Source of the DNA: Roseovarius bejariae
GTDB lineage: Bacteria > Pseudomonadota > Alphaproteobacteria > Rhodobacterales > Rhodobacteraceae
Assembly: GCF_009669325.1 (NCBI RefSeq)
Contig: NZ_SZWE01000001.1
Location: 62,402 to 126,401, forward strand
Length of the DNA: 64,000 bases
Direction: 5' to 3'
A program made the translations under genes and the position numbers. How positions within the stretch are numbered: position 1 is the stretch's first letter; every line of letters begins with the position of its first letter. The notes under the pieces are model-generated. The model worked only from the letters and a program-made list of their open reading frames with translations, was not told where the DNA came from and ran no database searches. This document shows, one piece after another, positions 1 through 64,000 of the stretch.

Positions 1-1
1 G

Positions 2-1111
2 CGCGTCACGCTGATCGAGGCCCAAACCATCGGGCATGGGGGCTCGGGCCGTAACGTCGGACTCGTGAATGCCGGTCTCTGGCTGCCGCCCGACGAGGTC
101 TGCAAGATTCTTGGTGACGAGGCCGGAGAACACCTGAACCGGGTTCTGGCCGAAGCGCCAGAGGCCGTTTTTAAATTGATTTATCAGCATGATATCGCCT
201 GTGAAGCGAAGCGAAACGGCACTTTGCACCTTGCACATGCGGCCAAGGGCATGTCGGAGTTGGAAACCCGGCATGGTCAGATGGCGAAACGTGGCGCTCC
301 CGTCGCGCTGCTTGATGCACGTGAGGCGCAGGCGCGAACAGGGACAGAGCACGTCCACGGCGCACTCCATGACGCGCGTGCCGGAACGATCCAGCCTTTG
401 GCCTATGCAAAGGGCCTTGCCCGGGCCGCACAGGAGCAGGGCGCCCGGATCTACGAGGGCACACCCGCGCTTTCAGCGATGCGGCATGGTGAGCAATGGA
501 AGATCATCACTCCAAGCGGCACGATCCGGGCCAAGTCACTCCTGATGGCAACAAATGCTTATCACACCAACATTCAGAACATGATCGCTCCAAAGGCCTC
601 ACGGGTTAATTTCTTCCAACTGGCCACGGCGCCATTGGGCGACAATATCGCGGGTGATATCCTGCGTGGCGGCGAAGGATGCTGGGATACCGGGTTGATC
701 ATGTCATCAGTCCGTCGCGACACTTCGGGCCGGATCATACTTGGCGGAATGGGCGATGATGCGGCGGTGCAGGCCAATTGGGCACGGCGAAAGTTAACCA
801 AGTTGTTCCCACAGCTCAAAGACGCCGAAATAACCCATGCTTGGGCCGGACGCATTTCAATGACCTTTGACCATTTGCCGCGCATCTTGCGTTTCGGCCC
901 GAACGCCTTTGCGGTGTTTGGATATTCTGGGCGTGGTATCGCACCCGGTACTCTGTTTGGTGCCACCACAGCACGTGCACTGCTTGACGGTGATGACAGC
1001 GTCTTACCGGTGGTCCCGGTGGATAGGCACCGCGAAAGTCTTACGGAGATCAAATCAACAATTTTCGAAGCAGGGGCGCGATTGAGACACATGATCGAGG
1101 GGCGGCTATAA
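2..1111 (+). CDS. FAD-dependent amine/amino acid oxidoreductase (DAO family), 5' end missing
   Basis: The frame is open from base 2 and runs off the left edge, so the N-terminal GxGxxG nucleotide loop is outside the window. The first residues (VTLIEA, then GGSGRNVG) are the end of the Rossmann fold, with the ribose-binding Glu, and the flavin-proximal G-S-G-R-N motif of the PuuB/DadA-type DAO family. The C-terminal FGYSGRGIAPGT is the second FAD contact. The GTG at 65 is internal, not the start. It probably oxidises an amine or amino acid in the cytoplasm. It resembles the complete oxidoreductase at 49503-50846 in motif layout. The substrate is unknown and the upstream neighbours cannot be seen. 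Confidence 0.85.
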   Translation, partial: RVTLIEAQTIGHGGSGRNVGLVNAGLWLPPDEVCKILGDEAGEHLNRVLAEAPEAVFKLIYQHDIACEAKRNGTLHLAHAAKGMSELETRHGQMAKRGAPVALLDAREAQARTGTEHVHGALHDARAGTIQPLAYAKGLARAAQEQGARIYEGTPALSAMRHGEQWKIITPSGTIRAKSLLMATNAYHTNIQNMIAPKASRVNFFQLATAPLGDNIAGDILRGGEGCWDTGLIMSSVRRDTSGRIILGGMGDDAAVQANWARRKLTKLFPQLKDAEITHAWAGRISMTFDHLPRILRFGPNAFAVFGYSGRGIAPGTLFGATTARALLDGDDSVLPVVPVDRHRESLTEIKSTIFEAGARLRHMIEGRL

Positions 1112-1295
1112 TTCCAAATCCTCTAACCAGTAATACGCATAATCAGTATTATGTTAATATTCATCCACATCAAAACCCCAAACATGCAAAAAAGACTTCA
1201 GTAATAAGCGCAAGGTCTTAGCTCGTTTACCTAAAGCAACTGGACGCGGATACGCCCCACGGTTTATCACGGGTAACAAAGGGATGGTGAAACGC

Positions 1296-1730
1296 ATGAC
1301 CTCAATTCTGATCCTCAATGGTCCCAACCTCAATCTGCTGGGTACACGTCAGCCCGAGGTTTACGGCCACACCACGCTGGATGACATCAAGGCGCTCTGT
1401 ACTCAGGCGGCCAAAGATCTCGGCTGTCGTATTGTCTTCGAGCAGAGTAATTCTGAAGGCGCGCTCATCGACATGATCCATGCCGCGCGTGGAACGCACG
1501 ATGGTATCATCCTGAATGCCGGGGCCTATACTCACACATCTATCGCTCTCATGGATGCCCTCGCCTCGGTTGAACTGCCCGCGATCGAGCTGCATCTCTC
1601 GAACATCCATGCCCGCGAGGACTTCAGGCATACGTCCTATATTTCGAAAGTGGCACTTGGAGTGATCTGTGGCTTCGGCGCCCAAGGCTACCCACTGGCG
1701 ATTCGTGCGCTTCACGATCATTTGGTGTGA
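1296..1730 (+). CDS. aroQ: 3-dehydroquinate dehydratase, type II
   Basis: Dehydrates 3-dehydroquinate to 3-dehydroshikimate in the shikimate pathway; cytoplasmic dodecamer in this family. The 144-residue length is typical. The diagnostic N-terminus ILILNGPNLNLLGTRQPEVYG carries the catalytic Arg and Tyr of the flexible lid. NAGAYTHTS, HLSNIHARE and RHTSYIS supply the conserved Asn, His and Arg. An in-frame ATG at 1284 adds four residues, but its purine stretch abuts the codon. The ATG at 1296 has GGTGA five bases upstream and matches family length, so I chose it. luxR follows after 3 bp, which suggests co-transcription. Confidence 0.95.
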   Translation: MTSILILNGPNLNLLGTRQPEVYGHTTLDDIKALCTQAAKDLGCRIVFEQSNSEGALIDMIHAARGTHDGIILNAGAYTHTSIALMDALASVELPAIELHLSNIHAREDFRHTSYISKVALGVICGFGAQGYPLAIRALHDHLV

Positions 1731-1733
1731 TGC

Positions 1734-2477
1734 ATGATTGACCCGGGCCGATTGAACGCACTCCTCAACACGCCCGGGCTCGAATCCCTTTGGGATATGC
1801 ATTGCCGCCAAATGGCGGAGTTTGGCTTCGATCGCTTGCTTTATGGGTTCACCCGGTACCGTACGGCGACAACACTTGGCGATCCCGAGGATTTTGTCCT
1901 GCTGACAAACCACGCCCCGGAGTATACCGAAGGTTTTATTGAAGGCCGGCTTTATGCCGATGCGCCAATGGTCAAGTGGGCGCTGGAAAACGACGGTGCC
2001 TGCTCTTGGTCGCATATCAGAACTCTGAATCTTACAGCCAAGGAAAAACGCGTTTTGGCTTTTAACCGGGATCACGAGGTCACCGCAGGTTATTCGGTCA
2101 GTTTCAAAACCGTATCTCCGCGCGCCAAAGGGGCGATTGCCCTAACAGCCCGTAAAGACTTGTCGCAGGAAGATGTCGATGCGCTTTGGCAAGAACAAGG
2201 TGATACCATTTGCGCACTCAACACTGTCGTGCACCTGCGCATCCTGTCCCTGCCCTACAATGCACCGGGTCGCGGTCTGACCCGGCGGCAACGAGAGGTT
2301 CTGGAATGGGTCGGAGATGGAAAAACAGTTCAGGACATCGCGCTTTTGATGGACCTGACCCCGGCCACGGTTGAAAAACATCTGCGCTTGGCGCGTGAAG
2401 CCCTAAGCGTCGAGACAACCGCACAGGCCGTTCTGAAAGCCGCCTTCCAGAATCAAATGTTCGTCATCGAACCCTGA
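1734..2477 (+). CDS. LuxR-family regulator with autoinducer-binding domain
   Basis: The 247-residue protein has an N-terminal autoinducer-binding-type domain (about residues 15-165, with spaced Trp, Tyr and Asp residues such as WDMHCRQM, DRLLYGF and YADAPMVKWA). The C-terminal LuxR helix-turn-helix (about 182-236) reads LTRRQREVLEWVGDGKT then IALLMDLTPATVEKHL. Such proteins sense acyl-homoserine lactones or related signals and bind DNA as dimers. No luxI-type synthase is present in the window, so it is an orphan or solo LuxR here. It lies 3 bp after aroQ, an unexpected partnership suggesting read-through expression. Ligand and targets are unknown. Confidence 0.88.
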   Translation: MIDPGRLNALLNTPGLESLWDMHCRQMAEFGFDRLLYGFTRYRTATTLGDPEDFVLLTNHAPEYTEGFIEGRLYADAPMVKWALENDGACSWSHIRTLNLTAKEKRVLAFNRDHEVTAGYSVSFKTVSPRAKGAIALTARKDLSQEDVDALWQEQGDTICALNTVVHLRILSLPYNAPGRGLTRRQREVLEWVGDGKTVQDIALLMDLTPATVEKHLRLAREALSVETTAQAVLKAAFQNQMFVIEP

Positions 2478-2536
2478 GCACCCGCTGACCACACCGAGGT
2501 CAACATTCCCTCCGGGTATGGAATTCCTGACTTAAC

Positions 2537-2549
2537 TAACCTTAGGTTA
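2537..2549. promoter_or_regulatory. 13-bp perfect inverted repeat downstream of luxR
   Basis: TAACCTTAGGTTA is a perfect palindrome around one central base, in the 310-bp gap between luxR and tsf. No convincing gene occupies 2478-2740. The palindrome could be an operator, but there is no flanking promoter I can defend. Confidence 0.3.
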
Positions 2550-2733
2550 ACGCGCACAATGAAACCGTTCCGTGAGTGGTGGCTTTAGCCTGGAACGTTG
2601 GGGTTGCATTTTCCGGTTTATTTCTCGGCTCTGCGGCCTTTGTCCTTACCGGACTGCTGATCGTCGGTCTTATTTTTCGGACCGGCGGTCAGGTTATTGT
2701 CGTGCCCATTTCATCCCCAATGACGGGCATGTC

Positions 2734-2774
2734 AAAAAAAGGTGCCGCCAAAAATGGCGGCACCTTTGTTTTTC
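2734..2774. terminator. Bidirectional intrinsic terminator between luxR and tsf
   Basis: A 9-bp perfect stem (GGTGCCGCC at 2741-2749 and GGCGGCACC at 2756-2764) encloses a 6-base loop. On the minus strand it is followed by seven U residues, making it the tsf terminator. On the plus strand it is followed by TTTGTTTTT, so it can also stop read-through from luxR. Confidence 0.9.
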
Positions 2775-2790
2775 ATAGAGATGAAGGACT

Positions 2791-3666
2791 TTAGCCCTGC
2801 GCGGCCTTGGCCACTTCGGCGGCGAAATCCTCTTCTTTCTTCTCGATGCCTTCGCCCACTTCCAGGCGCACGTAACCGATGATCTCGGCACCGGCTTCCT
2901 TGGCGGCGGCCTCGACCGTCAGGTCGGGGTTGATCACGAAGGACTGACCCAGAAGCGTCACTTCCGACATGTACTTCTTCATGCGGCCTTCGATCATCTT
3001 CTCGATCACGTTGTCGGGTTTGCCGGATTCCTTGGCGATGTCGATCTGAACCTGGCGTTCTTTCTCGACAACCGCCGGATCCAGGGCCGCCTCGTTCAAG
3101 GCGGCGGGGTTGGTTGCGGCGATGTGCATGGCAACCTGCTTGCCAAAGGCTTCGTCGCCACCTTTCAGGGCAACGAGGACACCGATTTTACCCATGCCGT
3201 CGGTCATCGCGTTGTGCACATAGCTGACAACCACGTCACCCTCGATCTTGGCCATCCGGCGCAGCGACATGTTTTCGCCGATGGTGGCGATCTTGTCGGT
3301 GATGGTCTCGGCCACGGTCTTGCCACCCAGATCGGCTGCATTCAGCGCGTCCACGTCCGCGACGCTAAGTGCCGCACCGGCGATATCGCCAACCATGGTC
3401 TGGAACTCGGCGTTCTTCGCGACAAAGTCGGTCTCGGCATTCACCTCGACGGCAACGCCCTGCCCGCCGTCCACCTTGACGGCCACAAGGCCCTCGGCGG
3501 CGGTGCGGTCGGATTTCTTGGCCGCTTTCGCAAGGCCCTTGGTGCGCAGCCAATCGACGGCGGCCTGCATGTCGCCATCGTTCTCGGTCAGCGCTTTTTT
3601 CGCGTCCATCATGCCTGCGCCCGTCGTGTCGCGCAGTTCTTTCACCATTGCAGCTGTGATCGCCAT
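2791..3666 (-). CDS. tsf: Elongation factor Ts
   Basis: Guanine-nucleotide exchange factor that regenerates EF-Tu-GTP during translation. The 291-residue protein begins [21 protein letters not shown], the N-terminal UBA-like module (about 1-55). It continues with the core exchange domain, including the TDFVAKN signature near residue 80 ([15 protein letters not shown]). The C-terminal part has [24 protein letters not shown] precedes the ATG. It follows rpsB by 74 bp on the same strand, the standard rpsB-tsf operon order, with an intercistronic hairpin between them and an intrinsic terminator after it. Confidence 0.98.
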
Positions 3667-3695
3667 GTCGGCTCTCCTTGAAAGTCAGGGAATGC

Positions 3696-3718
3696 GGGGC
3701 GTGGTATGCCCACGCCCC
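3696..3718 (-). other. Intercistronic hairpin between rpsB and tsf
   Basis: GGGGCGTGG (3696-3704) pairs perfectly with CCACGCCCC (3710-3718). No U-run follows on the minus strand, so it is more likely an RNA-stability or processing element that tunes the rpsB/tsf ratio than a terminator. Confidence 0.5.
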
Positions 3719-3740
3719 ATGTCAAATTTGTGAAACCGGA

Positions 3741-4520
3741 TCAGCTTTCGGCCGGGGTTTCGGCAGCCTCTTCGGCTGCTTCCTCGGCGGGGGCTTCCGA
3801 CATCGCACCGATGTCGACACCGGCAGCGCCCAGTTGTGCGGCGGTCCCGTCCAGGGCAGAGCGGCTCACCAGGTCGCAATAAAGCGAGATGGCGCGCGCG
3901 GCGTCGTCGTTGCCGGGGATGATGTAATCAATACCATCGGGCGAGCAGTTGGTATCGACCACGGCCACAACCGGGATGCCCAGCTTGTTGGCTTCGGCCA
4001 CGGCGAGGGCTTCTTTCTTGACGTCGATCACGAACAGCATGTCGGGAATGCCACCCATTTCGCGGATGCCGCCAAGGCTGGCTTGCAGTTTTTCCTGATC
4101 GCGCTCAAGGCCCAGGCGCTCTTTCTTGGTCAGGCCTTCACCGCCGGCGGCCAGCACCTCGTCGATCTCGTTGAGACGCTTGATCGATTGCGAAACGGTT
4201 TTCCAGTTGGTGAGCGTGCCACCCAGCCAGCGGTGGTTCATGTAGTATTGTGCGCATTTCTCGGCGGCTTCGGCCACCGGGCCGCTGGCCTGGCGCTTGG
4301 TGCCGACGAACAGAACACGGCCACCCTTGGCAACGCATTCGCGCACGGCATTCAGCGCCGCATCCAGCATCGGCACGGTCTGCGTCAGATCGACGATGTG
4401 GATGCCATTACGCGCACCATAGATGAACTCGCCCATACGGGGGTTCCAGCGCTGCGTTTGGTGACCAAAGTGAACGCCAGCTTCCAACAGCTGACGCATG
4501 GAGAATTCGGGAAGACCCAT
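3741..4520 (-). CDS. rpsB: 30S ribosomal protein S2
   Basis: Structural protein of the small ribosomal subunit. The N-terminus [20 protein letters not shown] followed by [23 protein letters not shown] and [10 protein letters not shown] are S2 signatures. The reading frame extends upstream to 4619, but the ATG at 4520 has a strong GGAAAGGA Shine-Dalgarno and matches the family N-terminus, giving 259 residues. The C-terminus is an Ala/Glu-rich tail ([18 protein letters not shown]) beyond the folded domain, a common alphaproteobacterial extension. It is the first gene of the rpsB-tsf operon, with a good sigma70-type promoter about 115 bp upstream of the start. Confidence 0.98.
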
Positions 4521-4640
4521 GTCGTTTTTCCTTTCCGGTTTTCGCCTCGGCACGGGATGAGAAGCGGATGCTTCAACCGGTGGACCGCCGGGGATGTCTC
4601 CCCCGATCAGCCCGCCCATGCCTGCGGATTGAGTAGCGCG

Positions 4641-4669
4641 CGTATAGACCCATTCGTGACCCCGCGCAA
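4641..4669 (-). promoter_or_regulatory. Predicted sigma70-type promoter of rpsB-tsf
   Basis: On the minus strand, TTGCGC (4664-4669) is followed by 17 bp and TATACG (4641-4646). The predicted start near 4634 leaves a leader of about 114 nt. That leader contains two GC-rich hairpins, a usual place for ribosomal-protein feedback. The rest of the 4521-4852 gap holds only the psuG ribosome-binding site (AAAGGA near 4840) and a run of CGATAC-like direct repeats at 4750-4785. Confidence 0.6.
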
Positions 4670-4852
4670 CCCCCCTGCCCTTGGCTGTGCCAGGGTTCTG
4701 GTGCGGTGCCCGAGCGCTGTGGTAACCCTATCTGCGGACGCGCTTCAAACCGACGCGATACCGACGCAAAACCGATACGATACGGCACAGTGTTTCCCGC
4801 TCTTCATTAGTGGGCCGGATGCATTTCGCCCAGACATGGAAAGGACACGGAT

Positions 4853-5761
4853 TTGACGCCAGATTTCACCACCAGCCCCGAGGTGCAAGAGGCCCTTGAT
4901 CAATCCCGGCCCGTGGTCGCGTTGGAATCCACCATCATTACCCACGGCATGCCTTACCCGCAGAACCTCGAAACGGCACGGCTTGTGGAACAGGAGGTGC
5001 GCCAATCCGGTGCCGTGCCCGCCACCGTGGCGGTCATTAACGGAGATTTATGCGTGGGGCTTGAGTCGCAAGCCCTTGAAGCGCTTGCCCAAACCACAGG
5101 CGTCGCGAAACTTTCACGCGCCGATCTAGCGGTTTGCATGGCCCTAGGCGGCACCGGCTCCACCACTGTTTCCGCCACCATGATTGCCGCAAATCTGGCC
5201 GGGATTGCCGTCTTTGCCACCGGCGGCATCGGCGGCGTGCATCGCGGGGCCGAGCATACCTTTGACATCTCCGCCGATCTGCAAGAACTGGCCCAAACCC
5301 CGGTCACTGTGGTCTGTGCCGGGGCCAAGGCCATTCTCGACCTGCCCAAGACCTTGGAAACACTGGAAACTCTGGGCGTTCCGGTCATCGCCTATGGGCA
5401 AGACGCCCTGCCCGCCTTCTGGTCGCGCGACAGCGGTTTGACTGCGCCCTTGCGCCTTGATGAGCCGGCCACAATCGCGGCCAGTCACAAAATGCGCGCA
5501 AGGCTTGGCCTGCCCGGCGGGCAGCTTATCGCGAACCCGCTCCCTCAAACCGATGAAATCCCGCTTGAGATATTGGCCCCCTTGATCGCACAGGCCCACT
5601 CCGAAGCCGAAGAACAAGACATCACTGGCAAACAGGTTACGCCATTCCTCTTGCGCCGAATTTACGAACTGACCAAAGGCCAATCTCTGGCGGCCAACAT
5701 CGCCCTGATCCGAAACAACGCCCGGTTGGCGGCACAAATCGCGGTTGAATTATACCGTTAA
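4853..5761 (+). CDS. psuG: Pseudouridine-5'-phosphate glycosidase
   Basis: Reversibly cleaves pseudouridine 5'-phosphate to uracil and ribose 5-phosphate during pseudouridine salvage. The 302-residue protein has the family hallmarks ALESTIITHGMPYPQN (catalytic Glu), AVINGDLCVG, AVCMALGGTGSTTVS, FATGGIGGVHRG and FDISADL (metal/catalytic Asp), ending in the conserved NIALIRNNARLAAQIA. The start is TTG, with AAAGGA about 9 bases upstream; no ATG fits. The usual partner, the pseudouridine kinase psuK, is not adjacent. Confidence 0.95.
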   Translation: MTPDFTTSPEVQEALDQSRPVVALESTIITHGMPYPQNLETARLVEQEVRQSGAVPATVAVINGDLCVGLESQALEALAQTTGVAKLSRADLAVCMALGGTGSTTVSATMIAANLAGIAVFATGGIGGVHRGAEHTFDISADLQELAQTPVTVVCAGAKAILDLPKTLETLETLGVPVIAYGQDALPAFWSRDSGLTAPLRLDEPATIAASHKMRARLGLPGGQLIANPLPQTDEIPLEILAPLIAQAHSEAEEQDITGKQVTPFLLRRIYELTKGQSLAANIALIRNNARLAAQIAVELYR

Positions 5762-5886
5762 GTCTCGTCAAAGCGCACAAATTCCACGCAAAAGCCCGGT
5801 TTATTGCACGACCTGCCTCCACGGCCCATTGTGGACGCCTGCCTTTCTGCTTAGATACGGCCAGACCTGACAGGCTTGTTTCGCCC

Positions 5887-6582
5887 ATGAATACCCCGTT
5901 CGACGAAGAACCACACCTCAATCGCAAACCCGGCATGTTCGCCGGCCTTCGCGCCAGCTTTCTGACCGGAATCGTGGTCATCGCCCCGGTGGCCCTGACG
6001 CTTTGGCTGGTTTGGACGCTGATGGGATGGGTAGACAGTGTTGTCTTGCCCCTGATCCCCTCCAGTTTCCGACCCGAGCATTATATCGGCATCAACCTTC
6101 GCGGCGTAGGCGTGATCATCTTCTTGGTGTTCACGATCGTCGTTGGCTGGATTGCGAAGGGGTTGATCGGTAAATCCCTGATTCTTTTCGCGGAATCGCT
6201 TGTGGATCGGATGCCGGTGGTGCGTTCGATTTATTCGGGCGTAAAACAGATCGCCGAAACCGTCTTTGCGCAAAGCGAACGCAGCTTTGAAAAGGCCTGC
6301 CTGATCCAGTACCCGCGCAAGGATATCTGGGCCATCGGCTTCATCTCCACATCCGCCAAGGGCGAGGTAAACGCACGCGCCGAATCCGGCTCGGACCTTC
6401 TCAGCGTCTTCGTGCCCACCACGCCGAACCCGACCAGCGGTTTTCTGTTGTTCTTCCCAAAGGAAGACGTGATTGAACTGGAGATGAGCGTCGAAGACGC
6501 CGCCAAACTGGTGATCTCCGCGGGCCTTGTATACCCCGGTCAGGTCGACCCCGAAGACCCGCGCCTGAAGCCCAAGGGCTGA
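5887..6582 (+). CDS. DUF502 family inner-membrane protein
   Basis: The 231-residue protein has two strong membrane segments: about residues 22-45 (FLTGIVVIAPVALTLWLVW) and 69-93 (GVGVIIFLVFTIVVGWIAKG). A soluble C-terminal region follows, with the DUF502/COG2928 pattern MPVVRSIYSGVKQIAETVF, PRKDIWAIGF, VPTTPNPTSGFLLFFP and EDAAKLVISAG. Family function is not established, though it is widespread in proteobacteria. It stands alone between psuG and the octaheme cytochrome gene. The PTTPNPTSG-like motif makes the family assignment secure; a biochemical role cannot be inferred. Confidence 0.9.
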   Translation: MNTPFDEEPHLNRKPGMFAGLRASFLTGIVVIAPVALTLWLVWTLMGWVDSVVLPLIPSSFRPEHYIGINLRGVGVIIFLVFTIVVGWIAKGLIGKSLILFAESLVDRMPVVRSIYSGVKQIAETVFAQSERSFEKACLIQYPRKDIWAIGFISTSAKGEVNARAESGSDLLSVFVPTTPNPTSGFLLFFPKEDVIELEMSVEDAAKLVISAGLVYPGQVDPEDPRLKPKG

Positions 6583-6600
6583 CACCAACAAATTCTGAGT

Positions 6601-6614
6601 TTGAGATAGATCAA
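6601..6614. promoter_or_regulatory. FNR/Crp-family box upstream of the octaheme cytochrome
   Basis: TTGAG-ATAG-ATCAA matches the FNR/FnrL/Dnr consensus TTGAT-N4-ATCAA at 9 of 10 defined positions. It is centred about 42 bp before the ATG at 6649. It suggests oxygen- or NO-responsive control of the cytochrome genes. No clear -10 element was identified, so the transcript start is open. Confidence 0.55.
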
Positions 6615-6648
6615 TGCGTCTCGCGCGGAATCACATTCAAATTCAGGA

Positions 6649-8301
6649 ATGTTGATTCAAAAATGCACTCGAATAGTCCCTAAACTCCAAGTCTTTCTGA
6701 TGTCTGGCTTGATGTGCTTGTCGTCTCCCGGGCTTGCCCAGACGGCCGCGCCAGCTGTCCCAGGATCAGACAGCACAGCGGATCATTCCAAGTTCGAAAT
6801 CCTGCAAAAAGAATTCACCTCGGGGCCCGAAGTCACCGAGGCCTGCTTGTCCTGCCACACCGAAGCCGATGATCAGGTGATGCACTCAATCCACTTCAAA
6901 TGGGAGTTCGAGCACCCTGAGACGGGGCAGACGTTGGGCAAAAGAAACGTGATCAACGCCTTCTGCGGTTCTGTCGCGGGGAATGAACCACGCTGCACCT
7001 CCTGCCACGCGGGTTATGGCTGGGAAGATATGTCTCAATCCTCGGCTCAGGCGCAGGCGACACCGGATTGTCTTGTCTGCCACGATACCTCGGGCCAGTA
7101 CACCAAGACAGCCACCGGCGCGGGCCATCCTCCGCTCGATCCGGTCCCGCCCAAGTCGAAAACCATCACCGGCGCCAAATCATGGGCCGTTGACCTCGGC
7201 AAGGCCGCCCGAAGCGCGGGCATGCCCACCCGCGACAATTGCGGCAACTGCCACTTCTACGGCGGCGGCGGCGATAACGTGAAACACGGAGACCTGTCCT
7301 CGGCGCTCTACGAACCCTCGCTGGCCACCGATGTGCACATGTCACCGGACGGTGAAAATTTCACCTGCTCCACCTGCCATGTCAGCGATAGCCATGACTG
7401 GGCGGGGTCACGTTACCTGATGCAAGCCAGTGACCCCCACGGGACGGGCAAGCCCGGTGAAGCCCGCAACGCCGCCACCTGCGAAAGCTGCCACGGCAAC
7501 ACACCACATCCGGTGAACCTCAAGGGGATCAAGCTCAACGATCATACCGATACGCTGGCCTGTCAAACCTGCCATATCCCCGAATTCGCCCGCGGCGGCG
7601 TGGCCACCAAGACCGTCTGGGACTGGTCCACCGCCGGCAAGCTGGATGAAGACGGCAACGCCATGGCCATCTCGGAGTATCTCGAAGCCGACGGCGACCA
7701 CCGTCACACCTATATGTCCACCAAGGGCGATTTCGAATGGGGTGAAAACGTTCCGCCGGTCTATGCATGGTTCAACGGCGTGGTCGAATACACCACTGGC
7801 GATCGCAAGATCGACCCGACCCAAACGGTCGAGATCAACCCGATCCACGGCACCCCGGATGCACCCGACAGCCGCATCTGGCCCTTCAAACGCATGGAAG
7901 GCCGCCAGGCCTATGACAGCGTGCTGAACGAGCTGGTCTATACCCATGTCTGGGGCCCCGATACCGATACCGCCCTTTGGACCAATTTCGACTGGGCCAA
8001 GGCCATCGACGCGGGCATGAAAGCCGCGGGCGAAGAGTATTCCGGCGAATATGACTTCGTGGATACCTACATGTATTGGCCCATCACCCATATGGTGGCC
8101 CCCGCCGAAGACGCGCTCGATTGCGCGGCTTGCCACGATGACAAGGGCCGGATGAGCGGCATCACCGGCGTCAACATGCCCGGCACCACGCCCTTCAACA
8201 CCGCAGGCATCCTTGGCCTTGCCATGGTCATCGCCGCCCTCGCGGGTGTCCTCATCCATGCCCTCATTCGCATCACCCGCAAAGGAGGCCCCCATGGCTG
8301 A
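6649..8301 (+). CDS. Octaheme c-type cytochrome, tetrathionate reductase (OTR) family, membrane anchored
   Basis: Predicted periplasmic multiheme reductase. Eight CXXCH motifs are present at residues 66-70, 116-120, 141-145, 198-202, 240-244, 278-282, 305-309 and 492-496. The large gap before the eighth fits the OTR family. In characterised OTR the active-site heme has Lys as distal ligand; a Lys at 153, soon after the third motif, is a candidate here. Residues 1-31 form a signal peptide (cut after GLAQ) and 519-540 form a C-terminal membrane helix. OTR enzymes reduce tetrathionate, nitrite and hydroxylamine in vitro; the physiological substrate is unsettled. It overlaps the cytochrome b gene by 8 bp and has an FNR-like box upstream. 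Confidence 0.9.
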   Translation: MLIQKCTRIVPKLQVFLMSGLMCLSSPGLAQTAAPAVPGSDSTADHSKFEILQKEFTSGPEVTEACLSCHTEADDQVMHSIHFKWEFEHPETGQTLGKRNVINAFCGSVAGNEPRCTSCHAGYGWEDMSQSSAQAQATPDCLVCHDTSGQYTKTATGAGHPPLDPVPPKSKTITGAKSWAVDLGKAARSAGMPTRDNCGNCHFYGGGGDNVKHGDLSSALYEPSLATDVHMSPDGENFTCSTCHVSDSHDWAGSRYLMQASDPHGTGKPGEARNAATCESCHGNTPHPVNLKGIKLNDHTDTLACQTCHIPEFARGGVATKTVWDWSTAGKLDEDGNAMAISEYLEADGDHRHTYMSTKGDFEWGENVPPVYAWFNGVVEYTTGDRKIDPTQTVEINPIHGTPDAPDSRIWPFKRMEGRQAYDSVLNELVYTHVWGPDTDTALWTNFDWAKAIDAGMKAAGEEYSGEYDFVDTYMYWPITHMVAPAEDALDCAACHDDKGRMSGITGVNMPGTTPFNTAGILGLAMVIAALAGVLIHALIRITRKGGPHG

Positions 8302-8950
8302 GCGTTTCGTCAAGGTCTACCCCCGGTTCGAGCGCTTCTGGCACTGGGCGCAAATGGTCCTGATCATGGTGCTGCTGTTCACCGGGCTGGCGCTCAACGG
8401 GTTGCACAGCTTCATCCCCTTTGGGCCGGCGACCATGCTGCACATCATCGCGGCGCTCGCGCTGATCGTGCTTTGGGTCTTTGCCATCTTCTGGCACCTG
8501 ACCACCGGCACATGGAAACACTACGTGCCCACCCGCGACGGCCTGTTTCGCGTCGCCAAATTCTATATCTGGGACATCTTCAAGGGTGATCCCCACCCCT
8601 ACCGCAAGGCCTACTGGCGCAAGCACAACCCGCTTCAGGCCGTCACCTATCTTGCGCTCAAGGTCCTGCTTTTCCCGGCGGTATGGATCACCGGCCTGAT
8701 GGCCCTTGGCTGGAACCTCTGGGAGGACACGCCGAATGCCCCCATGCTGGGCGCGCTGGTCTCCGACATTCACCTGCTGGCCGCCTACACCATCGCCGCC
8801 TTCGTCATTGCCCATGTCTACCTTCTGACCGTGGGCCATTCCTTCCGCGAGCATGTCAAACCGATGATCACCGGCTTTGACAAGATCGACCTGACCCCCG
8901 AGGAAGAGGCTTATCTCGAAGCCGATGAACCGGACCGCCTCAAGCCCTAA
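8294..8950 (+). CDS. Cytochrome b domain membrane subunit (quinol-linked), partner of octaheme cytochrome
   Basis: The start is the ATG with AAAGGAGG at 8281-8288, overlapping the preceding gene; an upstream in-frame ATG lacks a ribosome site. The 218 residues contain four hydrophobic helices, with His residues in FWHWAQ, MLHIIAA, IFWHLTTG, DIHLLAAY and IAHVYLL placed as heme b ligands. This is the pattern of di-heme cytochrome b subunits of formate dehydrogenase, Ni-Fe hydrogenase and thiosulfate reductase. It probably passes quinol electrons to the octaheme protein across the inner membrane. Its acidic C-terminus (LTPEEEAYLEADEPD) is cytoplasmic. The stop codon overlaps that of the convergent patatin gene. 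Confidence 0.85.
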   Translation: MAERFVKVYPRFERFWHWAQMVLIMVLLFTGLALNGLHSFIPFGPATMLHIIAALALIVLWVFAIFWHLTTGTWKHYVPTRDGLFRVAKFYIWDIFKGDPHPYRKAYWRKHNPLQAVTYLALKVLLFPAVWITGLMALGWNLWEDTPNAPMLGALVSDIHLLAAYTIAAFVIAHVYLLTVGHSFREHVKPMITGFDKIDLTPEEEAYLEADEPDRLKP

Positions 8951-9969
8951 CCATACATGGCGGCCATATCCACCGTGCTGCCCTGCCCCAGATCATCCCG
9001 ATGCGCCTTCAGGAACCGCTCCGCCGCCGCATATCCCGCGTCGCGCAACCTATGCAGCGTAAAGGGGGACGGAACCAGTTTCGTTGCCACCGACAAGTCC
9101 CGCATGAGCGCATCATCGGCGATCATATGCACGTAAAGCCGCTTCATCGTCCCCTCACGCAGCGACCCGTCCGCCAGCAATCGCTGAACGAAGTGAATCG
9201 CCCGCAACTCGCGCAACAAGGATGAGTTGAAACTGATCTCGTTGATCCGGTTCTGTATGTCCTGCGGGCTTTTCGGGACCTCGTCGCGTTCCAGGGGGTT
9301 GATATGCACGATCAGGATATCACTGGGCAAATCCCCCTCGAACAAGGGGAACAGCGCCGGATTGCCGGTATAGCCACCATCCCAATAATGCGCGCCCTCG
9401 ATCTCGACAGCCTTGAACAGTGTCGGCAAACAGGCCGAGGCCAAAAGTGCCTTGGTGGTAATCTCCGCGCCACGAAACACCTTGATCTTTCCACTGTGCA
9501 CATTGGTGGCCCCCACGAAAAACGCGGGCCCCTCCGCGGCGCAAACCGTGTCATAATGAAACTGCTCCACGATCCGTTTCAACGGATTGGAATATAGCGG
9601 CCCGTAAACATAGGGGCTCACCACCCGGCTCATGGCATCGGCCCATATGTAGGGCGGCAACAGCTCCATTGCCCCGCTCACCGCGCCGGGTTGCGGCATT
9701 GCGCCTGCCATCCAGGCCGGCATGCGCATATCCTGCACCGCCCCCATCTGCTCCCAGAGCCACTCAAGGTTGGCCCGCGCGCCCGCGCGTCCCCCCTCCA
9801 GTAACCCGGACTTCACCGCCGCTCCATTCAGGGCCCCGGCAGAGGTGCCCGAGATTCCGGCGATCTCGATCTTCTCATCTTCCAGAAGACGATCCAAAAC
9901 GCCCCAGGTAAAGGCGCCATGCGCCCCGCCTCCCTGTAGCGCCAGATTGATCCGCTTTGGTTTCCTCAC
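8947..9969 (-). CDS. Patatin-like phospholipase/esterase
   Basis: The 340-residue acyl hydrolase has the patatin Ser-Asp dyad. The oxyanion loop is GGGAHGAF near residues 13-20, the nucleophile elbow is GTSAG (Ser43), and the catalytic Asp is in WDGGYTGNP near residue 200. The start is GTG at 9969 (VRKPKRINLALQGGG); the frame runs on to 10047 through the intergenic repeat, which is not coding. It lies downstream of bdhA on the same strand. Some patatin-like proteins act as lipases and some on polyhydroxybutyrate granules. The bdhA context suggests a lipid or PHB role, but this is inference. Confidence 0.9.
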   Translation of the reverse strand: MRKPKRINLALQGGGAHGAFTWGVLDRLLEDEKIEIAGISGTSAGALNGAAVKSGLLEGGRAGARANLEWLWEQMGAVQDMRMPAWMAGAMPQPGAVSGAMELLPPYIWADAMSRVVSPYVYGPLYSNPLKRIVEQFHYDTVCAAEGPAFFVGATNVHSGKIKVFRGAEITTKALLASACLPTLFKAVEIEGAHYWDGGYTGNPALFPLFEGDLPSDILIVHINPLERDEVPKSPQDIQNRINEISFNSSLLRELRAIHFVQRLLADGSLREGTMKRLYVHMIADDALMRDLSVATKLVPSPFTLHRLRDAGYAAAERFLKAHRDDLGQGSTVDMAAMYG

Positions 9970-9981
9970 CCCTGGTCCGCC

Positions 9982-10058
9982 TTTTTCTTGGTCAAAATAC
10001 CCCGGGGTGCGCGAGGGGCAGCGCCCCTCGCCCCGGTCGGATCGCACCAGCGATCCGA
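9982..10058. repeat. Intergenic palindromic repeat (half element) with two extra hairpins
   Basis: TTTTTCTTGGTCAAAATACC followed by CCGG (9982-10005) is a single arm of the element seen as a full inverted repeat at 56626-56719. It is followed by the same kind of hairpin (CGAGGGGCAGCGCCCCTCG, 10012-10030). A second hairpin (TCGGATCGC at 10037 pairing with GCGATCCGA to 10058) follows. The element separates bdhA from the patatin gene and probably acts in RNA processing or termination. Confidence 0.7.
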
Positions 10059-10065
10059 GACCCGA

Positions 10066-10839
10066 TTACATCGCGGTCCAGCCACCATCGACACTGATCG
10101 TCGTGCCCGTCACCTGCGCCGCCGCATCCGAACACAGGTAAAGCGCCGTGCCCCCCAGTTGCTCGACCGTGGCGAACTCTTTCGACGGTTGCCGCGTCAG
10201 CATGACGTCCTTGATCACATCCTCGCGGCTCATGTCGTATTCCTTCATGGTGTCGGGGATCTGCGCCTCGACCAACGGGGTCAGAACATAGCCGGGGCAA
10301 ATCGCATTGGCCGTGATCGGCTCCTGCGCGGTTTCCAGTGCGGTCACCTTGGTCAGGCCCACGACCCCGTGCTTGGCCGCCACATAGGCCGATTTGAAGG
10401 GGCTGGCCCGCAATCCGTGGGCACTCGCCACATTGATCACCCGGCCCCAGCCCGATTTGCGCATTATCGGCAGGGCGGCGGCAGTGGTGTGAAACGCCGA
10501 ACTCAGGTTGATGGCGATGATCGCGTCCCATTTCTCGTTCGGGAATTCCTCGATCCCCGCCACATGCTGAATACCCGCGTTGTTCACCAGGATGTCACAG
10601 GCCCCCGCCTGTTCGACCAATGCCCGGCACTCATCGGGCTTCGACATATCCGCCTTGATGTACCGCGCCTCGACGCCATGCGCCTTGCCGATTCGCTCGG
10701 CCAGGGCGTGGTCCTCCTCATTGTCCGTGAAGGAATTCAGAATCACCTTCGCCCCGGCCTTGGCCAGTTCCTCGGCGATTCCCAGCCCGATACCGGAATT
10801 CGATCCGGTGATGATCGCGGTCTTTCCTTTGACGCTCAT
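10066..10839 (-). CDS. bdhA: D-3-hydroxybutyrate dehydrogenase (SDR family)
   Basis: NAD-dependent interconversion of 3-hydroxybutyrate and acetoacetate in ketone-body and polyhydroxybutyrate breakdown. The 257-residue short-chain dehydrogenase has GSNSGIGLGIA (cofactor loop), NNAG, catalytic Ser in NVASAHGL and YxxxK in SAYVAAKHG. The ending QVTGTTISVDGGWTAM is typical of bacterial HBDH, as are LTPLVEAQIPD and the LTRQPSKEF-type stretch. I chose the ATG at 10839 (MSVKGKTAIITG); the frame extends upstream without family similarity. It is first in a two-gene unit with the patatin gene, with a repeat element between them. Confidence 0.92.
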   Translation of the reverse strand: MSVKGKTAIITGSNSGIGLGIAEELAKAGAKVILNSFTDNEEDHALAERIGKAHGVEARYIKADMSKPDECRALVEQAGACDILVNNAGIQHVAGIEEFPNEKWDAIIAINLSSAFHTTAAALPIMRKSGWGRVINVASAHGLRASPFKSAYVAAKHGVVGLTKVTALETAQEPITANAICPGYVLTPLVEAQIPDTMKEYDMSREDVIKDVMLTRQPSKEFATVEQLGGTALYLCSDAAAQVTGTTISVDGGWTAM

Positions 10840-10944
10840 GTCGTGTCTCCCGTTGCTTTGCTGTTGCAGCATAAATGCCGCGACTGCCAATTGCACCGGG
10901 GAAAGACAGCTTTGTGATGGTCCCTGCCCTCTGGTCATGCGACC

Positions 10945-11020
10945 AAAAAAAACGCCGGCACAAGGCCGGCGTTAAGTTATTGAGGCAGGTTTCATACAGG
11001 CAAGAAACCTATCGAGCAGT
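10945..11020 (-). ncRNA. Candidate small RNA, about 76 nt, with its own promoter and terminator
   Basis: On the minus strand an excellent promoter is followed by a non-coding stretch and a textbook terminator. The predicted start is A at 11020. A first hairpin (AGGTTTC pairing with GAAACCT, 10-base loop) lies at 10987-11010. A single-stranded linker (TGCCTCAATAACTTAA) follows. The terminator stem is CGCCGGC/GCCGGCG with eight U residues (10945-10952). No open frame with a ribosome site fits inside. The size and layout suit a trans-acting, Hfq-type small RNA. I do not recognise the family. It lies between bdhA and the YejA-like gene, antisense to neither. Confidence 0.65.
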
Positions 11021-11026
11021 GCCCCC

Positions 11027-11055
11027 TTTATAAGCAATCTGGCGCCATGATCCAA
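11027..11055 (-). promoter_or_regulatory. Predicted sigma70 promoter of the candidate small RNA
   Basis: On the minus strand, TTGGAT (11050-11055) is followed by exactly 17 bp and TATAAA (11027-11032), with a start expected at 11020. It drives no gene other than the terminator-ended short transcript. Confidence 0.65.
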
Positions 11056-11135
11056 GCTAAAAGTTTGAAAAGGCGGGAATCCCTCACTACGGTCCGGGTT
11101 CAAGCATATAAGGGCCCGCAGGGATTGTTGCCAAA

Positions 11136-12962
11136 ATGAGACCAGAATTTTTCCGCGCCACCGGCCTCGCGGCCACCCTGTTTTTACTTTTGTCAGGCAC
11201 CCTGCCCGGCCACGCAGAGAAGGCGCATGGCATAGCTATGTATGGTCAACCCGCCCTTCCACCTGATTTTGTGTCCCTCCCCTATGCCAACCCGGAGGCC
11301 CCCAAGGGCGGCAAGGTTGTCACCGGTAACGTCGGCAGCTTCGATTCGCTCAATCCCTTCATCCTCAAAGGCAGCGCGCCGTGGCAGCTTCGCTACCTGA
11401 CTCACGAATCCCTGATGGGCCGCTCCTGGGACGAACCATTCACCCTCTACGGCCTTCTCGCCGAATCGATCGAGACCGGACCGAATCGCGAGTGGGTGGA
11501 ATTCACCCTGCGCGAGGAGGCCCGATTCTCCGACGGCGCCCCCGTCACCGTCGAGGATGCGATCTGGTCTTACGAGGTTCTGGGCACCCAAGGCCACCCG
11601 CGCTACCGCGCGTTCTGGGACAAGGTCGAGACGATCGAACAAACCGGCGCGCGCAGCCTGCGCCTGACCTTCAACGAGGACGACCGCGAGCTGGCCCTCA
11701 TCGCTGGCCTGCGCCCGATCCTTCAGAAGTCGCAATGGCAGGGCAAGGACTTCAGCGAGGGCACGATCAACGACATTCCCCTTGGCTCGGCCCCTTATGT
11801 CGTCGAGGACTTCGAGGTGGGCCGCCATGTCGTTCTCAAGCGCAACCCCGATTACTGGGGGCGTGACCTGCCCCTGCGCCAAGGTGTCCATAACTTCGAT
11901 GAGATCCGCATCGAATTCTACGGCGACAACACCGTGTTGAAAGAAGCCTTCAAGGCCAAGGCCGTCTCCTACATTCGCGAATTCAACGCCGAACGCTGGC
12001 AAAACCAGTATGATTTTCCGGCGGTGCAATCGGGTGAAATCGTCCTGTCCGAGATTCCGCACCGCAAACCCTCGGGCATGACCGGATTTGTCATGAACAC
12101 CCGCAACGCGCCGCTGGATGACTGGCGGGTGCGCTCGGCGCTGATCCACGCCTTCAATTTCGAGTATATCAACGACACGCTCACCGGCGGGCGGCAACCG
12201 CGCATCACATCGTATTTCTCGGGTTCCGATCTGGCGATGCAGCCCGGCCCGGCCAAAGGCCCGGTGCGTGATTTGCTGGCACCTTTCTCCGACAGTCTCC
12301 TTCCCGGCACGCTTGAGGGCTATGAACTGCCCAAGGGTGATGGCTCCAAACGCAACCGCCGCAACCTGCGCCGCGCGATGGACCTCCTGAACGAGGCCGG
12401 CTGGACCGTGCAGGACGGTCTTCTGCGCAACGCGGCGGGCGAGGCGATGGAACTTACCGTGCTCCTGCAACAGGACGCCCTCATCCAGCAGGCCACGGCC
12501 ATCATGGATATCTACGCCCGCGCGCTGGAACGCCTCGGGATTACGCTGACCGTGCAATCCACGGACAAGGCGCAGTACAACGAACGCCAAAGGGTCTATG
12601 ACTTCGACCTGACCTTTGCCCGCTGGTCGCTCAGCCTCAGCCCCGGCAACGAACAGCTTTACTATTGGGGCTCCAAGGCCGCCGACCAACCGGGCAGCCG
12701 CAACCTCATGGGCATGAAAAGCCCCGCCGCCGAGGCCATGGTGCGCACCATGCTCACCGCCACCACCTTTGAAGAATTCACCGCCGCCGTCCGCGCACTG
12801 GACCGGGTGTTGATTTCTGGTCGCTATGTGATCCCGATTCACTCTTACGCCGTTGGCCGCATTGCCCATTTGCGCGAATTACGGTATCCACAGGATCGCT
12901 TACCGATCTACGGGGACGGCATCGGCTTTCTCCCCACGGTCTGGTGGCACGAGGCAGACTAA
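11136..12962 (+). CDS. Extracellular solute-binding protein family 5, YejA-like
   Basis: Periplasmic peptide-type binding protein of 608 residues. A signal peptide covers about residues 1-27 (cut after GHA). The mature start HGIAMYGQPALPPDFVSLPY followed by ANPEAPKGG is the YejA/microcin C-type signature. Downstream are the SBP_bac_5 motifs LAESIETGPNREW, RFSDGAPVTVEDAIWSYE and the ligand-cleft WGRDLP. YejA proteins bind oligopeptides, including microcin C-like peptides, for a YejBEF transporter. No yejBEF genes follow here, so it must use a transporter elsewhere or is a lone paralogue. A small lipoprotein gene follows 32 bp later. Confidence 0.88.
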   Translation: MRPEFFRATGLAATLFLLLSGTLPGHAEKAHGIAMYGQPALPPDFVSLPYANPEAPKGGKVVTGNVGSFDSLNPFILKGSAPWQLRYLTHESLMGRSWDEPFTLYGLLAESIETGPNREWVEFTLREEARFSDGAPVTVEDAIWSYEVLGTQGHPRYRAFWDKVETIEQTGARSLRLTFNEDDRELALIAGLRPILQKSQWQGKDFSEGTINDIPLGSAPYVVEDFEVGRHVVLKRNPDYWGRDLPLRQGVHNFDEIRIEFYGDNTVLKEAFKAKAVSYIREFNAERWQNQYDFPAVQSGEIVLSEIPHRKPSGMTGFVMNTRNAPLDDWRVRSALIHAFNFEYINDTLTGGRQPRITSYFSGSDLAMQPGPAKGPVRDLLAPFSDSLLPGTLEGYELPKGDGSKRNRRNLRRAMDLLNEAGWTVQDGLLRNAAGEAMELTVLLQQDALIQQATAIMDIYARALERLGITLTVQSTDKAQYNERQRVYDFDLTFARWSLSLSPGNEQLYYWGSKAADQPGSRNLMGMKSPAAEAMVRTMLTATTFEEFTAAVRALDRVLISGRYVIPIHSYAVGRIAHLRELRYPQDRLPIYGDGIGFLPTVWWHEAD

Positions 12963-12994
12963 GAAGCAGTCTTGAGAACAAGAGGCATAAAGCC

Positions 12995-13108
12995 ATGAAG
13001 AAACTGATCGCTTTCGCCCTGATCGCGACCCTCGCCGGTTGTGCAACCGTTGATGGCGTCGGCCGTGACATTTCGGGTGCGGCGCGCGGGGTCCAAAGCT
13101 GGTTCTGA
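12995..13108 (+). CDS. Entericidin-like small lipoprotein
   Basis: The frame encodes 37 residues: a Lys-rich start MKKLIAFALIATLAGC with a lipobox (LAGC, lipidated Cys16), then ATVDGVGRDISGAARGVQSW. This matches the entericidin A/B family: a short lipoprotein with a G-x-G-x-D-I-x-x-A/G-G core. The family was described as an envelope toxin/antidote pair in E. coli; single copies are common in alphaproteobacteria. AAGAGGC lies about 10 bases upstream of the ATG. It is probably an outer-membrane or inner-membrane lipoprotein. Confidence 0.85.
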   Translation: MKKLIAFALIATLAGCATVDGVGRDISGAARGVQSWF

Positions 13109-13181
13109 GCCGGGCCTGACCTTTCCCCAGACCCGAGTGAACGGCGCATGTACAGCATGATCGCCGCCGGTTTTATTGTGC

Positions 13182-13757
13182 TCAACGCGGCTTGATCGGC
13201 AGCATCCGCATGATGCGGCGCGACAGTTCCAATTCCATGATCGGGCTGAACAAATCGCGCATCAGGCTTGGTTCGTCAAAGTAGCGTTCATCTTCCTCGG
13301 AACGATCGAACCGCAATGTATCTTCAAGCAGCGTGCTCAGGATCGTCTCGTCCAGAATCCACCGGCCCCGCCGTCCTTCCTCGCGATCACACTGCTGATA
13401 CTCCAGCCAACGGGCCACGCGCTTGCGCGCCGCCACATCCTGATGCGGGTAAGCAAGGTAAAACCCGCTGTTGACCCGCAAACAGATGTTGTCCAGAACC
13501 CGCGCCGCCCCGTGGTACTCTTCGGGGACATCATGCTTGCGCATGTAATTGAACCGTTCCGGCTCCCCGTTGAAAAACACTTCCAAGGCCGCGCCCAGAT
13601 CAATTCCTTTCTGGGCCATCACCCAGCCCAGCACCGTTTCGGGATACATGGACCAATCATAGGATCTCGCCAAATGCGGCAAGTCTTCGGGCGGCGCGTC
13701 ACGCGCCAGATCAAGATGCTCTGTCTCGGTGCCAGTGCTCCAATCGAAGGCCTGCAT
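13182..13757 (-). CDS. Hypothetical protein, possibly DUF4274-like
   Basis: A 191-residue soluble, acidic protein with no signal or membrane segment. It has a pattern of Trp/Tyr and acidic residues (LARSYDWSMYPETVLGWVMAQ, RKHDVPEEYHGAARVLDNIC). The phrase on daily-position-type helices with DxGAALEVFFNGEPERF is reminiscent of DUF4274 proteins, but I cannot confirm this by eye. Function is unknown. It starts 26 bp from the divergent secreted-protein gene. Its downstream side is convergent with the entericidin-like gene. Confidence 0.7.
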   Translation of the reverse strand: MQAFDWSTGTETEHLDLARDAPPEDLPHLARSYDWSMYPETVLGWVMAQKGIDLGAALEVFFNGEPERFNYMRKHDVPEEYHGAARVLDNICLRVNSGFYLAYPHQDVAARKRVARWLEYQQCDREEGRRGRWILDETILSTLLEDTLRFDRSEEDERYFDEPSLMRDLFSPIMELELSRRIMRMLPIKPR

Positions 13758-13786
13758 TCCGTTTCTCCGAAATCGTCGCTAGTGTG

Positions 13787-14557
13787 ATGTCCAAACCGCT
13801 CAATGAATTTGCACAGGGAAAACGATCAGATTTTGGAGCAAATGTGTCACTCCTGCGGCCTTTGACGCTGACCATGGTTTTTGCACTGGCGCTCGGGCTT
13901 TTCCTGCCCGGCACAGGGCGGGCGCAAGCCGTGTTGCGCGCACCCTACGATGACCTGAAACAAGAACTTGATGCGCGTATCACTTTCGACTCCCTTCCGC
14001 CCCGGCCAGAGCCGGGCCTCAACTTCGATGCACCCATGCGCCTTGGCCACACGTGGCTGGGACAGCACTTTGCAGGTCAAGACATTGAAAATATTAACGG
14101 ATTCGACCGTGTTAGCGGCTTACCCGGAGCCCCCCTTGCGCTGCGCCCCGGCCCACCGGGGAAAAACCTCTCGGTTGCCTACCACCAAGGGTTTGAAAGC
14201 AACGCGCTTTTTCCCCTTGGCCCCGCCGGGTTCCCGGCGCTTTCCGCCCGCGGCGAAGGGGCCCTTGCCATCCTCTTCGATCAGGGCCAGCGCGCCATCG
14301 CCTTCAAGGTCCACTCTGACTACGTCGCGCCGCTTGGTGGTGCGCCCCGTCCGGGGGATGTCACACTCATGCTTTATACCCGGCAAGGCACGCTCATTGC
14401 CCGACTCGACAGCCCGCTTGACCCGGCGATCACCAAAATCGGTCTACGCAGAACAAATGGACTGCCCGACATTGCCGGGGTGGTCGTGCTCAACAATGAT
14501 CCGGGCGGGATTGCCATTGACGACATCCTCTACCAAACTGCCCCTGCCGCGTTTTGA
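13787..14557 (+). CDS. Secreted hypothetical protein
   Basis: About 256 residues. A hydrophobic segment (LTLTMVFALALGLFLPGTGRAQA, here split as LTLTMVFALALGLF and LPGTGRAQA) ends in an AQA signal-peptidase site. The mature domain is rich in Gly, Pro and beta-type strands (MRLGHTWLGQHF, NINGFDRVSGLPG, SVAYHQGFESNALFPLGP, QGQRAIAFKVH, DVTLMLYTRQGTLIARLDS) and ends IAGVVVLNNDPGGIAIDDI. This is a jelly-roll-like pattern seen in secreted carbohydrate-contacting or PEP-CTERM-associated proteins. No family is assigned. GTG at 13784 or ATG at 13787 are both possible starts; neither has a clear ribosome site. Confidence 0.7.
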   Translation: MSKPLNEFAQGKRSDFGANVSLLRPLTLTMVFALALGLFLPGTGRAQAVLRAPYDDLKQELDARITFDSLPPRPEPGLNFDAPMRLGHTWLGQHFAGQDIENINGFDRVSGLPGAPLALRPGPPGKNLSVAYHQGFESNALFPLGPAGFPALSARGEGALAILFDQGQRAIAFKVHSDYVAPLGGAPRPGDVTLMLYTRQGTLIARLDSPLDPAITKIGLRRTNGLPDIAGVVVLNNDPGGIAIDDILYQTAPAAF

Positions 14558-14574
14558 TGAAGGAAGGGCAAGCC

Positions 14575-14871
14575 ATGCCAAAAGGCTACTGGGTGGGTCA
14601 CATGGATATCGACGACCCCGCAGAATACGAAAGCTACAAAGCCGCCAATGCGGCGCCCTTCGCAGAATATGGCGCGCGTTTTCTCGTCCGTGGCGGCCCC
14701 TTCGAATGCGTCGAGGGGCAAACCCGTGCCCGCACCGTCATCATCGAGTTTCCCAGCTATCAGGCCGCGCTCGATTGTTACCATTCCGAAGGGTATCAAA
14801 AGGCCAAGGCATTGCGTGATCCGGTGGCGCACGGCGATCTGGTGATCGTCGAAGGCTACGACGAGGGATAA
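14575..14871 (+). CDS. DUF1330 domain protein
   Basis: A 98-residue protein of the dimeric alpha-beta barrel type: MPKGYWVGHMDIDDPAEYES, ARFLVRGGPFECVEG, RTVIIEFPSYQAALDCYHS, DPVAHGDLVIVEGYD. These match DUF1330 (COG5470), small cytoplasmic proteins of unknown role. I chose ATG 14575, preceded by AAGGAAGGG, rather than the earlier ATG at 14554 that overlaps the previous gene. The first TerB gene follows 4 bp later. Confidence 0.92.
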   Translation: MPKGYWVGHMDIDDPAEYESYKAANAAPFAEYGARFLVRGGPFECVEGQTRARTVIIEFPSYQAALDCYHSEGYQKAKALRDPVAHGDLVIVEGYDEG

Positions 14872-14875
14872 CACC

Positions 14876-15316
14876 ATGTTCTCCGGCATCCTCAACGCGT
14901 TCAAGGCCCCCAAACCCGAACCACTCCCCGAACCGGATGCCAAGCTGGCGCTTGGCGCGCTCCTGGTCCGCGTGGCACTCTCGGATCACCGCTACCGGAT
15001 CGAGGAAATCGGCCGTATCGACCGCCTGCTGGCCCGGATCAACGGCCTCAACCCGATTGACGCCGCCAAGATGCGCGCCACCTGCGAGAAACTGGAAAAA
15101 CAGGCCCCCGACACACAGGACTTTGCCCATCTCATCCGCGAAACCGTCAGTTTCGAGGCTCGAATCGATGCGCTAGAAGCCATGTGGGAGGTGGTGCTGG
15201 CCGATGGCGTCCGCCGCGACGAGGAAATCGCCGTTATCCAGACCGCACAAGAGGCGCTTGGCCTCTCGCAAAGTGATAGCGACGCAGCCCGAAGCCGCGC
15301 CGAATCCGAAATGTAA
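14876..15316 (+). CDS. TerB-family protein (first of tandem pair)
   Basis: 146 residues, all-helical and acidic: LALGALLVRVALSDHRYRIE, EIGRIDRLLARINGLNP, FAHLIRETVSFEARIDALEA, MWEVVLADGVRRDEEIAVIQ. The two acidic helix-start motifs (SDHRY.. and ADGVRRDEE) are the TerB/DjlA-type metal-binding repeat. TerB family proteins are linked to tellurite or phage resistance, but stand-alone copies like this are poorly characterised. It has clear sequence similarity to the next gene, suggesting tandem duplication. Possible translational coupling with the DUF1330 gene. Confidence 0.85.
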   Translation: MFSGILNAFKAPKPEPLPEPDAKLALGALLVRVALSDHRYRIEEIGRIDRLLARINGLNPIDAAKMRATCEKLEKQAPDTQDFAHLIRETVSFEARIDALEAMWEVVLADGVRRDEEIAVIQTAQEALGLSQSDSDAARSRAESEM

Positions 15317-15363
15317 CTGGGCTGAAGACTGGCCCTTCCCTTCAAAAGGCATATATCCCCTCC

Positions 15364-15804
15364 ATGTTCGCAGATTTCATCAAGTCCCTCTTGCAGGATA
15401 ATCCCGCCCCCCTCACCGATGGGGATGCGCGCATTCCGCTCACGGCGCTTCTGGTGCGCATCGCCCGGTCCGACAACGACTATGCGGCCTCCGAAATGAT
15501 CCGCATCGAACAGATCGCCCAAACGCGTTTCGGCCTCAGCAAGACCGAGGCCGCCCGCTTGCGTGCCGATGCCGAACAATTCGAATCCGAAGCACCCGAC
15601 ACCGTCCGTTTCACCCGCGCCATCAAGGATGCCGTTCCTTACGAGGACCGTATCGGCGTGGTCGAAGCCCTTTGGGAAGTGGCCCTTGCCGACGGTGAGC
15701 GCGATCAAGACGAAGACGCTTTGATCCGCCTTGCCGCAAATCTCCTGGGGGTCAATGATCGCGACAGCGCACTGGCCCGCCAAAGGGTCAGCGCCACATC
15801 ATGA
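15364..15804 (+). CDS. TerB-family protein (second of tandem pair)
   Basis: 146 residues, exactly the same length as the preceding gene and alignable throughout: IPLTALLVRIARSDNDYAAS matches LALGALLVRVALSDHRYRIE, and VEALWEVALADGERDQDEDA matches LEAMWEVVLADGVRRDEEIA. Both acidic motifs (SDNDY, ADGERDQDED) are kept. It is cytoplasmic, with no signal peptide. The 47-bp gap after the first copy has no obvious promoter. Paralogue divergence is large, so duplication is old. Confidence 0.85.
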   Translation: MFADFIKSLLQDNPAPLTDGDARIPLTALLVRIARSDNDYAASEMIRIEQIAQTRFGLSKTEAARLRADAEQFESEAPDTVRFTRAIKDAVPYEDRIGVVEALWEVALADGERDQDEDALIRLAANLLGVNDRDSALARQRVSATS

Positions 15805-15940
15805 TCGCCGCTTGCAAAACGGGCTGACCTAGCGTCACTTCGGCGGTTTTTCCCCCGAACATTCCGTTTTGCAAGTTGCATCGCGCCATTTTTTCAGCCC
15901 TATTGTCGTGTCAGAATGTAAATCACCCACGGATACTGCC

Positions 15941-16717
15941 TTGGCCAACGACACGCCTGTCATTGAAATTCGCAACCTGCACAAGGCCTATGGTGCGCTC
16001 GAAGTGATCAAGGGTGTCGACATCACCGCCCACAAGGGCGATGTGATCTCGCTGATCGGCTCCTCCGGCTCGGGCAAATCCACCATCCTGCGCTGCGCCA
16101 ACCTTCTCGAAGACAGCCAACAGGGCGATATCCTCTTCAAGGGCGAGCCGGTGAAATGGCGTGGTGAGGGCCTGCACCGCCACCCCGCCGACCCACATCA
16201 GGTTCTGCGCATCCGCACCAATCTGTCCATGGTCTTCCAGCAGTTTAACCTCTGGGCGCATATGACCGTCCTGCAAAACGTCATGGAAGCCCCCGTAACC
16301 GTGCTGGGCCGCGACCGCGTCGAGGTGGAAAAAGCCGCCCGTGGGTATCTCGACAAGGTCGGCATCGGCGACAAGGCCGATGTCTACCCCGCGCAAATGT
16401 CCGGCGGCCAGCAACAGCGCGCCGCCATCGCCCGCGCGCTATGCATGGAGCCCGAGGCACTTTTGTTCGATGAGCCCACCTCCGCCCTCGACCCCGAGCT
16501 GGAACAGGAGGTGGTCCGGGTCATCAAGGATCTGGCCAGCGAAGGCCGCACCATGATGATCGTCACCCACGACATGAAAATGGCGGCGGATGTCTCCGAT
16601 CACGTCGTTTTCCTGCACCAAGGGCTGATCGAGGAACAGGGCGCACCAGACGCCCTCTTCGGCACCCCCAAATCCGAGCGGCTGCAACAGTTCCTAAGCT
16701 CGACAATGGCCGCTTGA
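15941..16717 (+). CDS. Polar amino acid ABC transporter ATPase (HisP/GlnQ type)
   Basis: Drives import of a polar amino acid. Walker A GSSGSGKST, Q-loop MVFQQFNLWAHMT, signature SGGQQQRAAIARAL, Walker B ALLFDEPTSALD and H-loop MIVTHDM are all intact. WRGEGLHRHPADPHQVLRIR is the HisP-type insertion. I place the start at TTG 15941 (LANDTPVIEIRNLHKAYG), giving 258 residues as in HisP; the frame opens earlier (TTG 15869) with unrelated residues, so the start is uncertain. It heads a four-gene unit: ATPase, binding protein, two permeases. Confidence 0.92.
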   Translation: MANDTPVIEIRNLHKAYGALEVIKGVDITAHKGDVISLIGSSGSGKSTILRCANLLEDSQQGDILFKGEPVKWRGEGLHRHPADPHQVLRIRTNLSMVFQQFNLWAHMTVLQNVMEAPVTVLGRDRVEVEKAARGYLDKVGIGDKADVYPAQMSGGQQQRAAIARALCMEPEALLFDEPTSALDPELEQEVVRVIKDLASEGRTMMIVTHDMKMAADVSDHVVFLHQGLIEEQGAPDALFGTPKSERLQQFLSSTMAA

Positions 16718-16743
16718 TCCAACCAACCAAAGGGAGAAACTTG

Positions 16744-17460
16744 ATGAAAAAACTGATCCTCTCCACCGCGGCACTGGCCTTTACCGCCAGCTTCGCCATG
16801 GCACAGGACGTGGTGCGCATGGGCACCGAGGGCGCCTACCCTCCGTGGAACTTCCTCAATGACAACGGCGAGGTCGACGGATTCGAACGTGAGCTTGGCG
16901 ACGAGCTGTGCAAGCGTGCCGAACTCAACTGCGAATGGGTCACGAACGAGTGGGATTCGATCATCCCCAACCTCGTGTCGGGCAACTACGATGTGATCAT
17001 CGCCGGGATGTCCATCACCGACGACCGCGACGAAGTCATCGACTTCACCCAGAACTACACGCCGCCCGACCCCTCGGCCTATGCCGCGATGTCCGATGGC
17101 GTGGACGTTGAAAACGGTGTGATCGCCGCACAAACCGGCACGATTCAGGCCGGGTACGTGGCCGATTCCGGCGCGACGCTGGTCGAATTCGCCTCGCCCG
17201 AGGAAACCCTCGCCGCCGTCCGCAACGGCGAGGCCGACGCGGTTCTGGCCGATAAATCCTTCCTCGCGCCCTTCGTTGATGAAGACCCCGATCTTGTCTT
17301 CACCGGCCCCGATGTACCGCTCGGCGGTGGCGTGGGCATGGGTGTTCGCGAATCCGATACCGAACTGCGCGAGACCTTCGATGCCGCCATCCAGTCGATG
17401 AAAGACGATGGGTCGCTCAACGAGATGATCACCAAGTGGGACGTGTCTTCCACCTTCTGA
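16744..17460 (+). CDS. Polar amino acid ABC transporter periplasmic binding protein
   Basis: 238 residues with a signal peptide MKKLILSTAALAFTASFAMA, cut before QDVVRMG. The mature domain is the SBP_bac_3 fold: GTEGAYPPWNFLNDNGEVDG, FERELGDELCKRAEL, NLVSGNYDVIIAGMSITDDR, EVIDFTQNYTPPDPSAYAAM and a C-terminal FDAAIQSMKDDGSLNEMITKW. The ATG at 16744 has GGGAGAAAC upstream. The Arg in the DDRDE stretch is the usual carboxylate contact of basic or polar amino acid binders; exact ligand not predictable. A GC-rich hairpin follows, probably lowering permease expression relative to this protein. Confidence 0.93.
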   Translation: MKKLILSTAALAFTASFAMAQDVVRMGTEGAYPPWNFLNDNGEVDGFERELGDELCKRAELNCEWVTNEWDSIIPNLVSGNYDVIIAGMSITDDRDEVIDFTQNYTPPDPSAYAAMSDGVDVENGVIAAQTGTIQAGYVADSGATLVEFASPEETLAAVRNGEADAVLADKSFLAPFVDEDPDLVFTGPDVPLGGGVGMGVRESDTELRETFDAAIQSMKDDGSLNEMITKWDVSSTF

Positions 17461-17472
17461 TCCCAAGATCTT

Positions 17473-17500
17473 GACGGAGGCCGCCCCGGCCTCCGTCTTC
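17473..17500 (+). terminator. Attenuating hairpin after the binding-protein gene
   Basis: GACGGAGGC (17473-17481) pairs perfectly with GCCTCCGTC (17489-17497), followed by TTCCTTT. It lies between the binding protein and permease genes, where partial termination is common in ABC operons. Confidence 0.65.
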
Positions 17501-17518
17501 CTTTGCGGGCTGACCTGA

Positions 17519-18403
17519 ATGTTCTCCTACTGTGCTGATCCTGAAACGCTCTCGGGCCTGACATGGCTGTCGTGCTACCTCACGACGGGCAAGCACATGG
17601 CGTTTTACACATCCTTCGGTGTCGTCCTGCTGTTGCTGGCCATCACCGCACCCACGGCGCTTGCTTTCGGCTTTGGCGGGGCGGCGGCGGCCCGCTCGCG
17701 ATTTTTGCCGCTGCAACTCTTCGGCAAGGGCTATATCGCCATCGTGCGCGGCGTGCCCGACATCGCCTTTTTCCTGTTTTTCGTCATCGCCCTCGATCAA
17801 GGTTTCGAATGGATGCGCCACCAAGTGCTTTGCCCCGACTGGGATCAACCCATCCGGCAAGGCAATGATTTCGTCGTCTGCCAGGCCGCCAAGCTGCCCC
17901 TCGGCAACGCACCGCAATGGATTCATGAAACCTATGGCTTCCTGCTGGCTGTGCTGACCTTCGCCATCGTTTTCGGCGCCTTCGCGGCCAATGTCCTTTT
18001 CGGTGCCATGCGCGCCGTGCCCCACGCCCAACTGGAAACCGCCGAGGCCTACGGCATGACCCGTCGGCAAACCTTCTGGCGCATCCTCGTGCCGCAAATG
18101 TGGGTTTATGCCCTGCCCGGCCTCAGCAACCTCTGGATGGTGCTGATCAAGGCCACGCCGCTTTTGTTCCTGCTGGGGGTCGAGGATATCGTCTACTGGG
18201 CGCGCGAACTGGGGGCCACGGCCAACCCGCGCTTCACCCAGTACCCGCACGGCGACTGGCGCATGTGGTACTTCTTCGCGCTGCTGGTCTTCTATCTGGG
18301 CTTTACACGGGTGTCCGAGGTTCTGCTCGAACGCCTGATGCAAAAGCTGACCCACGGCCAAGCCACCACCGGCGGTGAAGCGCAACGAAAGGCCAACGCA
18401 TGA
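17519..18403 (+). CDS. Polar amino acid ABC transporter permease (HisQ type)
   Basis: A 294-residue inner-membrane protein with an early Cys-containing segment, a long first helix (TSFGVVLLLLAITAPTALAF) and the permease EAA loop (ETAEAYGMTRRQTFWRILVP then QMW). The last helix is MWYFFALLVFYLGFTRVSEV. The N-terminal periplasmic loop containing CPDWDQPIRQGNDFVVCQAA is longer than in E. coli HisQ, a feature of the roseobacter group of this family. It overlaps the next permease by ATGA, so the two are translationally coupled. Confidence 0.9.
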   Translation: MFSYCADPETLSGLTWLSCYLTTGKHMAFYTSFGVVLLLLAITAPTALAFGFGGAAAARSRFLPLQLFGKGYIAIVRGVPDIAFFLFFVIALDQGFEWMRHQVLCPDWDQPIRQGNDFVVCQAAKLPLGNAPQWIHETYGFLLAVLTFAIVFGAFAANVLFGAMRAVPHAQLETAEAYGMTRRQTFWRILVPQMWVYALPGLSNLWMVLIKATPLLFLLGVEDIVYWARELGATANPRFTQYPHGDWRMWYFFALLVFYLGFTRVSEVLLERLMQKLTHGQATTGGEAQRKANA

Positions 18404-19206
18404 GCTGCTGGGAAACCATCGCGGATTACGGCTTGCGCAGCCTCGGCATCGGCGAACGCCTGCTGCCGCGTGAAAACTTCACGCTCTGCCAACAGGTAAC
18501 CCTGATCGGCTCCGGCCTTCTGTGGAACATCTACTTCGGCGTACTGGCCCTGTTCAGCGGCTTTTTCCTCGCGACGACCGTGGCCCTCGGCAAGTTCTCG
18601 AAAAACCGGATTCTACGCAAAGCTTCGGAATGGTTCATCTTCGTCTTCCGCGGCTCACCGCTCTTCATCCAGTTCTTCTTCGCCTATTTCGCCTTTCAAT
18701 CGCTAAAGACCGTCGCCCCGATCTTCGATCCCTTCTCGGCGGCATGGCTGGGCGCGCTGATCGTGCTTTTCCTCAACACCGCCGCCTACTCGGGCGAGAT
18801 TTTCTATGGTGCCCTGCGCTCCATTCCCAAGGGCGATGTGGAAGCCGCCGATGCCTATGGCTTCTCGGGTTGGGCGCGGTTCCGCCGGATCATCTGGCCC
18901 ACCATGCTGCGGCTGGCCTGGCCCGCCTACACGAACGAGGCGATCTTCCTGTTTCACGCCACGACGCTTGTCTTCTTCTCGGGCTTTCCGGCGTGGCAAC
19001 AAAGGGGCGATGCGCTCTATTACGCCAGCTACTTTGCCGACAAGACGTTCAACCCCTTCGTCCCCTACCCCATTCTCGCGGGCTATTTCATCCTGCTGAC
19101 GCTGCTGGTCATCGGGTTTTTCGGGCTGATCAACAAACGCCTTAACCGGCACCTGCCGCAAGCGGCCAAGCGCCGGTTAAGGCTTCGCGTCAACCTGATC
19201 CGCTAG
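18400..19206 (+). CDS. Polar amino acid ABC transporter permease (HisM type)
   Basis: 268 residues with several membrane helices (LLWNIYFGVLALFSGFFLAT, LGALIVLFLNTAAYSGEIFY, ILAGYFILLTLLVIGFFGLI). The EAA motif is GDVEAADAYGFSGWARFRRI followed by IWPTMLRLAWP. It pairs with the preceding permease to form the channel. The gene ends 2 bp from the convergent ispG stop, so the two transcripts probably overlap. The Arg-rich C-terminus (QAAKRRLRLRVNLIR) is cytoplasmic. Confidence 0.9.
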   Translation: MSCWETIADYGLRSLGIGERLLPRENFTLCQQVTLIGSGLLWNIYFGVLALFSGFFLATTVALGKFSKNRILRKASEWFIFVFRGSPLFIQFFFAYFAFQSLKTVAPIFDPFSAAWLGALIVLFLNTAAYSGEIFYGALRSIPKGDVEAADAYGFSGWARFRRIIWPTMLRLAWPAYTNEAIFLFHATTLVFFSGFPAWQQRGDALYYASYFADKTFNPFVPYPILAGYFILLTLLVIGFFGLINKRLNRHLPQAAKRRLRLRVNLIR

Positions 19207-19208
19207 GG

Positions 19209-20339
19209 TTATTCCGCCGCCGTGGCCTCGGCCTTGCCTGCCTCGATCTCCTCGGCGCGCTTTTCGACCTGCTCGACGATGTGGTCGATCATCTGGTCGT
19301 TGGTCATCTTGTGGCTGGCCTTCCCGGCCAGATAGACCATCCCGCTGCCCGCGCCACCGCCGGTAAAGCCCACATCGGTCATCAGCGCTTCACCGGGGCC
19401 ATTCACCACACAGCCGATGATGCTCAGGCTCATGGGGGTCTTGATGTGCTCCAACCGCTGCTCCAGTGCTTCGACCGTCTTGATCACGTCAAAGCCTTGC
19501 CGCGCACAGCTTGGACAGGAGATGATATTCACCCCCCGGTGTCGCAGGCCAAGCGATTTCAAAATCTCATAGCCAACCTTCACCTCTTCCACCGGGTCGG
19601 CCGACAGGCTCACGCGCATTGTATCACCAATCCCCATCCACAAAAGCTGCCCCAGCCCGATGGAGGATTTGATCGTCCCGCTCATCAACCCGCCGGCCTC
19701 GGTGATCCCAAGGTGGATGGGCGCGTCACAGGCCTCGGCCAATTGCTGATAGGCGGCAGCGGCCATGAAGACGTCACTGGCTTTCACACTGATCTTGAAG
19801 TCGTGGAAATCGTTATCTTGCAGGATGCGCATATGCTCCATGCCGGACTCGACCATGGCATCGGGGCACGGCTCGCCGTATTTTTCCAAGAGGTGCTTTT
19901 CGAGGCTCCCGGCATTCACCCCGATCCGCATGGAACAGCCATGATCACGCGCTGCTGCGATCACCTCTCGCACACGCTTTTCATCGCCGATATTGCCCGG
20001 GTTGATCCGCAAACAGGCCGCCCCGGCCTCGGCGGCCTCGATCCCGCGACGGTAATGGAAATGAATATCCGCCACGATGGGCACCGGGCTTTCGCGTACG
20101 ATGTCTTTCAACGCGCGGGCACTGGCCTCATCCGGCACAGACACCCGCACGATGTCCGCGCCCACCTCGGCCGCCGCCTGTACCTGGGCCACGGTGGCCG
20201 CGACATCGGTGGTGTCGGTATTGGTCATGGTCTGCACGGAAATTGGTGCATCACCCCCAACCGGCACATTGCCCACATGAATCTGGCGGCTCTTGCGGCG
20301 GTATATATTACGCCACGGACGAATAGGATTGAGCGACAT
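19209..20339 (-). CDS. ispG: 4-hydroxy-3-methylbut-2-enyl diphosphate synthase
   Basis: [4Fe-4S] enzyme of the non-mevalonate isoprenoid pathway, converting MEcPP to HMBPP. The 376-residue protein starts at [20 protein letters not shown]. It contains [44 protein letters not shown] and [10 protein letters not shown]. The cluster ligands are [11 protein letters not shown] and [12 protein letters not shown] (three Cys plus the conserved Glu region). The C-terminal 20 residues are an Ala/Glu tail. The frame runs to 20405, but the ATG at 20339 fits the family. It follows the rodZ-like gene on the same strand, 66 bp away. Confidence 0.97.
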
Positions 20340-20405
20340 CAGGCCCCCTTCAGGGATTTGGTACTGTCTTGAGGGGAAAATAGGGCGCTTGACCCCGCGC
20401 TGCAA

Positions 20406-21638
20406 TCACTCAGGCGCAGGCGTCTCCTGCGGCACATCGCCAGCCCGCAATTCCGCCACATAACGCGACAGATCCTCGTCCCGGGTCATGTCCGCCACAT
20501 CGTAGCCCTCGGTCAGGTCCGTTGCGTCCAGCGCCAGATCGGATGTGACCTGTCCACGCGCCCCGGCGGGGCCGTAATGCTGTCCGTTGACGTTGAAATA
20601 GATCGCGCCCGATTCCCCCACACGAAGGGTCGGGGGCTCCTCGGTGGCGGGCACATCCCATGTGTCGCCCGCGTTCATGATGCCCTCGTAGATCACCGTA
20701 CCATCGGCGGCCCGTACACGCACCCATGCCGGGCGTACGGCAACCATCCGAACCCCCGCAGGCGGCGTTTCCAGAACCTGGGGGCTGGGGCGTTCCTGTG
20801 CCTCGGTCACCGCCACATCGATCGACTCGCGGTCGGCCTCAGGCAGGTCGGGGCGCAACAGGCCCACCTGCGCCGGGCTCAGCGTGGAAATCGGCGCATC
20901 CCGTGCCACCATCACCGGCACATCCAGGGCCTCGGGGCGATACAGACGGTCCAGACGCTCCTCGGCCTCCGGTGCGGCAAAGCCACCGGCGACCTGAGCC
21001 TCATCGTTCTCATCCGTTCGTGTCGCGGTTTGCAGCGGGTCGAGATCCGACAAGACGTCGGGCGTGTTCTCAATCGGCGCAACCTGCACGCGCTGCACCT
21101 CGTTCAACACGCTCCATCCGCCATAGCCAATCCCGCCGATCAACGTCAGAAGCACCAAGGCCGACCCGATGGCCCCCGGCTCGATCCGGGCCAGGAAGCT
21201 CTCCGAGGCGGGCACAAAAGGTGTGCTCGGCGACATCAGGGGATCGGTTGATTTCTTCGCCTGCGAGGTCATCCGCGCCGAGGTTTCGGGTTTCCGGCGG
21301 CTTGATGCCTCGGCCGACATGCCATGCGCGGTCGTAAATCCGCTTTCCGCACAGAAGGCCGCAAAAGCACGGTCGGGGTCCATGTTCAGGTATCGCGCAT
21401 AGGACCGCACGTAACCGGGGATAAAGCCGGGCGTATCAAATGCATCGGGGTCGGCGTTTTCAATAGCCGCGATATAGCTTGCCTTGATGCGAAGCTCGCG
21501 TTCGACGTCCAGAAGGGATTTTCCAAGGGTTGCACGCTCACCGCGCATCATGTCGCCAAGGCGAAGCTCAAAATCATCGAACCCGCGCGGTTCAATATCT
21601 TCATCTTCCGGCTTGCGCGAAAAACGGCGCCCTATCAT
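20406..21638 (-). CDS. RodZ-like membrane protein with N-terminal helix-turn-helix and DUF4115
   Basis: 410 residues. Residues about 20-95 form a Xre-type helix-turn-helix (GDMMRGERATLGKSLLDVER, KASYIAAIENADPDAFDTPG, YVRSYARYLNMD). One membrane helix lies near 165-187 (AIGSALVLLTLIGGIGYGGW). After a disordered linker, a C-terminal DUF4115 domain (PAWVRVRAADGTVIYEGIMN, AGDTWDVPATEEPPTLRVGE) ends near 385. This domain order is that of RodZ, which couples the MreB cytoskeleton to cell-wall synthesis in rods. Here the inner segment is long and acidic. It sits upstream of ispG, as in many proteobacteria. Confidence 0.88.
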   Translation of the reverse strand: MIGRRFSRKPEDEDIEPRGFDDFELRLGDMMRGERATLGKSLLDVERELRIKASYIAAIENADPDAFDTPGFIPGYVRSYARYLNMDPDRAFAAFCAESGFTTAHGMSAEASSRRKPETSARMTSQAKKSTDPLMSPSTPFVPASESFLARIEPGAIGSALVLLTLIGGIGYGGWSVLNEVQRVQVAPIENTPDVLSDLDPLQTATRTDENDEAQVAGGFAAPEAEERLDRLYRPEALDVPVMVARDAPISTLSPAQVGLLRPDLPEADRESIDVAVTEAQERPSPQVLETPPAGVRMVAVRPAWVRVRAADGTVIYEGIMNAGDTWDVPATEEPPTLRVGESGAIYFNVNGQHYGPAGARGQVTSDLALDATDLTEGYDVADMTRDEDLSRYVAELRAGDVPQETPAPE

Positions 21639-21750
21639 GCAACCTGCCCCTTAGCGATGCTGCTCACGCTCTACTGTCCCGATTCGAGCGTTTTCACGTT
21701 TGTTTAGTGAATTTTAACACACCGCAAGGGTTTTTGCACCTTTGCCGGGA

Positions 21751-22980
21751 TCACCCGGTTAATTCGGCGCGATTCAGCGCACAATGGCTCCAAAGTTCAT
21801 CCATTGCCCGGATCAAAGCATCCATTTCACCCGGCCCGTGTACCGGCGATGGGGTGAACCGCAAGCGCTCGGTCCCGCGCGGAACGGTCGGGAAATTGAT
21901 CGGTTGTACGTAAATGCCGTAGCCATCCAACAGCATATCCGACAATTTCTTGGTGTGGACCGGGTCGCCCACGATCACCGGCACGATATGGCTGCCGTGG
22001 TCGATCAACGGCAGGCCCATGCCCTTTAGCCGTGTCTTGAGAATCTTGGCCTGCGTCTGATGTTCATCCCGTAGCTTCTGCCCCTCTGCCGTCTTCAGAA
22101 AGGCAACCGAGGCCGTCGCCCCCGCCGCCAGGGTCGGCGCCAGCGAGGTCGAAAAGATGAAACCCGGCGCGTAACTCCTTACCGCATCACACATTTTTGC
22201 AGATGCCGCGATATAGCCACCCATCACGCCATAGGCCTTGGCCAGCGTGCCGTTGATAATGTCCAGACGGTGCATCAGGCGGTCACGTTCACAAATTCCC
22301 GCGCCACGGGCCCCATACATGCCCACGGCATGAACTTCGTCGATATAAGTCAGCGCGCCGAATTCATCGGCCAGATCGCAAATCGCCTCGATCGGCCCGA
22401 AATCGCCATCCATCGAATACACCGATTCAAATGCGATCAGCTTGGGCGCCTTGGGGTCGTCCGCCGCCATCAACTCGCGCAGGTGCTCCACGTCGTTGTG
22501 GCGGAAAATCCGCTTGGCCCCGCCATTGCGGCGCACGCCTTCGATCATCGAGGCATGGTTCAACTCGTCCGAATAGATGATCAGGCCGGGGAACAGCTTG
22601 GGCAGGGTGCTCAGCGTCGCGTCATTGGCGATATAGGCGCTGGTGAACAAAAGCGCGGCTTCCTTGCCGTGCAAATCGGCAAGCTCCGCCTCCAGCCGCT
22701 TGTGATAAACGGTGGTCCCGGAAATGTTCCGCGTCCCGCCCGAGCCCGCGCCGGTGGCGTCAATCGCTTCGTGCATGGCCTCCAGAACCACGGGATGCTG
22801 CCCCATCCCAAGGTAGTCATTACCACACCAGACGGTGATCGGTTGCTCGCTGCCATCGGGCTTGCGCCATGTGGCATGGGGGAACTGGCCCTTCTGGCGT
22901 TCAATGTCGATGAAGGTGCGATACCGCCCTTCCTCATGCAGCTTTGCAATCGCCGCATCCAACTGAGCCGAATAATCCAA
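21751..22980 (-). CDS. hemA: 5-aminolevulinate synthase
   Basis: PLP enzyme condensing glycine and succinyl-CoA to 5-aminolevulinate, the first step of tetrapyrrole synthesis by the C4 (alphaproteobacterial) route. The 409-residue protein contains [57 protein letters not shown] and the PLP Lys in [13 protein letters not shown]. The start is TTG at 22980, with AAGGAGGGG upstream; the frame goes on to 23085, but those residues are not family-like. The C4 route gene beside an FNR-like box at 23126 fits oxygen-regulated haem or bacteriochlorophyll supply. Confidence 0.97.
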
Positions 22981-23007
22981 CGGGTTCCCCTCCTTGGTCG
23001 TATCCGC

Positions 23008-23048
23008 ATGAGATTGCCTCTCATACGCCGTAGTCCTCCTCAGGACTA
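23008..23048 (-). other. Two short hairpins in the hemA leader
   Basis: ATGAGATTGCCTCTCAT (arms ATGAGA/TCTCAT) and TAGTCCTCCTCAGGACTA (arms TAGTCCT/AGGACTA) are perfect stems located 28-68 bp upstream of the hemA TTG. They could influence translation initiation or mRNA stability. No known riboswitch was recognised. Confidence 0.4.
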
Positions 23049-23125
23049 ACATATTCATCAACTTAGATGCATATATCGCGCGCACCTCTCACGCAACAGG
23101 TTACAATTTGACGCCCCCATGAGCT

Positions 23126-23139
23126 TTGACTTTGATCAA
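23126..23139. promoter_or_regulatory. FNR/FnrL-type box upstream of hemA
   Basis: TTGAC-TTTG-ATCAA matches TTGAT-N4-ATCAA at 9 of 10 defined positions, about 150 bp upstream of the hemA start and 70 bp upstream of the divergent dipeptidase. FnrL control of hemA is established in Rhodobacter sphaeroides, which makes hemA the likely target. Confidence 0.65.
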
Positions 23140-23207
23140 GTTGCTGGACAGTCCTGTGCGCGCTGTTACCTTCGCGCGAAAATACCACGTATCCGAAGGA
23201 AGCTGCC

Positions 23208-24587
23208 ATGTCCATCGACGCCGTTTTATCCCGCATTGACGACCAATTGCCCGAGGCCACGGACCGCCTGCTGGAGCTTCTGCGCATCCCCTCGATCTCC
23301 ACCGATCCGGCCTATGCCGAGCATTGCCAAAGTGCCGCCGATTGGCTGGTAAAAGACCTGCAAAGCCTTGGCATAAAGGCCGAAAAGCGCCCAACGCCCG
23401 GTCATCCGATGGTCGTGGGTCATGTCGAAGGCCCCGGCCCGCACCTTCTGTTTTACGGCCATTATGACGTGCAGCCGGTCGATCCGCTCGACCTGTGGGA
23501 AAGCGACCCCTTCGATCCGCAACTCGAAGACACCCCCAATGGTCGCGTGATCCGCGGCCGCGGTAGCTCCGACGACAAGGGCCAGCTCATGACCTTCGTC
23601 GAGGCCTGCCGCGCATGGAAAGAAGTCAACGGCACCCTGCCCTGCTCCATCACCTTCTTTTTCGAAGGCGAGGAAGAATCAGGCTCCCCCTCCCTCACGC
23701 CCTTCATGGAAGAAAACGCCGATGAGTTGCGCGCCGATCTGGCGCTGATTTGCGACACCGGCCTGTTCCAGTCGAAAACCCCCGCCATCGTCACCATGCT
23801 GCGCGGCATGCTCTCCGAGGAATTCACCATCACCGGCCCTCGCGTCGATCTGCACTCGGGGTTTTTCGGTGGCCTCGCCATGAACCCGATCCGCGTCATG
23901 TCCAAGGTGCTGGCCGACCTGCACGACGACAAGGGCCGGGTCACCATCCCCGGGTTCTACGATGGCATCCCCGAATTGACAGACGAGGTCCGCCAGCAAT
24001 GGGATGGCCTCGGATTCGACTGGCAAAGCTTCCTTGGCGGCGTCGGCCTGTCGAAACCCGCAGGCGAATCCGACCGCACCCCGCTGGAAATGATCTGGTC
24101 CCGCCCCACGGCCGAGGTCAACGGCATATGGGGCGGCTACACCGGCGATGGCTTCAAGACCGTCCTACCGGCACAGGCCCACGCCAAGATCAGCTTCCGA
24201 CTGGTCGAGGGGCAAGACCCCCTGAAACTGCGCGAGGCCTTCCGCGCCTTCGTGCAATCCCGCCTGCCCGAGGATTGCAGCGTGGACTTCAAAGGCCACG
24301 GTGCATCGCCCGCCTCGATCATGGACAACACCGACCCCGCCTTCGAGGCCGCCCGTCAGGCCCTCTCAGACGAATGGCCCGAGCCTGCCGCCTTCGTCGG
24401 TTGCGGCGGCTCCATCCCCATCGCCGGACACTTCGGCACGATCCTCGGCATGAACGCCATGCTGGTTGGCTTCGGCAAGGATGACGACGCGATCCACTCA
24501 CCCAACGAAAAATACGATCTGGAAAGCTTCCACAAAGGCACCAGAAGCTGGGCACGCATCCTGCACCGCCTGACGCAAGACGCATGA
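23208..24587 (+). CDS. M20-family metallodipeptidase
   Basis: A 459-residue zinc peptidase. Metal and catalytic motifs are FYGHYDVQP (His85, Asp87), RGRGSSDDKG (bridging Asp near 122), and FFEGEEESGS (catalytic Glu and metal Glu near 155-156). A dimerisation lid domain sits in the middle (GYTGDGFKTVLPAQAHAKIS) and GVGFGKDDDAIHSPNEKY gives the last metal His. It resembles the CNDP/ArgE-type dipeptidases that cleave short peptides in the cytoplasm. GAAGGA lies before the ATG. Its stop overlaps the start of the dehalogenase-like gene (ATGA), so the two are co-translated. Confidence 0.9.
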   Translation: MSIDAVLSRIDDQLPEATDRLLELLRIPSISTDPAYAEHCQSAADWLVKDLQSLGIKAEKRPTPGHPMVVGHVEGPGPHLLFYGHYDVQPVDPLDLWESDPFDPQLEDTPNGRVIRGRGSSDDKGQLMTFVEACRAWKEVNGTLPCSITFFFEGEEESGSPSLTPFMEENADELRADLALICDTGLFQSKTPAIVTMLRGMLSEEFTITGPRVDLHSGFFGGLAMNPIRVMSKVLADLHDDKGRVTIPGFYDGIPELTDEVRQQWDGLGFDWQSFLGGVGLSKPAGESDRTPLEMIWSRPTAEVNGIWGGYTGDGFKTVLPAQAHAKISFRLVEGQDPLKLREAFRAFVQSRLPEDCSVDFKGHGASPASIMDNTDPAFEAARQALSDEWPEPAAFVGCGGSIPIAGHFGTILGMNAMLVGFGKDDDAIHSPNEKYDLESFHKGTRSWARILHRLTQDA

Positions 24588-25453
24588 TCATTCCCGGTTT
24601 CACCGATCACAGCGTCACCCTCGCGGGTCAGGACATCGCCTATACCAAGGGCGGCTCCGGCCCGCCGCTGCTTTTGCTGCACGGCTTCCCGCAAACCCGC
24701 GCCATGTGGGCGTCCATCGCGCCCGAACTGGCCAAAACCCATACCGTCATCTGCACCGACCTGCGCGGCTATGGCGCCTCTGGCAAACCACAGGAGGTCA
24801 GCGCATACAGCTTCCGCGCTATGGCCGAGGATATGCGCCTGCTCATGGCCCACTTGGGGCATGAGCACTTCGCCGTCGCGGGCCATGATCGCGGCGGGCG
24901 TGTGACCCACCGGCTGGCGCTTGATGCCCCGCAATGCGTCACCCGGGCCTGCGTGATGGACATCGTACCAACCCATACCCTTCTGTCCGACCTTAAACAG
25001 GCGGTCGCGACGGCCTATTACCACTGGTTCTTTCTGGCCCAGCCCGCACCCTTCCCCGAAACCCTCATCGGTTACGACCCGGACACCTACTATCAATCCT
25101 GCCTTCTGGGTTGGGGCGGTGCGGACCTGTCAGACTTCGACACCGACCAACTCACCGCCTACCGCACCGCATGGCGCGACCCGGACACGATCCGCGGCAT
25201 GTGCAACGATTACCGCGCGACCCTGAGTTTCGACATGGCCCACGACAGCGCCGACCTGACCCAACGGATCAGCTGCCCGACTCTGGTGCTCTATGGCGCC
25301 GATGGGGCCATGGCCAAGCATTACGATGTCTCCGAAACATGGGCCGCCAAATGCACCCAGATGCAGGCCCGGGCCATTCCCGGCGGTCATTTCTTCCCCG
25401 ACACGGCTCCACAGGAAACGACAGCGGCCCTAAAGGCGTTCTTCACCAGTTAA
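24584..25453 (+). CDS. Alpha/beta hydrolase, fluoroacetate/haloacetate dehalogenase type
   Basis: 289 residues. Compared by memory with the fluoroacetate dehalogenase of Rhodopseudomonas palustris, every catalytic residue is kept. The nucleophile is Asp102 in GHDRGGR, with carboxylate-binding Arg103 and Arg106. The acid partner is Asp126 in VMDIVPT, and the base is His269 in PGGHFFPD. The fluoride pocket is His147-Trp148 in YYHWFFLAQPAP and Tyr210 in MCNDYRA. The N-terminus LLLHGFPQTRAMW has the oxyanion. Members hydrolyse the C-F or C-Cl bond of haloacetates, giving glycolate. Function is inferred from residues only. It overlaps the dipeptidase gene by 4 bp. Confidence 0.85.
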   Translation: MIIPGFTDHSVTLAGQDIAYTKGGSGPPLLLLHGFPQTRAMWASIAPELAKTHTVICTDLRGYGASGKPQEVSAYSFRAMAEDMRLLMAHLGHEHFAVAGHDRGGRVTHRLALDAPQCVTRACVMDIVPTHTLLSDLKQAVATAYYHWFFLAQPAPFPETLIGYDPDTYYQSCLLGWGGADLSDFDTDQLTAYRTAWRDPDTIRGMCNDYRATLSFDMAHDSADLTQRISCPTLVLYGADGAMAKHYDVSETWAAKCTQMQARAIPGGHFFPDTAPQETTAALKAFFTS

Positions 25454-25460
25454 GACCACG

Positions 25461-25506
25461 CCGATGTCTTCAAAAGACATCGGACCGAAATCTTTTCAAG
25501 ATTTCG
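25461..25506. repeat. Two adjacent perfect hairpins
   Basis: Hairpin 1: CCGATGTCTT (25461-25470) pairs with AAGACATCGG (25474-25483). Hairpin 2: CGAAATCTT (25486-25494) pairs with AAGATTTCG (25498-25506). Each has a 3-base loop; the two are 2 bases apart. Hairpin 2 overlaps the stop of the small minus-strand gene. No U-run follows on either strand, but the position between convergent genes suggests transcript-end protection. Confidence 0.6.
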
Positions 25507-25717
25507 ACACCGCCCGCGCGCCCTTTGTAAGCGCCAGGGCCCAAGGCCCCGAATGCAGGATCAGATCGAACCAATCCAATCCGCGGTGCAAATCGCCCGC
25601 GACCAGCATCTTCAGCTTTTCCCAGATATGTGGTTCAGGGCTGTAAGGCGCCAATCCCAGTGTCAGCACCATGAATCCCACGATCCACCAAGGAAGCCTG
25701 TCAATGAATCCACCCAT
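25496..25717 (-). CDS. Small inner-membrane protein (73 aa)
   Basis: A 73-residue protein: MGGFIDRLPWWIVGFMVLTL then GLAPYSPEPHIWEKLKMLVA, GDLHRGLDWFDLILHSGPWA. It has an N-terminal helix (WWIVGFMVLTLGLAPY) and a C-terminal amphipathic or membrane part (LILHSGPWALALTKGA). Similar roseobacter proteins, with the PEPH.xEKLxML pattern, are often misnamed RND transporter in databases. The function is unknown. It is the only gene on this strand between two convergent blocks, upstream of tRNA-Asp. Confidence 0.7.
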   Translation of the reverse strand: MGGFIDRLPWWIVGFMVLTLGLAPYSPEPHIWEKLKMLVAGDLHRGLDWFDLILHSGPWALALTKGARAVSKS

Positions 25718-25746
25718 GGGCCTGCTCGCATCGTATTTTGGGAAAA

Positions 25747-25823
25747 TGGCGCGGTTGACGGGGCTCGAACCCGCGACCTCCGGCGTGACAGGCCGGCACT
25801 CTAACCAACTGAGCTACAACCGC
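25747..25823 (-). tRNA. tRNA-Asp (GTC anticodon), copy 1
   Basis: A 77-nt cloverleaf on the minus strand, with acceptor GCGGTTG/CAACCGC, D-arm GTAGCTCAGTTGGTTAGAG, anticodon loop CCTGTCACGCC reading GTC, and T-arm GGTTCGAACCC. CCA is encoded. The copy differs from the second by one base in the D-arm region (aact versus agct on the plus strand). Confidence 0.97.
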
Positions 25824-25986
25824 GCGTGAGGCGCTGATTAAATCACGCCCCCGCCCCCGTCAATGGGCTTTTGGCGGATAAATTCACCGATGCGATACCG
25901 ACATATTCCCGAGGTGCGACAGTCATCGGAAAAACGGGATAACATGCCCGCAACGCTATATCGAATGTCTGGATGATACGCAGCAG

Positions 25987-26063
25987 TGGCGCGGTTGACG
26001 GGGCTCGAACCCGCGACCTCCGGCGTGACAGGCCGGCACTCTAACCAGCTGAGCTACAACCGC
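25987..26063 (-). tRNA. tRNA-Asp (GTC anticodon), copy 2
   Basis: Same fold, length and anticodon as the copy 164 bp downstream on the minus strand. The pair may share a transcript; the intervening 163 bp (25824-25986) has no gene and no clear terminator. Confidence 0.97.
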
Positions 26064-26252
26064 CCGCTGCGTGAGGGGCGGTTTACGCCGCCCGCCTGCC
26101 CCCGTCAAGCGCCTCTTTCATATCCATGTCGCATTTTTCGTCGCTTCGTTCCGGCGCGGCATTCCGGCGCATCTCGCCCGGTCAAGTTGCCATACGACCC
26201 CCGCCCGCTATTTCCAGCCCAGCAACAGGTAATTATCAGAAGGAAATGCAGC

Positions 26253-26384
26253 ATGTTCAAAGGCTTCGGCACCGCCATGATCATCGTGACGGGCTTTCTC
26301 ATCGGGCTTCCCGCCGTCTTTACGCTGGCCGTTTCAGGGGACGGTTGGCTTCAGCAACTCGATCAGATGTCACCGTTTTTCTGA
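26253..26384 (+). CDS. Very small membrane protein (43 aa)
   Basis: A 43-residue frame: MFKGFGTAMIIVTGFLIGLP then AVFTLAVSGDGWLQQLDQMS and PFF. A strong AGAAGGA lies 8-14 bases upstream of the ATG. Residues 8-27 form a membrane helix. It sits on the plus strand between minus-strand tRNA genes. It is not in a family I recognise. The good ribosome site and hydrophobic design argue for a real gene, but it is very short. Confidence 0.55.
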   Translation: MFKGFGTAMIIVTGFLIGLPAVFTLAVSGDGWLQQLDQMSPFF

Positions 26385-26406
26385 ACCATCGGCGCGGTGG
26401 GGGAAA

Positions 26407-26482
<76 letters not shown>

Positions 26483-26720
26483 GCACCGCGCCTATTAGCC
26501 CGGCTTTTCAGATTGCGCAAGGGTCTTGTGACAGCTTTCTCCCGACCGCCACCATGATCGCCGTAAAATTGTATTTACATGCCCAAAATCATCCAGTGAG
26601 AGACGATTTGGGTCATGGCGATTCCTGTGATACGGTTTTTTCTATCTTCGTGAGAAACGGGTGCGAAGGTATTGATGTCATTGGTATTTGTCATGAGGGC
26701 CAACCACATTGGGGGACATC

Positions 26721-26972
26721 ATGAAGAATCTCGTAACCGCGATGGCCTTTGCCATCCTCATTGCCTTCACAGGCACCGTTCAGGCCCAGGAAACGGCCAA
26801 GATGAGCGCCGAACAAATACAACAAGCCACGGTTTCGACTCAAGGCAGCGTGCCAGAAGGCAGCATCGGCCCCGAGGCAACCCTTTGGATACTCTTGGGC
26901 ATCGTGTTTTTCACAGCCTTGGTCACGGCTGGCGGCGGCAGTTCCGCGGCCCCGCTCCCGCTTCCGGAATAA
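26721..26972 (+). CDS. Small exported protein with C-terminal membrane helix (83 aa)
   Basis: An 83-residue protein. The signal peptide MKNLVTAMAFAILIAFTGTV ends at QAQE. The mature part has AEQIQQATVSTQGSVPEGSI followed by a helix LWILLGIVFFTALVTAGGGS. The ATG has GGGGGAC upstream. The layout (signal, short Gln/Thr linker, TM near the C-terminus, small Gly/Pro tail) matches that of the 66-residue gene at 27773, suggesting related roles. Unknown function; small exported proteins of this kind are common in roseobacters. Confidence 0.7.
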   Translation: MKNLVTAMAFAILIAFTGTVQAQETAKMSAEQIQQATVSTQGSVPEGSIGPEATLWILLGIVFFTALVTAGGGSSAAPLPLPE

Positions 26973-27004
26973 CCGAGCACCCCATCCTATGGATGGATAA
27001 CATG

Positions 27005-27040
27005 AAAAAAGGCGCGTCACCGTATCGGGACGCGCCTTTC
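27005..27040 (-). terminator. Intrinsic terminator downstream of tRNA-Val(CAC)
   Basis: GGCGCGTC (27011-27018) pairs with GACGCGCC (27029-27036), extended by AAA/TTT. On the minus strand it is followed by six U residues (27005-27010), just after the tRNA-Val(CAC) 3' end. It may also act on the plus-strand exported-protein transcript. Confidence 0.85.
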
Positions 27041-27048
27041 GCAATTCA

Positions 27049-27123
27049 TGGTGGGTGATAGAAGATTCGAACTTCTGACATCTTCGATGTGAACGAAGCG
27101 CTCTACCACTGAGCTAATCACCC
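27049..27123 (-). tRNA. tRNA-Val (CAC anticodon)
   Basis: A 75-nt cloverleaf: acceptor GGGTGAT/ATCACCC, anticodon stem-loop CTTCG-TTCACAT-CGAAG (anticodon CAC, reads GTG), T-arm AAGTTCGAATCTT. CCA is encoded. With the TAC copy about 600 bp away it covers the Val GTA/GTG codons. It is followed by its own terminator. Confidence 0.97.
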
Positions 27124-27142
27124 GTTGACGGGTTCATTACCG

Positions 27143-27646
27143 TCACTCCGCAGCCTCTGCAACACCCTGTTTTGGATTTTCTGGACCTTCCAGATCCTTC
27201 GCCGCTCCGGCTTCCTTGCTCTGCCGGATCTTGGCCACTGTCACCCGTACATTCGCGGCTTCTTTGGTCCGCTGTTGTTTGATCTTGCCCATGGGTGGAA
27301 GGTTCAGGTCACGGCCCTCGGCGATCGCCTCTCCCAAAACCTCCATCATCGCCTCGATCGCGGGCTTGGCAAATTTCTTGCGCACGCCCGAACGCTCGAC
27401 AACTGCCTCGATCAGCTCTTTCTTCTTCATCATCGGCGCTGTGGTGGTCGGGGTGGTTTCAGTGACCACCGTCGCCTTCGGTGCCGAAGGTGCACCCGCG
27501 GCTTTCGCCCCCGTGGATGCGCTCTTGGCTTGTGTCGGTTTCGGTGCGGCCTTGCGTGTGCCCGAAGTGGGCGGTGTTGTGGATTTGCTGCGGCTCTTCG
27601 TGGTTTTCGACCGTTTGGAGGTACTTGTTCTGCTCCGCGTGCTCAT
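27143..27646 (-). CDS. HU-like DNA-binding protein with long basic N-terminal tail
   Basis: 167 residues. The C-terminal part (about 75-145) reads KKKELIEAVVERSGVRKKFA, KPAIEAMMEVLGEAIAEGRD, LNLPPMGKIKQQRTKEAANV, an HU/IHF-type fold: helical dimerisation part, then beta strands and a basic arm. It is preceded by about 70 residues very rich in Ser, Thr, Lys, Pro and Ala (STSKRSKTTKSRSKSTTPPT), like histone H1-type tails. The C-terminus is acidic (EGPENPKQGVAEAAE). It is probably a nucleoid-associated protein. Tail-plus-HU proteins occur in some alphaproteobacteria and actinobacteria; the function here is inferred. Confidence 0.8.
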   Translation of the reverse strand: MSTRSRTSTSKRSKTTKSRSKSTTPPTSGTRKAAPKPTQAKSASTGAKAAGAPSAPKATVVTETTPTTTAPMMKKKELIEAVVERSGVRKKFAKPAIEAMMEVLGEAIAEGRDLNLPPMGKIKQQRTKEAANVRVTVAKIRQSKEAGAAKDLEGPENPKQGVAEAAE

Positions 27647-27772
27647 TTTGGCCTCAATTTGTTGCTCGATTGGTGTCAGCCTATCGTAAAATAAGGCCTA
27701 AAGCCAAGCCTGAGTTGACCGACCGCCTTCCGCAACGTTAACTTTCCGGAGTACTATCTGGGGAAGATAACC

Positions 27773-27973
27773 GTGAAAAATACCATTGCAGCCATCCTTG
27801 CCATGGCAAGCTTCAGCCTTGCCACCCCTGCCTTTGCAGGCAACCTCTCAGACCCCGTGGTCACACCCGAGGTGATCGCCGAGGACACCATAGAAAACGC
27901 CTCGTCGGACAATATCCAAGGGCTGATCGCCATGCTGACGGTTGTGTTGATCATCGTCGGCAAAGGGGCCTGA
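27773..27973 (+). CDS. Small exported protein with C-terminal hydrophobic segment (66 aa)
   Basis: 66 residues. The signal peptide MKNTIAAILAMASFSLATPA ends at FAG. The mature part NLSDPVVTPEVIAEDTIENA precedes a hydrophobic end GLIAMLTVVLIIVGKGA. The start is GTG with GGGGAAGATAACC upstream. The DPVVTPEV motif recurs in small roseobacter proteins; databases sometimes mislabel these. Divergent from the HU-like gene, with 126 bp between. Function unknown. Confidence 0.65.
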   Translation: MKNTIAAILAMASFSLATPAFAGNLSDPVVTPEVIAEDTIENASSDNIQGLIAMLTVVLIIVGKGA

Positions 27974-28004
27974 CCCGGCACAAAGATGACACCCTGAACA
28001 GACA

Positions 28005-28034
28005 CAACCCCGCCAGATCGCTCTGACGGGGTTG
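28005..28034. terminator. Hairpin between convergent small-protein and lon genes
   Basis: CAACCCCG pairs with CGGGGTTG; a mismatch follows, then CAGA pairs with TCTG around a 4-base loop. It sits between the convergent genes ending at 27973 and 28061. A strong U-run is absent on both sides, so its efficiency as a terminator is uncertain. Confidence 0.5.
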
Positions 28035-28060
28035 CGATGATGTTTTACAAGCGCCGATGC

Positions 28061-30469
28061 TTAATGGGCTGTCGCCCCCGCGCCATCGCCGCTTTTCAAC
28101 GCGGCTTCGGCGGCGGCGGCTTCTTCGGCCTCCTCGTCCCATTCCACCGGCTCCGGCTTGCGCACCAGCGCCAGTTTCAGAACGTCGCGCACGTGATCGA
28201 CGGGGATGATATCCAGCCCCTCTTTCACGTTGTCGGGAATCTCGACAAGGTCCTTCTCGTTCTCACGCGGGATGAGAACGGTCTTGATCCCGCCGCGCAG
28301 CGCCGCCAACAGCTTTTCTTTCAAGCCGCCAATGGCAAGCGCGTTGCCGCGCAATGTGACCTCGCCCGTCATGGCAATGTCCTTGCGTACGGGAATCCCG
28401 GTCAGGACCGACACGATCGAGGTGACCATCGCCAAACCGGCGCTCGGCCCGTCCTTGGGTGTGGCCCCCTCGGGGACGTGCACGTGGATATCCCACTTCT
28501 CGAACTTCGGCGGCTTCACCCCAATCTCCGGGCTGATCGACCGCACATAGCTTGAAGCGGCATCGATGCTTTCCTTCATCACGTCGCCAAGCGTACCGGT
28601 GGTCTTCATCCGGCCCTTGCCCGGCAGGCGCACCGCCTCGATGTTCAAAAGCTCACCGCCGACCGAAGTATAGGCAAGGCCGGTCACGACACCCACCTGG
28701 TCCTTCTCTTCGGCAAGGCCATACTTGAACTTCTTGACCCCAAGGAAATCACCAAGGTTCTCCGGCGTCACCTCGATGGACTCGGCCTCTTTCTTGATGA
28801 TCTTGGTCACCGCTTTCCGCGCCACCTTGGCCAATTCACGCTCAAGGTTCCGCACACCGGCCTCACGCGTGTAATGCCGGATGATATCGGTCAGCGCCTC
28901 GTCGGTCAGCGCGAATTCGCCCTTCTTCAGACCATGGTTCTTGATCTGCTTGGGCAGCAGGTGCTGCTTGGCGATCTCGCGCTTTTCGTCCTCGGTGTAG
29001 CCCGCCAGCGGAATGATCTCCATCCGGTCCAGAAGCGGCCCCGGCATGTTGTAGGAGTTCGCCGTGGTCAGGAACATCACGTCGCTCAGATCGTATTCCA
29101 CTTCCAAATAGTGGTCTACGAATGTCGCATTCTGCTCGGGGTCCAGAACCTCAAGCATCGCCGACGCCGGATCGCCCCGGAAATCCTGCCCCATCTTGTC
29201 GATCTCATCGAGCAGGATCAGCGGATTGGTCGTCTTGGCCTTCTTCAACGCCTGAATGATCTTACCGGGCATCGACCCGATGTAAGTCCGGCGGTGACCA
29301 CGGATTTCGCTCTCGTCACGCACGCCACCAAGGCTGATGCGGATGAACTCACGCCCCGTCGAGCGCGCAACACTCTCCCCGAGCGAGGTTTTCCCCACAC
29401 CCGGCGGGCCGACAAGGCACATGATCGGCCCTTTCAGCTTCTTCGAGCGTTGCTGCACCGCCAGATATTCGACGATCCGTTCCTTGACCTTCTCAAGGCC
29501 ATAGTGATCGGTATCGAGGATCTTCTCTGCGCGGCTCAGATCCTTCTTCACGCGGGATTTCTTGCCCCACGGGATGGACAGCATCCAATCCAGATAGTTG
29601 CGCACCACGGTCGCCTCGGCGCTCATCGGGCTCATGTTCTTGAGCTTCTTCAGCTCGCCTTCGGCCTTTTCGCGGGCTTCCTTGGAAAGCTTGGTCTCGG
29701 CAATGCGATTCTCAAGCTCGGCAATTTCGCCTTCGCCCTCTTCGCCGTCGCCCAGTTCCTTCTGAATGGCCTTCATCTGCTCATTCAAGTAATACTCGCG
29801 CTGCGTGCGCTCCATCTGGCTCTTGACGCGCGTCTTGATCTTTTTCTCGACCTGCAAAACGCTCATCTCGCCCTGCATCAGGCCGTAAACCTTCTCCAGA
29901 CGCTCGCTCACGCTCAGCGTTTCCAGCAGGTCCTGCTTTTGCTCCACCTCGATGCCCAGATGCCCGGCCACCAGATCGGCCAGCTTGGCGGGCTCCTCGG
30001 ATTCACTGACCGCGGCCAAGGCTTCTTCGGGGATGTTCTTTTTCACCTTGGCATAGCGCTCGAATTCGTCGCTGACGGTGCGCAACAGCGCGTCAATCGT
30101 CGCCTGATCGCCCGGCATCTCGGTCAGGTATTCGGCGCGCGCCTCGAAATAATTGTCGTTTTCAAGGTATTCGGTGATCCGCACCCGCGCCACACCCTCG
30201 ACCAGCACCTTCACGGTGCCATCGGGCAGTTTCAGCAGTTGCAGCACATTGGCCAACACACCGCTGTCGTAAATTCCATCGCTCGCAGGATCATCCTCGC
30301 TGGCGTCGATCTGACTGCTCAGCAGGATGTGCTTGTCGTCCTGCATCACCTCTTCCAGTGCCCGGACCGATTTTTCACGGCCCACGAACAGCGGCACGAT
30401 CATGTGGGGAAAAACCACGATATCGCGCAGCGGCAGCACGGGGTAAGATGCGTTGAGAGGCTCTTGCAT
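28061..30469 (-). CDS. lon: ATP-dependent protease Lon
   Basis: Cytoplasmic AAA+ serine protease for damaged and regulatory proteins. The 802-residue protein has the LonN substrate domain (about 5-205; LPLRDIVVFPHMIVPLFVGR), a coiled region, and the AAA+ module. Walker A is GPPGVGKTSLGES and Walker B is ILLDEIDKM. The Lon protease domain has catalytic Ser in PKDGPSAGLAM and Lys in GGLKEKLLAALRGG. The C-terminus is an acidic Ala/Glu tail. The ATG at 30469 (MQEPLNASYPVLPLRDIVV) has AAGGAAACGAGC; the frame extends to 30529 with no family match. A heat-shock-type promoter candidate lies upstream. Confidence 0.98.
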   Translation of the reverse strand: MQEPLNASYPVLPLRDIVVFPHMIVPLFVGREKSVRALEEVMQDDKHILLSSQIDASEDDPASDGIYDSGVLANVLQLLKLPDGTVKVLVEGVARVRITEYLENDNYFEARAEYLTEMPGDQATIDALLRTVSDEFERYAKVKKNIPEEALAAVSESEEPAKLADLVAGHLGIEVEQKQDLLETLSVSERLEKVYGLMQGEMSVLQVEKKIKTRVKSQMERTQREYYLNEQMKAIQKELGDGEEGEGEIAELENRIAETKLSKEAREKAEGELKKLKNMSPMSAEATVVRNYLDWMLSIPWGKKSRVKKDLSRAEKILDTDHYGLEKVKERIVEYLAVQQRSKKLKGPIMCLVGPPGVGKTSLGESVARSTGREFIRISLGGVRDESEIRGHRRTYIGSMPGKIIQALKKAKTTNPLILLDEIDKMGQDFRGDPASAMLEVLDPEQNATFVDHYLEVEYDLSDVMFLTTANSYNMPGPLLDRMEIIPLAGYTEDEKREIAKQHLLPKQIKNHGLKKGEFALTDEALTDIIRHYTREAGVRNLERELAKVARKAVTKIIKKEAESIEVTPENLGDFLGVKKFKYGLAEEKDQVGVVTGLAYTSVGGELLNIEAVRLPGKGRMKTTGTLGDVMKESIDAASSYVRSISPEIGVKPPKFEKWDIHVHVPEGATPKDGPSAGLAMVTSIVSVLTGIPVRKDIAMTGEVTLRGNALAIGGLKEKLLAALRGGIKTVLIPRENEKDLVEIPDNVKEGLDIIPVDHVRDVLKLALVRKPEPVEWDEEAEEAAAAEAALKSGDGAGATAH

Positions 30470-30552
30470 GCTCGTTTCCTTCGTTCTTGGCAGGTGATCC
30501 GGGCCCCTGTCACAGGCAGCCGCGCCCACCTCCGCGTTTCCTGGGTGTTAAC

Positions 30553-30578
30553 TTGGGGCGCACCTGCCCCCGTTTCAA
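30553..30578 (-). promoter_or_regulatory. Candidate RpoH (sigma32) promoter of lon
   Basis: On the minus strand, TTGAAA (30573-30578) is followed by 14 bp and CCCCAA (30553-30558), resembling the heat-shock consensus CTTGAA-N13-15-CCCCAT. It lies about 80 bp upstream of the lon ATG. Heat induction of lon is usual, which supports the reading. The 30470-30716 gap also has a weak hairpin near 30690-30710 that could terminate tgt. Confidence 0.45.
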
Positions 30579-30716
30579 CCAATTGCCGCACAGTTTGCCC
30601 GCGCGCGTAAGCAGTCACAAGACCTCATTGCCCCGCATTCGCGTCAATTTCCGCAAAGCGCCGCACCGCAAGACTTTTTATTGAAGACCCGGTGATTGGT
30701 CCGGGTGTCTGAATTA

Positions 30717-31847
30717 TCAAAGCCGCTCAATATCTCCGGCCTCGCGCCCCTTGTGGAACGCGGTCTCCCACTCGGCAAAGCGGCCCTCGGCAATGGCCTG
30801 CCGCATCCCGTCCATGATCTGCTGATAGTAATGCAGATTGTGCCACGTCAGCAGCATGGAACTGATGATCTCCTGGGACCGGAACACATGATGCAGATAA
30901 GCGCGTGAATAGTTCCGGCAGGCCGGACAGGTGCAGTCCTCGTCCAAAGGCCGCGGGTCGTCCTGATGGCGGGCGTTCTTGATGTTCAACTGCCCATGCC
31001 GGGTGAACACCTGCCCGGTACGCCCCGATCGCGACGGCAACACGCAATCCATCATGTCCACGCCACGTTTCACGGCGCCGACAATATCGTCAGGCTTGCC
31101 CACGCCCATCAAATACCGCGGCTTGTCTTGCGGCAGGTAGCCCGGCGCATAATCCAACACGCCGAACATCGCCTCCTGCCCCTCGCCCACGGCCAGACCG
31201 CCGATGGCATAACCGTCAAATCCGATCTCTTTCAGCGCCTGCGCCGATTCCTCGCGCAGCTCTTGGTTCACGCCCCCCTGCATGATGCCAAAGAGCGCAT
31301 GACCGGGCCGGTCGCCGAAGGCTTCCTTCGACCGCGCCGCCCACCGCATCGACAGGCGCATCGCGCGGGCCACTTCCTCATCCGTGGCGGGAAGCGCCGG
31401 GCACTCATCGAAACACATCACGATGTCACTGCCCAACAGCCGCTGAATCTCCATCGACCGCTCGGGCGTCAACGCGTGCTTGGACCCGTCGATATGGCTC
31501 TTGAAGGTCACCCCCTCTTCGGTGAGCTTACGAAGCCCCGCAAGGCTCATCACCTGAAACCCGCCGCTGTCGGTCAGGATGGGCCGCTCCCAGTTCATGA
31601 ACCTGTGCAACCCGCCCAAACGGTCGATCCGCTCCGCCGTCGGCCGCAGCATCAAATGATAGGTATTGCCCAGCAGGATATCGGCCCCGGTGTCCCGGAC
31701 CGACTCGGGCATCATCGCCTTGACCGTCGCCGCCGTGCCCACCGGCATGAAGGCCGGTGTGCGCACCTCGCCCCGCGGGGTCGAAATCACGCCGGTCCGG
31801 GCCGCCCCATCGGTGGCCTTGAGTTCGAAGCCGAATAATGCTGTCAT
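30717..31847 (-). CDS. tgt: Queuine tRNA-ribosyltransferase (Tgt)
   Basis: Exchanges guanine-34 in tRNA(Asp, Asn, His, Tyr) with preQ1, leading to queuosine. The 376-residue TIM barrel has [20 protein letters not shown] (catalytic Asp), [70 protein letters not shown]. The zinc site is [16 protein letters not shown] with a later His. The ATG at 31847 ([19 protein letters not shown]) fits the family; the frame goes on upstream only into unmatched sequence. Minus-strand neighbour of lon, divergent from rimB-rimK. Confidence 0.97.
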
Positions 31848-31913
31848 CAGAGCCTCATATGCTGGTTTCGCCCATATCGGGCAAATCACGCCCCATGACA
31901 AGAAGGCTGACCC

Positions 31914-33341
31914 ATGAGTGATACCGTACCCCCCGCCGAACCCCTGCAATTCGGATGGGAGGAATGGATCAGCTTACCGGATCTGGGCGTACCCGCCCTG
32001 CGCGCCAAGGTCGATACCGGCGCGCGTACCTCGGCGCTGCATGCCTTTGACATCGAAACCTTCGGGCCAAGCTCCAAACCCAAGGTGCGGTTCACCGTCC
32101 ACCCCATTCCCGGGCGTGACGATCTGGTGATCCCCTGCTCGGCCCCGATCATCGACCGGCGCGAGGTGGCCTCGTCCAACGGCGAAAAAGAACTGCGCTA
32201 CGTGATCGAAAGCACGCTATCGGTGAACGGCGACGCATGGCCCATCGAGATCACGCTGACCAATCGCTCCTCCATGACATCGCGGATGCTGCTTGGCCGT
32301 CAGGCCCTCAAAGATCATATCTCGATTCAGGCCACCGATCGCTTCCTGCAACCCGAACTCAGTTACGATGTCTACCACACCACCCGAATGCGCGAGGTAC
32401 AGCCCAACCGCGCCCTGCGCATCGCCGTCCTGTCGCGTGAGGATAACTATTCCACCCGCCGCCTCGTGGAAGAAGGCGAAAAACGTGGCCATTCCGTCGA
32501 AGTCATCAACACCACCCGCTGTTACATGGCGATCAACGCTATGGCCCCCGAGGTGCATTACGATGGCAAGCGCCTGCCGCGCTTCGACGCCATCATTCCA
32601 CGGATCGGGGCCTCGATCACCCCCTACGGCACGGCCATCATCCGGCAGTTCGAAACCATCGGCACCTATTGCGTGAACGGCAGCGACGGCATCTCGGCCA
32701 GCCGGGACAAGCTCTATGCCCATCAGATCATGGCTCGCGCCAAGATCGGCATGCCCAACACCGCCTTCGCCGCCTCCCCCAAGGATACCGGCAACCTCAT
32801 CGGTCTCGTGGGCACCGCACCCCTGATCGTCAAACTTCTCGAATCCACCCAAGGCAAAGGCGTGGTGCTGGCCGAAACCAAGAAGGCCGCCGAATCCGTG
32901 ATCGACGCCTTCCGGGGCCTCAAGGCCAACTTCCTCGTGCAGGATTTCGTCAAGGAAGCCGCCGGTGAGGATATCCGCTGCCTCGTGATCGGCGGCAAGG
33001 TAGTGGCCTCGATGAAACGCACCGGCGCCGATGGAGATTTCCGCTCCAACCTGCACCGGGGCGGATCGGCCAAATCCGTGCGCATCAACAAGGAAGAACG
33101 CGAAACCGCGATCCGCGCCGCTAAGGCCTTCAATCTCAACATGGCCGGGGTCGATCTCCTGCGCTCCGAGGCCGGGCCGAAAGTGCTCGAAGTGAATTCT
33201 TCCCCCGGCTTCGAAGGCATCGAGAATTCCACCGGCAAGAACATCGTCGGCAAGCTCTATGACCAGATCGAAAGCCGCGTCCGCCCGGCCCCGGTCCGCC
33301 GCCGCAAGACCGCCCCGGCCAAGGCGAAATCCAAACAGTGA
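31914..33341 (+). CDS. RimB-RimK fusion: Zn-protease-like domain plus ATP-grasp glutamate ligase
   Basis: 475 residues with two domains. Residues about 15-150 are the ATP-dependent zinc protease/RimB domain ([55 protein letters not shown]), a retropepsin-like fold with the D-T-G triad. Residues about 170-455 are a RimK-type ATP-grasp ([100 protein letters not shown]). RimK adds Glu residues to ribosomal protein S6, and RimB trims them. The C-terminus is basic ([18 protein letters not shown]). The fusion puts writer and eraser in one chain; the substrate here is inferred. Confidence 0.88.
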
Positions 33342-33352
33342 TCCGCCGGTTT

Positions 33353-33429
33353 CGTACGAGTCGTACGGCAGCAAGCGGATAAGCCGTGATTTTCGTACGA
33401 AACTCGGTTTTTTTCGTACGACTCGTACG
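33353..33429. repeat. Array of five CGTACG palindromes forming an inverted repeat
   Basis: CGTACG occurs at 33353, 33362, 33394, 33415 and 33424. The first two (CGTACGAGTCGTACG, 33353-33367) are the exact reverse complement of the last two (CGTACGACTCGTACG, 33415-33429). The middle copy is in TTTCGTACGAAA. The array lies between rimK and the sufT-like gene, 70-150 bp upstream of the sufT start. It could be a regulator binding array or a terminator-like cruciform. No U-run suits a classical terminator. Confidence 0.75.
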
Positions 33430-33501
33430 ATGCCATGCACCACTGGACGAAGCGGATCATAAATCTTATATGTTCTGTCAGGATAACCGCAGGAACCTAC
33501 C

Positions 33502-33864
33502 ATGACGCACAGCCCCGAACCCCTCGAAGGCACCCCCCTGATCGCGCCCTCCAGCACCGAGCACCCGCTCTACGATCAACTGGTCGAGGCTTGCCGTACG
33601 GTCTATGACCCTGAAATTCCAGTGAATATTTACGATCTGGGCCTGATCTACACGATCGAGATTTCCGAGGATAATGCCGTGCGCGTGATCATGACATTGA
33701 CGGCACCGGGCTGTCCCGTGGCCGGCGAAATGCCCGGATGGGTGGCCGAGGCGATCGAACCCGTCGCAGGCGTCAAGCAGGTCGATGTCGAACTCGTCTG
33801 GGATCCACCCTGGGGCATGGACATGATGAGCGACGAAGCCCGCCTTGAGCTGGGCTTTATGTAA
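33502..33864 (+). CDS. sufT: MIP18/DUF59 family Fe-S cluster assembly protein (SufT-like)
   Basis: 120 residues. The MIP18 core is LVEACRTVYDPEIPVNIYDL, GLIYTIEISEDNAVRVIMTL and TAPGCPVAGEMPGW, with the conserved Cys in APGCP. The C-terminus is VELVWDPPWGMDMMSDEARL. Proteins of this family help mature or transfer Fe-S clusters. It is next to the HesB/IscA-type gene, in the usual pairing, without the rest of a suf operon here. The CGTACG array lies upstream. Confidence 0.9.
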   Translation: MTHSPEPLEGTPLIAPSSTEHPLYDQLVEACRTVYDPEIPVNIYDLGLIYTIEISEDNAVRVIMTLTAPGCPVAGEMPGWVAEAIEPVAGVKQVDVELVWDPPWGMDMMSDEARLELGFM

Positions 33865-33893
33865 ACCATTCAATAGGTTGGAGGCCAAACCTC

Positions 33894-34244
33894 ATGTTCG
33901 GAATTCCCGGCAAGCAAGCGGTCAGCATGACCCCTGCCGCCGCCAGCCAGATCGCGAAACTGATGGACAAGGACGGCCATCAGGGTCTGCGCATTGGCGT
34001 CAAGAAAGGCGGCTGTGCGGGCATGGAATACACCATGGAGTATGTCACCGAGGTCGACCCACATGATGAAGTGGTCGAACAGGATGGCGCAAGGGTGATG
34101 ATCGCCCCCATGGCGCAAATGTTCCTGTTCGGAACCGAGATCGACTTTCAGACATCCTTGTTGGAGTCGGGGTTTGTCTTCAACAATCCCAATGTCTCCG
34201 AGGCCTGTGGCTGCGGTGAGTCCATCAAGTTCGAAGGCATGTAA
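33894..34244 (+). CDS. sufA: HesB/IscA/SufA-type Fe-S carrier
   Basis: 116 residues of the A-type carrier family. The conserved Cys ligands are in KKGGCAGMEYTMEYV and in EACGCGESIKF (two Cys). SMTPAAASQIAKLMDKDGHQ and GTEIDFQTSLLESGFVFNNP are family motifs. It likely carries a [2Fe-2S] or [4Fe-4S] cluster from the scaffold to target proteins. It lies 29 bp after the sufT-like gene, probably in one transcript. tpiA follows 51 bp later. Confidence 0.92.
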   Translation: MFGIPGKQAVSMTPAAASQIAKLMDKDGHQGLRIGVKKGGCAGMEYTMEYVTEVDPHDEVVEQDGARVMIAPMAQMFLFGTEIDFQTSLLESGFVFNNPNVSEACGCGESIKFEGM

Positions 34245-34295
34245 AAGCCCGCCTCAAGGCACTGAATAAAAACAATAAAACGGGACAGATCACGC

Positions 34296-35045
34296 ATGAC
34301 ACGCAAACTTGCCGCGGGCAACTGGAAGATGAACGGTACCCGCGCCGCCTTGGAAGACCTCAACGCCATCATCGCCGCACACAGCGACCCAAGCGTCGAT
34401 ATCCTGATCTGCCCGCCTGCCACCCTGCTCATGCAAGCCGCCGCGTTAACCGCCGATAAACCACTAGATATTGGGGCGCAGGACTGCCATCCTGCGGCCT
34501 CCGGCGCGCATACCGGCGACACCTCGGCCCCCATGGTGGCCGACGCGGGGGGCACAGCGGTCATCGTCGGCCATTCCGAGCGCCGCGAGAATCATAATGA
34601 AAACAATACTTTGGTGCAGTCCAAAGCGCAGGCTGCCCATGATGCGGGCCTGATCGCCGTGATTTGCATTGGCGAAACTCTCGATGAACGCGAAGCGGGT
34701 CAAACCCTTGATATCATTGCCAAACAGCTCAGCGGCTCGATTCCTGACGGGGCCACGCCATATAACACTGTCATTGCCTACGAACCCGTCTGGGCCATCG
34801 GAACCGGCAAGGTCGCCACGCTAGAGCAAATCGCCGAAGTTCATGATTTCATTCGAAAATCCCTGATCGATCGTTTCGGCGCCGCAGCACAAGACATGCG
34901 CATTCTCTACGGCGGCTCGGTCAAGCCGGGCAATGCCGCAGACATCTTCGGTGTCTCCAATGTCGATGGGGCCCTTGTCGGTGGCGCGAGCCTTAAGCAG
35001 AGCGATTTTACACCTATTATCAATGCGTTGGAAGCGACAGTTTAA
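34296..35045 (+). CDS. tpiA: Triosephosphate isomerase
   Basis: Interconverts dihydroxyacetone phosphate and glyceraldehyde 3-phosphate. The 249-residue barrel has [20 protein letters not shown] (Asn, Lys), [14 protein letters not shown] (catalytic His), the catalytic Glu in [20 protein letters not shown] (flexible lid follows), and [16 protein letters not shown] (phosphate loop). It ends 6 bp from the convergent lrp stop codon. The loop residues HNENNTL in the GHSERREN region are less common, but the catalytic set is complete. Confidence 0.97.
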
Positions 35046-35051
35046 CCACTG

Positions 35052-35513
35052 TCAAAGCGGCAGCATGGTGGTGGATTTGATCTCTTCCATCGAGAGAAGG
35101 GCCGTCACGTTATGCACCTTCACCTCTGAAATCAACGCCTGATAGAATATGTCGTAGGCCCGCGCATTGGCCACTCGCACCTTCAGGATATAATCGATAT
35201 CCCCCGCCAAGCGATGCGCCTCCTGCACTTCGGGCCGGTCCCGCAAGGCTTGCAAGAAGGCACCCTGCCATTCGGCATCATGCTCTGACGTGCGGATCAA
35301 GACGAAAAAACAGGCCTCGAACCCCAGCGCCTCGGCATCCAGCAGGAAGGTCTGCTGCTTGATGATTCCCCCTTCGCGCATCTTGCGAATCCGGTTCCAG
35401 ACAGGTGTCTTGGAACTGCCCACGACCTTGGCGATTTCATCCAGCGACTGCCCACCATCGCGTTGCAGCTGCACAAGAATTTTCCGATCCAGTTCATCAA
35501 GACGGACAGCCAT
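35052..35513 (-). CDS. Lrp/AsnC-family transcriptional regulator
   Basis: 153 residues. N-terminal winged helix-turn-helix (RLDELDRKILVQLQRDGGQS, LDEIAKVVGSSKTPVWNRIR, MREGGIIKQQ), then an AsnC/RAM ligand domain (FEACFFVLIRTSEHDAEWQG, EVQEAHRLAGDIDYILKVRV). It is divergent from cysG, a common arrangement for the regulator of the sulfate assimilation operon in this family. I infer that it senses a sulfur or amino acid signal and controls the cys genes. The ATG at 35513 (MAVRLDELD) is chosen over 35540 by family fit. Confidence 0.92.
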   Translation of the reverse strand: MAVRLDELDRKILVQLQRDGGQSLDEIAKVVGSSKTPVWNRIRKMREGGIIKQQTFLLDAEALGFEACFFVLIRTSEHDAEWQGAFLQALRDRPEVQEAHRLAGDIDYILKVRVANARAYDIFYQALISEVKVHNVTALLSMEEIKSTTMLPL

Positions 35514-35658
35514 TCCCGTTTTTCCTTTTTTCCGGAACACGCCCCAAAACTCAAACTCGATATGGAACGTGTGTTCTTAATTCGACGGCCATATAGCCAT
35601 TTGACGGGAATAAATTCTATATTGGGCCGAGTGTCAAACAGATCACGAGGCAACGGCC

Positions 35659-37053
35659 ATGAAACATTTTCCGATCTTTCTTGCCGTCGAAGGGCGTCGC
35701 ATCGTCCTGTCCGGCGGCGGTGAGGCCGCGCTTGCCAAGCTGCGCCTGTTATTCAAGGCCGAAGCCCAGATCATCGTCTTCGCCCCCTCGCCTGCGCCCG
35801 AAATCACGAATTGGGCCGACGAAGGCCGCCTGACCCTGCACCGCCGCGCCATGGCGCCCGGTGACACGGCTGGGGCGGCGCTCTTCTATGCTGCCGACGA
35901 GGACGACGCGGAAGATGCCCGCACAGCCGCCATCGCCCGCGCCGATGGGGCTCTGGTCAATATTGTCGACAACCTTGGCGACAGCCAGTTCATCACACCC
36001 GCCATCGTCGATCGTGATCCTGTAACCGTGGCCATCGGCACCGAGGGCGCAGCCCCTGTCCTTGCACGCTCCATCAAGGCCGATCTGGAGGCGCGCCTGC
36101 CCGCCACGCTTGGCACCCTCGCGCGCCTCGGCAAGGCGTTCCGCAAAGCGGTCGAGGTTCTGCCCATGGGCCGTCGTCGCCGTGATTTCTGGGCCGATTA
36201 CTACTTCAACGAAGGTCCCCGTGCCATGGATGAAGGCGGCGAGGAACAGGTGAACGGCACCCTGCAAACCCTTCTGAACAAATACGAAACCGCGCAAGAT
36301 CGTGACGGTCACGTGGCCTTTGTCGGCGCCGGCCCCGGCGACCCCGAACTTCTCACGCTCAAGGCCCGCAAGGCGCTTGATGCCGCTGACGTGGTGATTC
36401 ACGACCGGCTGGTCACGCCGGAAATCCTCGAACTCGCCCGCCGCGAAGCCACACTCATTAACGCGGGCAAGGAGGGGTTCGGCCCCTCCATGACGCAGGA
36501 TGAGATCAACGCCCTGATCATCCAACACACCGCCACAGGCGCCCAGGTCGTCCGCCTCAAGGGGGGTGACCCCACGGTCTTTGGCCGCCTCGACGAAGAG
36601 ATCGAGGCCGTCGAGGCCGCAGGCATCGCATGGCACATCGTCCCCGGCATCACTGCTGCCTCGGCCAGTGTCGCCAGCATCGGCCAAAGCCTGACGCAAA
36701 GGGGCCACAACGCCTCGGCCCGTATCCTGACGGGTCACGACATGAAGGGTTTTGCCGATCACGATTGGCAGTCCCTCGCCCGCCCGGGCGAGGTGGCGGC
36801 AATCTACATGGGCAAACGTGCCGCGCGCTTCATCCAGGGCCGCCTGATCATGCACGGCGCCGCGCGTAACACCCCCGTCACCGTGATCGAAAACGCCTCG
36901 CGCCCCGATCAACGGGTGCTGGCCACGACGCTCGACACCCTCGCGCAGGATCTGGACGCGGCCGATATCACCGGCCCCGCGCTAACCTTCTACGGCCTCC
37001 GCCCCCGCGCCGCCCAAGCGCAAATCCCCCAATCCCAGCAGGAGCTTGCCTGA
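35659..37053 (+). CDS. cysG: Siroheme synthase (precorrin-2 dehydrogenase/ferrochelatase fused to uroporphyrinogen-III methyltransferase)
   Basis: 464 residues with two modules. Residues about 1-205: the SirC/Met8-like NAD-binding domain (EGRRIVLSGGGEAALAKLRL, PAPEITNWADEGRLTLHRRA, LGDSQFITPAIVDRDPVTVA, DLEARLPATLGTLARLGKAF). Residues about 215-460: SAM-dependent CobA/SUMT methyltransferase (VAFVGAGPGDPELLTLKARK, VVRLKGGDPTVFGRLDEEIE, IVPGITAASASVASIGQSLT, AIYMGKRAARFIQGRLIMHG). It makes the siroheme for CysI, which follows in the operon. Confidence 0.95.
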   Translation: MKHFPIFLAVEGRRIVLSGGGEAALAKLRLLFKAEAQIIVFAPSPAPEITNWADEGRLTLHRRAMAPGDTAGAALFYAADEDDAEDARTAAIARADGALVNIVDNLGDSQFITPAIVDRDPVTVAIGTEGAAPVLARSIKADLEARLPATLGTLARLGKAFRKAVEVLPMGRRRRDFWADYYFNEGPRAMDEGGEEQVNGTLQTLLNKYETAQDRDGHVAFVGAGPGDPELLTLKARKALDAADVVIHDRLVTPEILELARREATLINAGKEGFGPSMTQDEINALIIQHTATGAQVVRLKGGDPTVFGRLDEEIEAVEAAGIAWHIVPGITAASASVASIGQSLTQRGHNASARILTGHDMKGFADHDWQSLARPGEVAAIYMGKRAARFIQGRLIMHGAARNTPVTVIENASRPDQRVLATTLDTLAQDLDAADITGPALTFYGLRPRAAQAQIPQSQQELA

Positions 37054-37054
37054 T

Positions 37055-37363
37055 ATGCCCCGTGAGTTCACCCCCAAGGTCGTCACCGCCAATGCCCTGA
37101 TCGAGGGCGATGTCGTCTATCAGACCGAAGATGATCAATGGACCCGCCACCTCTCCGAGGCCGAAGTCATCACCGATGAGGCCCACGCCCAGTTGCGGCA
37201 GATTCACGCCGAGGCCCAGACCGAGACCGTCGTCGGTGTCTACCTTGCCGATGTGGCCCCCGGTGCAGACGGCCCCACCCCCACCCACTTCCGCGAGGAA
37301 TTCCGCCGTACCGGCCCCTCGAACTACCCCCATGGAAAACAGGCAGAGCTGACCGATGTATGA
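37055..37363 (+). CDS. DUF2849 domain protein
   Basis: 102 residues: MPREFTPKVVTANALIEGDV, VYQTEDDQWTRHLSEAEVIT, HEAHAQLRQIHAEAQ-type helix, then VVGVYLADVAPGADGPTPTH. DUF2849 is nearly always found between cysG and the sulfite reductase gene in alphaproteobacteria. Its biochemical role is not known, but the fixed context implies a role in assimilatory sulfite reduction. Preceded by AGGAG, and overlapping cysI by 8 bp. Confidence 0.9.
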   Translation: MPREFTPKVVTANALIEGDVVYQTEDDQWTRHLSEAEVITDEAHAQLRQIHAEAQTETVVGVYLADVAPGADGPTPTHFREEFRRTGPSNYPHGKQAELTDV

Positions 37364-39023
37364 TTATACCGAATTCGACGCCGCCTTCGTGGCCGAGCGC
37401 AACCGCCAATTCCGCGCACAGGTTGAGCGTCGCCTGTCCGGCACACTGACCGAGGATGAATTCAAGCCCCTGCGCCTGATGAACGGCCTTTACCTGCAAC
37501 TGCATGCCTACATGCTGCGGGTGGCGATCCCCTATGGCACGCTTAACAGCGGCCAGATGCGCCAGCTCGCCTATCTGGCCGAGCGGTGGGACAAGGGCTA
37601 TGGCCATTTCACCACCCGGCAAAACATCCAGTACAACTGGCCCTCGCTGCGCGATGTGCCTGACATGCTGGATTCCCTGGCCGAGGTGAACATGCACGCC
37701 ATCCAGACAAGCGGCAACACCATCCGCAACGTCACGGCCGATCACTTCGCCGGCGCCGCCGCCGATGAACTGGCCGATCCGCGCCCGGTGGCCGAGCTGA
37801 TCCGGCAATGGTCCACCGACCATCCCGAATTCCAGTTCCTGCCGCGCAAGTTCAAGATCGGCATCACCGGAAGCCCCAATGACCGCGCCGTGACCCGTGC
37901 CCATGACATCGGCCTCCAGATTGTCGAACAGAATGGCGAGTTGGGTTATCGCGTCATCGTGGGGGGCGGCCTTGGCCGGACGCCGATGATCGGCAAGGTG
38001 CTGAACGATTTCGTCACACAGGACGATCTGCTGCCTTATCTCGAGGCCGTGGTCAGCGTCTGGAACCTTCTGGGCCGTCGTGACAACAAGTATAAATCGC
38101 GCATCAAGATCACGGTGCACGAGCACGGGATCGACGATATCCGCGCCCGGGTCGATGAGCGTTTCGCGATGATCCGTCCCACGTTCACGGGCATCGACAC
38201 GCAGCTTTTCGACGAGGTCAAAGCCGCCTTTGCCGCGCCCGCGTTCAAGGCGGCGCCAACCGCCCTGCACGAGACCGCCTATCAAAACGATCCGATCTAT
38301 CGCGCATGGTGCGACACCAACCTTGCCGAGCATCATGCCCCCGGCTATGCCATCGTGCAAATCAGCCTCAAGGCCCATGGCGCCACCCCCGGCGACGCCA
38401 CGGCCGACCAGATGCGCGTGATGGCCGACCTGGCCGAATTCTATGGCCACGATGAACTACGCATCAGTCACGAACAGAACGTGATCCTGCCGCATGTCCA
38501 CAAGTCCGACCTGCCGGCAATCCATGACATCCTGAAACGCTATGGTCTGGCAACGGCAAACATCGGGCTGGTCTCGGATATCATCGCCTGCCCCGGCATG
38601 GATTACTGCGCCCTTGCCACGGCGCGGTCGATCCCCATTGCCCAGCAGATCGCGACCCGCTTTGACGAGTTGAAGCTGGAGCATGAGATCGGCGACCTGA
38701 AAATCAAGATCTCGGGCTGCATCAATGCCTGCGGGCACCATCACGTGGGGCACATCGGCATTCTCGGGCTCGACCGGGCCGGTGTGGAAAACTACCAGAT
38801 CACCCTTGGCGGTGACCACACCGAGGCGGCCGAGATCGGGCAACGCACCGGCCCGGGGTTTTCGGCGGATGAGATCATCCCGGCGGTCGAACGTCTGGTC
38901 CACGCCTACTTGGCACATCGCGAGGGGCCGCAGGAACCCTTCCTGCAAACCTATCGCCGCCTTGGCATGGCCCCCTTCAAGGCCGCCCTTTATGACGAGG
39001 CACAGGCCTATGCCGCTGAATGA
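37356..39023 (+). CDS. cysI: Ferredoxin-type nitrite/sulfite reductase hemoprotein
   Basis: 555-residue siroheme and [4Fe-4S] enzyme. It has two ferredoxin-like halves and the N-terminal RLMNGLYLQLHAYMLRVAIP, YLAERWDKGYGHFTTRQNIQ. The cluster Cys ligands are ACPGMDYCALA (near 412 and 418) and SGCINACGHHHVGH (near 455 and 459). Siroheme contacts lie in RNVTADHFAG and KFKIGITGSPNDRAVTRAHD. Predicted to reduce sulfite to sulfide for cysteine synthesis, using ferredoxin and probably the fpr product downstream. Sequence alone does not separate it fully from nitrite reductase, but the cysG/cysH context favours sulfite. Confidence 0.93.
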   Translation: MYDYTEFDAAFVAERNRQFRAQVERRLSGTLTEDEFKPLRLMNGLYLQLHAYMLRVAIPYGTLNSGQMRQLAYLAERWDKGYGHFTTRQNIQYNWPSLRDVPDMLDSLAEVNMHAIQTSGNTIRNVTADHFAGAAADELADPRPVAELIRQWSTDHPEFQFLPRKFKIGITGSPNDRAVTRAHDIGLQIVEQNGELGYRVIVGGGLGRTPMIGKVLNDFVTQDDLLPYLEAVVSVWNLLGRRDNKYKSRIKITVHEHGIDDIRARVDERFAMIRPTFTGIDTQLFDEVKAAFAAPAFKAAPTALHETAYQNDPIYRAWCDTNLAEHHAPGYAIVQISLKAHGATPGDATADQMRVMADLAEFYGHDELRISHEQNVILPHVHKSDLPAIHDILKRYGLATANIGLVSDIIACPGMDYCALATARSIPIAQQIATRFDELKLEHEIGDLKIKISGCINACGHHHVGHIGILGLDRAGVENYQITLGGDHTEAAEIGQRTGPGFSADEIIPAVERLVHAYLAHREGPQEPFLQTYRRLGMAPFKAALYDEAQAYAAE

Positions 39024-39744
39024 GCTGAGCCAAAGGGCTGCCACGCTCAATGCGCGGTATCGCCACCACTCGGCCACCTCCGTGCTGTCCCACGCCCTGC
39101 GGGATCCGGAGGCAGGCCAGCTTGCGCTTGTCTCCAGCTTCGGGGCCGAGTCGGTGGTGCTGCTGCACATGGTGGCCGTGGCCAAGCCCGATACGCCGGT
39201 GATCTTCATCGACACGCAGATGCTTTTCACCGAAACGCTGATCTACCAACAAGAGGTCAGTGAACGGCTGGGCCTGCGCGATGTTCGGGTGATCCGGGCC
39301 TCGGATAAGGTGCTTGAAACCACCGACCCGACACAGACGTTGCACCGACGCGATACCGACGCCTGTTGCGCGCTGCGCAAGACCGTCCCCTTGCAAGGCG
39401 CCTTGCAGGGCTTCGATGGCTGGATCACCGGGCGCAAACGCTTTCAGGGGGTGACGCGCGCCGCCCTCGATTTCTTCGAGGTCGAGGAAGGCACAAATCG
39501 CCTCAAGGTCAATCCGCTGGCCCATTGGACCCGTCAGGATATCCGCACCTACATGGAGGAAAACCGCCTGCCCAAGCATCCGTTGGTGGCGCAGGGCTAC
39601 CCTTCCATCGGCTGCCAACCCTGTACCTCGCCGGTCGCCCCCGGCGATGACCCCCGCGCGGGCCGCTGGCCCGGACAAGAGAAAACCGAATGCGGCATCC
39701 ATGTCGTGGATGGCAAAATGGTCCGCAAAGGAGTAAACGCATGA
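39010..39744 (+). CDS. cysH: Assimilatory (phospho)adenylyl-sulfate reductase, CC-CXXC type
   Basis: 244 residues. LALVSSFGAESVVLLHMVAV is the PP-loop. The four cluster Cys are Cys119-Cys120 (DACCALRK) and Cys202/Cys205 (GCQPCTSPV). The catalytic Cys is Cys228 (ECGIHVV). The CC...CXXC set binds a [4Fe-4S] cluster and is the mark of APS reductases, so adenylyl sulfate rather than PAPS is the likely substrate. The ATG at 39010 overlaps the cysI stop by 14 bp. Its stop overlaps the next gene (ATGA). Confidence 0.95.
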   Translation: MPLNELSQRAATLNARYRHHSATSVLSHALRDPEAGQLALVSSFGAESVVLLHMVAVAKPDTPVIFIDTQMLFTETLIYQQEVSERLGLRDVRVIRASDKVLETTDPTQTLHRRDTDACCALRKTVPLQGALQGFDGWITGRKRFQGVTRAALDFFEVEEGTNRLKVNPLAHWTRQDIRTYMEENRLPKHPLVAQGYPSIGCQPCTSPVAPGDDPRAGRWPGQEKTECGIHVVDGKMVRKGVNA

Positions 39745-40145
39745 CCTATATCGTCACCGACCAAGGCTTCCAATCCGACGATTGGACCGCCCCCATTACC
39801 GCCCTCGAAGATGCCCGCGAAGGCCATGGCATCGACCTGCCCAGCAGTGCCGACCCCAATGAACTGGCAGGGCGCTTGCGGAATACCCCCTTGATCCGCG
39901 TGGATTTTCCCAGCTTCGCCGATGGCCGCGGCTTCACCATCGCCCGGCATTTGCGCCTGATGGGCTTCAAGGGGCGCCTGCGGGCACGTGGCCATGTCAT
40001 CGCCGATCAATACGCCATGGCGCGCCGCGCGGGCTTTGACGAGGTGGAAATCAGCGACGATCTCGCCACCCGCCAACCCGAGGACCAGTGGCTTTTCCGC
40101 GCCGATTGGCGCGCGCATGACTACCAAGCGCGCCTGCGCGGATAA
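39741..40145 (+). CDS. DUF934 domain protein
   Basis: 134 residues: MTYIVTDQGFQSDDWTAPIT, LIRVDFPSFADGRGFTIARH, LRLMGFKGRLRARGHVIADQ, YAMARRAGFDEVEISDDLAT. These are DUF934 motifs. The family is tied to cysI/cysH operons in alphaproteobacteria and actinobacteria, and is thought to help sulfite reductase function; the exact role is unknown. It overlaps cysH by ATGA, indicating coupled translation. Confidence 0.92.
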   Translation: MTYIVTDQGFQSDDWTAPITALEDAREGHGIDLPSSADPNELAGRLRNTPLIRVDFPSFADGRGFTIARHLRLMGFKGRLRARGHVIADQYAMARRAGFDEVEISDDLATRQPEDQWLFRADWRAHDYQARLRG

Positions 40146-40157
40146 ACCGCCCTTCAC

Positions 40158-40171
40158 CTGACCTAAATCAA
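40158..40171. promoter_or_regulatory. Weak FNR-like box between DUF934 gene and fpr
   Basis: CTGAC-CTAA-ATCAA has one perfect half-site (ATCAA) and one partial one. It lies about 50 bp upstream of fpr, but it is weaker than the two boxes at 6601 and 23126. Confidence 0.25.
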
Positions 40172-40215
40172 AGATTACTCTGAGGTGTCGGTTTACCAGA
40201 CCGGCAAGTGACACA

Positions 40216-41070
40216 ATGAACGAGATCAGTAACGTGACCGAAGCCGCGGCCAAATCCGTACCCAAAGCCCCCGCCCTGCCCGATGCGCAGACCGTGACAC
40301 AGGTCAAGCATTGGACGGACCGCCTGTTTTCCTTCCGCGTGACGCGGCCTGCTTCGCTGCGCTTCCGCTCGGGCGAGTTCGTGATGATCGGCCTGATGCA
40401 GACCGATGAGAAAACCGGCAAGCAAAAACCGCTCCTGCGCGCCTATTCCATTGCCTCCCCCTCGTGGGACGAGGAGCTGGAGTTCTACTCGATCAAGGTG
40501 CAGGACGGTCCGCTCACGTCGCGGCTGCAACATATCGAACCCGGCGATCAGATCATCCTGCGGCCCAAGCCCGTGGGCACCTTGGTGCATGACGCGCTTT
40601 TGCCCGGCAAGCGCATCTGGTTCTTTGCCACCGGCACCGGCTTTGCACCCTTCGCCTCGCTCCTGCGTGATCCGCAAACCTACGAGGATTACGACGAGGT
40701 GATCATCACCCACACCTGCCGCGAGGTGGGCGAACTGGAGTATGGCGCGCAATTGATCGAGGACATCCGCAACGATGAGATGCTTGCGGAATTGATCGGC
40801 GAAGGCTTCCATGAAAAGCTGCGCTACTACCCCACCACCACCCGCGAGGAGAGCCCCAAGATGGGCCGCATCACCGACCTGATGCGCAAGGGCGAGGTAT
40901 TCGAGGATCTGGGGGTCGAGCCGCTCAAGCCTGAAACAGACCGCGCCATGGTCTGCGGCAACCTCGCCTTCAACCTTGAAATTAAGGACATGCTCGAAGA
41001 CTACGGGTTGCGCGAAGGGGCCAACTCGGACCCTAAGGAATATGTCGTGGAAAAAGCCTTCCTCGACTGA
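40216..41070 (+). CDS. fpr: Ferredoxin-NADP reductase
   Basis: Flavoenzyme passing electrons between NADPH and ferredoxin/flavodoxin. The 284-residue protein has the FAD site RPASLRFRSGEFVMIGLMQT (R-x-Y-S equivalent in RAYSIASP), NADP motif IWFFATGTGFAPFASLLRD, and C-terminal EYVVEKAFLD. The subfamily II features (Fpr, no extra N-terminal domain) fit bacterial assimilation or redox defence. It is 70 bp after the DUF934 gene; an own promoter is possible, with a weak FNR-like box there. It likely feeds CysI. A strong terminator follows. Confidence 0.95.
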   Translation: MNEISNVTEAAAKSVPKAPALPDAQTVTQVKHWTDRLFSFRVTRPASLRFRSGEFVMIGLMQTDEKTGKQKPLLRAYSIASPSWDEELEFYSIKVQDGPLTSRLQHIEPGDQIILRPKPVGTLVHDALLPGKRIWFFATGTGFAPFASLLRDPQTYEDYDEVIITHTCREVGELEYGAQLIEDIRNDEMLAELIGEGFHEKLRYYPTTTREESPKMGRITDLMRKGEVFEDLGVEPLKPETDRAMVCGNLAFNLEIKDMLEDYGLREGANSDPKEYVVEKAFLD

Positions 41071-41097
41071 TTCACAGGGCATCAGGACATGAAAAAA

Positions 41098-41130
41098 CCC
41101 GCGCCGGATTTCGGCGCGGGTTTTCTTTTT
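41098..41130. terminator. Bidirectional intrinsic terminator (fpr / Ala-rich gene)
   Basis: CCCGCGCCG (41098-41106) pairs with CGGCGCGGG (41112-41120), loop of 5. On the plus strand TTTTCTTTTT follows. On the minus strand TTTTTTC follows, so it ends both convergent transcripts. Confidence 0.9.
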
Positions 41131-41148
41131 GCTCGTTAAAGCCCCAGC

Positions 41149-42039
41149 TTACATACCGAGTGCTTCGCGTGCCTTTTCAAGCGCCGACTTGAGAAGATCG
41201 GGGTTTTCCTGCGCTTTCTCAAGCGAGCCTTTCAACAGCGTCTTCTGCATGTCGCCCAAGTCGGAGTTGTCGATCATCTCCGACACCTTGGACATGTCAA
41301 AGCCATCCACGGTCAGCGCGTCGGCCACGCCATCGGTGCTTTCTGCCGCCGCATCCGTTGCCGCGTCGTTCGCCGCATCGGTCATTTCGTCCGTGGCATT
41401 GTCGACAGCTTCCCCTGTGGCGTCTGCGCCTTCGCTCATGGTGTCGGCGGCGGCATCAGCAGCGCCGTCTACCGTCTCTTCCGTTGCCTCTGCGGCATCG
41501 GCGGCTGTATCGGCAGCCTCGTCCATGGTGCTCTCGGCGGCTTCTTCGGTCGCCTCTGCGGCGTCGCTGGCAGTATCAGCCGCATCCGATGCGGTGTCCG
41601 TTGCGGCATCCGTGGCCGACTCGACCGCTTCCTCTGTGGCGTCCACCGCATCCTCGGCCATATCCGTAGCGGTATCTGCCGCATCCGAAGCCGCATCCGT
41701 CACCGTGTCAGCGGCGTCAGAGGCTGCATCCGCAGTTGCCTCGGCAGCATCGTCCGCCGCCTCGGTCGCGGTATCCACCGCATCACTTGCCGCGTCTGCC
41801 GCGGCATCGGCGGCTTCGCCAGCCTCGCTTGCCGCGTCCTCAACCGCATCGGCCACGGAATCCGCTGCGCCCTCTGCGGCTTCGCCTGCCGCGTCAGCCG
41901 CATCTTCCAGAGCCTCGGGCGCTTCCACGCCTTCTCCGGTCACGCTCTCGGTCATCTCTTGCACGGATTTTCCGGTGAACAGCATGTAACCGCCCACCAG
42001 CACCACCGCAGCAAGAACAATCCACAACAGGTTTCGCAT
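41149..42039 (-). CDS. Membrane-anchored Ala/Asp/Glu/Thr-rich repeat protein
   Basis: 296 residues. The N-terminal helix MRNLLWIVLAAVVLVGGYML anchors it to the inner membrane. Residues about 45-245 are a low-complexity, highly acidic helix-forming tract with repeated DAADAASDA, DAASEA, TATEAADDAAEATADAA units (period close to 3-4, often 7-11). A non-repetitive C-terminal domain follows (GVADALTVDGFDMSKVSEMI, DNSDLGDMQKTLLKGSLEKA). The layout resembles LEA-like or apolipoprotein-like amphipathic proteins, which protect membranes or space the envelope. No ligand or enzyme motif. The repeats are encoded by divergent codons, so this is protein-level selection rather than a recent DNA expansion. 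Function unknown. Confidence 0.75.
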   Translation of the reverse strand: MRNLLWIVLAAVVLVGGYMLFTGKSVQEMTESVTGEGVEAPEALEDAADAAGEAAEGAADSVADAVEDAASEAGEAADAAADAASDAVDTATEAADDAAEATADAASDAADTVTDAASDAADTATDMAEDAVDATEEAVESATDAATDTASDAADTASDAAEATEEAAESTMDEAADTAADAAEATEETVDGAADAAADTMSEGADATGEAVDNATDEMTDAANDAATDAAAESTDGVADALTVDGFDMSKVSEMIDNSDLGDMQKTLLKGSLEKAQENPDLLKSALEKAREALGM

Positions 42040-42175
42040 AATCGTAATTCCCTTGTCAGATAGGCTTTCAATCCTCTGAAGCCCTGTTTCATATGGCATC
42101 ACAGATGCCGCCCCGAAAGGAAAGGCGCAAGGGGGAATACGGGCTGTTTCGGCTCAGATCAGCCGATTTTGCAGC

Positions 42176-42204
42176 TTGAAACACTGTTCTGCCGCGGTTA
42201 CTTT
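42176..42204 (+). promoter_or_regulatory. Candidate promoter of infC
   Basis: TTGAAA (42176-42181), 17 bp, TACTTT (42199-42204). It lies about 40 bp before the predicted ATA start. The rest of the 42040-42243 gap shows no gene. Confidence 0.45.
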
Positions 42205-42243
42205 TCAACTTCAACGTTTTACAACCATCGAAGGAACGAAGCC

Positions 42244-42789
42244 ATAGCCCGCAGACCTCACAACGCGCCTCCCACGCGCGACACTGGCCCCCGCGTCAAC
42301 GATAAAATCCGTGCTCCTGAAATCCGGCTCATCGGGGCCGACGGCGACAACGTCGGTGTTGTCTCGCCGGACCGGGCAATGGACATGGCCGAGGCGGCCG
42401 GGTTGGATTTGGTTGAGATATCACCGAATGCCAATCCGCCGGTCTGCAAGATCATGGATTACGGCAAATATAAGTACGAACAGCAAAAACGCGAGTCCGA
42501 GGCCCGCAAGAAACAGAAGGTCATCGAGGTGAAGGAGGTGAAATTCCGCCCCAACACCGATACGCATGACTATGACGTGAAAATGCGTAACGTTCTGAAA
42601 TTCCTCGAAAAAGGCGACAAGGTGAAGGTCACCCTGCGGTTCCGTGGACGCGAGATGGCGCACCAGGACCTGGGGCGTGAATTGCTCAATCGCGTGGCCG
42701 AGGATGTCAAGGAAGTCGGCAAGGTCGAAAACATGCCCAAGATGGAAGGCCGCCAGATGATCATGATCATCGGCCCGGTCGCCAAGTAA
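42244..42789 (+). CDS. infC: Translation initiation factor IF-3 (ATA start)
   Basis: 181 residues. The N-terminus [40 protein letters not shown] and [20 protein letters not shown] are the N-terminal domain. [20 protein letters not shown] is the linker. [20 protein letters not shown] and [20 protein letters not shown] are the C-terminal domain. No ATG or GTG fits; the only codon with a Shine-Dalgarno at the right distance (AAGGA, 9 bases) is ATA at 42244. infC commonly uses a near-cognate start so that IF-3 represses its own translation. The ORF continues to an upstream ATG at 42169 without family match. The usual rpmI-rplT neighbours are absent. Confidence 0.93.
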
Positions 42790-42876
42790 GGCAAAGCGTA
42801 CAGATCGTACAAAATTTTCCGAGTTTTGTGCAATAATCCGGGCATGCCGGCCCCGACATGTGCAAACTGTACAGAA

Positions 42877-42915
42877 GCCGCCCCTGCAAACCCGCGCAGG
42901 GGCGGCTTTTCATTT
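42877..42915 (+). terminator. Intrinsic terminator after infC
   Basis: GCCGCCCCTGC (42877-42887) pairs perfectly with GCAGGGGCGGC (42896-42906), loop of 8, followed by TTTTCATTT. It separates infC from the methyltransferase gene; that gene's ATG lies about 20 bp past the T-run. Confidence 0.9.
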
Positions 42916-42937
42916 CTCGAACAAAAGGACGTCGCCA

Positions 42938-43534
42938 ATGTGGGAAGAACGATTCCAGACCCCTGACTATGTCTTTGGCACCGAACCCGCCACGTTCCTG
43001 ACGGACCATGCCGAGTATCTGGCGCCCGAGGGGACCACGGCCCTGTCGGTGGCCGATGGCGAAGGGCGCAATTCGGTCTTCATGGCCGAACAGGGGCTTG
43101 AGGTGACCGCACTGGAATATGCCCCGTCGGCCATTGCCAAGGCACGCAAGCTGGCCAAGGCACAGGGGGTTACGCTGGATTTTCGAGAGGTCGATGTTCT
43201 GGCACACGACTGGCCCGATACTTATGACATCGTGGCCGGAATCTTCATCCAGTTCGTCGGCCCCGAGGCGCGCCCGGCCATGTTCGAGGGCATGAAGCAA
43301 AGCGTCAAACCCGGCGGGTTGATCCTCCTGCACGGCTATACACCGAAACAGATCGAATACGGCACAGGTGGTCCACCCTGCGCCGAGAACATGTATACCG
43401 AGGACATGCTGCGCGAGGCGTTCGATGGCTGGGAGATATTGGAATGCCGCGCCTATGAGCGGCACATCGAAGAGGGTGAAGGCCACAAAGGGCAGTCGGC
43501 CCTGATTGATCTGGTGGCGCGCAAGCCAACGTGA
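42938..43534 (+). CDS. SAM-dependent methyltransferase (TehB/COG2227-like)
   Basis: 198 residues, class I Rossmann methyltransferase. Motif I is TALSVADGEGRNSVFMAEQG, with the acidic residue after in ALEYAPSAIAKARKLAKAQ; motif II is DIVAGIFIQFVGPEARPAMF; motif III is VKPGGLILLHGYTPKQIEYG. It begins MWEERFQTPDYVFGTEPATF, a typical N-terminus of the small TehB/tellurite-resistance-type methyltransferases. The substrate is not determined; such proteins can methylate tellurite, thiols or halides. The start at 42938 follows the terminator, with an AAAGGACG ribosome site. Confidence 0.88.
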   Translation: MWEERFQTPDYVFGTEPATFLTDHAEYLAPEGTTALSVADGEGRNSVFMAEQGLEVTALEYAPSAIAKARKLAKAQGVTLDFREVDVLAHDWPDTYDIVAGIFIQFVGPEARPAMFEGMKQSVKPGGLILLHGYTPKQIEYGTGGPPCAENMYTEDMLREAFDGWEILECRAYERHIEEGEGHKGQSALIDLVARKPT

Positions 43535-43790
43535 TGCTGATGTAACGGACCAACAACAGACGAAGGCGCTATACCTGTGGAGTGGCTGCTATGCGGACAA
43601 ATCCGACATAGGAAGACCTGAAGGGAAGGTCCGATCCGCAAACCATTGAAGCCACTTTCATCGCCATTGTCTTAGAGGGTGCTGTGATGCACTTCCCAAC
43701 CGGTCACCCACACCGCACAAAGTTTGGATTTGCAAAACCACTAGGCTTTGCTAAGCTCATAATACGAAGTTGTTTGTGGGGATTATCACA

Positions 43791-44396
43791 ATGCGCGCAC
43801 TATTGGCAGCCGCAGCACTAGCACTCTTCGGGTCGAGTGCCGGGGCGGCGGTTATTGATTCATCCGACGGTTTGATCGATTCAGACACGGGCCTTGAGTG
43901 GCTCGATGTTACAGTCAACGAGAACTTGTCCTATAACACCATGATTGGCTCAAACCTCAATGGCTACGGGAGCCAAGGCTATCGATACGCCACAGTCTTT
44001 GAGGTTGGTACGCTTTTTGAGAACGCGGGGGCCATTCTACCGGCACTGGGCGCCACTCAAACTGACCCGGCGGACTTTGCCGTCGGTGACCTTCTGATCA
44101 GCTACCTTGGCTCAAATTCTAATTATTCTTCCTACTCTTACATTCAAGCTGTCACTGGAACCAATGCGCCCAATGGTGGTCAGTACGCCCCATGGATCCG
44201 AGGTACCGCCACGTCGGGTTCAATCACGCTCTCCTTCGGCGAATATCAACCGAGTGATTCATTTGCTGGCTCTACTGTCGGGCATTGGCTCGTTCGTGAA
44301 ACCACCGTTGTCCCACTCCCCGCCTCGCTGCCTTTGCTTTTGGCGGGGCTGGGCGGACTGGGCCTCGTGGCGCGTCGGCGCGCACGTTCGGCGTAA
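43791..44396 (+). CDS. VPLPA-CTERM sorting-domain exported protein
   Basis: 201 residues. The signal peptide is MRALLAAAALALFGSSAGAA. The mature domain (AVIDSSDGLIDSDTGLEWLD, VTVNENLSYNTMIGSNLNGY, YRYATVFEVGTLFENAGAIL, QYAPWIRGTATSGSITLSFG) is Asn/Ser/Gly-rich and beta-like. The C-terminus is VVPLPASLPLLLAGLGGLGL followed by VARRRARSA, exactly the VPLPA-CTERM pattern: motif, membrane helix, Arg cluster. Such proteins are processed by an exosortase system and often go with exopolysaccharide or biofilm export. No exosortase lies in the window. The start (ATG 43791) gives the cleaner signal peptide. Confidence 0.9.
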   Translation: MRALLAAAALALFGSSAGAAVIDSSDGLIDSDTGLEWLDVTVNENLSYNTMIGSNLNGYGSQGYRYATVFEVGTLFENAGAILPALGATQTDPADFAVGDLLISYLGSNSNYSSYSYIQAVTGTNAPNGGQYAPWIRGTATSGSITLSFGEYQPSDSFAGSTVGHWLVRETTVVPLPASLPLLLAGLGGLGLVARRRARSA

Positions 44397-44568
44397 TAAG
44401 ACCCGCACCTGACCAATACTAACTGTAATGGCAGCGCATGGAGGCATTGCGGACAATCTGGTGTTGCGCAGCATTCGGTAGATTGGGCTCTCACCCGTCA
44501 TTCGCTGCATGCGAACCTAATGGCCGCTGCTGGGACGCGGTCGGGGTATGGCTGGGGCTTATCACAAC

Positions 44569-45519
44569 TTACCCAAGTTTCGCCTTCTGCGCCGTTGGCG
44601 TGACGCCGTAAGCCCCTTTATAGACACGGGTGAAATGCCCCGTGGCCTCGAACCCGCAAGCACAGGCGATTTCGGTCACCGACATTTCGGTTTGCAACAG
44701 CAGGTGCCGCGCCCGTTCAAGCCGCAATTCCATAAAGTATTTCTTGGGCGAGGTATTGAGGTAGCGGCCAAAGAGCCGCTCCAATTGCCGGGTGGAAATG
44801 CCGATGTCTTCGGCAATGATCGAGGGCGAAATCGGGTCTTCGATATGGTCCTGCATCCGCGCGATGGCCTTGGTCAGATGCGGGTTGCGCATCCCGTTGC
44901 GCGATTGCAGCGATACGCGCTGTTCCGCCGTGGCCTCGCGCACCGCCGTATAAACCATCTGGTCGGCCACGGCGACGGCCAGATCGCGGCCATGATCACG
45001 CTCGATCAAATGCAGCATCAGGTCGGCGGTGGCCGAGCCACCCGAGGCCGTGATGTTCTTTTCGTCCGCCACAAAGACATTCCGCACCAGCGGAATTTCC
45101 GGGAACTCCTCCATGAAACTGTCATGGTAATCCCAGTGGATGGCGCATTTCTGTCCATTCAGAAACCCGGCCTTGGCAAGGATATATGCCCCCGAACACA
45201 GCGCGCCGATATTGGTGCCACGGGTGCGCTCACGGCGCAGCATCGCCAGAAGCGCAGGCGTGATCCGATTGCGCATTTGCAGCCCTGACAGGACAAACAG
45301 CCGGTCACAGCGCGGCAGGTTGTCCAATCCGTGATCGACCAATGTCACGGTCGCGTTCGATGCCCGCACGCTTTGCCCATCCTCGGCCCCGAGCGAAAAG
45401 GTATAAAGCTCTTCTCCCCGGATATGGTTGGCAATGCGCAATGGCTCGACCGCATTGGAAAAGGCCAGATGCGCGAAATCCTCAACGAGAATGAAGATGA
45501 AATGCTGGGTCTTTGTCAT
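44569..45519 (-). CDS. GlxA-family transcriptional regulator (DJ-1/PfpI plus AraC)
   Basis: 316 residues from the ATG at 45519. Residues about 5-190 are a class I glutamine amidotransferase-like domain (FIFILVEDFAHLAFSNAVEP, CDRLFVLSGLQ, TNIGALCSGAYILAKAGFLN with the nucleophile-elbow Cys, IHWDYHDSFMEEFPEI). Residues about 215-305 are an AraC helix-turn-helix (AEDIGISTRQLERLFGRYLN, SVTEIACACGFEATGHFTRV). GlxA-type regulators such as GbdR, CdhR and SouR control glycine betaine, carnitine and sarcosine use, which hints at an amine inducer. It is divergent from the GntR gene, with a palindromic operator between them. Confidence 0.92.
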   Translation of the reverse strand: MTKTQHFIFILVEDFAHLAFSNAVEPLRIANHIRGEELYTFSLGAEDGQSVRASNATVTLVDHGLDNLPRCDRLFVLSGLQMRNRITPALLAMLRRERTRGTNIGALCSGAYILAKAGFLNGQKCAIHWDYHDSFMEEFPEIPLVRNVFVADEKNITASGGSATADLMLHLIERDHGRDLAVAVADQMVYTAVREATAEQRVSLQSRNGMRNPHLTKAIARMQDHIEDPISPSIIAEDIGISTRQLERLFGRYLNTSPKKYFMELRLERARHLLLQTEMSVTEIACACGFEATGHFTRVYKGAYGVTPTAQKAKLG

Positions 45520-45539
45520 GCGGTGCATTTTTCCCGATT

Positions 45540-45556
45540 TACAAATTGTATGCAAT
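45540..45556. promoter_or_regulatory. Palindromic operator candidate between GlxA and GntR regulators
   Basis: TACAAATTGTA (45540-45550) is a perfect palindrome around one central base. It overlaps ATTGTATGCAAT (45545-45556), a near-perfect copy of the ATTGTATACAAT type bound by GntR/FCD regulators. It lies in the 85-bp divergent promoter region. Confidence 0.45.
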
Positions 45557-45604
45557 ATGTATTTTTTTACAAATACAAGATGACTCGAAACGACGGATCA
45601 CCAA

Positions 45605-46315
45605 ATGCCGGACACGACCAAGGACCGTAAATCGCATTTGCTGGATACGCTTAAACAGGCGATCCTGACGCAAGAGATGCGCCCTGGCGCCGATTTGGAC
45701 GAAGCGCAACTCTGCGAGGATTTCGCGCTGTCCCGGACCCCCCTGCGCGAGGTACTGCGCGAATTGGCCGGGCTGGGATATGTCGAGCTGCGCGCCAATC
45801 GGGGCGCGCGGGTTTCCGAGATGTCTCATACAACGCTGCGTGATTTCTTTCTGGCCGCGCCGATGATTTATGGTGCGATCCTGCGGTTGGCCGCGCACAA
45901 TGCCACGCCTGACCAGATCGAGGCCCTGAAGGCCGCGCAGGGACAATTCCGTGCCGCCTTGCGGACCGGATCGGGCACCGACCGGACCTTGGCCAATAAC
46001 CTGTTTCACGAGATCACCGGCGAAATGGCGGGCAATATTTATCTGCTGCCCTCGTTCCATCGGCTGTTGATTGATCACGCCCGGATCGGGGCCACGTTCT
46101 TTCGCCCGCAAACCGGCGAAATGGCCGAGAACCTCGACCGCGCCAGCCAACAACATGATGCCATCATCGCGGCCATCGAGGCCCGGGATGAGGTCGCGGC
46201 GGCGCAACTGGCCGAGGATCATTGGAACCTGTCGCGCCACCAATTCGAAATATTCGTGATGCCGGCGGGGATGGATCAACCGCTTGGCGCCCTGCCCCGT
46301 TCAACCCCAGCATAA
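45605..46315 (+). CDS. GntR-family regulator with FCD domain
   Basis: 236 residues. N-terminal winged helix-turn-helix (KSHLLDTLKQAILTQEMRPG, ADLDEAQLCEDFALSRTPLR, EVLRELAGLGYVELRANRGA). The C-terminal all-helical FCD ligand domain is residues about 80-225 (LRDFFLAAPMIYGAILRLAA, NNLFHEITGEMAGNIYLLPS, AQLAEDHWNLSRHQFEIFVM), with metal-binding-type His/Asp residues. It heads the catabolic block, with 16 bp to the DapA-like gene, so it probably senses a pathway metabolite and autoregulates the unit. Often such regulators repress until the inducer binds. Confidence 0.9.
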   Translation: MPDTTKDRKSHLLDTLKQAILTQEMRPGADLDEAQLCEDFALSRTPLREVLRELAGLGYVELRANRGARVSEMSHTTLRDFFLAAPMIYGAILRLAAHNATPDQIEALKAAQGQFRAALRTGSGTDRTLANNLFHEITGEMAGNIYLLPSFHRLLIDHARIGATFFRPQTGEMAENLDRASQQHDAIIAAIEARDEVAAAQLAEDHWNLSRHQFEIFVMPAGMDQPLGALPRSTPA

Positions 46316-46330
46316 GAAGGCTGCCCGCTT

Positions 46331-47248
46331 ATGACGCCAATCTTCAAGTTCGAGGGGATATATACCCCTGTCGTCACCCCCTATTTCGCCGATCATACCC
46401 CCGATCTGGACGCACTTGCCGATGTCATCGAGCATTTGATCGACAAGGGGGTCCATGGGCTTATCACCGGTGGCTCCACCGGCGAGAACTATGCCCAGAC
46501 CGTGGATGAGCGGATCGAGCTGGCCAAGTTCACCAAGGACCGGATCAAGGGCCGGGTGCCCATGGTCATGGGCACAGGCGCGATGCTGACCCCGGATTCG
46601 ATCGCCTTGGCGGAAGGGGCGCGCGAGGTGGGAGCCGATTGCATCCTGCTCGCCAGCCCCCCCTATTCGGTGCCGACGGATCGGGAAAACGCGCTCAATG
46701 CCCTGGCGATTGATCGCGCGGCTGACCTGCCGGTCATGCTTTACAACTACCCGCATCGCACCGGCACCATGATGGGCGAGGAATTTTTGGACCGTGTGGG
46801 GCGGAGCCGGAATTTTTGCGGCATCAAGGAAAGCTCGGGCGACATCAACCGGGTGCATCTTCTGGCGCGTGATTACCCGCATATCCAGATGGGATGCGGT
46901 ATGGATGACCAGGCGCTGGAATTCTTCGCCTGGGGGGCGCCCTTCTGGGTCTGTGGCGGGTCGAACTTCCTGCCCGAGGAACACGTGGCGCTTTACAACG
47001 CCTGTGTCATCGAGGGCGATTTCGTGAAAGGCCGCCGGATCATGTCGGCGCTGATGCCGCTGATGCGGGTCTTGGAACAGGGTGGCAAGTTCATCCAGAC
47101 CATCAAGCATGGCGTGACCATGGCGGGGATCGACACCGGCGCTGTGCGCCCGCCGCTGAAGCCGCTCAACAAGGACGACAAGCGCGCGTTGGAGCACGTC
47201 ACGCGCGTTCTCAAGACAACCATTGCAGATATCACCGCGGAGGGCTGA
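46331..47248 (+). CDS. Dihydrodipicolinate synthase/N-acetylneuraminate lyase family (DapA-like)
   Basis: 305-residue class I aldolase/lyase fold. Motifs: GLITGGSTGENYAQTVDERI (pyruvate-binding loop), VMLYNYPHRTGTMMGEEFLD with catalytic Tyr near 138, CGIKESSGDINRVH with the Schiff-base Lys near 166. Family members include KDG aldolase, trans-4-hydroxyproline pathway Pyr4H2C deaminase, and true DapA. The context (aldehyde dehydrogenase, FAD oxidase, ABC transporter) suggests a catabolic lyase rather than lysine synthesis. It is 3 bp before the aldehyde dehydrogenase. Substrate not determined. Confidence 0.9.
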   Translation: MTPIFKFEGIYTPVVTPYFADHTPDLDALADVIEHLIDKGVHGLITGGSTGENYAQTVDERIELAKFTKDRIKGRVPMVMGTGAMLTPDSIALAEGAREVGADCILLASPPYSVPTDRENALNALAIDRAADLPVMLYNYPHRTGTMMGEEFLDRVGRSRNFCGIKESSGDINRVHLLARDYPHIQMGCGMDDQALEFFAWGAPFWVCGGSNFLPEEHVALYNACVIEGDFVKGRRIMSALMPLMRVLEQGGKFIQTIKHGVTMAGIDTGAVRPPLKPLNKDDKRALEHVTRVLKTTIADITAEG

Positions 47249-47251
47249 GCC

Positions 47252-48748
47252 ATGGGTTTGCTGACCAAAGACGAATACAAGGCGATTGCCAAGGACCTGA
47301 CGCTGCCGACTTCGGCCTTCGTGGATGGCGGATACCGCGCGGCGGCCTCGGGCAAGACATTTACCAGTATAAACCCGGCCACGGGCGAGGAATTGGCCCA
47401 GATCGCGGGCTGCGGGGCCGAGGATGTGGATTTCGCCGTGCTCAAGGCCCGCGAAGCCTTCGACGATGGCCGCTGGTCCAAGATGCACCCGAGCGAGCGT
47501 AAGGATGTCCTGATCCGGCTGTGCAAACTGATGACGCGCAATTCACGTGAATTGTCGGTGATGGAAAGCCTCGACAGCGGCAAGACCATTTTCGATTGCG
47601 AAACCGTGGACATCCCCGAGACCATCCACGCCATCAAGTGGCACGCCGAAGCCATCGACAAGATCAACGACGAAGTGGCCCCGGCCAGCGACGATCACAT
47701 CGCCATGGTGGTGCGCGAGCCCATCGGCGTTGTCGGCCTTGTCCTGCCGTGGAACTTCCCACTGCTGATGCTGGCGTGGAAGATCGGCCCCGCACTGGCT
47801 GCAGGCTGTTCGGTGGTGGTGAAGCCCGCCGCCGAAACAACCCTGACCGCCCTGCGCGTGGCCGAGCTTGCCAGCGAGGCGGGCCTGCCCAAGGGTGTGC
47901 TGAACGTGATCCCGGGCGGCGGCGCCGAGGTGGGTGAACCGCTGGGCCGTCATATGGATGTCGATATGGTCAGCTTCACCGGTTCCACCGTGACCGGCAA
48001 GCGCTTCCTGACCTATTCGGCGGAAAGCAACGCCAAGGAGGTCGTTCTGGAAATGGGCGGCAAGAACCCTGCCGTCGTCATGGACGACGCCGAGAACCTC
48101 GACCGCGTCGCGGCGCATATCGTCAACGGGGCGTTCTGGAACATGGGCGAAAACTGCTCGGCCACCTCGCGGTTGATCGTACACAAGGACGTCAAGGACG
48201 AGCTTCTGAAACGGATCGAGGCGCACGCCCGCGAATGGGTGGTCGGTGATCCGATGGACCCGGAAACCCGGGTTGGCGCACTGGTCAGCGAAACCCATTA
48301 CAACAAGGTCTGCGGCTATCTGGACAAGGCCGAAAACATCGTTCTGGGCGGCAAGGCCGACAAGGGTTTTGTCGAGCCGACCGTGGTGGACGTGGCGAGC
48401 AACGACGACACCCTGGCGCGCGAGGAAATCTTCGGCCCGGTTCTGTCGGTCATCGAAGTCTCCAGCTTTGACGAGGCCATCTCGGTCGCCAATGACACCG
48501 ACTATGGGCTTTGCGCCTCGATCTTCACGGCCAATGCGAAACGCGCCATTCGCGGCGCGCGGATGCTGCGGGCGGGCACCGTCACGGTCAACAGCTTTGG
48601 CGAGGGGGACATCTCGACCCCCTTCGGCGGCTACAAGCAATCGGGCTTTGGCGGGCGCGACAACAGCCTGCACGCCCATGACCAGTACACCCAGCTCAAG
48701 ACCATATGGCTTGATCTGGCCGACGACGAAGACGAGGCGGTAAGCTGA
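47252..48748 (+). CDS. NAD(P)-dependent aldehyde dehydrogenase (PuuC-like)
   Basis: 498 residues. VVGLVLPWNFPLLMLAWKIG, PALAAGCSVVVKPAAETTLT, VSFTGSTVTGKRFLTYS, EMGGKNPAVVMDDAENLDRV (general base Glu), WNMGENCSATSRLI (catalytic Cys), EEIFGPVLSVIEVSSFDEA and STPFGGYKQSGFGGRDNSLH are all intact. The residues near the N-terminus and the KTIWLDL ending resemble E. coli PuuC, the gamma-glutamyl-aminobutyraldehyde dehydrogenase. It could oxidise an omega-amino or semialdehyde intermediate to an acid. Its stop overlaps the next gene's ATG by one base. Confidence 0.92.
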   Translation: MGLLTKDEYKAIAKDLTLPTSAFVDGGYRAAASGKTFTSINPATGEELAQIAGCGAEDVDFAVLKAREAFDDGRWSKMHPSERKDVLIRLCKLMTRNSRELSVMESLDSGKTIFDCETVDIPETIHAIKWHAEAIDKINDEVAPASDDHIAMVVREPIGVVGLVLPWNFPLLMLAWKIGPALAAGCSVVVKPAAETTLTALRVAELASEAGLPKGVLNVIPGGGAEVGEPLGRHMDVDMVSFTGSTVTGKRFLTYSAESNAKEVVLEMGGKNPAVVMDDAENLDRVAAHIVNGAFWNMGENCSATSRLIVHKDVKDELLKRIEAHAREWVVGDPMDPETRVGALVSETHYNKVCGYLDKAENIVLGGKADKGFVEPTVVDVASNDDTLAREEIFGPVLSVIEVSSFDEAISVANDTDYGLCASIFTANAKRAIRGARMLRAGTVTVNSFGEGDISTPFGGYKQSGFGGRDNSLHAHDQYTQLKTIWLDLADDEDEAVS

Positions 48749-49506
48749 TGAATATCGGGTTTCTGGGAACCGGCGGAATCGCCGCACCGATGGTCGAGGC
48801 GCTTGCAGGCAAGGGGCATGACATCCTTGTCTCCGAGCGCAGCGCCGAGGTGTCGGCGCGCCTTGCGGCCCAGTTTGCCGAGGTTGAGATCGCCCCGAAT
48901 GATCGCGTCGTTGCCGACAGCGAGGTGATCATCGCCTGCCTCATGGCCGATGTGGCGCCAAAGGTGCTTCCCGATCTGCCGTTTCGCGAGGGGCAAAAAC
49001 TCATCTCGGTCATGGTCGATGTCTCGGTGGAGGCCCTGCACGATCTGGCGGCCCCCGTCACTGACATCTCCGTGACGATCCCGATGCCCTTCATCGGCAA
49101 GGGGGGCTGCCCCCTGCCCGTCTATCCCGACACGGGCAGTGTTCAGGCCCTCTTTGGGGCCGAGAACATCGTGCTGCCCGTTACCAGCGAAGCCGCCCTC
49201 AACGCGCATTTCGCGGCCTCGGCGCTGTCCTCGGTCGTTCTGGCCGAGATGGTGACAACCGCAGACTGGCTTGCGGGTGTCACCGGCGGTGCGGCCAAGG
49301 CCGAAGCCTATGTCGCGGCCCTGATCGCGGGATACTTCAAGGGCATGGCCCTTGATGGCTCGGGGGAAGTCAAAGGCTTGCTGGACGCACTTTCGACCGA
49401 AGGCGGGCTGAATGCCACGCTGCGCGACCGTATGGCCGGGGCACGCAACGAATTAACCGAAGGGCTGGATGCCTTTCGCCCAAGACTTGGATTGCCCGAC
49501 GCATGA
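48748..49506 (+). CDS. NAD(P)-binding reductase, ProC-like
   Basis: 252 residues. The Rossmann N-terminus MNIGFLGTGGIAAPMVEALA, DILVSERSAEVSARLAAQFA, IACLMADVAPKVLPDLPF is followed by a helical C-terminus (GGAAKAEAYVAALIAGYFKG, DALSTEGGLNATLRDRMAGA). The EGGLNATLRD motif is like the dimerisation domain of pyrroline-5-carboxylate reductase, and the N-terminus is like F420/NADP or 6-phosphogluconate-type enzymes. A cyclic imine or hydroxyacid substrate is plausible; it is not assigned. The flanking overlaps (1 base and ATGA) show tight coupling with the neighbours. Confidence 0.75.
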   Translation: MNIGFLGTGGIAAPMVEALAGKGHDILVSERSAEVSARLAAQFAEVEIAPNDRVVADSEVIIACLMADVAPKVLPDLPFREGQKLISVMVDVSVEALHDLAAPVTDISVTIPMPFIGKGGCPLPVYPDTGSVQALFGAENIVLPVTSEAALNAHFAASALSSVVLAEMVTTADWLAGVTGGAAKAEAYVAALIAGYFKGMALDGSGEVKGLLDALSTEGGLNATLRDRMAGARNELTEGLDAFRPRLGLPDA

Positions 49507-50846
49507 CACAAGGCTTCATCGCCCAGCACCTTCCGCTACACCGTGGCCCTGCCGGGTGGTCTTCGATCTTGCCGGGCCAAGAGCCTGCACAGGTCCTGGA
49601 GACGGATACCACCGCCGACGTCGTGGTGATTGGTGCGGGTTTTGCAGGGATGGCCGCGGCGCGGCGTCTGACACAGCTTGATCCGCAAGCCAAGGTCGTG
49701 GTGCTTGAGGCAAGCCGCCTGGCCGAAGGCGCCTCGGGGCGCAACACCGGCTTCATGATCGACCTGCCGCATGAACTGACCTCGGAAGATTACGCTGGGG
49801 CTGGCGATGACCGGGCGATTATCACCCTCAACCGCCAAGCCCAGGCCTTTGCCCGCGCAGCGGTAGAGGACTACAGGATTTCGCCGGACTATTTCGATCA
49901 GGCGGGCAAGGTGAACGGCGCGGTCAGCGATGCGGCCCATGCCCATAACGAAAGCTATGCCAGACACCTGGCCGAACTGGGTGAGCAAAGCGAGGCCCTG
50001 GATACACAGGCCATGCGCGAGCTGACCGGCAGTGGATACTATCAATCCGGCCTTTATACCCCCGGAACGGTGATGTTGCAGCCTGCCGGTTACATTCGCG
50101 GCATGGCGCAGGGCCTGCGCCGCGATGGGGTGAAGATCTACGAACAAAGCCCGGTTCAAAGCATCACGCCCAAGACTGGCGATTGGCAGCTTGCGACGCC
50201 CAAGGGCAAGGTCACGGCGCATCGCGTGATCCTGACGGTGAACGGCCATCTGGAAAGCTTCGGGGTGGACCGCGGGCGGCTGATGCAGCTTTTCCTGTTC
50301 GCCACCATGACACCCGAGCTTGCGCCCGATGAGGTCAAGGCTCTGGGTGGGGCCGCGCGCTGGGGTGTCACGCCGTCCGACCCCATGGGCACCACGATGC
50401 GCCGTATCGACACCGGACAGGGCGGCAACCGGATCGTCACCCGCACCTGCGCGGTGCTGCGCCCCGGAATGGCGGCGCGCAAGGCCGATGTGGCCCGCGC
50501 GGCCCGCGTCATGCAGGGCAAGTTCGAGGCCCGGTTCCCGCAGTTCAAAGGCATGCGGATGGAACACACCTGGGCCGGGCACCTCTGCCTGAGCCTCAAC
50601 GGTGTGTCCGTGATGCGAAAAATCGAGGATGGGCTGTTCTCGGGCTGTGTGCAAAACGGCCTCGGCACCGCGCGCGGCACGCTCACCGGCATGGGTGCGG
50701 CGGAACTGGCCTGTGGGCAAACCTCTGAAATCACGTCACATTTCGGAGATGAAGACGGCCCCAAACGTCTTCCGCCACAGCCCTTTCGCGAATGGGGTGC
50801 CAATGCTGTCCTGCGCTGGAAAGAGCATAAAGCGCGCCAGGAATAG
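49503..50846 (+). CDS. FAD-dependent amine/amino acid oxidoreductase (DAO family, PuuB-like)
   Basis: 447 residues. ADVVVIGAGFAGMAAARRLT is the GxGxxG nucleotide loop; VVVLEASRLAEGASGRNTGF has the ribose-binding Glu and flavin motif; GTARGTLTGMGAAELACG is the C-terminal FAD contact. It belongs to the DAO family beside gamma-glutamylputrescine oxidase and D-amino acid oxidases. It probably oxidises an amine or imino acid to an imine, feeding the ProC-like and DapA-like partners. It shares motifs with the truncated gene at 2-1111, but not enough to call a duplicate. Confidence 0.9.
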   Translation: MTQGFIAQHLPLHRGPAGWSSILPGQEPAQVLETDTTADVVVIGAGFAGMAAARRLTQLDPQAKVVVLEASRLAEGASGRNTGFMIDLPHELTSEDYAGAGDDRAIITLNRQAQAFARAAVEDYRISPDYFDQAGKVNGAVSDAAHAHNESYARHLAELGEQSEALDTQAMRELTGSGYYQSGLYTPGTVMLQPAGYIRGMAQGLRRDGVKIYEQSPVQSITPKTGDWQLATPKGKVTAHRVILTVNGHLESFGVDRGRLMQLFLFATMTPELAPDEVKALGGAARWGVTPSDPMGTTMRRIDTGQGGNRIVTRTCAVLRPGMAARKADVARAARVMQGKFEARFPQFKGMRMEHTWAGHLCLSLNGVSVMRKIEDGLFSGCVQNGLGTARGTLTGMGAAELACGQTSEITSHFGDEDGPKRLPPQPFREWGANAVLRWKEHKARQE

Positions 50847-50999
50847 CCCGCCAAACAATCGCCTTGCCGCCACGTCATAGGGTGAGCTTGAACAGAAGTG
50901 TGCGCACCAGCTTGCCTGTTAGCGCAAAACATTTAAGCTGCTTGTCAGAGTCACGTTCAAAGTGACCACCGAACAATTGGATCACTGGGAGATATGATC

Positions 51000-52577
51000 A
51001 TGAAAGTAGTTGGCGCACTGACCGCCTTGCTCTTGGCGAGCACGACGCTCTCGGCCTCGGCCGAAACGCTGCGTTGGGCGCGCGCGGGCGATTCACTCAC
51101 CCTCGACCCCCACGCACAAAACGAGGGGCCGACCCATACGCTGGCCCACCAGATGTATGAGCCGCTGATCATCCGCGACCATTCCGGCGCGATGCAGGGC
51201 GCATTGGCCACCGAATGGGCCCCCAAGGCGGATGACCCCACGGTTTGGGTCTTTACCCTGCGGGAAGGGGTGAAATACCATGACGGTGCCGATTTCACCG
51301 CCGAGGACGTGGTGTTCTCGATCAACCGCGCGAAATCCGAAGATTCGGACATGAAGGAACTGCTCACTTCGATTTCCGAAGTGCGTGCTGTCGATGACTA
51401 TACCGTGGAATTCGTCACCGACGGACCCAACCCCATTCTGCCCTCGAACCTCACGAACCTGTTCATGATGGACAAAGGCTGGGCCGAGGCGAATGACGTG
51501 GTGAAGGTGCAGGACATCGAAGGCGGCGAGAAAACCTTTGCCTCGACCAACACCAACGGCACCGGGCCCTTCAAGCTGATCAGCCGCGAACCGGACGTGA
51601 AAACCGTTCTGACCGCCAATGAAAACTACTGGGGCAAGGACGAGTTTCCGCTGGATGTGACCGAGATCGTCTATACGCCCATCCAGAACGCCGCAACGCG
51701 GGTTGCCGCGCTGTTGTCGGGCGAGGTGGACTTTATTCAGGACGTTCCGGTGCAAGACCTTGGCCGCGTGGCCGAAACCGAAGGTCTGGTCGTCAAGACC
51801 GCCCCGCAGAACCGGGTGATTTTCTTCGGTCTCAATCAAGGTGCGGATGACATTGCCAATGACGACGTAGACGGCGCCAACCCGCTGGCCGATGTCCGCG
51901 TCCGGCAGGCCATGTCGATGGCCATCAACCGCGATGCCATCAAGCAGGTGGTCATGCGCGGCCAAAGCCAACCGGCGGGCATGATCGCGCCGCCCTTCGT
52001 CAACGGCTGGACCGCCGAGATGGATGGTGCCTCGAAAACCGATGTGGACGCCGCCAAGGCGCTGATGGCAGAAGCCGGGTACGAAGATGGCTTCTCGATC
52101 CAGCTGGATTGCCCGAACGACCGCTACGTCAACGACGAGGCGATCTGTCAGGCCGCCGTGGGGATGCTGGCGCAGATCGGCGTCAAGGTGAACCTCGATG
52201 CCAAGCCCAAGGCGCAGCACTTCCCGCTGATCACCAACAATCAGACGGATTTCTACATGCTGGGCTGGGGCGTTCCGACCTACGATTCGGAATATATCTT
52301 CAACTTCCTCGTTCACAGCCGCACCGACGAGCGCGGAAGCTGGAACGGAACCGGTTTCTCGAACGCCGATGTGGACGACATGATCGCCAGCCTCGCGTCC
52401 GAAACCGATCTGGACAAGCGCAACGCGACGATCCAATCGATCTGGAACGTGGTGCAGGAAGAACAGCTTTACATCCCGATCCACCACCAGGTTCTGAACT
52501 GGGGCATGTCCAACAAGGTCGGCACCGAGGTCAGCCCCGAGGACGACCCGAAAATCAAGTTCTTCACCATGAACTGA
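51000..52577 (+). CDS. Peptide-type ABC transporter periplasmic binding protein (family 5)
   Basis: About 525 residues. The signal peptide MKVVGALTALLLASTTLSAS ends AETL. The mature SBP_bac_5 protein has LRWARAGDSLTLDPHAQNEG, LATEWAPKADDPTVWVFTLR, GVKYHDGADFTAEDVVFSIN, ADVRVRQAMSMAINRDAIKQ and IPIHHQVLNWGMSNKVGT. The second ATG (51000) is used because it gives the better spacing after GGGAGAT. It could bind a peptide, a betaine-like or another cationic amine. A strong hairpin follows the stop, so expression is probably higher than that of the permeases. Confidence 0.92.
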   Translation: MKVVGALTALLLASTTLSASAETLRWARAGDSLTLDPHAQNEGPTHTLAHQMYEPLIIRDHSGAMQGALATEWAPKADDPTVWVFTLREGVKYHDGADFTAEDVVFSINRAKSEDSDMKELLTSISEVRAVDDYTVEFVTDGPNPILPSNLTNLFMMDKGWAEANDVVKVQDIEGGEKTFASTNTNGTGPFKLISREPDVKTVLTANENYWGKDEFPLDVTEIVYTPIQNAATRVAALLSGEVDFIQDVPVQDLGRVAETEGLVVKTAPQNRVIFFGLNQGADDIANDDVDGANPLADVRVRQAMSMAINRDAIKQVVMRGQSQPAGMIAPPFVNGWTAEMDGASKTDVDAAKALMAEAGYEDGFSIQLDCPNDRYVNDEAICQAAVGMLAQIGVKVNLDAKPKAQHFPLITNNQTDFYMLGWGVPTYDSEYIFNFLVHSRTDERGSWNGTGFSNADVDDMIASLASETDLDKRNATIQSIWNVVQEEQLYIPIHHQVLNWGMSNKVGTEVSPEDDPKIKFFTMN

Positions 52578-52614
52578 TGCACGTGGGGCCGCCCGACACG
52601 GCGGCCCTGCCCCA

Positions 52615-52640
52615 CCGCGCCCTTTTACGAGGGCGCGGTT
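52615..52640 (+). terminator. Attenuating hairpin after the binding-protein gene
   Basis: ACCGCGCCCT (52615-52624) pairs with AGGGCGCGGT (52631-52640), loop TTTACG. TTCC follows. As in the other ABC operon (17473), it lies between binding protein and permease genes. Confidence 0.6.
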
Positions 52641-52664
52641 TCCTGACGTGACCGGGGGATCGTC

Positions 52665-53654
52665 ATGCTTGCCTATATCATACGCCGCGTCTTCCAATCG
52701 GCCCTCGTGCTGCTGGTCGTCGGACTGGTGGCCTTTTCCATGTTCAGCTTCGTGGGCGACCCCGTCGACAACATGCTGGGACAGGAACGCACGCAGGCCG
52801 ATATCGAACGCCTGCGCTCGGATCTGGGCCTCGATCAACCCTTCCCGGTGCAATACTGGCGGTTTCTCGAACAGGCCGTACAGGGCAATTTCGGCCTGAG
52901 CTATCGCCAGGGCCGCCCGGTTTCGGAAATCCTGATGGAGCGTCTGCCCGCCACGCTGGAACTGGCCTTTGTCTCGGGCGTTCTGGCCCTTCTGGGCGGC
53001 ATCGGGTTTGGCATTTTCACCGCCATCCGAAAACGCGGGGTCGCGGCCAATACCATCATGACGCTCTCCCTCATCGGGGTCTCTTTGCCGACCTTCCTGA
53101 TCGGCGTCCTGCTGATTTACCTGTTTTCCGTCGAACTGGGCTGGCTGCCCAGCTTCGGGCGCGGCGATGTCACCCGCATCGGCGATTGGTGGACCACCGG
53201 GTTCCTGACGGAAAGCGGCCTCAAGGCCCTGATCCTGCCCGCCATCACGCTGGGTCTCTACCAGATGACCCTGATCATGCGTCTGGTGCGAACCGAGATG
53301 CTCGAAGTCCTGCGCAGCGATTACATCCGCTTCGCCCGCGCACGCGGCCTGCGCGACCGCTCGGTCCACTTCCGGCACGCCCTGAAAAACACCCTCGTTC
53401 CGGTGATCACCATCACGGGCCTTCAACTGGGCTCGATCATCGCCTTCGCCATCATCACCGAAACCGTGTTCCAATGGCCCGGTGTGGGGCTGCTTTTCAT
53501 CAACGCGATCCAGTTCGTCGATATTCCGGTCATGGCCGCCTACCTGATGATGATCTCGGTCATGTTCGTGGGCATCAACCTGATCGTCGACCTGCTCTAT
53601 TTCGCCATTGATCCACGCCTGCGCGTGGATCGCAGCGCGGGGAAAACCGCATGA
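52665..53654 (+). CDS. Peptide-type ABC transporter permease (DppB type)
   Basis: 329 residues, six predicted membrane helices. It begins MLAYIIRRVFQSALVLLVVG, the classical DppB N-terminus. The EAA-type loop is RSDYIRFARARGLRDRSVHF followed by RHALKNTLVPVITITGLQLG. The last helix is MAAYLMMISVMFVGINLIVD. It overlaps the next permease by ATGA. It forms the channel of the importer with the following gene. Confidence 0.93.
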   Translation: MLAYIIRRVFQSALVLLVVGLVAFSMFSFVGDPVDNMLGQERTQADIERLRSDLGLDQPFPVQYWRFLEQAVQGNFGLSYRQGRPVSEILMERLPATLELAFVSGVLALLGGIGFGIFTAIRKRGVAANTIMTLSLIGVSLPTFLIGVLLIYLFSVELGWLPSFGRGDVTRIGDWWTTGFLTESGLKALILPAITLGLYQMTLIMRLVRTEMLEVLRSDYIRFARARGLRDRSVHFRHALKNTLVPVITITGLQLGSIIAFAIITETVFQWPGVGLLFINAIQFVDIPVMAAYLMMISVMFVGINLIVDLLYFAIDPRLRVDRSAGKTA

Positions 53655-54610
53655 CCGATACCGCCCCCCCCATCCCGCCAACGCCCGAACGCGCACCCAG
53701 CCGCCTGTCCCGCGCATGGCAAAGCGATTTTCTTTATTCCTTCCGCCGCGCGCCGGTGGCCGTGGTGTCATTCTGCGTGGTGCTGACGCTTGTGCTTTGC
53801 GCGGTCTTCGCGCCGCTTGTCGCTCCGCATGATCCTTTTGATCCCGCCACCCTCAACCTGATGAACGGGTTTACCCCCCCGGGCGAGGCGAACGCCTTTA
53901 CCGGCGATACATTCCTTCTTGGCACCGATGACCAAGGCCGCGACGTGTTTTCCACCATCCTTTACGGGATGCGGATTTCGCTGTTCGTGGGCTTCTCGGC
54001 TGTTCTGCTGGCCATGGTGCTTGGCGTGGTTCTCGGGCTTTTGGCGGGCTACTCCGGCGGCTGGACCGAAACCATCATCATGCGGGTGGCGGATGTGCAA
54101 CTGACCTTCCCCGCCATCCTCGTGGCGATGCTGATCTTCGGGATCGCCAAGGGCATCACCCCGCCCGAATACCGCGACCAGATGGCAATCTGGGTGCTGA
54201 TCCTTGCCATCGGCCTCAGCGACTGGGTGCAATTCGCCCGCGTGGTGCGCGGGGCCACCCTGGTTGAGAAGAACAAGGAATACGTGCAGGCCGCGCGCCT
54301 TGTGGGGCGCAAGCCGCTGTCGATCATGCTGCGCCATATCCTGCCCAATGTCCTCAACCCGGTGCTGGTCATCGCCACGATTTCGCTGGCCCTTGCGATC
54401 ATCGCCGAGGCGACGCTCTCGTTTCTTGGCGTCGGCGCACCGCCAACCAAGCCTTCGCTCGGGACTCTGATCCGCATCGGGCAGGAGTTCATGTTCTCCG
54501 GCGAATGGTGGATTTTGGTCTTCCCCGCCGCGACCCTTCTGGCGCTGGCGCTGTCGATCAACCTCCTGGGCGACTGGCTGCGCGATGCGCTGAACCCGAG
54601 GCTGCGGTAA
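53651..54610 (+). CDS. Peptide-type ABC transporter permease (DppC type)
   Basis: 319 residues. A proline-rich N-terminal tail (PPIPPTPERAPSRLS) precedes the first helix (VAVVSFCVVLTLVLCAVFAP). The DppC landmarks are LGTDDQGRDVFSTILYGMRI, the EAA loop YVQAARLVGRKPLSIMLRHI and a final NLLGDWLRDALNPRLR. Its stop (TAA) overlaps the next gene's ATG by one base. Confidence 0.93.
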   Translation: MTDTAPPIPPTPERAPSRLSRAWQSDFLYSFRRAPVAVVSFCVVLTLVLCAVFAPLVAPHDPFDPATLNLMNGFTPPGEANAFTGDTFLLGTDDQGRDVFSTILYGMRISLFVGFSAVLLAMVLGVVLGLLAGYSGGWTETIIMRVADVQLTFPAILVAMLIFGIAKGITPPEYRDQMAIWVLILAIGLSDWVQFARVVRGATLVEKNKEYVQAARLVGRKPLSIMLRHILPNVLNPVLVIATISLALAIIAEATLSFLGVGAPPTKPSLGTLIRIGQEFMFSGEWWILVFPAATLLALALSINLLGDWLRDALNPRLR

Positions 54611-55623
54611 TGAAAGGCCCCGAGATGGACAAAGCCCCCGTACTCTCCGTCCGCGATCTGGTGGTGGAAATCCCCACCCGGCACGGTGTCCTGCGCCCGG
54701 TGGACCGGGTGAGCTATGACATCCACGCCGGGGAAATCCTTGGCGTGGTGGGCGAATCCGGCGCCGGCAAGTCGATGACCGGCAACGCGGTGATCGGCCT
54801 TCTGGACCCGCCCGCACATATCACCCATGGCGAAATCCTGCTGTCGGGCCAGCCGATTCACAACATCAAGCGCGAGGCCCTGCGCAAACTGCGCGGCAAG
54901 AAAATGGGGATGATCTTTCAGGACCCGCTAACCTCGCTCAACCCGCTTCTGACCATCGGCGACCAACTGACCGAAACGATCCTCGAACATCTGGGCGTCA
55001 CGCAATCCGAAGCCCGCGAACGCGCCATCGCCGCACTGGAAGAGGTGGGCATCCCCGCCGCCCGCGACCGCATCGGCAGCTACCCGCACGAGTTTTCCGG
55101 CGGTATGCGGCAACGCGTGGTGATCGCGTTGGCGCTTTGCGCCGAACCCGACCTGATCATCGCAGACGAACCGACCACGGCCCTCGACGTCAGCGTTCAG
55201 GCGCAGATCGTGGCGCTTCTCAAGCGGCTCTGCCGCGAACGCGGCGTGGCGGTGATGCTGGTCACCCACGACATGGGCGTGATTGCCGAGGCCGCCGACC
55301 GCGTGGCGGTGATGTATGCCGGGCGGCTGGCCGAACTCGGCCCGGTGCGCGAGGTCATCACCCAGGCCCGTCACCCCTATACCGCCGGTCTCATGGCCTC
55401 CACCCCCATGGCGAGCCAAGGGGCAAAACGCCTGCGGCAAATCCCCGGCGCCATGCCACGCCTTGGCGCGCTGCCGCATGGCTGCGCCTTCCACCCACGG
55501 TGTGACCGCGCCACCGCCGAATGCCGCGCCGACCCGCCACCACGGATCGACTATTGCGATGGGCGCGCGGCCTGTTGGCACCCCCTGTCCCACGAAAAGA
55601 CCACCAAGGGAGAGCCCGCATGA
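54610..55623 (+). CDS. Peptide-type ABC transporter ATPase (DppD type)
   Basis: 337 residues. Walker A GESGAGKSMTGNAVIG, Q-loop GMIFQDPLTSLNPLLT, signature FSGGMRQRVVIALALCAEPD, Walker B LIIADEPTTALDVSVQAQ, H-loop LVTHDMGVIAEAADRVAV. The C-terminal oligopeptide-type domain has a Cys cluster (HGCAFHPRCDRATAECRADP), often binding an Fe-S cluster or structural. The start is ATG 54610 or 54625 (MDKAPVLSV). Next gene overlaps by ATGA. Confidence 0.93.
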   Translation: MKGPEMDKAPVLSVRDLVVEIPTRHGVLRPVDRVSYDIHAGEILGVVGESGAGKSMTGNAVIGLLDPPAHITHGEILLSGQPIHNIKREALRKLRGKKMGMIFQDPLTSLNPLLTIGDQLTETILEHLGVTQSEARERAIAALEEVGIPAARDRIGSYPHEFSGGMRQRVVIALALCAEPDLIIADEPTTALDVSVQAQIVALLKRLCRERGVAVMLVTHDMGVIAEAADRVAVMYAGRLAELGPVREVITQARHPYTAGLMASTPMASQGAKRLRQIPGAMPRLGALPHGCAFHPRCDRATAECRADPPPRIDYCDGRAACWHPLSHEKTTKGEPA

Positions 55624-56585
55624 GCGCGCTGATTTCCATCAAGGCCCTGACCCGGGTGTTCGATGTCTCGAAACCATGGCTCAACCGGGTGCTGGAACGC
55701 CGCGACAAGGCCTATCTCACCGCCGTCTCCGAGGTCAGCTTCGATGTCGAGGACAAGACCGTTTATGCGCTGGTCGGCGAAAGCGGCTCGGGCAAATCCA
55801 CCATCGGCAAGATCGTGGTGGGCCTGCTTCCGGCCAGCGATGGCAACGTCGAGATCGACGGCGTCGATCTGGCCACCGAGACCGACCCGGCCAAGGTATC
55901 CGAGGTGCGCGCCGAAGTGCAGATGATCTTCCAGGATCCCTACGCCTCGCTCAACCCGCGCTGGCGGGTGCGCGAGATCATCAACGAACCCGTGGCGGCA
56001 CGCGGCGGCAAAACCGAAGGCTTGGCCGAACGCCTGCTGGAACAGGTTGGCCTGTCGGCCAAGGACGCGGGCAAATTCCCGCACGAGTTTTCCGGCGGGC
56101 AACGCCAACGCATCTGCATCGCCCGCGCGCTGGCATCCAACCCGCGGATCATCGTCTGCGACGAACCCACCTCGGCACTGGATGTCTCAGTGCAAAGCCA
56201 AGTCCTCAACCTGATGTCGGATTTGCAGGAGGAGATGGGCCTGACCTATCTCTTCATCAGTCACGACCTGACCGTGGTGCACCACATGGCCGATGTCATC
56301 GGGGTGCTTTACCTTGGCCGCCTTGTCGAAGAAGCGCCGCGGGACGGGCTCTTTGCCGACCCCAAACACCCTTACACCCAGATGCTCTTCGATGCCGCCC
56401 CGCGTATGGATGGCTTCGGTCGTGAAGTGGACCCGCCCAAGGGCGAAATCCCCGATCCGATCAACCCACCACCGGGCTGTGCTTTCCACCCCAGGTGCCC
56501 ACTGGCCGTGGACCGCTGCAAGAAAGAGCGCCCCGAGATGCGCCAAATTGGCGAGACCCGCGTCGCCTGCCACCTGGCCGAATGA
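55620..56585 (+). CDS. Peptide-type ABC transporter ATPase (DppF type)
   Basis: 321 residues. Walker A GESGSGKSTIGKIVVG, Q-loop MIFQDPYASLNPRWRVR, signature FSGGQRQRICIARALASNPR, Walker B IIVCDEPTSALDVSVQSQ, H-loop FISHDLTVVHHMADVIGV. The C-terminal motif is PPPGCAFHPRCPLAVDRCKK. The set of five genes (51000-56585) is therefore a complete importer. It is the last gene of the block on this strand and is followed by the palindromic repeat. Confidence 0.93.
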   Translation: MSALISIKALTRVFDVSKPWLNRVLERRDKAYLTAVSEVSFDVEDKTVYALVGESGSGKSTIGKIVVGLLPASDGNVEIDGVDLATETDPAKVSEVRAEVQMIFQDPYASLNPRWRVREIINEPVAARGGKTEGLAERLLEQVGLSAKDAGKFPHEFSGGQRQRICIARALASNPRIIVCDEPTSALDVSVQSQVLNLMSDLQEEMGLTYLFISHDLTVVHHMADVIGVLYLGRLVEEAPRDGLFADPKHPYTQMLFDAAPRMDGFGREVDPPKGEIPDPINPPPGCAFHPRCPLAVDRCKKERPEMRQIGETRVACHLAE

Positions 56586-56622
56586 TCCCAACCGTCAGCA
56601 CCCGGCCTTGCTGTCGGATGCC

Positions 56623-56719
56623 TCCGGCGGGGGTATTTTCGCCAAGAAAAAACCCATAGCACGCCGCCGGTTTTTTCTTGGTCCAAATACCCCGGGGAGT
56701 TTGAGGGGCAGCGCCCCTC
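56623..56719. repeat. Intergenic palindromic repeat (full element)
   Basis: GGGGGTATTTTCGCCAAGAA (from 56629) pairs with the inverted copy TTCTTGGTCCAAATACCCC (to about 56693). A 15-base loop lies between the arms. It is followed by GAGGGGCAGCGCCCCTC (56703-56719), a second hairpin. The same structure occurs at 61229-61335, and a half copy at 9982. It divides the ABC operon from the convergent mttB-like gene, probably acting as a terminator. Confidence 0.8.
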
Positions 56720-56754
56720 ATTCCAAATCATGAGGCGTGGCGCAGCCACTCCGC

Positions 56755-58311
56755 TTAGTAATTCTGGTTCAACTCGTCCGCTGCCGGAATGTCCCGCTCG
56801 CGCCGCGCGATGTAATCCAGAAGGGCCTCGTCCTTGGCTTCGTCCAGTTTCGGCTCCTGGTACTCCGACAAGAGCTTGCGGGCGTAGTTGAGCGCGCGCT
56901 CGGTGATCTCGACGCTGCCTTCAGCCACCCATTGCTCGATCGAGTTGTTATCGAAAAGCTCCGGCATGAAGAACGCCGTCTGGAAGTTCTCCTGCGTGTG
57001 CGGGTGACCAAGGTAATGCCCCCCGGGTCCCACGTCCGGCACTGCCGCCACGGCCTGATCGAAGTCACCCCAATCGACACCGCGCGCCATCTTGTGGGCC
57101 ATGGCGCATTGTTCGGCGTCCACCACGAATTTCGCGGTCGAACAATGCATTCCCGCCTCGTTCCACCCGGCCGAATGCCAGATATAGTTGGCCCCGGCAT
57201 GGATGACCGATTGCAGGTTGGTGCCACTTTCATACCCCGCCTGCGCATCGAAAGTCTTGGCCCCGCCAAGCGTGTTCGAGGTACGCCACGGAATGCCATA
57301 GAACCGTGCCATCTGGCCGATCATGAAGTTCATCAGGCTGATCTCGGGCGTGCCCGCCATGGGCGCACCGGATTTCATGCTGACGGTCGACAGGTAATGC
57401 CCATAGATCGCCGGGGCCCCTTTGCGGATCACTTGGCTGTAGGCCAGCGCCGACAGCGCCTCGGCGTTCAATTGCGCCACGGTGGCCGGAACCGACGCGG
57501 GCGTATTCGCCCCGCCCAGCACGAAGGGCGAGCACAGCACAGGCTGCTTGCGCTTGCAAAAGGCGCGCATCGCGCCCAGCATGGTTTCGTCCCAGACCAG
57601 CGGCGAGTTGCCGTTGCAGTTGCCGGTGGTCACCGGGTGATCTTCAAGGAAATCCTCGCCGAACAGAATGGCGCACATCTCCATGACATCCTCGGCGTTC
57701 TTCGGGCTGGTGGTCATGCCCATGAAGGTCTTGTCCGAGTGTTTCATCGACGAATAGGTAATCCGCAGGTGCCTCTGGCTGATCGGGTGATCATAGGGTT
57801 CCACGATATGGTGGGCCGAGCTGTGCAGACCGGGCAGCATATGGCTCAGCTTGTGGAACATCGCCAGATCGTCCAGCGTGGGATTGCGGCGCACATCGTC
57901 CAGATCGCGCAGGAAGGGCGCGCCGGTCATCGGCACGAAGATCGAATGCGGCCCGCCAAGCGCCACGTTCTTCATGGGATCGCGCGCATGGTAGGTGAAG
58001 GTTTCGGGAATGGTCGAGATCAACTCGCGCACAAGGCCACGGTCGAGGTACACCAATTCCCCCACGACCTTGGCGCCGATACGCGTCCAGTCTTCCAGGG
58101 CGATGGGATCGCGGAACTGCACGCCCACGTTTTCAAGAATGTCCATCGAGGCCGCGTCGATGCGCTCCACCTGCGCACCATCCATCACCTCGCAGACCGG
58201 GATACCGCGCGTCAGGCCCGGCAGCATATCGTGCTTGGGGGCGGTACGCAGGGCCCGGCGGGCGGAACGGCCACCGGAACGACTGCGGGTTTTGCGCTCT
58301 TCAACGATCAT
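56755..58311 (-). CDS. MttB-family (trimethylamine methyltransferase-like) protein without pyrrolysine
   Basis: 518 residues, TIM barrel-like. Family motifs: GIPVCEVMDGAQVERIDAAS, MDILENVGVQFRDPIALEDW, MTGAPFLRDLDDVRRNPTLD, GANTPASVPATVAQLNAEAL, PISLMNFMIGQMARFYGIP-type sequence, and GPGGHYLGHPHTQENFQTAF. No in-frame TAG is present, so this is the non-pyrrolysine (MtgB-like) clade; some members demethylate glycine betaine, proline betaine or carnitine with a corrinoid protein. No corrinoid protein or MtgA lies in the window. It is convergent with the transporter, and it probably acts on the imported compound. The ATG at 58311 gives the family N-terminus. Confidence 0.88.
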   Translation of the reverse strand: MIVEERKTRSRSGGRSARRALRTAPKHDMLPGLTRGIPVCEVMDGAQVERIDAASMDILENVGVQFRDPIALEDWTRIGAKVVGELVYLDRGLVRELISTIPETFTYHARDPMKNVALGGPHSIFVPMTGAPFLRDLDDVRRNPTLDDLAMFHKLSHMLPGLHSSAHHIVEPYDHPISQRHLRITYSSMKHSDKTFMGMTTSPKNAEDVMEMCAILFGEDFLEDHPVTTGNCNGNSPLVWDETMLGAMRAFCKRKQPVLCSPFVLGGANTPASVPATVAQLNAEALSALAYSQVIRKGAPAIYGHYLSTVSMKSGAPMAGTPEISLMNFMIGQMARFYGIPWRTSNTLGGAKTFDAQAGYESGTNLQSVIHAGANYIWHSAGWNEAGMHCSTAKFVVDAEQCAMAHKMARGVDWGDFDQAVAAVPDVGPGGHYLGHPHTQENFQTAFFMPELFDNNSIEQWVAEGSVEITERALNYARKLLSEYQEPKLDEAKDEALLDYIARRERDIPAADELNQNY

Positions 58312-58426
58312 GTCGCGTCTCCTTCTGGTTTGAGACAGTCTCTCCAGAAGGGTCTGCAACCACGTGCAGGATTCCGATATATCCCTGTAAAAAAACGACC
58401 AGCGCGATTTTCAGGTCTTCAGGGTG

Positions 58427-59275
58427 TTATGCCTGAACCTTTACGCCGTGACGCCCCGCCAGATCGGTGAAGAACTGCCAGGCCACCCGGCCCGAGCGCC
58501 CGCCGCGCGTGGCCTGCCATTCGATGGCCTCGGCGCGCAGAGTATCGGGCGCAATGTCCACACCATAGGCCGCGCAATAGCCTTCGATCATCGACAGGTA
58601 TTCATCCTGATCGCAGGGGTGGAAGCCCAGCCACAGGCCGAAACGATCCGACAGCGAGACCTTTTCCTCGACCGCCTCGGACGGGTTGATCGCGCTGGAG
58701 CGTTCGTTTTCGATCATGTCGCGCGGCATAAGGTGGCGCCGGTTCGAAGTGGCATAGAACACCACGTTCTCGGGCCGTCCTTCGATGCCACCATCCAGCA
58801 CCGCCTTGAGGCTCTTGTAATGCTGGTCGTCATGGGAAAACGACAGGTCGTCGCAAAACAGGATGAACCGGGTTCCGGGCGCGCTGCGCAGAAGGTCAAG
58901 CAACCGCCCCACGCTCACCAGGTCCTCGCGCTGCAACTCCACGATCTTGAGCGGCAGCCCCTCGTCCAGTATGGCGGCATGTACCGCCTTGACGAGGCTG
59001 GATTTGCCCATCCCGCGCGACCCCCAGAGCAGCGCGTTATTGGCCGGCAGCCCGCGCGCGAACTGGCGGGTGTTTTCAAGCAGCGTATCGCGAGAGCGGT
59101 CGATGCCCACCAGAAGGGACATCTCGACCCGGTTGACTTGTTCCACCGGCTGCAAGCGGTCCGGGTCCACATGCCAGACAAAGGCCTCGGCGGCGTTGAA
59201 ATCCGGCGCCGCAAGGGGCGCCGGGTTCATCCGCTCAAGCGCGGCGGCGATCCGGTCCATCGCGTCGGCGCTCAT
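58427..59275 (-). CDS. DUF815 family AAA-type ATPase
   Basis: 282 residues. Walker A is LLWGSRGMGKSSLVKAVHAA, Walker B is FILFCDDLSF, sensor region VVFYATSNRRHLMPRDM (with the R-finger-like Arg), and DRFGLWLGFHPCDQDEYLSM is a DUF815 mark. It is a COG2607 protein, a predicted AAA+ ATPase of unknown substrate, common in proteobacteria. It is translationally coupled to tatC (4-bp overlap), as in several alphaproteobacteria, suggesting it shares expression with the Tat system. Confidence 0.9.
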   Translation of the reverse strand: MSADAMDRIAAALERMNPAPLAAPDFNAAEAFVWHVDPDRLQPVEQVNRVEMSLLVGIDRSRDTLLENTRQFARGLPANNALLWGSRGMGKSSLVKAVHAAILDEGLPLKIVELQREDLVSVGRLLDLLRSAPGTRFILFCDDLSFSHDDQHYKSLKAVLDGGIEGRPENVVFYATSNRRHLMPRDMIENERSSAINPSEAVEEKVSLSDRFGLWLGFHPCDQDEYLSMIEGYCAAYGVDIAPDTLRAEAIEWQATRGGRSGRVAWQFFTDLAGRHGVKVQA

Positions 59276-60270
59276 TTGTCCTCATCCTCGCCGCGATTGA
59301 CCATGCCGGGATCTTCATCGTCGTCGTCCTCGTCGAACTCGGCCATCAGGGGATCGTCTTCAAGAAGCGGGTCTTCGGCGGGTTCAGAGGCGGCGTCGGC
59401 CTCATCCATGTCGGCCTCGTCTTCATCCTCTTCGTCGTCGAACCAAAGGCCCTCTTCGCGCAGCCGCTCTTCGCGTTGTTTCTCGACCCGGCGCACGAGG
59501 AAAATGGAAATCTCGTAAAGCCCGTATACCACGACGAACAGGATCACCTGTGTAATGACATCGGGCGGTGTCACAAGCGCGGCCAGCACAAGGATACCGA
59601 CCACGGCATACTTGCGGACATTCCCCAGGCCCTCGGCGCTCACCAACCCCGCCTTGCCCATCAGGGTCAAAAGCACCGGCAACTGGAAGCACAGGCCAAA
59701 CGCCACGATGAACTTGATCGTCAGGTTCAGGTATTCCTGCGCCGAGCCCTGGAAAACCACGCTCAGGGGTGCGGCATTCTGTGGGTCGCCGCCGGGAAGG
59801 GCTTCGCCGCCGGCGCCGAATTGCTGGAATCCAAGGAAGAAATCATAGGCCAGCGGCGTGACCACGTAGAAGGCAAAAGCCGCCCCGAGGAAGAACATGA
59901 AGGGCGAAGCCACGAGGAAGGGCAGGAACGCCCCCTTCTCGGATTTATACAGCCCCGGCGCCACGAATCGCCACATCTGGTTGGCGATATAGGGAAAGGC
60001 CAGGATAAAGCCCCCCAATAGCGATACCTTGATCGCCACGAAGAAGCCCTCTTGCGGGCTGATGAAGATCAGGTCGCAATCCTGCCCCCGGCTGGCCAGA
60101 ACCTGGCACAACGGCGCGGTCAGGAAGTTGAAAATCGGCGTGGCAATCGTGAAGCAGATGATCATGCCGACCAGGAAGGCGACAACCGATTTGATCAACC
60201 GCGAGCGCAGTTCGGTCAGATGCTCGATCAGGGGGGCCGAACTGTCTTCGATCTCGTTCGTGGGGCTCAT
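59272..60270 (-). CDS. tatC: Sec-independent translocase TatC, with acidic C-terminal tail
   Basis: 332 residues. Core (residues about 1-255): [100 protein letters not shown] and the usual six membrane helices. Residues about 270-332 are an unusual, highly acidic cytoplasmic tail ([40 protein letters not shown]). E. coli TatC (258 aa) lacks this tail. It is encoded after tatB with a 4-bp overlap. Confidence 0.96.
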
Positions 60271-60743
60271 GTAGTCTTGTCCTCGGCAGGGGCCGCGGCC
60301 CCATTGTCGCCGGGATCAGCCGCCTCTGACGCCTCGGCGGCCTCCTTGGCGGCGCGCTCCTCGGCCTCGCGGGCCAGGCGCGCCTCGGCCACTTCGGCCG
60401 ATTTCTTGCGGATTTTCTCGGCGCTTTCGGCGCGCTCTTCGCTCAGGTCGGTTTTCTTGGGGCCGGCCATGGTGTCCTGCGTAAAGGTCGAGGTGGCCTT
60501 CTTGGCCTCTTCCATGGCGCTGCCGACCGGGTTGGTCGCCTTGCGCAAACTGTCCGAGACATCGCGCACACCGGCATCATCGGCGGCATCGTTCATCGCC
60601 TGGCTGAAATCGCGGGCCATACGCTTGGCCTTGCCCACGAAATTACCCACTGTCCGGAACATGCCCGGCAGGTCCTTCGGCCCCACGACGATCAACGCCA
60701 CGATGCCGATTACCAGCAGCTCGGTCCAGCCAAGGTCGAACAT
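60267..60743 (-). CDS. tatB: Tat translocase subunit TatB
   Basis: 158 residues. The N-terminus [20 protein letters not shown] followed by [20 protein letters not shown] is the TatB membrane helix and amphipathic helix, with the TatB-specific Glu8. A charged C-terminal region follows ([40 protein letters not shown]). It forms the receptor complex with TatC. Genes tatA-tatB-tatC are contiguous on the minus strand. Confidence 0.97.
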
Positions 60744-60750
60744 CTAGCGC

Positions 60751-60984
60751 TCAGGCCTTGTCTTTGTCGGCGTCAGGCGTGACGTCTTTCGCGGTATCCA
60801 TCGCCTCTTCGGCGTCGTCGCCCGCGTCTTCGATTTCCTTGTTGCCTTCGGCGACGCCCTTCTTGAACGAGGTGATCCCCTTGCCCACTTCGCCCATCAG
60901 CGAAGAAATCTTGCCGCGGCCGAATAGCACCAGCACCACGACGGCGATCAGAAGAAGGCCCGGAAGGCCGATATTGTTAAGCAT
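60751..60984 (-). CDS. tatA: Tat translocase subunit TatA
   Basis: 77 residues. [20 protein letters not shown] followed by [20 protein letters not shown] is the TatA helix, FGRGKI hinge and amphipathic helix. The acidic tail ends [13 protein letters not shown]. It forms the oligomeric translocation pore. It heads the tatABC-DUF815 unit, with 7 bp to tatB and GGGAGAGA before the ATG. Confidence 0.97.
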
Positions 60985-61042
60985 GCTCTCTCTCCCAGTG
61001 TCGGGGGCCGTTTGTGCGCGTCCCCGGGAATTTCGTCAACCG

Positions 61043-61071
61043 TATCTAAGCCCTCTGCGCGCCGGTTGGAA
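61043..61071 (-). promoter_or_regulatory. Candidate promoter of tatABC
   Basis: On the minus strand TTCCAA (61066-61071), 17 bp, TAGATA (61043-61048). It is modest at -35. It lies in the 358-bp gap between tatA and the ABC ATPase. The rest of that gap is the palindromic repeat at 61229 and otherwise no feature I can support. Confidence 0.4.
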
Positions 61072-61228
61072 GGCGCAATGCGCCCTGATCCGCCGGATTC
61101 GGGCAAAAAATTCCCTTTGACCCGGATGAGCACGGCCAAGCCCGCGCACAGGTCGACGCGCCCTGCCCCCTATGCTTGGCGGAGGGGCCGACCTTTCGGC
61201 GTCGCACGACTTGGCCAATCGGGGCCTC

Positions 61229-61335
61229 CGGCGGGGATATTTGGAAAAAGAAGAAAATGCCGCCTATTGTTCTTCTTTTCACAAATATCCCGGGGGAGTC
61301 GCCCACAGGGCGACGGGGGCAGCGCCCCCACCCGG
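61229..61335. repeat. Intergenic palindromic repeat (full element)
   Basis: GGGGATATTTGGAAAAAGAA (from 61232) is an imperfect inverted copy of TTCTTCTTTTCACAAATATC (to about 61290). Two further hairpins follow: GTCGCCC/GGGCGAC (61299-61315) and GGGGGCAGCGCCCCC (61316-61330). It lies downstream of the ABC ATPase gene on the minus strand, so it may end that transcript. Confidence 0.75.
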
Positions 61336-61342
61336 CATCGGG

Positions 61343-62431
61343 TCAGTCCTTGACCGGGAAGGTAAAACAGCGGTCGCGCCGGATCATCAGCCACAAAGGC
61401 GTGCCGAGTTTCGGCAAGAAGACATTGGGCACCGTCGCCTTGAGTCGCGAGCCATCGTGATCCATCCGAAACTCCACAAGGCTTTCCGAGCCCATGAAGC
61501 GCGCCCGCTCCACCACGCCCCGCGCGGGCGTGCCGTATTCGATCGTCGGATCAGGGCCCCGGCCCAGCCGGTCGAAGTCGATCTTCATGTGCTGCGGGCG
61601 GATGACGATATCCACCTCGTTACCCTCATGCACCCCCGGCGCAAGGAACTGCCCAAAGGCGGTTTGCACGAGGCTCCCTTCGACCCGGCCCCGGATCACG
61701 TTGATATCGCTGAAAAAAGCCACCGCATCGCGATCGACCGGCGCATTGTAGATATTATAGGGCGCCCCCTGTTGCACGATCCGCCCATCGCGCATCAAGG
61801 CGATCTGGTCGGCCATGCGCATCGCCTCTTCCGGTTCATGCGTCACCAGAAGCACCGCGGTATCCTGTTCGCGCAGGATATCGAGGGTCTCGTCCCGGAT
61901 GCCGTCGCGCAGGCGGTTGTCGAGGCCCGAGAACGGCTCGTCCATCAGCATGATCCGCGGGCGCGGCGCCAGCGCCCGGGCCAGTGCCACGCGCTGCTGT
62001 TCGCCGCCCGAAAGTTCATGCGGAAATTTATCCGTGTAATTTCCCAGCCCCACGCGCTTGAGCAGCTCCTCGACACGGCGGCCGATCTCTCCCTTGTCGC
62101 CCGACAGGCCAAAGGCCACGTTGGCCCCCACGCTGAGGTGCGGAAACAGGGCGAAGTCCTGAAACATCAGCCCGATGTGGCGGCGCTCAGGCGGTACGCG
62201 AAAGACCGTATCGCAGATCAGCTTGCCATCGACCCAGATCTCGCCCTCGTCCTGCATCTCGACGCCTGCGATCATCCGCAGGGTTGTCGATTTGCCGCAG
62301 CCCGAAGGCCCCAGCAGGCAGGTCACCTGGCCCGGCATCACCTGAAGCGAGACGTCGTTCACCACCAGACGACCGTCATAACGGCGCATCAGGTGTTTGG
62401 TTTCCAGTCTGGCGGCGGATTCGGGCTGCAC
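61343..62431 (-). CDS. ABC transporter ATPase (FbpC/PotA type, with C-terminal TOBE-like domain)
   Basis: 362 residues. Walker A GPSGCGKSTTLRMIAG, Q-loop LMFQDFALFPHLSVG, signature LSGGEQQRVALARALAPRPR, Walker B IMLMDEPFSGLDNRLRD and H-loop LLVTHEPEEAMRMADQIAL. A C-terminal domain (about 245-360) has TOBE-like strands (VEGSLVQTAFGQFLAPGVHE, EVDIVIRPQHMKIDFDRLGR). It resembles ATPases for iron(III) or polyamines; the partners are not adjacent, only a sodium:solute symporter is. The start is GTG at 62431. Confidence 0.9.
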   Translation of the reverse strand: MQPESAARLETKHLMRRYDGRLVVNDVSLQVMPGQVTCLLGPSGCGKSTTLRMIAGVEMQDEGEIWVDGKLICDTVFRVPPERRHIGLMFQDFALFPHLSVGANVAFGLSGDKGEIGRRVEELLKRVGLGNYTDKFPHELSGGEQQRVALARALAPRPRIMLMDEPFSGLDNRLRDGIRDETLDILREQDTAVLLVTHEPEEAMRMADQIALMRDGRIVQQGAPYNIYNAPVDRDAVAFFSDINVIRGRVEGSLVQTAFGQFLAPGVHEGNEVDIVIRPQHMKIDFDRLGRGPDPTIEYGTPARGVVERARFMGSESLVEFRMDHDGSRLKATVPNVFLPKLGTPLWLMIRRDRCFTFPVKD

Positions 62432-62521
62432 GTGGGTTGCCTCTTGGTCTTTCCGATTGATTTAATCGGGTTTGCTCAAGGGCAGATAGCAACCCCACAG
62501 GCCCCGCGCAAGGTGGCGCGA

Positions 62522-63889
62522 TCAGGCACGTTGACGCGCACCGGTAAGGACCGCCGCAAAGCCGGTGACAAGAACCGCGATACAAATCAGCAGAAGCTGT
62601 TCGTATTTATGCGCCTCGGGCAGGATCGCGGCAAACAGCCCGTCACGCGCGAAATAGGCCACCGCGCCCAGCATCGCGACCCCAAAGGCCACGAGATACG
62701 CCCAAAGTGCCACCTCGCGGCCCATGATCAGCCCCACGACCAAAACGGGCGCAAGGAACATGGAGGCCGTGCCACTGACCGCAACGGCATCGAACAGGCT
62801 CTGGTTTCCCCAAAGCGTCAGCGCCGCCCCCAGCCCCATGAAGGCCAGCATGGCAACCCGCCCGGCCCCAAGGCTGCGCGGTGCGAGGCGCAACTCCTCC
62901 ACCACCAGCCGGGCGGCGCTGGCCAGCGCCGAATCCAGCGTGCTGAGCGCGCTGACCAGCAGCGACAACATCAGGGCCGCAAAAACCCACGCGGGAAACA
63001 TCGCAGCCCACGTGCCCAAAAGCTGCCCCTCGTACTCCGCTCCCGCCAAACCGGCCTGAATGCCAAAGAAACCGAAACCGATAATGCAAAGCGTCGAGAT
63101 CCAGAAGGCATGCAGGAAGGCCGCCCGCGTTGTGGCCCGGTCCGCGATAAACCCCCGGTCCATCATCACCGGGTCATGCACCGGGTAGGAAAAGACCTGC
63201 AAAAACGCCACCAGCAGCAGAACCTGCCCGTTCCACGCCCCGCTTGTCCCCTCCGCCGTCAGCACCGCGCCGATCTCGAACCCCGGCGCCGTGACCAGCG
63301 CCAGAAGAGCCGCCAGGAACACCACGAGAAAGATGACCATCTGCACGACATCCGTCCGAAGCGAGGCGCTCAGCCCGCCCCATGCACTATAGGCCAGCCC
63401 CAGAACTGCCACGGTGACAATGGCGGCGGGGTGGGCCAGCCCGGTATCGGGCAACACTGCGCCAAAGATCAGCCCCACCACAAGAAGGTTGGCAAAGACC
63501 TCAGACAGAAGCCGCAGCGCGATGACCACGTTATAGGCCGTGACCCCCACCGCGCCGAAGCGCGCCTGCAACCAGTCCTGCACCGAACCCGCGCCGCCTT
63601 CGCGCAAGCGGTCCACGATCAGACCGCCGGTCAGGAAACTGCCGTAATAGGCCGCATAGGCCAGAACGCCCCAGATGCCGTAGAAGTACCCGAGGATCGC
63701 GACATTCATCAGGGATCGCGCGAAAATCCACGTGGTGACCTGGCTCAGCACCAGCACCCAAAGCCCCGGCGCACGGCCTGTCTCCTGCATACCGCCAAAG
63801 AATCCCTCGACACTGGCGCGACGCGGCGCCACCAGGACAGAGGCCAGAACGACAAGGCCGAAACCGGCCATCAGGAGGATTGGATGCAT
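62522..63889 (-). CDS. Sodium:solute symporter family protein
   Basis: 455 residues, about 12 membrane helices (MHPILLMAGFGLVVLASVLV, WVLVLSQVTTWIFARSLMNV, VVIALRLLSEVFANLLVVGL, TDVVQMVIFLVVFLAALLAL, YPVHDPVMMDRGFIADRATT, LMLSLLVSALSTLDSALASA). The Ser-rich LVSALSTLDSALAS is the SSS sodium-site helix. The substrate is not predictable from sequence. The gene is upstream of the ABC ATPase on the same strand, 90 bp away. The last 110 bp of the window (63890-64000) show no gene. Confidence 0.9.
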   Translation of the reverse strand: MHPILLMAGFGLVVLASVLVAPRRASVEGFFGGMQETGRAPGLWVLVLSQVTTWIFARSLMNVAILGYFYGIWGVLAYAAYYGSFLTGGLIVDRLREGGAGSVQDWLQARFGAVGVTAYNVVIALRLLSEVFANLLVVGLIFGAVLPDTGLAHPAAIVTVAVLGLAYSAWGGLSASLRTDVVQMVIFLVVFLAALLALVTAPGFEIGAVLTAEGTSGAWNGQVLLLVAFLQVFSYPVHDPVMMDRGFIADRATTRAAFLHAFWISTLCIIGFGFFGIQAGLAGAEYEGQLLGTWAAMFPAWVFAALMLSLLVSALSTLDSALASAARLVVEELRLAPRSLGAGRVAMLAFMGLGAALTLWGNQSLFDAVAVSGTASMFLAPVLVVGLIMGREVALWAYLVAFGVAMLGAVAYFARDGLFAAILPEAHKYEQLLLICIAVLVTGFAAVLTGARQRA

Positions 63890-64000
63890 GGGATGGGACC
63901 TTCGATAAAAACCTTTGGTCCCGCCGGGGTAGCAAGCGCGCCGGGGCCTGCCTAGCGCGCTTGTCTCAATTGACGCGAACGTGACGCGCCGTGAGCTTAG

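What the first reader, a model, noticed from the sequence alone, without database searches (positions are those of the whole stretch)
44569..58311. Undescribed-looking amine/betaine catabolic island with its own transporter and two regulators
A GlxA-type and a GntR/FCD-type regulator diverge over a palindromic operator. They are followed by DapA-like lyase, PuuC-like aldehyde dehydrogenase, ProC-like reductase, DAO oxidase, a five-gene peptide-type importer and a convergent MttB-family methyltransferase. All catalytic genes are overlapping or within a few bases. The mix (methyl removal, amine oxidation, cyclic imine reduction, lyase, semialdehyde oxidation) resembles pathways for hydroxyproline betaine or related betaines, but lacks the usual racemase and Rieske demethylase, so it may be a new variant. 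Substrate assignment is inference.
Basis: partly seen in the sequence, partly recalled or inferred. Interest (0 to 1): 0.7.

Follow-up and report, generated by a model that had tools for sequence, protein, structure and literature searches.

The report
B12-linked hydroxyproline-betaine breakdown gene island
A gene set found in many relatives of the roseobacters looks like a route for eating hydroxyproline betaine, a salt-stress compound, with a vitamin-B12-dependent enzyme doing a step that the known route gives to an oxygen-using iron enzyme.

Summary
In detail: two divergent regulators, then DapA-like, aldehyde dehydrogenase, ProC-like and DAO genes in tight order, a five-gene Opp-type importer and a convergent MttB-family gene. 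The core recurs. In 198 same-family genomes, 53 have the DAO, 53 the MttB ortholog and 49 both, within 12 kb in 44. In 23 of 53 fetched loci MttB stands on DAO's strand, before it. Relatives add genes that point at the substrate: glycine betaine/proline importers, an HpbD-type betaine epimerase or, in rhizobia, 4-hydroxyproline epimerase. Best reading: catabolism of 4-hydroxyproline betaine, with a corrinoid-dependent MttB in place of the Rieske demethylase of the known route. The genome holds one stand-alone corrinoid protein and one RACo-type protein. The importer is not part of the conserved module: among loci examined it is linked only here and in two congeners. Weak points: this genome shows no HpbD or 4-hydroxyproline epimerase, HpbD is in 6 of 53 loci, and the DapA-like lyase is far from the S. 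meliloti hyp-region homolog. Substrate and reaction order stay inferred. New variant of a known kind.

The parts
44569..45528 (-). GlxA/GbdR-type AraC-family regulator (ORF opens at 45555 TTG; ATG at 45528 or 45519)
   Evidence: Pfam DJ-1_PfpI + HTH_18; NCBIfam GbdR 316 bits, under its 480 cut-off; start codons
45546..45577 (.). palindromic operator-like sequence: TTGTATGCAA (45546-45555) and TGTATTT/AAATACA (45558-45577)
   Evidence: motif upstream of GntR in 19 of 55 loci against 6 of 1080 random stretches
45605..46315 (+). GntR/FCD regulator
   Evidence: Pfam GntR + FCD; found in 43 of 53 family loci
46331..47248 (+). DapA-family lyase, catabolic subfamily (proposed cyclic-imine/hydroxy-acid lyase)
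   Evidence: DHDPS 187 bits; under the dapA cut-off (177.1 of 206.15); Schiff-base Lys and Tyr positions kept in 105 of 105 copies examined
47252..48748 (+). aldehyde dehydrogenase (PuuC/BADH-like; proposed semialdehyde dehydrogenase)
   Evidence: Aldedh 540 bits; PuuC 525 of 850 cut-off
48748..49506 (+). ProC-like NAD(P) reductase (accessory)
   Evidence: PRK06476 150 of 254 cut-off; a ProC-like gene in 17 of 103 core loci
49503..50846 (+). FAD-dependent DAO-family amine oxidase
   Evidence: DAO 138.5 bits; AlphaFold model pLDDT 89.9, closest folds glycine oxidase, L-proline dehydrogenase, sarcosine oxidase
50994..52577 (+). family-5 solute-binding protein of the Opp-type importer (not part of the conserved module)
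   Evidence: SBP_bac_5 302 bits
52665..53654 (+). importer permease 1
   Evidence: BPD_transp_1
53651..54610 (+). importer permease 2
   Evidence: BPD_transp_1 + OppC_N
54505..55623 (+). importer ATPase 1 (ORF limits; true start probably inside)
   Evidence: ABC_tran + oligo_HPY
55620..56585 (+). importer ATPase 2 (ORF open from 55521)
   Evidence: DppF/OppF-type ATPase; ATG at 55620
56755..58311 (-). MttB-superfamily methyltransferase without pyrrolysine (proposed hydroxyproline-betaine:corrinoid methyltransferase)
   Evidence: PF06253 700.8 bits, no stop inside; the 26 module copies in a 33-row tree form one clade, 100/99 support; co-occurrence with DAO in 49 genomes, of 53 with each

Best explanation
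The island encodes catabolism of a cyclic amino-acid betaine, most likely 4-hydroxyproline betaine (betonicine/turicine type), with a cobalamin-dependent first step. Inferred steps: (1) MttB moves one methyl group from the quaternary nitrogen to the genome's single stand-alone corrinoid protein, which is kept active by the RACo-type protein and passes the methyl to folate; (2) the DAO flavoenzyme oxidises the resulting N-methyl-4-hydroxyproline to a cyclic imine; (3) the DapA-family enzyme opens, dehydrates and deaminates it to alpha-ketoglutarate semialdehyde; (4) the aldehyde dehydrogenase makes alpha-ketoglutarate. The ProC-like reductase and, in relatives, HpbD, 4-hydroxyproline epimerase or an SDR pair adjust stereochemistry or recycle imines. 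The GntR/FCD protein probably acts on TTGTRYRCAA and the GlxA/GbdR-type protein as a betaine-sensing activator. Shown here: gene content, linkage, co-occurrence and MttB phylogeny. Inferred: substrate, order of steps, products, regulation.
For: DAO and MttB orthologs co-occur (49 genomes, of 53 with each, in 198; p 9e-37, not corrected for relatedness; 44 of 49 within 12 kb). MttB lies on DAO's strand and before it in 23 of 53 loci. The 26 module MttBs in a 33-row tree are one clade, 100/99. Of 12 genomes with HpbD (E 1e-110 or better), 11 have both DAO and MttB (p 2e-6); HpbD stands beside MttB in C. sphaeroides 2.4.1, and that protein matches 4e8g at E 3e-201 and 4h2h at 1e-156; 5 of 120 listed homologs are named 4-hydroxyproline betaine 2-epimerase. 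Glycine betaine/proline ABC genes adjoin the core in 6 of the 8 plasmid loci (39-43, 45). In R. etli, A. tumefaciens LMG 292 and A. vitis the core runs into a glycine betaine ABC system and 4-hydroxyproline epimerase; in R. etli a Rieske/reductase pair adjoins. DAO + DHDPS-family + ALDH is the gene set of the known lower hydroxyproline pathway (PMC4113996, passages). Corrinoid protein, RACo, two pterin-binding proteins.
Against: This genome shows no HpbD at E 1e-70, and its one proline-racemase-family protein scores as trans-3-hydroxyproline dehydratase, so a D-specific oxidase would lack its epimerase. HpbD is in only 6 of 53 family loci; in 5 of the 11 genomes that have it with DAO it lies away from DAO (coordinates). 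The DapA-like protein is 27% identical to the DapA homolog in the S. meliloti pSymB hyp region and keeps an Arg (DHDPS Arg138 equivalent) in 105 of 105 copies that the S. meliloti protein lacks. ALDH scores far under the alpha-ketoglutarate semialdehyde dehydrogenase model (355 of 770). One oxidase must cover either the second demethylation or the ring oxidation. The island's importer is Opp-type; two of the eight plasmid loci also lack a betaine ABC system. Four DAO genomes lack the MttB ortholog and four MttB genomes lack the DAO.
Confidence: 0.55

Rival explanations
1. Same substrate, other chemistry: DAO oxidises the ring at C5 (as L-pipecolate oxidase does at C6), the ring opens to a 4-hydroxyglutamate semialdehyde, ALDH makes (N-methyl-)4-hydroxyglutamate, and after nitrogen removal the DapA-like enzyme cleaves 4-hydroxy-2-oxoglutarate to pyruvate and glyoxylate. 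ProC would reduce the C5 imine.
For: Best NCBIfam match of DAO is AmaA L-pipecolate oxidase (124 bits, cut-off 600); ProC-like gene in 17 of 103 core loci; DapA keeps the DHDPS distal-carboxylate Arg in 105 of 105 copies; plasmid records tag DapA homologs with the GO term glyoxylate catabolic process.
Against: 4-hydroxyproline epimerase in the rhizobial operons makes a D-isomer, which fits C2 oxidation; no gene for nitrogen removal from 4-hydroxyglutamate is seen in the core; the GO term is an automatic (IEA) annotation.
Confidence: 0.17
2. The substrate is another quaternary amine, such as proline betaine or a further amino-acid betaine, and the DapA-like enzyme performs a different retro-aldol or lyase step.
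For: A proline betaine racemase belongs to the same enolase subclass as hydroxyproline betaine 2-epimerase (PMC5144071, passage); MttB superfamily members have distinct substrates including proline betaine (PMC8604678, passages); the catabolic enzymes fall under every NCBIfam cut-off listed for them.
Against: Proline betaine needs no DapA-family step in the routes I know (recalled); 4-hydroxyproline epimerase and proline-racemase-family genes adjoin the core in relatives.
Confidence: 0.17
3. Oligopeptide or hydroxyproline-peptide scavenging: the Opp-type importer defines the island, and MttB is an unrelated neighbour.
For: Window, L154 and L155 share the importer (SBP 92-93%, permeases 97-98% identical).
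Against: MttB goes with DAO and the importer does not: 44 linked pairs against one linked importer in 198 genomes (12-kb limit); stand-alone importer loci L166-L169 share no neighbours and lack the core.
Confidence: 0.04
4. The module is the published homarine (N-methylpicolinate) operon under another name.
For: Homarine is a marine N-methylated compound with a conserved catabolic pathway in environmental bacteria (title in the reference list of PMC13390433).
Against: The passage I could read says Mgd takes part in it, and no sarcosine-oxidase-like mgd set was seen in the window's island; HpbD and 4-hydroxyproline epimerase do not fit an aromatic substrate. The paper itself is not held, so its gene list was not checked.
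Confidence: 0.05

Closest known systems
[quoted passage not shown] papers not held, content recalled, cited in passages of PMC4113996 and PMC5144071)
   Same: DAO-family oxidase, DHDPS-family lyase and aldehyde dehydrogenase; an enzyme of the HpbD family sits in the cluster of some relatives; betaine importers adjoin in some
   Different: MttB instead of a Rieske-type demethylase; no HpbD or 4-hydroxyproline epimerase found in this genome; lyase far from the S. meliloti hyp-region DapA homolog
MtgBCD glycine betaine demethylation in Ruegeria pomeroyi (PMC12478193, passages read)
   Same: aerobic, PF06253 protein with a stand-alone corrinoid protein and folate acceptor in a roseobacter
   Different: tied to DAO/DapA/ALDH and not to glycine betaine steps; the nearest own paralog is 43% identical; the R. 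pomeroyi proteins themselves were not compared
MtpB, proline betaine methyltransferase of Eubacterium limosum (PMC8604678 passages)
   Same: MttB member acting on a cyclic betaine; several MttB members share one corrinoid protein
   Different: anaerobic acetogen; sequence not compared here
Rhizobial core with 4-hydroxyproline epimerase (R. etli p42f, A. tumefaciens LMG 292, A. vitis)
   Same: GntR-DapA-ALDH-DAO order; R. etli and A. vitis enzymes 44-65% identical
   Different: no MttB in the stretches shown; glycine betaine ABC and 4-hydroxyproline epimerase in the operon; Rieske pair beside it in R. etli only

Membership tests
Hydroxyproline-betaine catabolic pathway (tHypB) | DAO-family oxidase + DHDPS-family lyase + aldehyde dehydrogenase together | tested here: met
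   DapA and ALDH adjacent in 52 of 53 DAO loci
Hydroxyproline-betaine catabolic pathway (tHypB) | HpbD betaine 2-epimerase | tested here: not met
   no match at E 1e-70 in G000; 14 of 198 genomes match at that level
Hydroxyproline-betaine catabolic pathway (tHypB) | 4-hydroxyproline epimerase | tested here: not met
   one Pro_racemase-family protein in G000, over the T3LHypDht cut-off
Hydroxyproline-betaine catabolic pathway (tHypB) | Rieske-type N-demethylase in the cluster | tested here: not met
   none among the island genes or the flanking genes scanned; a GbcA-like Rieske gene lies at C1:234 kb
Hydroxyproline-betaine catabolic pathway (tHypB) | growth on the betaine | not testable with these tools
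   needs culture
MttB superfamily, non-pyrrolysine | PF06253 over cut-off, no in-frame amber | tested here: met
   700.8 bits, cut-off 25, no stop inside
MttB superfamily, non-pyrrolysine | stand-alone corrinoid protein and reductive activase in the genome | tested here: met
   one B12-binding_2 protein, one RACo_C_ter protein
MttB superfamily, non-pyrrolysine | methyl transfer from a quaternary amine to Co(I) | not testable with these tools
   needs enzyme assay
Pyr4H2C deaminase (HypH type) | Schiff-base Lys and Tyr of the DHDPS family | tested here: met
   105 of 105 copies
Pyr4H2C deaminase (HypH type) | close relation to the DapA homolog of the S. meliloti pSymB hyp region (its identity as HypH is recalled) | tested here: not met
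   27% identity, distal Arg differs
DHDPS proper (DapA) | TIGR00674 over cut-off | tested here: not met
   177.1 of 206.15 bits; a second DapA homolog, 29% identical, at C1:1598035
Pyrroline-5-carboxylate reductase | PRK06476 or TIGR00112 over cut-off | tested here: not met
   150.1 of 254 and 25.7 of 196.75 bits
Alpha-ketoglutarate semialdehyde dehydrogenase | NF042993 over cut-off | tested here: not met
   355 of 770 bits; PuuC and BADH also under cut-off

The most novel reading that the evidence does not exclude
A whole clade of aerobic MttB proteins, present in about a quarter of the family's genera sampled (53 of 198 genomes) and in gammaproteobacterial MAGs, is a cobalamin-dependent hydroxyproline-betaine demethylase that replaces the oxygen-dependent Rieske enzyme at the top of the pathway, so that turnover of this osmolyte by these bacteria depends on vitamin B12.
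Probability: 0.5. Interest if true: 0.65.

Novelty: new variant of a known kind. Interest (0 to 1): 0.5.

Why it matters
Hydroxyproline betaine and betonicine are reported in marine samples (PMC11965087 and PMC10579395, passages). If the reading is true, the module gives a genetic marker for bacterial use of them, assigns a function to one clade of aerobic MttB proteins, and ties another osmolyte to B12 supply, as is proposed for glycine betaine (PMC12478193, passages). It would also show two unrelated demethylases, MttB and Rieske, alternating on one conserved lower pathway.

Tried and rejected
Automatic ORF calling and clustering undercounted the genes (DapA 46, MttB 40 of 54 loci) and left cluster 5 unnamed; it turned out to be a pair of SDR genes. 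The tblastn counts replace it.

Importer as substrate clue: rejected, as its orthologs are mostly unlinked to the core and four stand-alone copies have no shared neighbours. Its co-occurrence with DAO genomes (22 of 47, p 5e-4) is kept as an open point.

Own-genome racemase candidates: the one proline-racemase-family protein scores as t3Hyp dehydratase. Five MLE-type proteins were found, none an HpbD at E 1e-70. The nearest, in L108, is 38% identical to HpbD and fits 4mgg better than 4e8g (275.6 against 216.9 bits).

The AlphaFold model of an HpbD homolog was poor (pLDDT 58.5); its searches were used only for entry titles, which are cut before the ligand name. That these entries are HpbD is recalled.

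The homarine rival could not be settled: the paper is not held. Paper searches run: (all 10). Searches asked most directly for MttB with (hydroxy)proline betaine; one search listed nothing and none of the 8 papers listed shows, by title and abstract start, such a link. Only an open-licence library was searched.

Rows dropped and limits: for the five weakest of 58 DAO genomes (E 4.6e-80 to 6.9e-31) and two of 14 HpbD genomes (E about 1e-72) were left out. The 53 fetched family loci come from 52 genomes (one, L089, is a second copy, 40% identical, without the other core genes). In the whole-genome protein searches only part of the first-look candidates was scored in many genomes, so absences can be misses. 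Of 55 congeners with the DAO, loci of 12 were fetched. L050 and L091 share identical HpbD and SDR proteins.


Full report
What is there. The window is C1:62402-126401 of a 3.5 Mb genome in three contigs. Three contigs of its genus fetched here have the lengths of contigs of named Roseovarius records (380395, 304579 and 288256 bases), so the source is probably a Roseovarius-like roseobacter (inference). Flanks are IF-3 and a methyltransferase before, DUF815-TatC-TatB after.

Does the set recur? A search of 198 same-family genomes, all of different genera, found the DAO in 58 at E 1e-30; I kept the 53 with E 4.4e-121 or better. The MttB ortholog is in 53 of 198. Both are in 49; Fisher p 9e-37, which ignores relatedness; in 44 of the 49 they lie within 12 kb. 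Four genomes have DAO without MttB and four MttB without DAO; of the latter, one MttB locus shows GntR-DapA-ALDH and another GntR, so part of the lack may be contig ends or misses. Of 53 loci fetched around DAO (52 genomes), tblastn finds DAO in 53, ALDH 52, DapA 52, MttB 43, GntR 43, GlxA 21, an SDR pair 15, HpbD 6, ProC 6, and ProX/ProW/ProV 3/3/4. DapA, ALDH, DAO and MttB are together in 43. MttB is on the strand opposite to DAO in 19 and on the same strand in 24, in 23 of these before DAO. So MttB is most likely a working part of the module. A tree of 33 MttB proteins puts the 26 module copies in one clade (100/99), apart from the five other copies of this genome and two further copies of relatives; long branches make the placing of the outer rows unsure. 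The clade includes Granulosicoccaceae and Chromatiales MAGs.

What do the relatives add? In C. sphaeroides 2.4.1 plasmid pB the cluster holds ProXWV, two SDRs, an enolase-superfamily protein and MttB. That protein matches the P. denitrificans structure 4e8g at E 3e-201 and P. bermudensis 4h2h at 1e-156; I recall these as HpbD, hydroxyproline/proline betaine 2-epimerase. The titles seen name the organisms but are cut before the ligand. Five of 120 listed homologs are named 4-hydroxyproline betaine 2-epimerase by JGI, and a passage in PMC5144071 places this activity in this enolase subclass. HpbD at E 1e-110 or better is in 12 of 198 genomes; 11 of these have DAO and MttB (p 2e-6), but it lies in the DAO locus in 6 of them. 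Betaine ABC genes adjoin the core in 6 of 8 plasmid loci: P. denitrificans PD1222, C. sphaeroides (40), S. meliloti AK57 (41), A. tumefaciens LN-1 (42), Peteryoungia (43, with two proline-racemase-family genes) and P. inhibens M633 (45, with MttB). Pseudosulfitobacter has a TRAP importer instead (44) and Leisingera none in the stretch shown (46). In A. tumefaciens LMG 292, R. etli CFN 42 and A. vitis the core is followed by a four-gene glycine betaine ABC system and 4-hydroxyproline epimerase; in R. etli a Rieske oxygenase and its reductase lie beside it, in the other two no such pair is annotated. R. etli and A. vitis DapA, ALDH and DAO are 59, 65 and 44-45% identical to the window's.

MttB or Rieske. 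Among 103 loci with DAO plus DapA or ALDH (some species may be counted twice), MttB is in 68. The R. etli-type Rieske is in 2 and 4-hydroxyproline epimerase in 5, all among the 35 loci without MttB. HpbD is in 14 (12 with MttB) and a betaine binding protein in 15 (5 with MttB). In Amphritea (L202) the Rieske and reductase flank the core. Of the 35 MttB-free loci, 23 show none of these marks, and five of them belong to genomes whose MttB lies elsewhere or farther off (G020, G055, G078, G163, G178; L051 of G178 does show a betaine binding protein). So the alternation is a pattern and not a rule.

Against it. No HpbD and no 4-hydroxyproline epimerase was found in G000. Either the oxidase here takes the L-form, or the substrate is already D-configured, or the epimerase is unrecognised. 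The DapA-like protein is 27% identical to the DapA homolog in the S. meliloti pSymB hyp region. All 105 copies examined keep an Arg at the DHDPS Arg138 position, which that protein lacks (residue roles recalled). This leaves room for the C5 route ending in pyruvate and glyoxylate. The four catabolic enzymes score under the cut-offs of all NCBIfam models listed for them.

Transporter. The importer is linked to the core in the window and in two of 12 congener loci fetched (L154, L155). Its binding protein has orthologs of 60% identity or more in 47 of 198 genomes, 22 of which have the DAO (p 5e-4), but only the window's lies within 12 kb and one more within 25 kb. It was probably recruited in this lineage; what it carries is unknown.

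Regulation. The gap between the regulators holds TTGTATGCAA (45546-45555) and a 7-bp inverted repeat (45558-45577). TTGTRYRCAA occurs upstream of GntR in 19 of 55 loci against 6 of 1080 random stretches, so it is a plausible GntR operator; 36 of 55 lack that exact form. The GlxA-type protein is nearest to GbdR (316 of 480 bits), a choline-metabolism regulator.

Literature. Ten searches of the open-licence library were run; by title and abstract start no listed paper ties MttB to hydroxyproline betaine. The primary papers on the known pathway and the 2026 homarine paper are not held. Novelty is therefore rated as a new variant of a known kind, not higher.

Noticed in passing
G000 C1:233.9-241 kb (L108:3940-10998): GbcA-like Rieske gene, a DMGDH/GcvT-like 825-aa protein, an enolase-superfamily protein nearest to the cis-3-hydroxyproline dehydratase model (under its cut-off) and a class III aminotransferase stand together: perhaps a second hydroxyproline- or betaine-type cluster.
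   Followed up: partly
G000 C2:38.6-42.1 kb (L106:6596-10103): trans-3-hydroxyproline dehydratase (over the NCBIfam cut-off) beside a nitroreductase and an SHMT-like protein, an unusual set of neighbours.
   Followed up: no
G000, six places: Six MttB-superfamily genes but one stand-alone corrinoid protein and one RACo protein, which suggests several quaternary-amine demethylases sharing one corrinoid carrier.
   Followed up: partly
L038, L040, L041, L043, L050, L053, L060, L064-L066, L068, L074, L077, L084, L086: Two adjacent SDR genes, about 40% alike, stand with MttB and DAO in 15 of 53 loci. They could invert the C4 hydroxyl by oxidation and reduction.
   Followed up: no
L202 (Amphritea atlantica), L206 (Pseudomonas gingeri): The core also occurs in gammaproteobacteria: with a Rieske/reductase pair in Amphritea and with 4-hydroxyproline epimerase and betaine ABC genes in P. 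gingeri.
   Followed up: partly
window 61172-63955: A 927-aa open reading frame with no Pfam match at E 1e-5; long ORFs also run on the other strand there, so it is not sure which is the gene.
   Followed up: no
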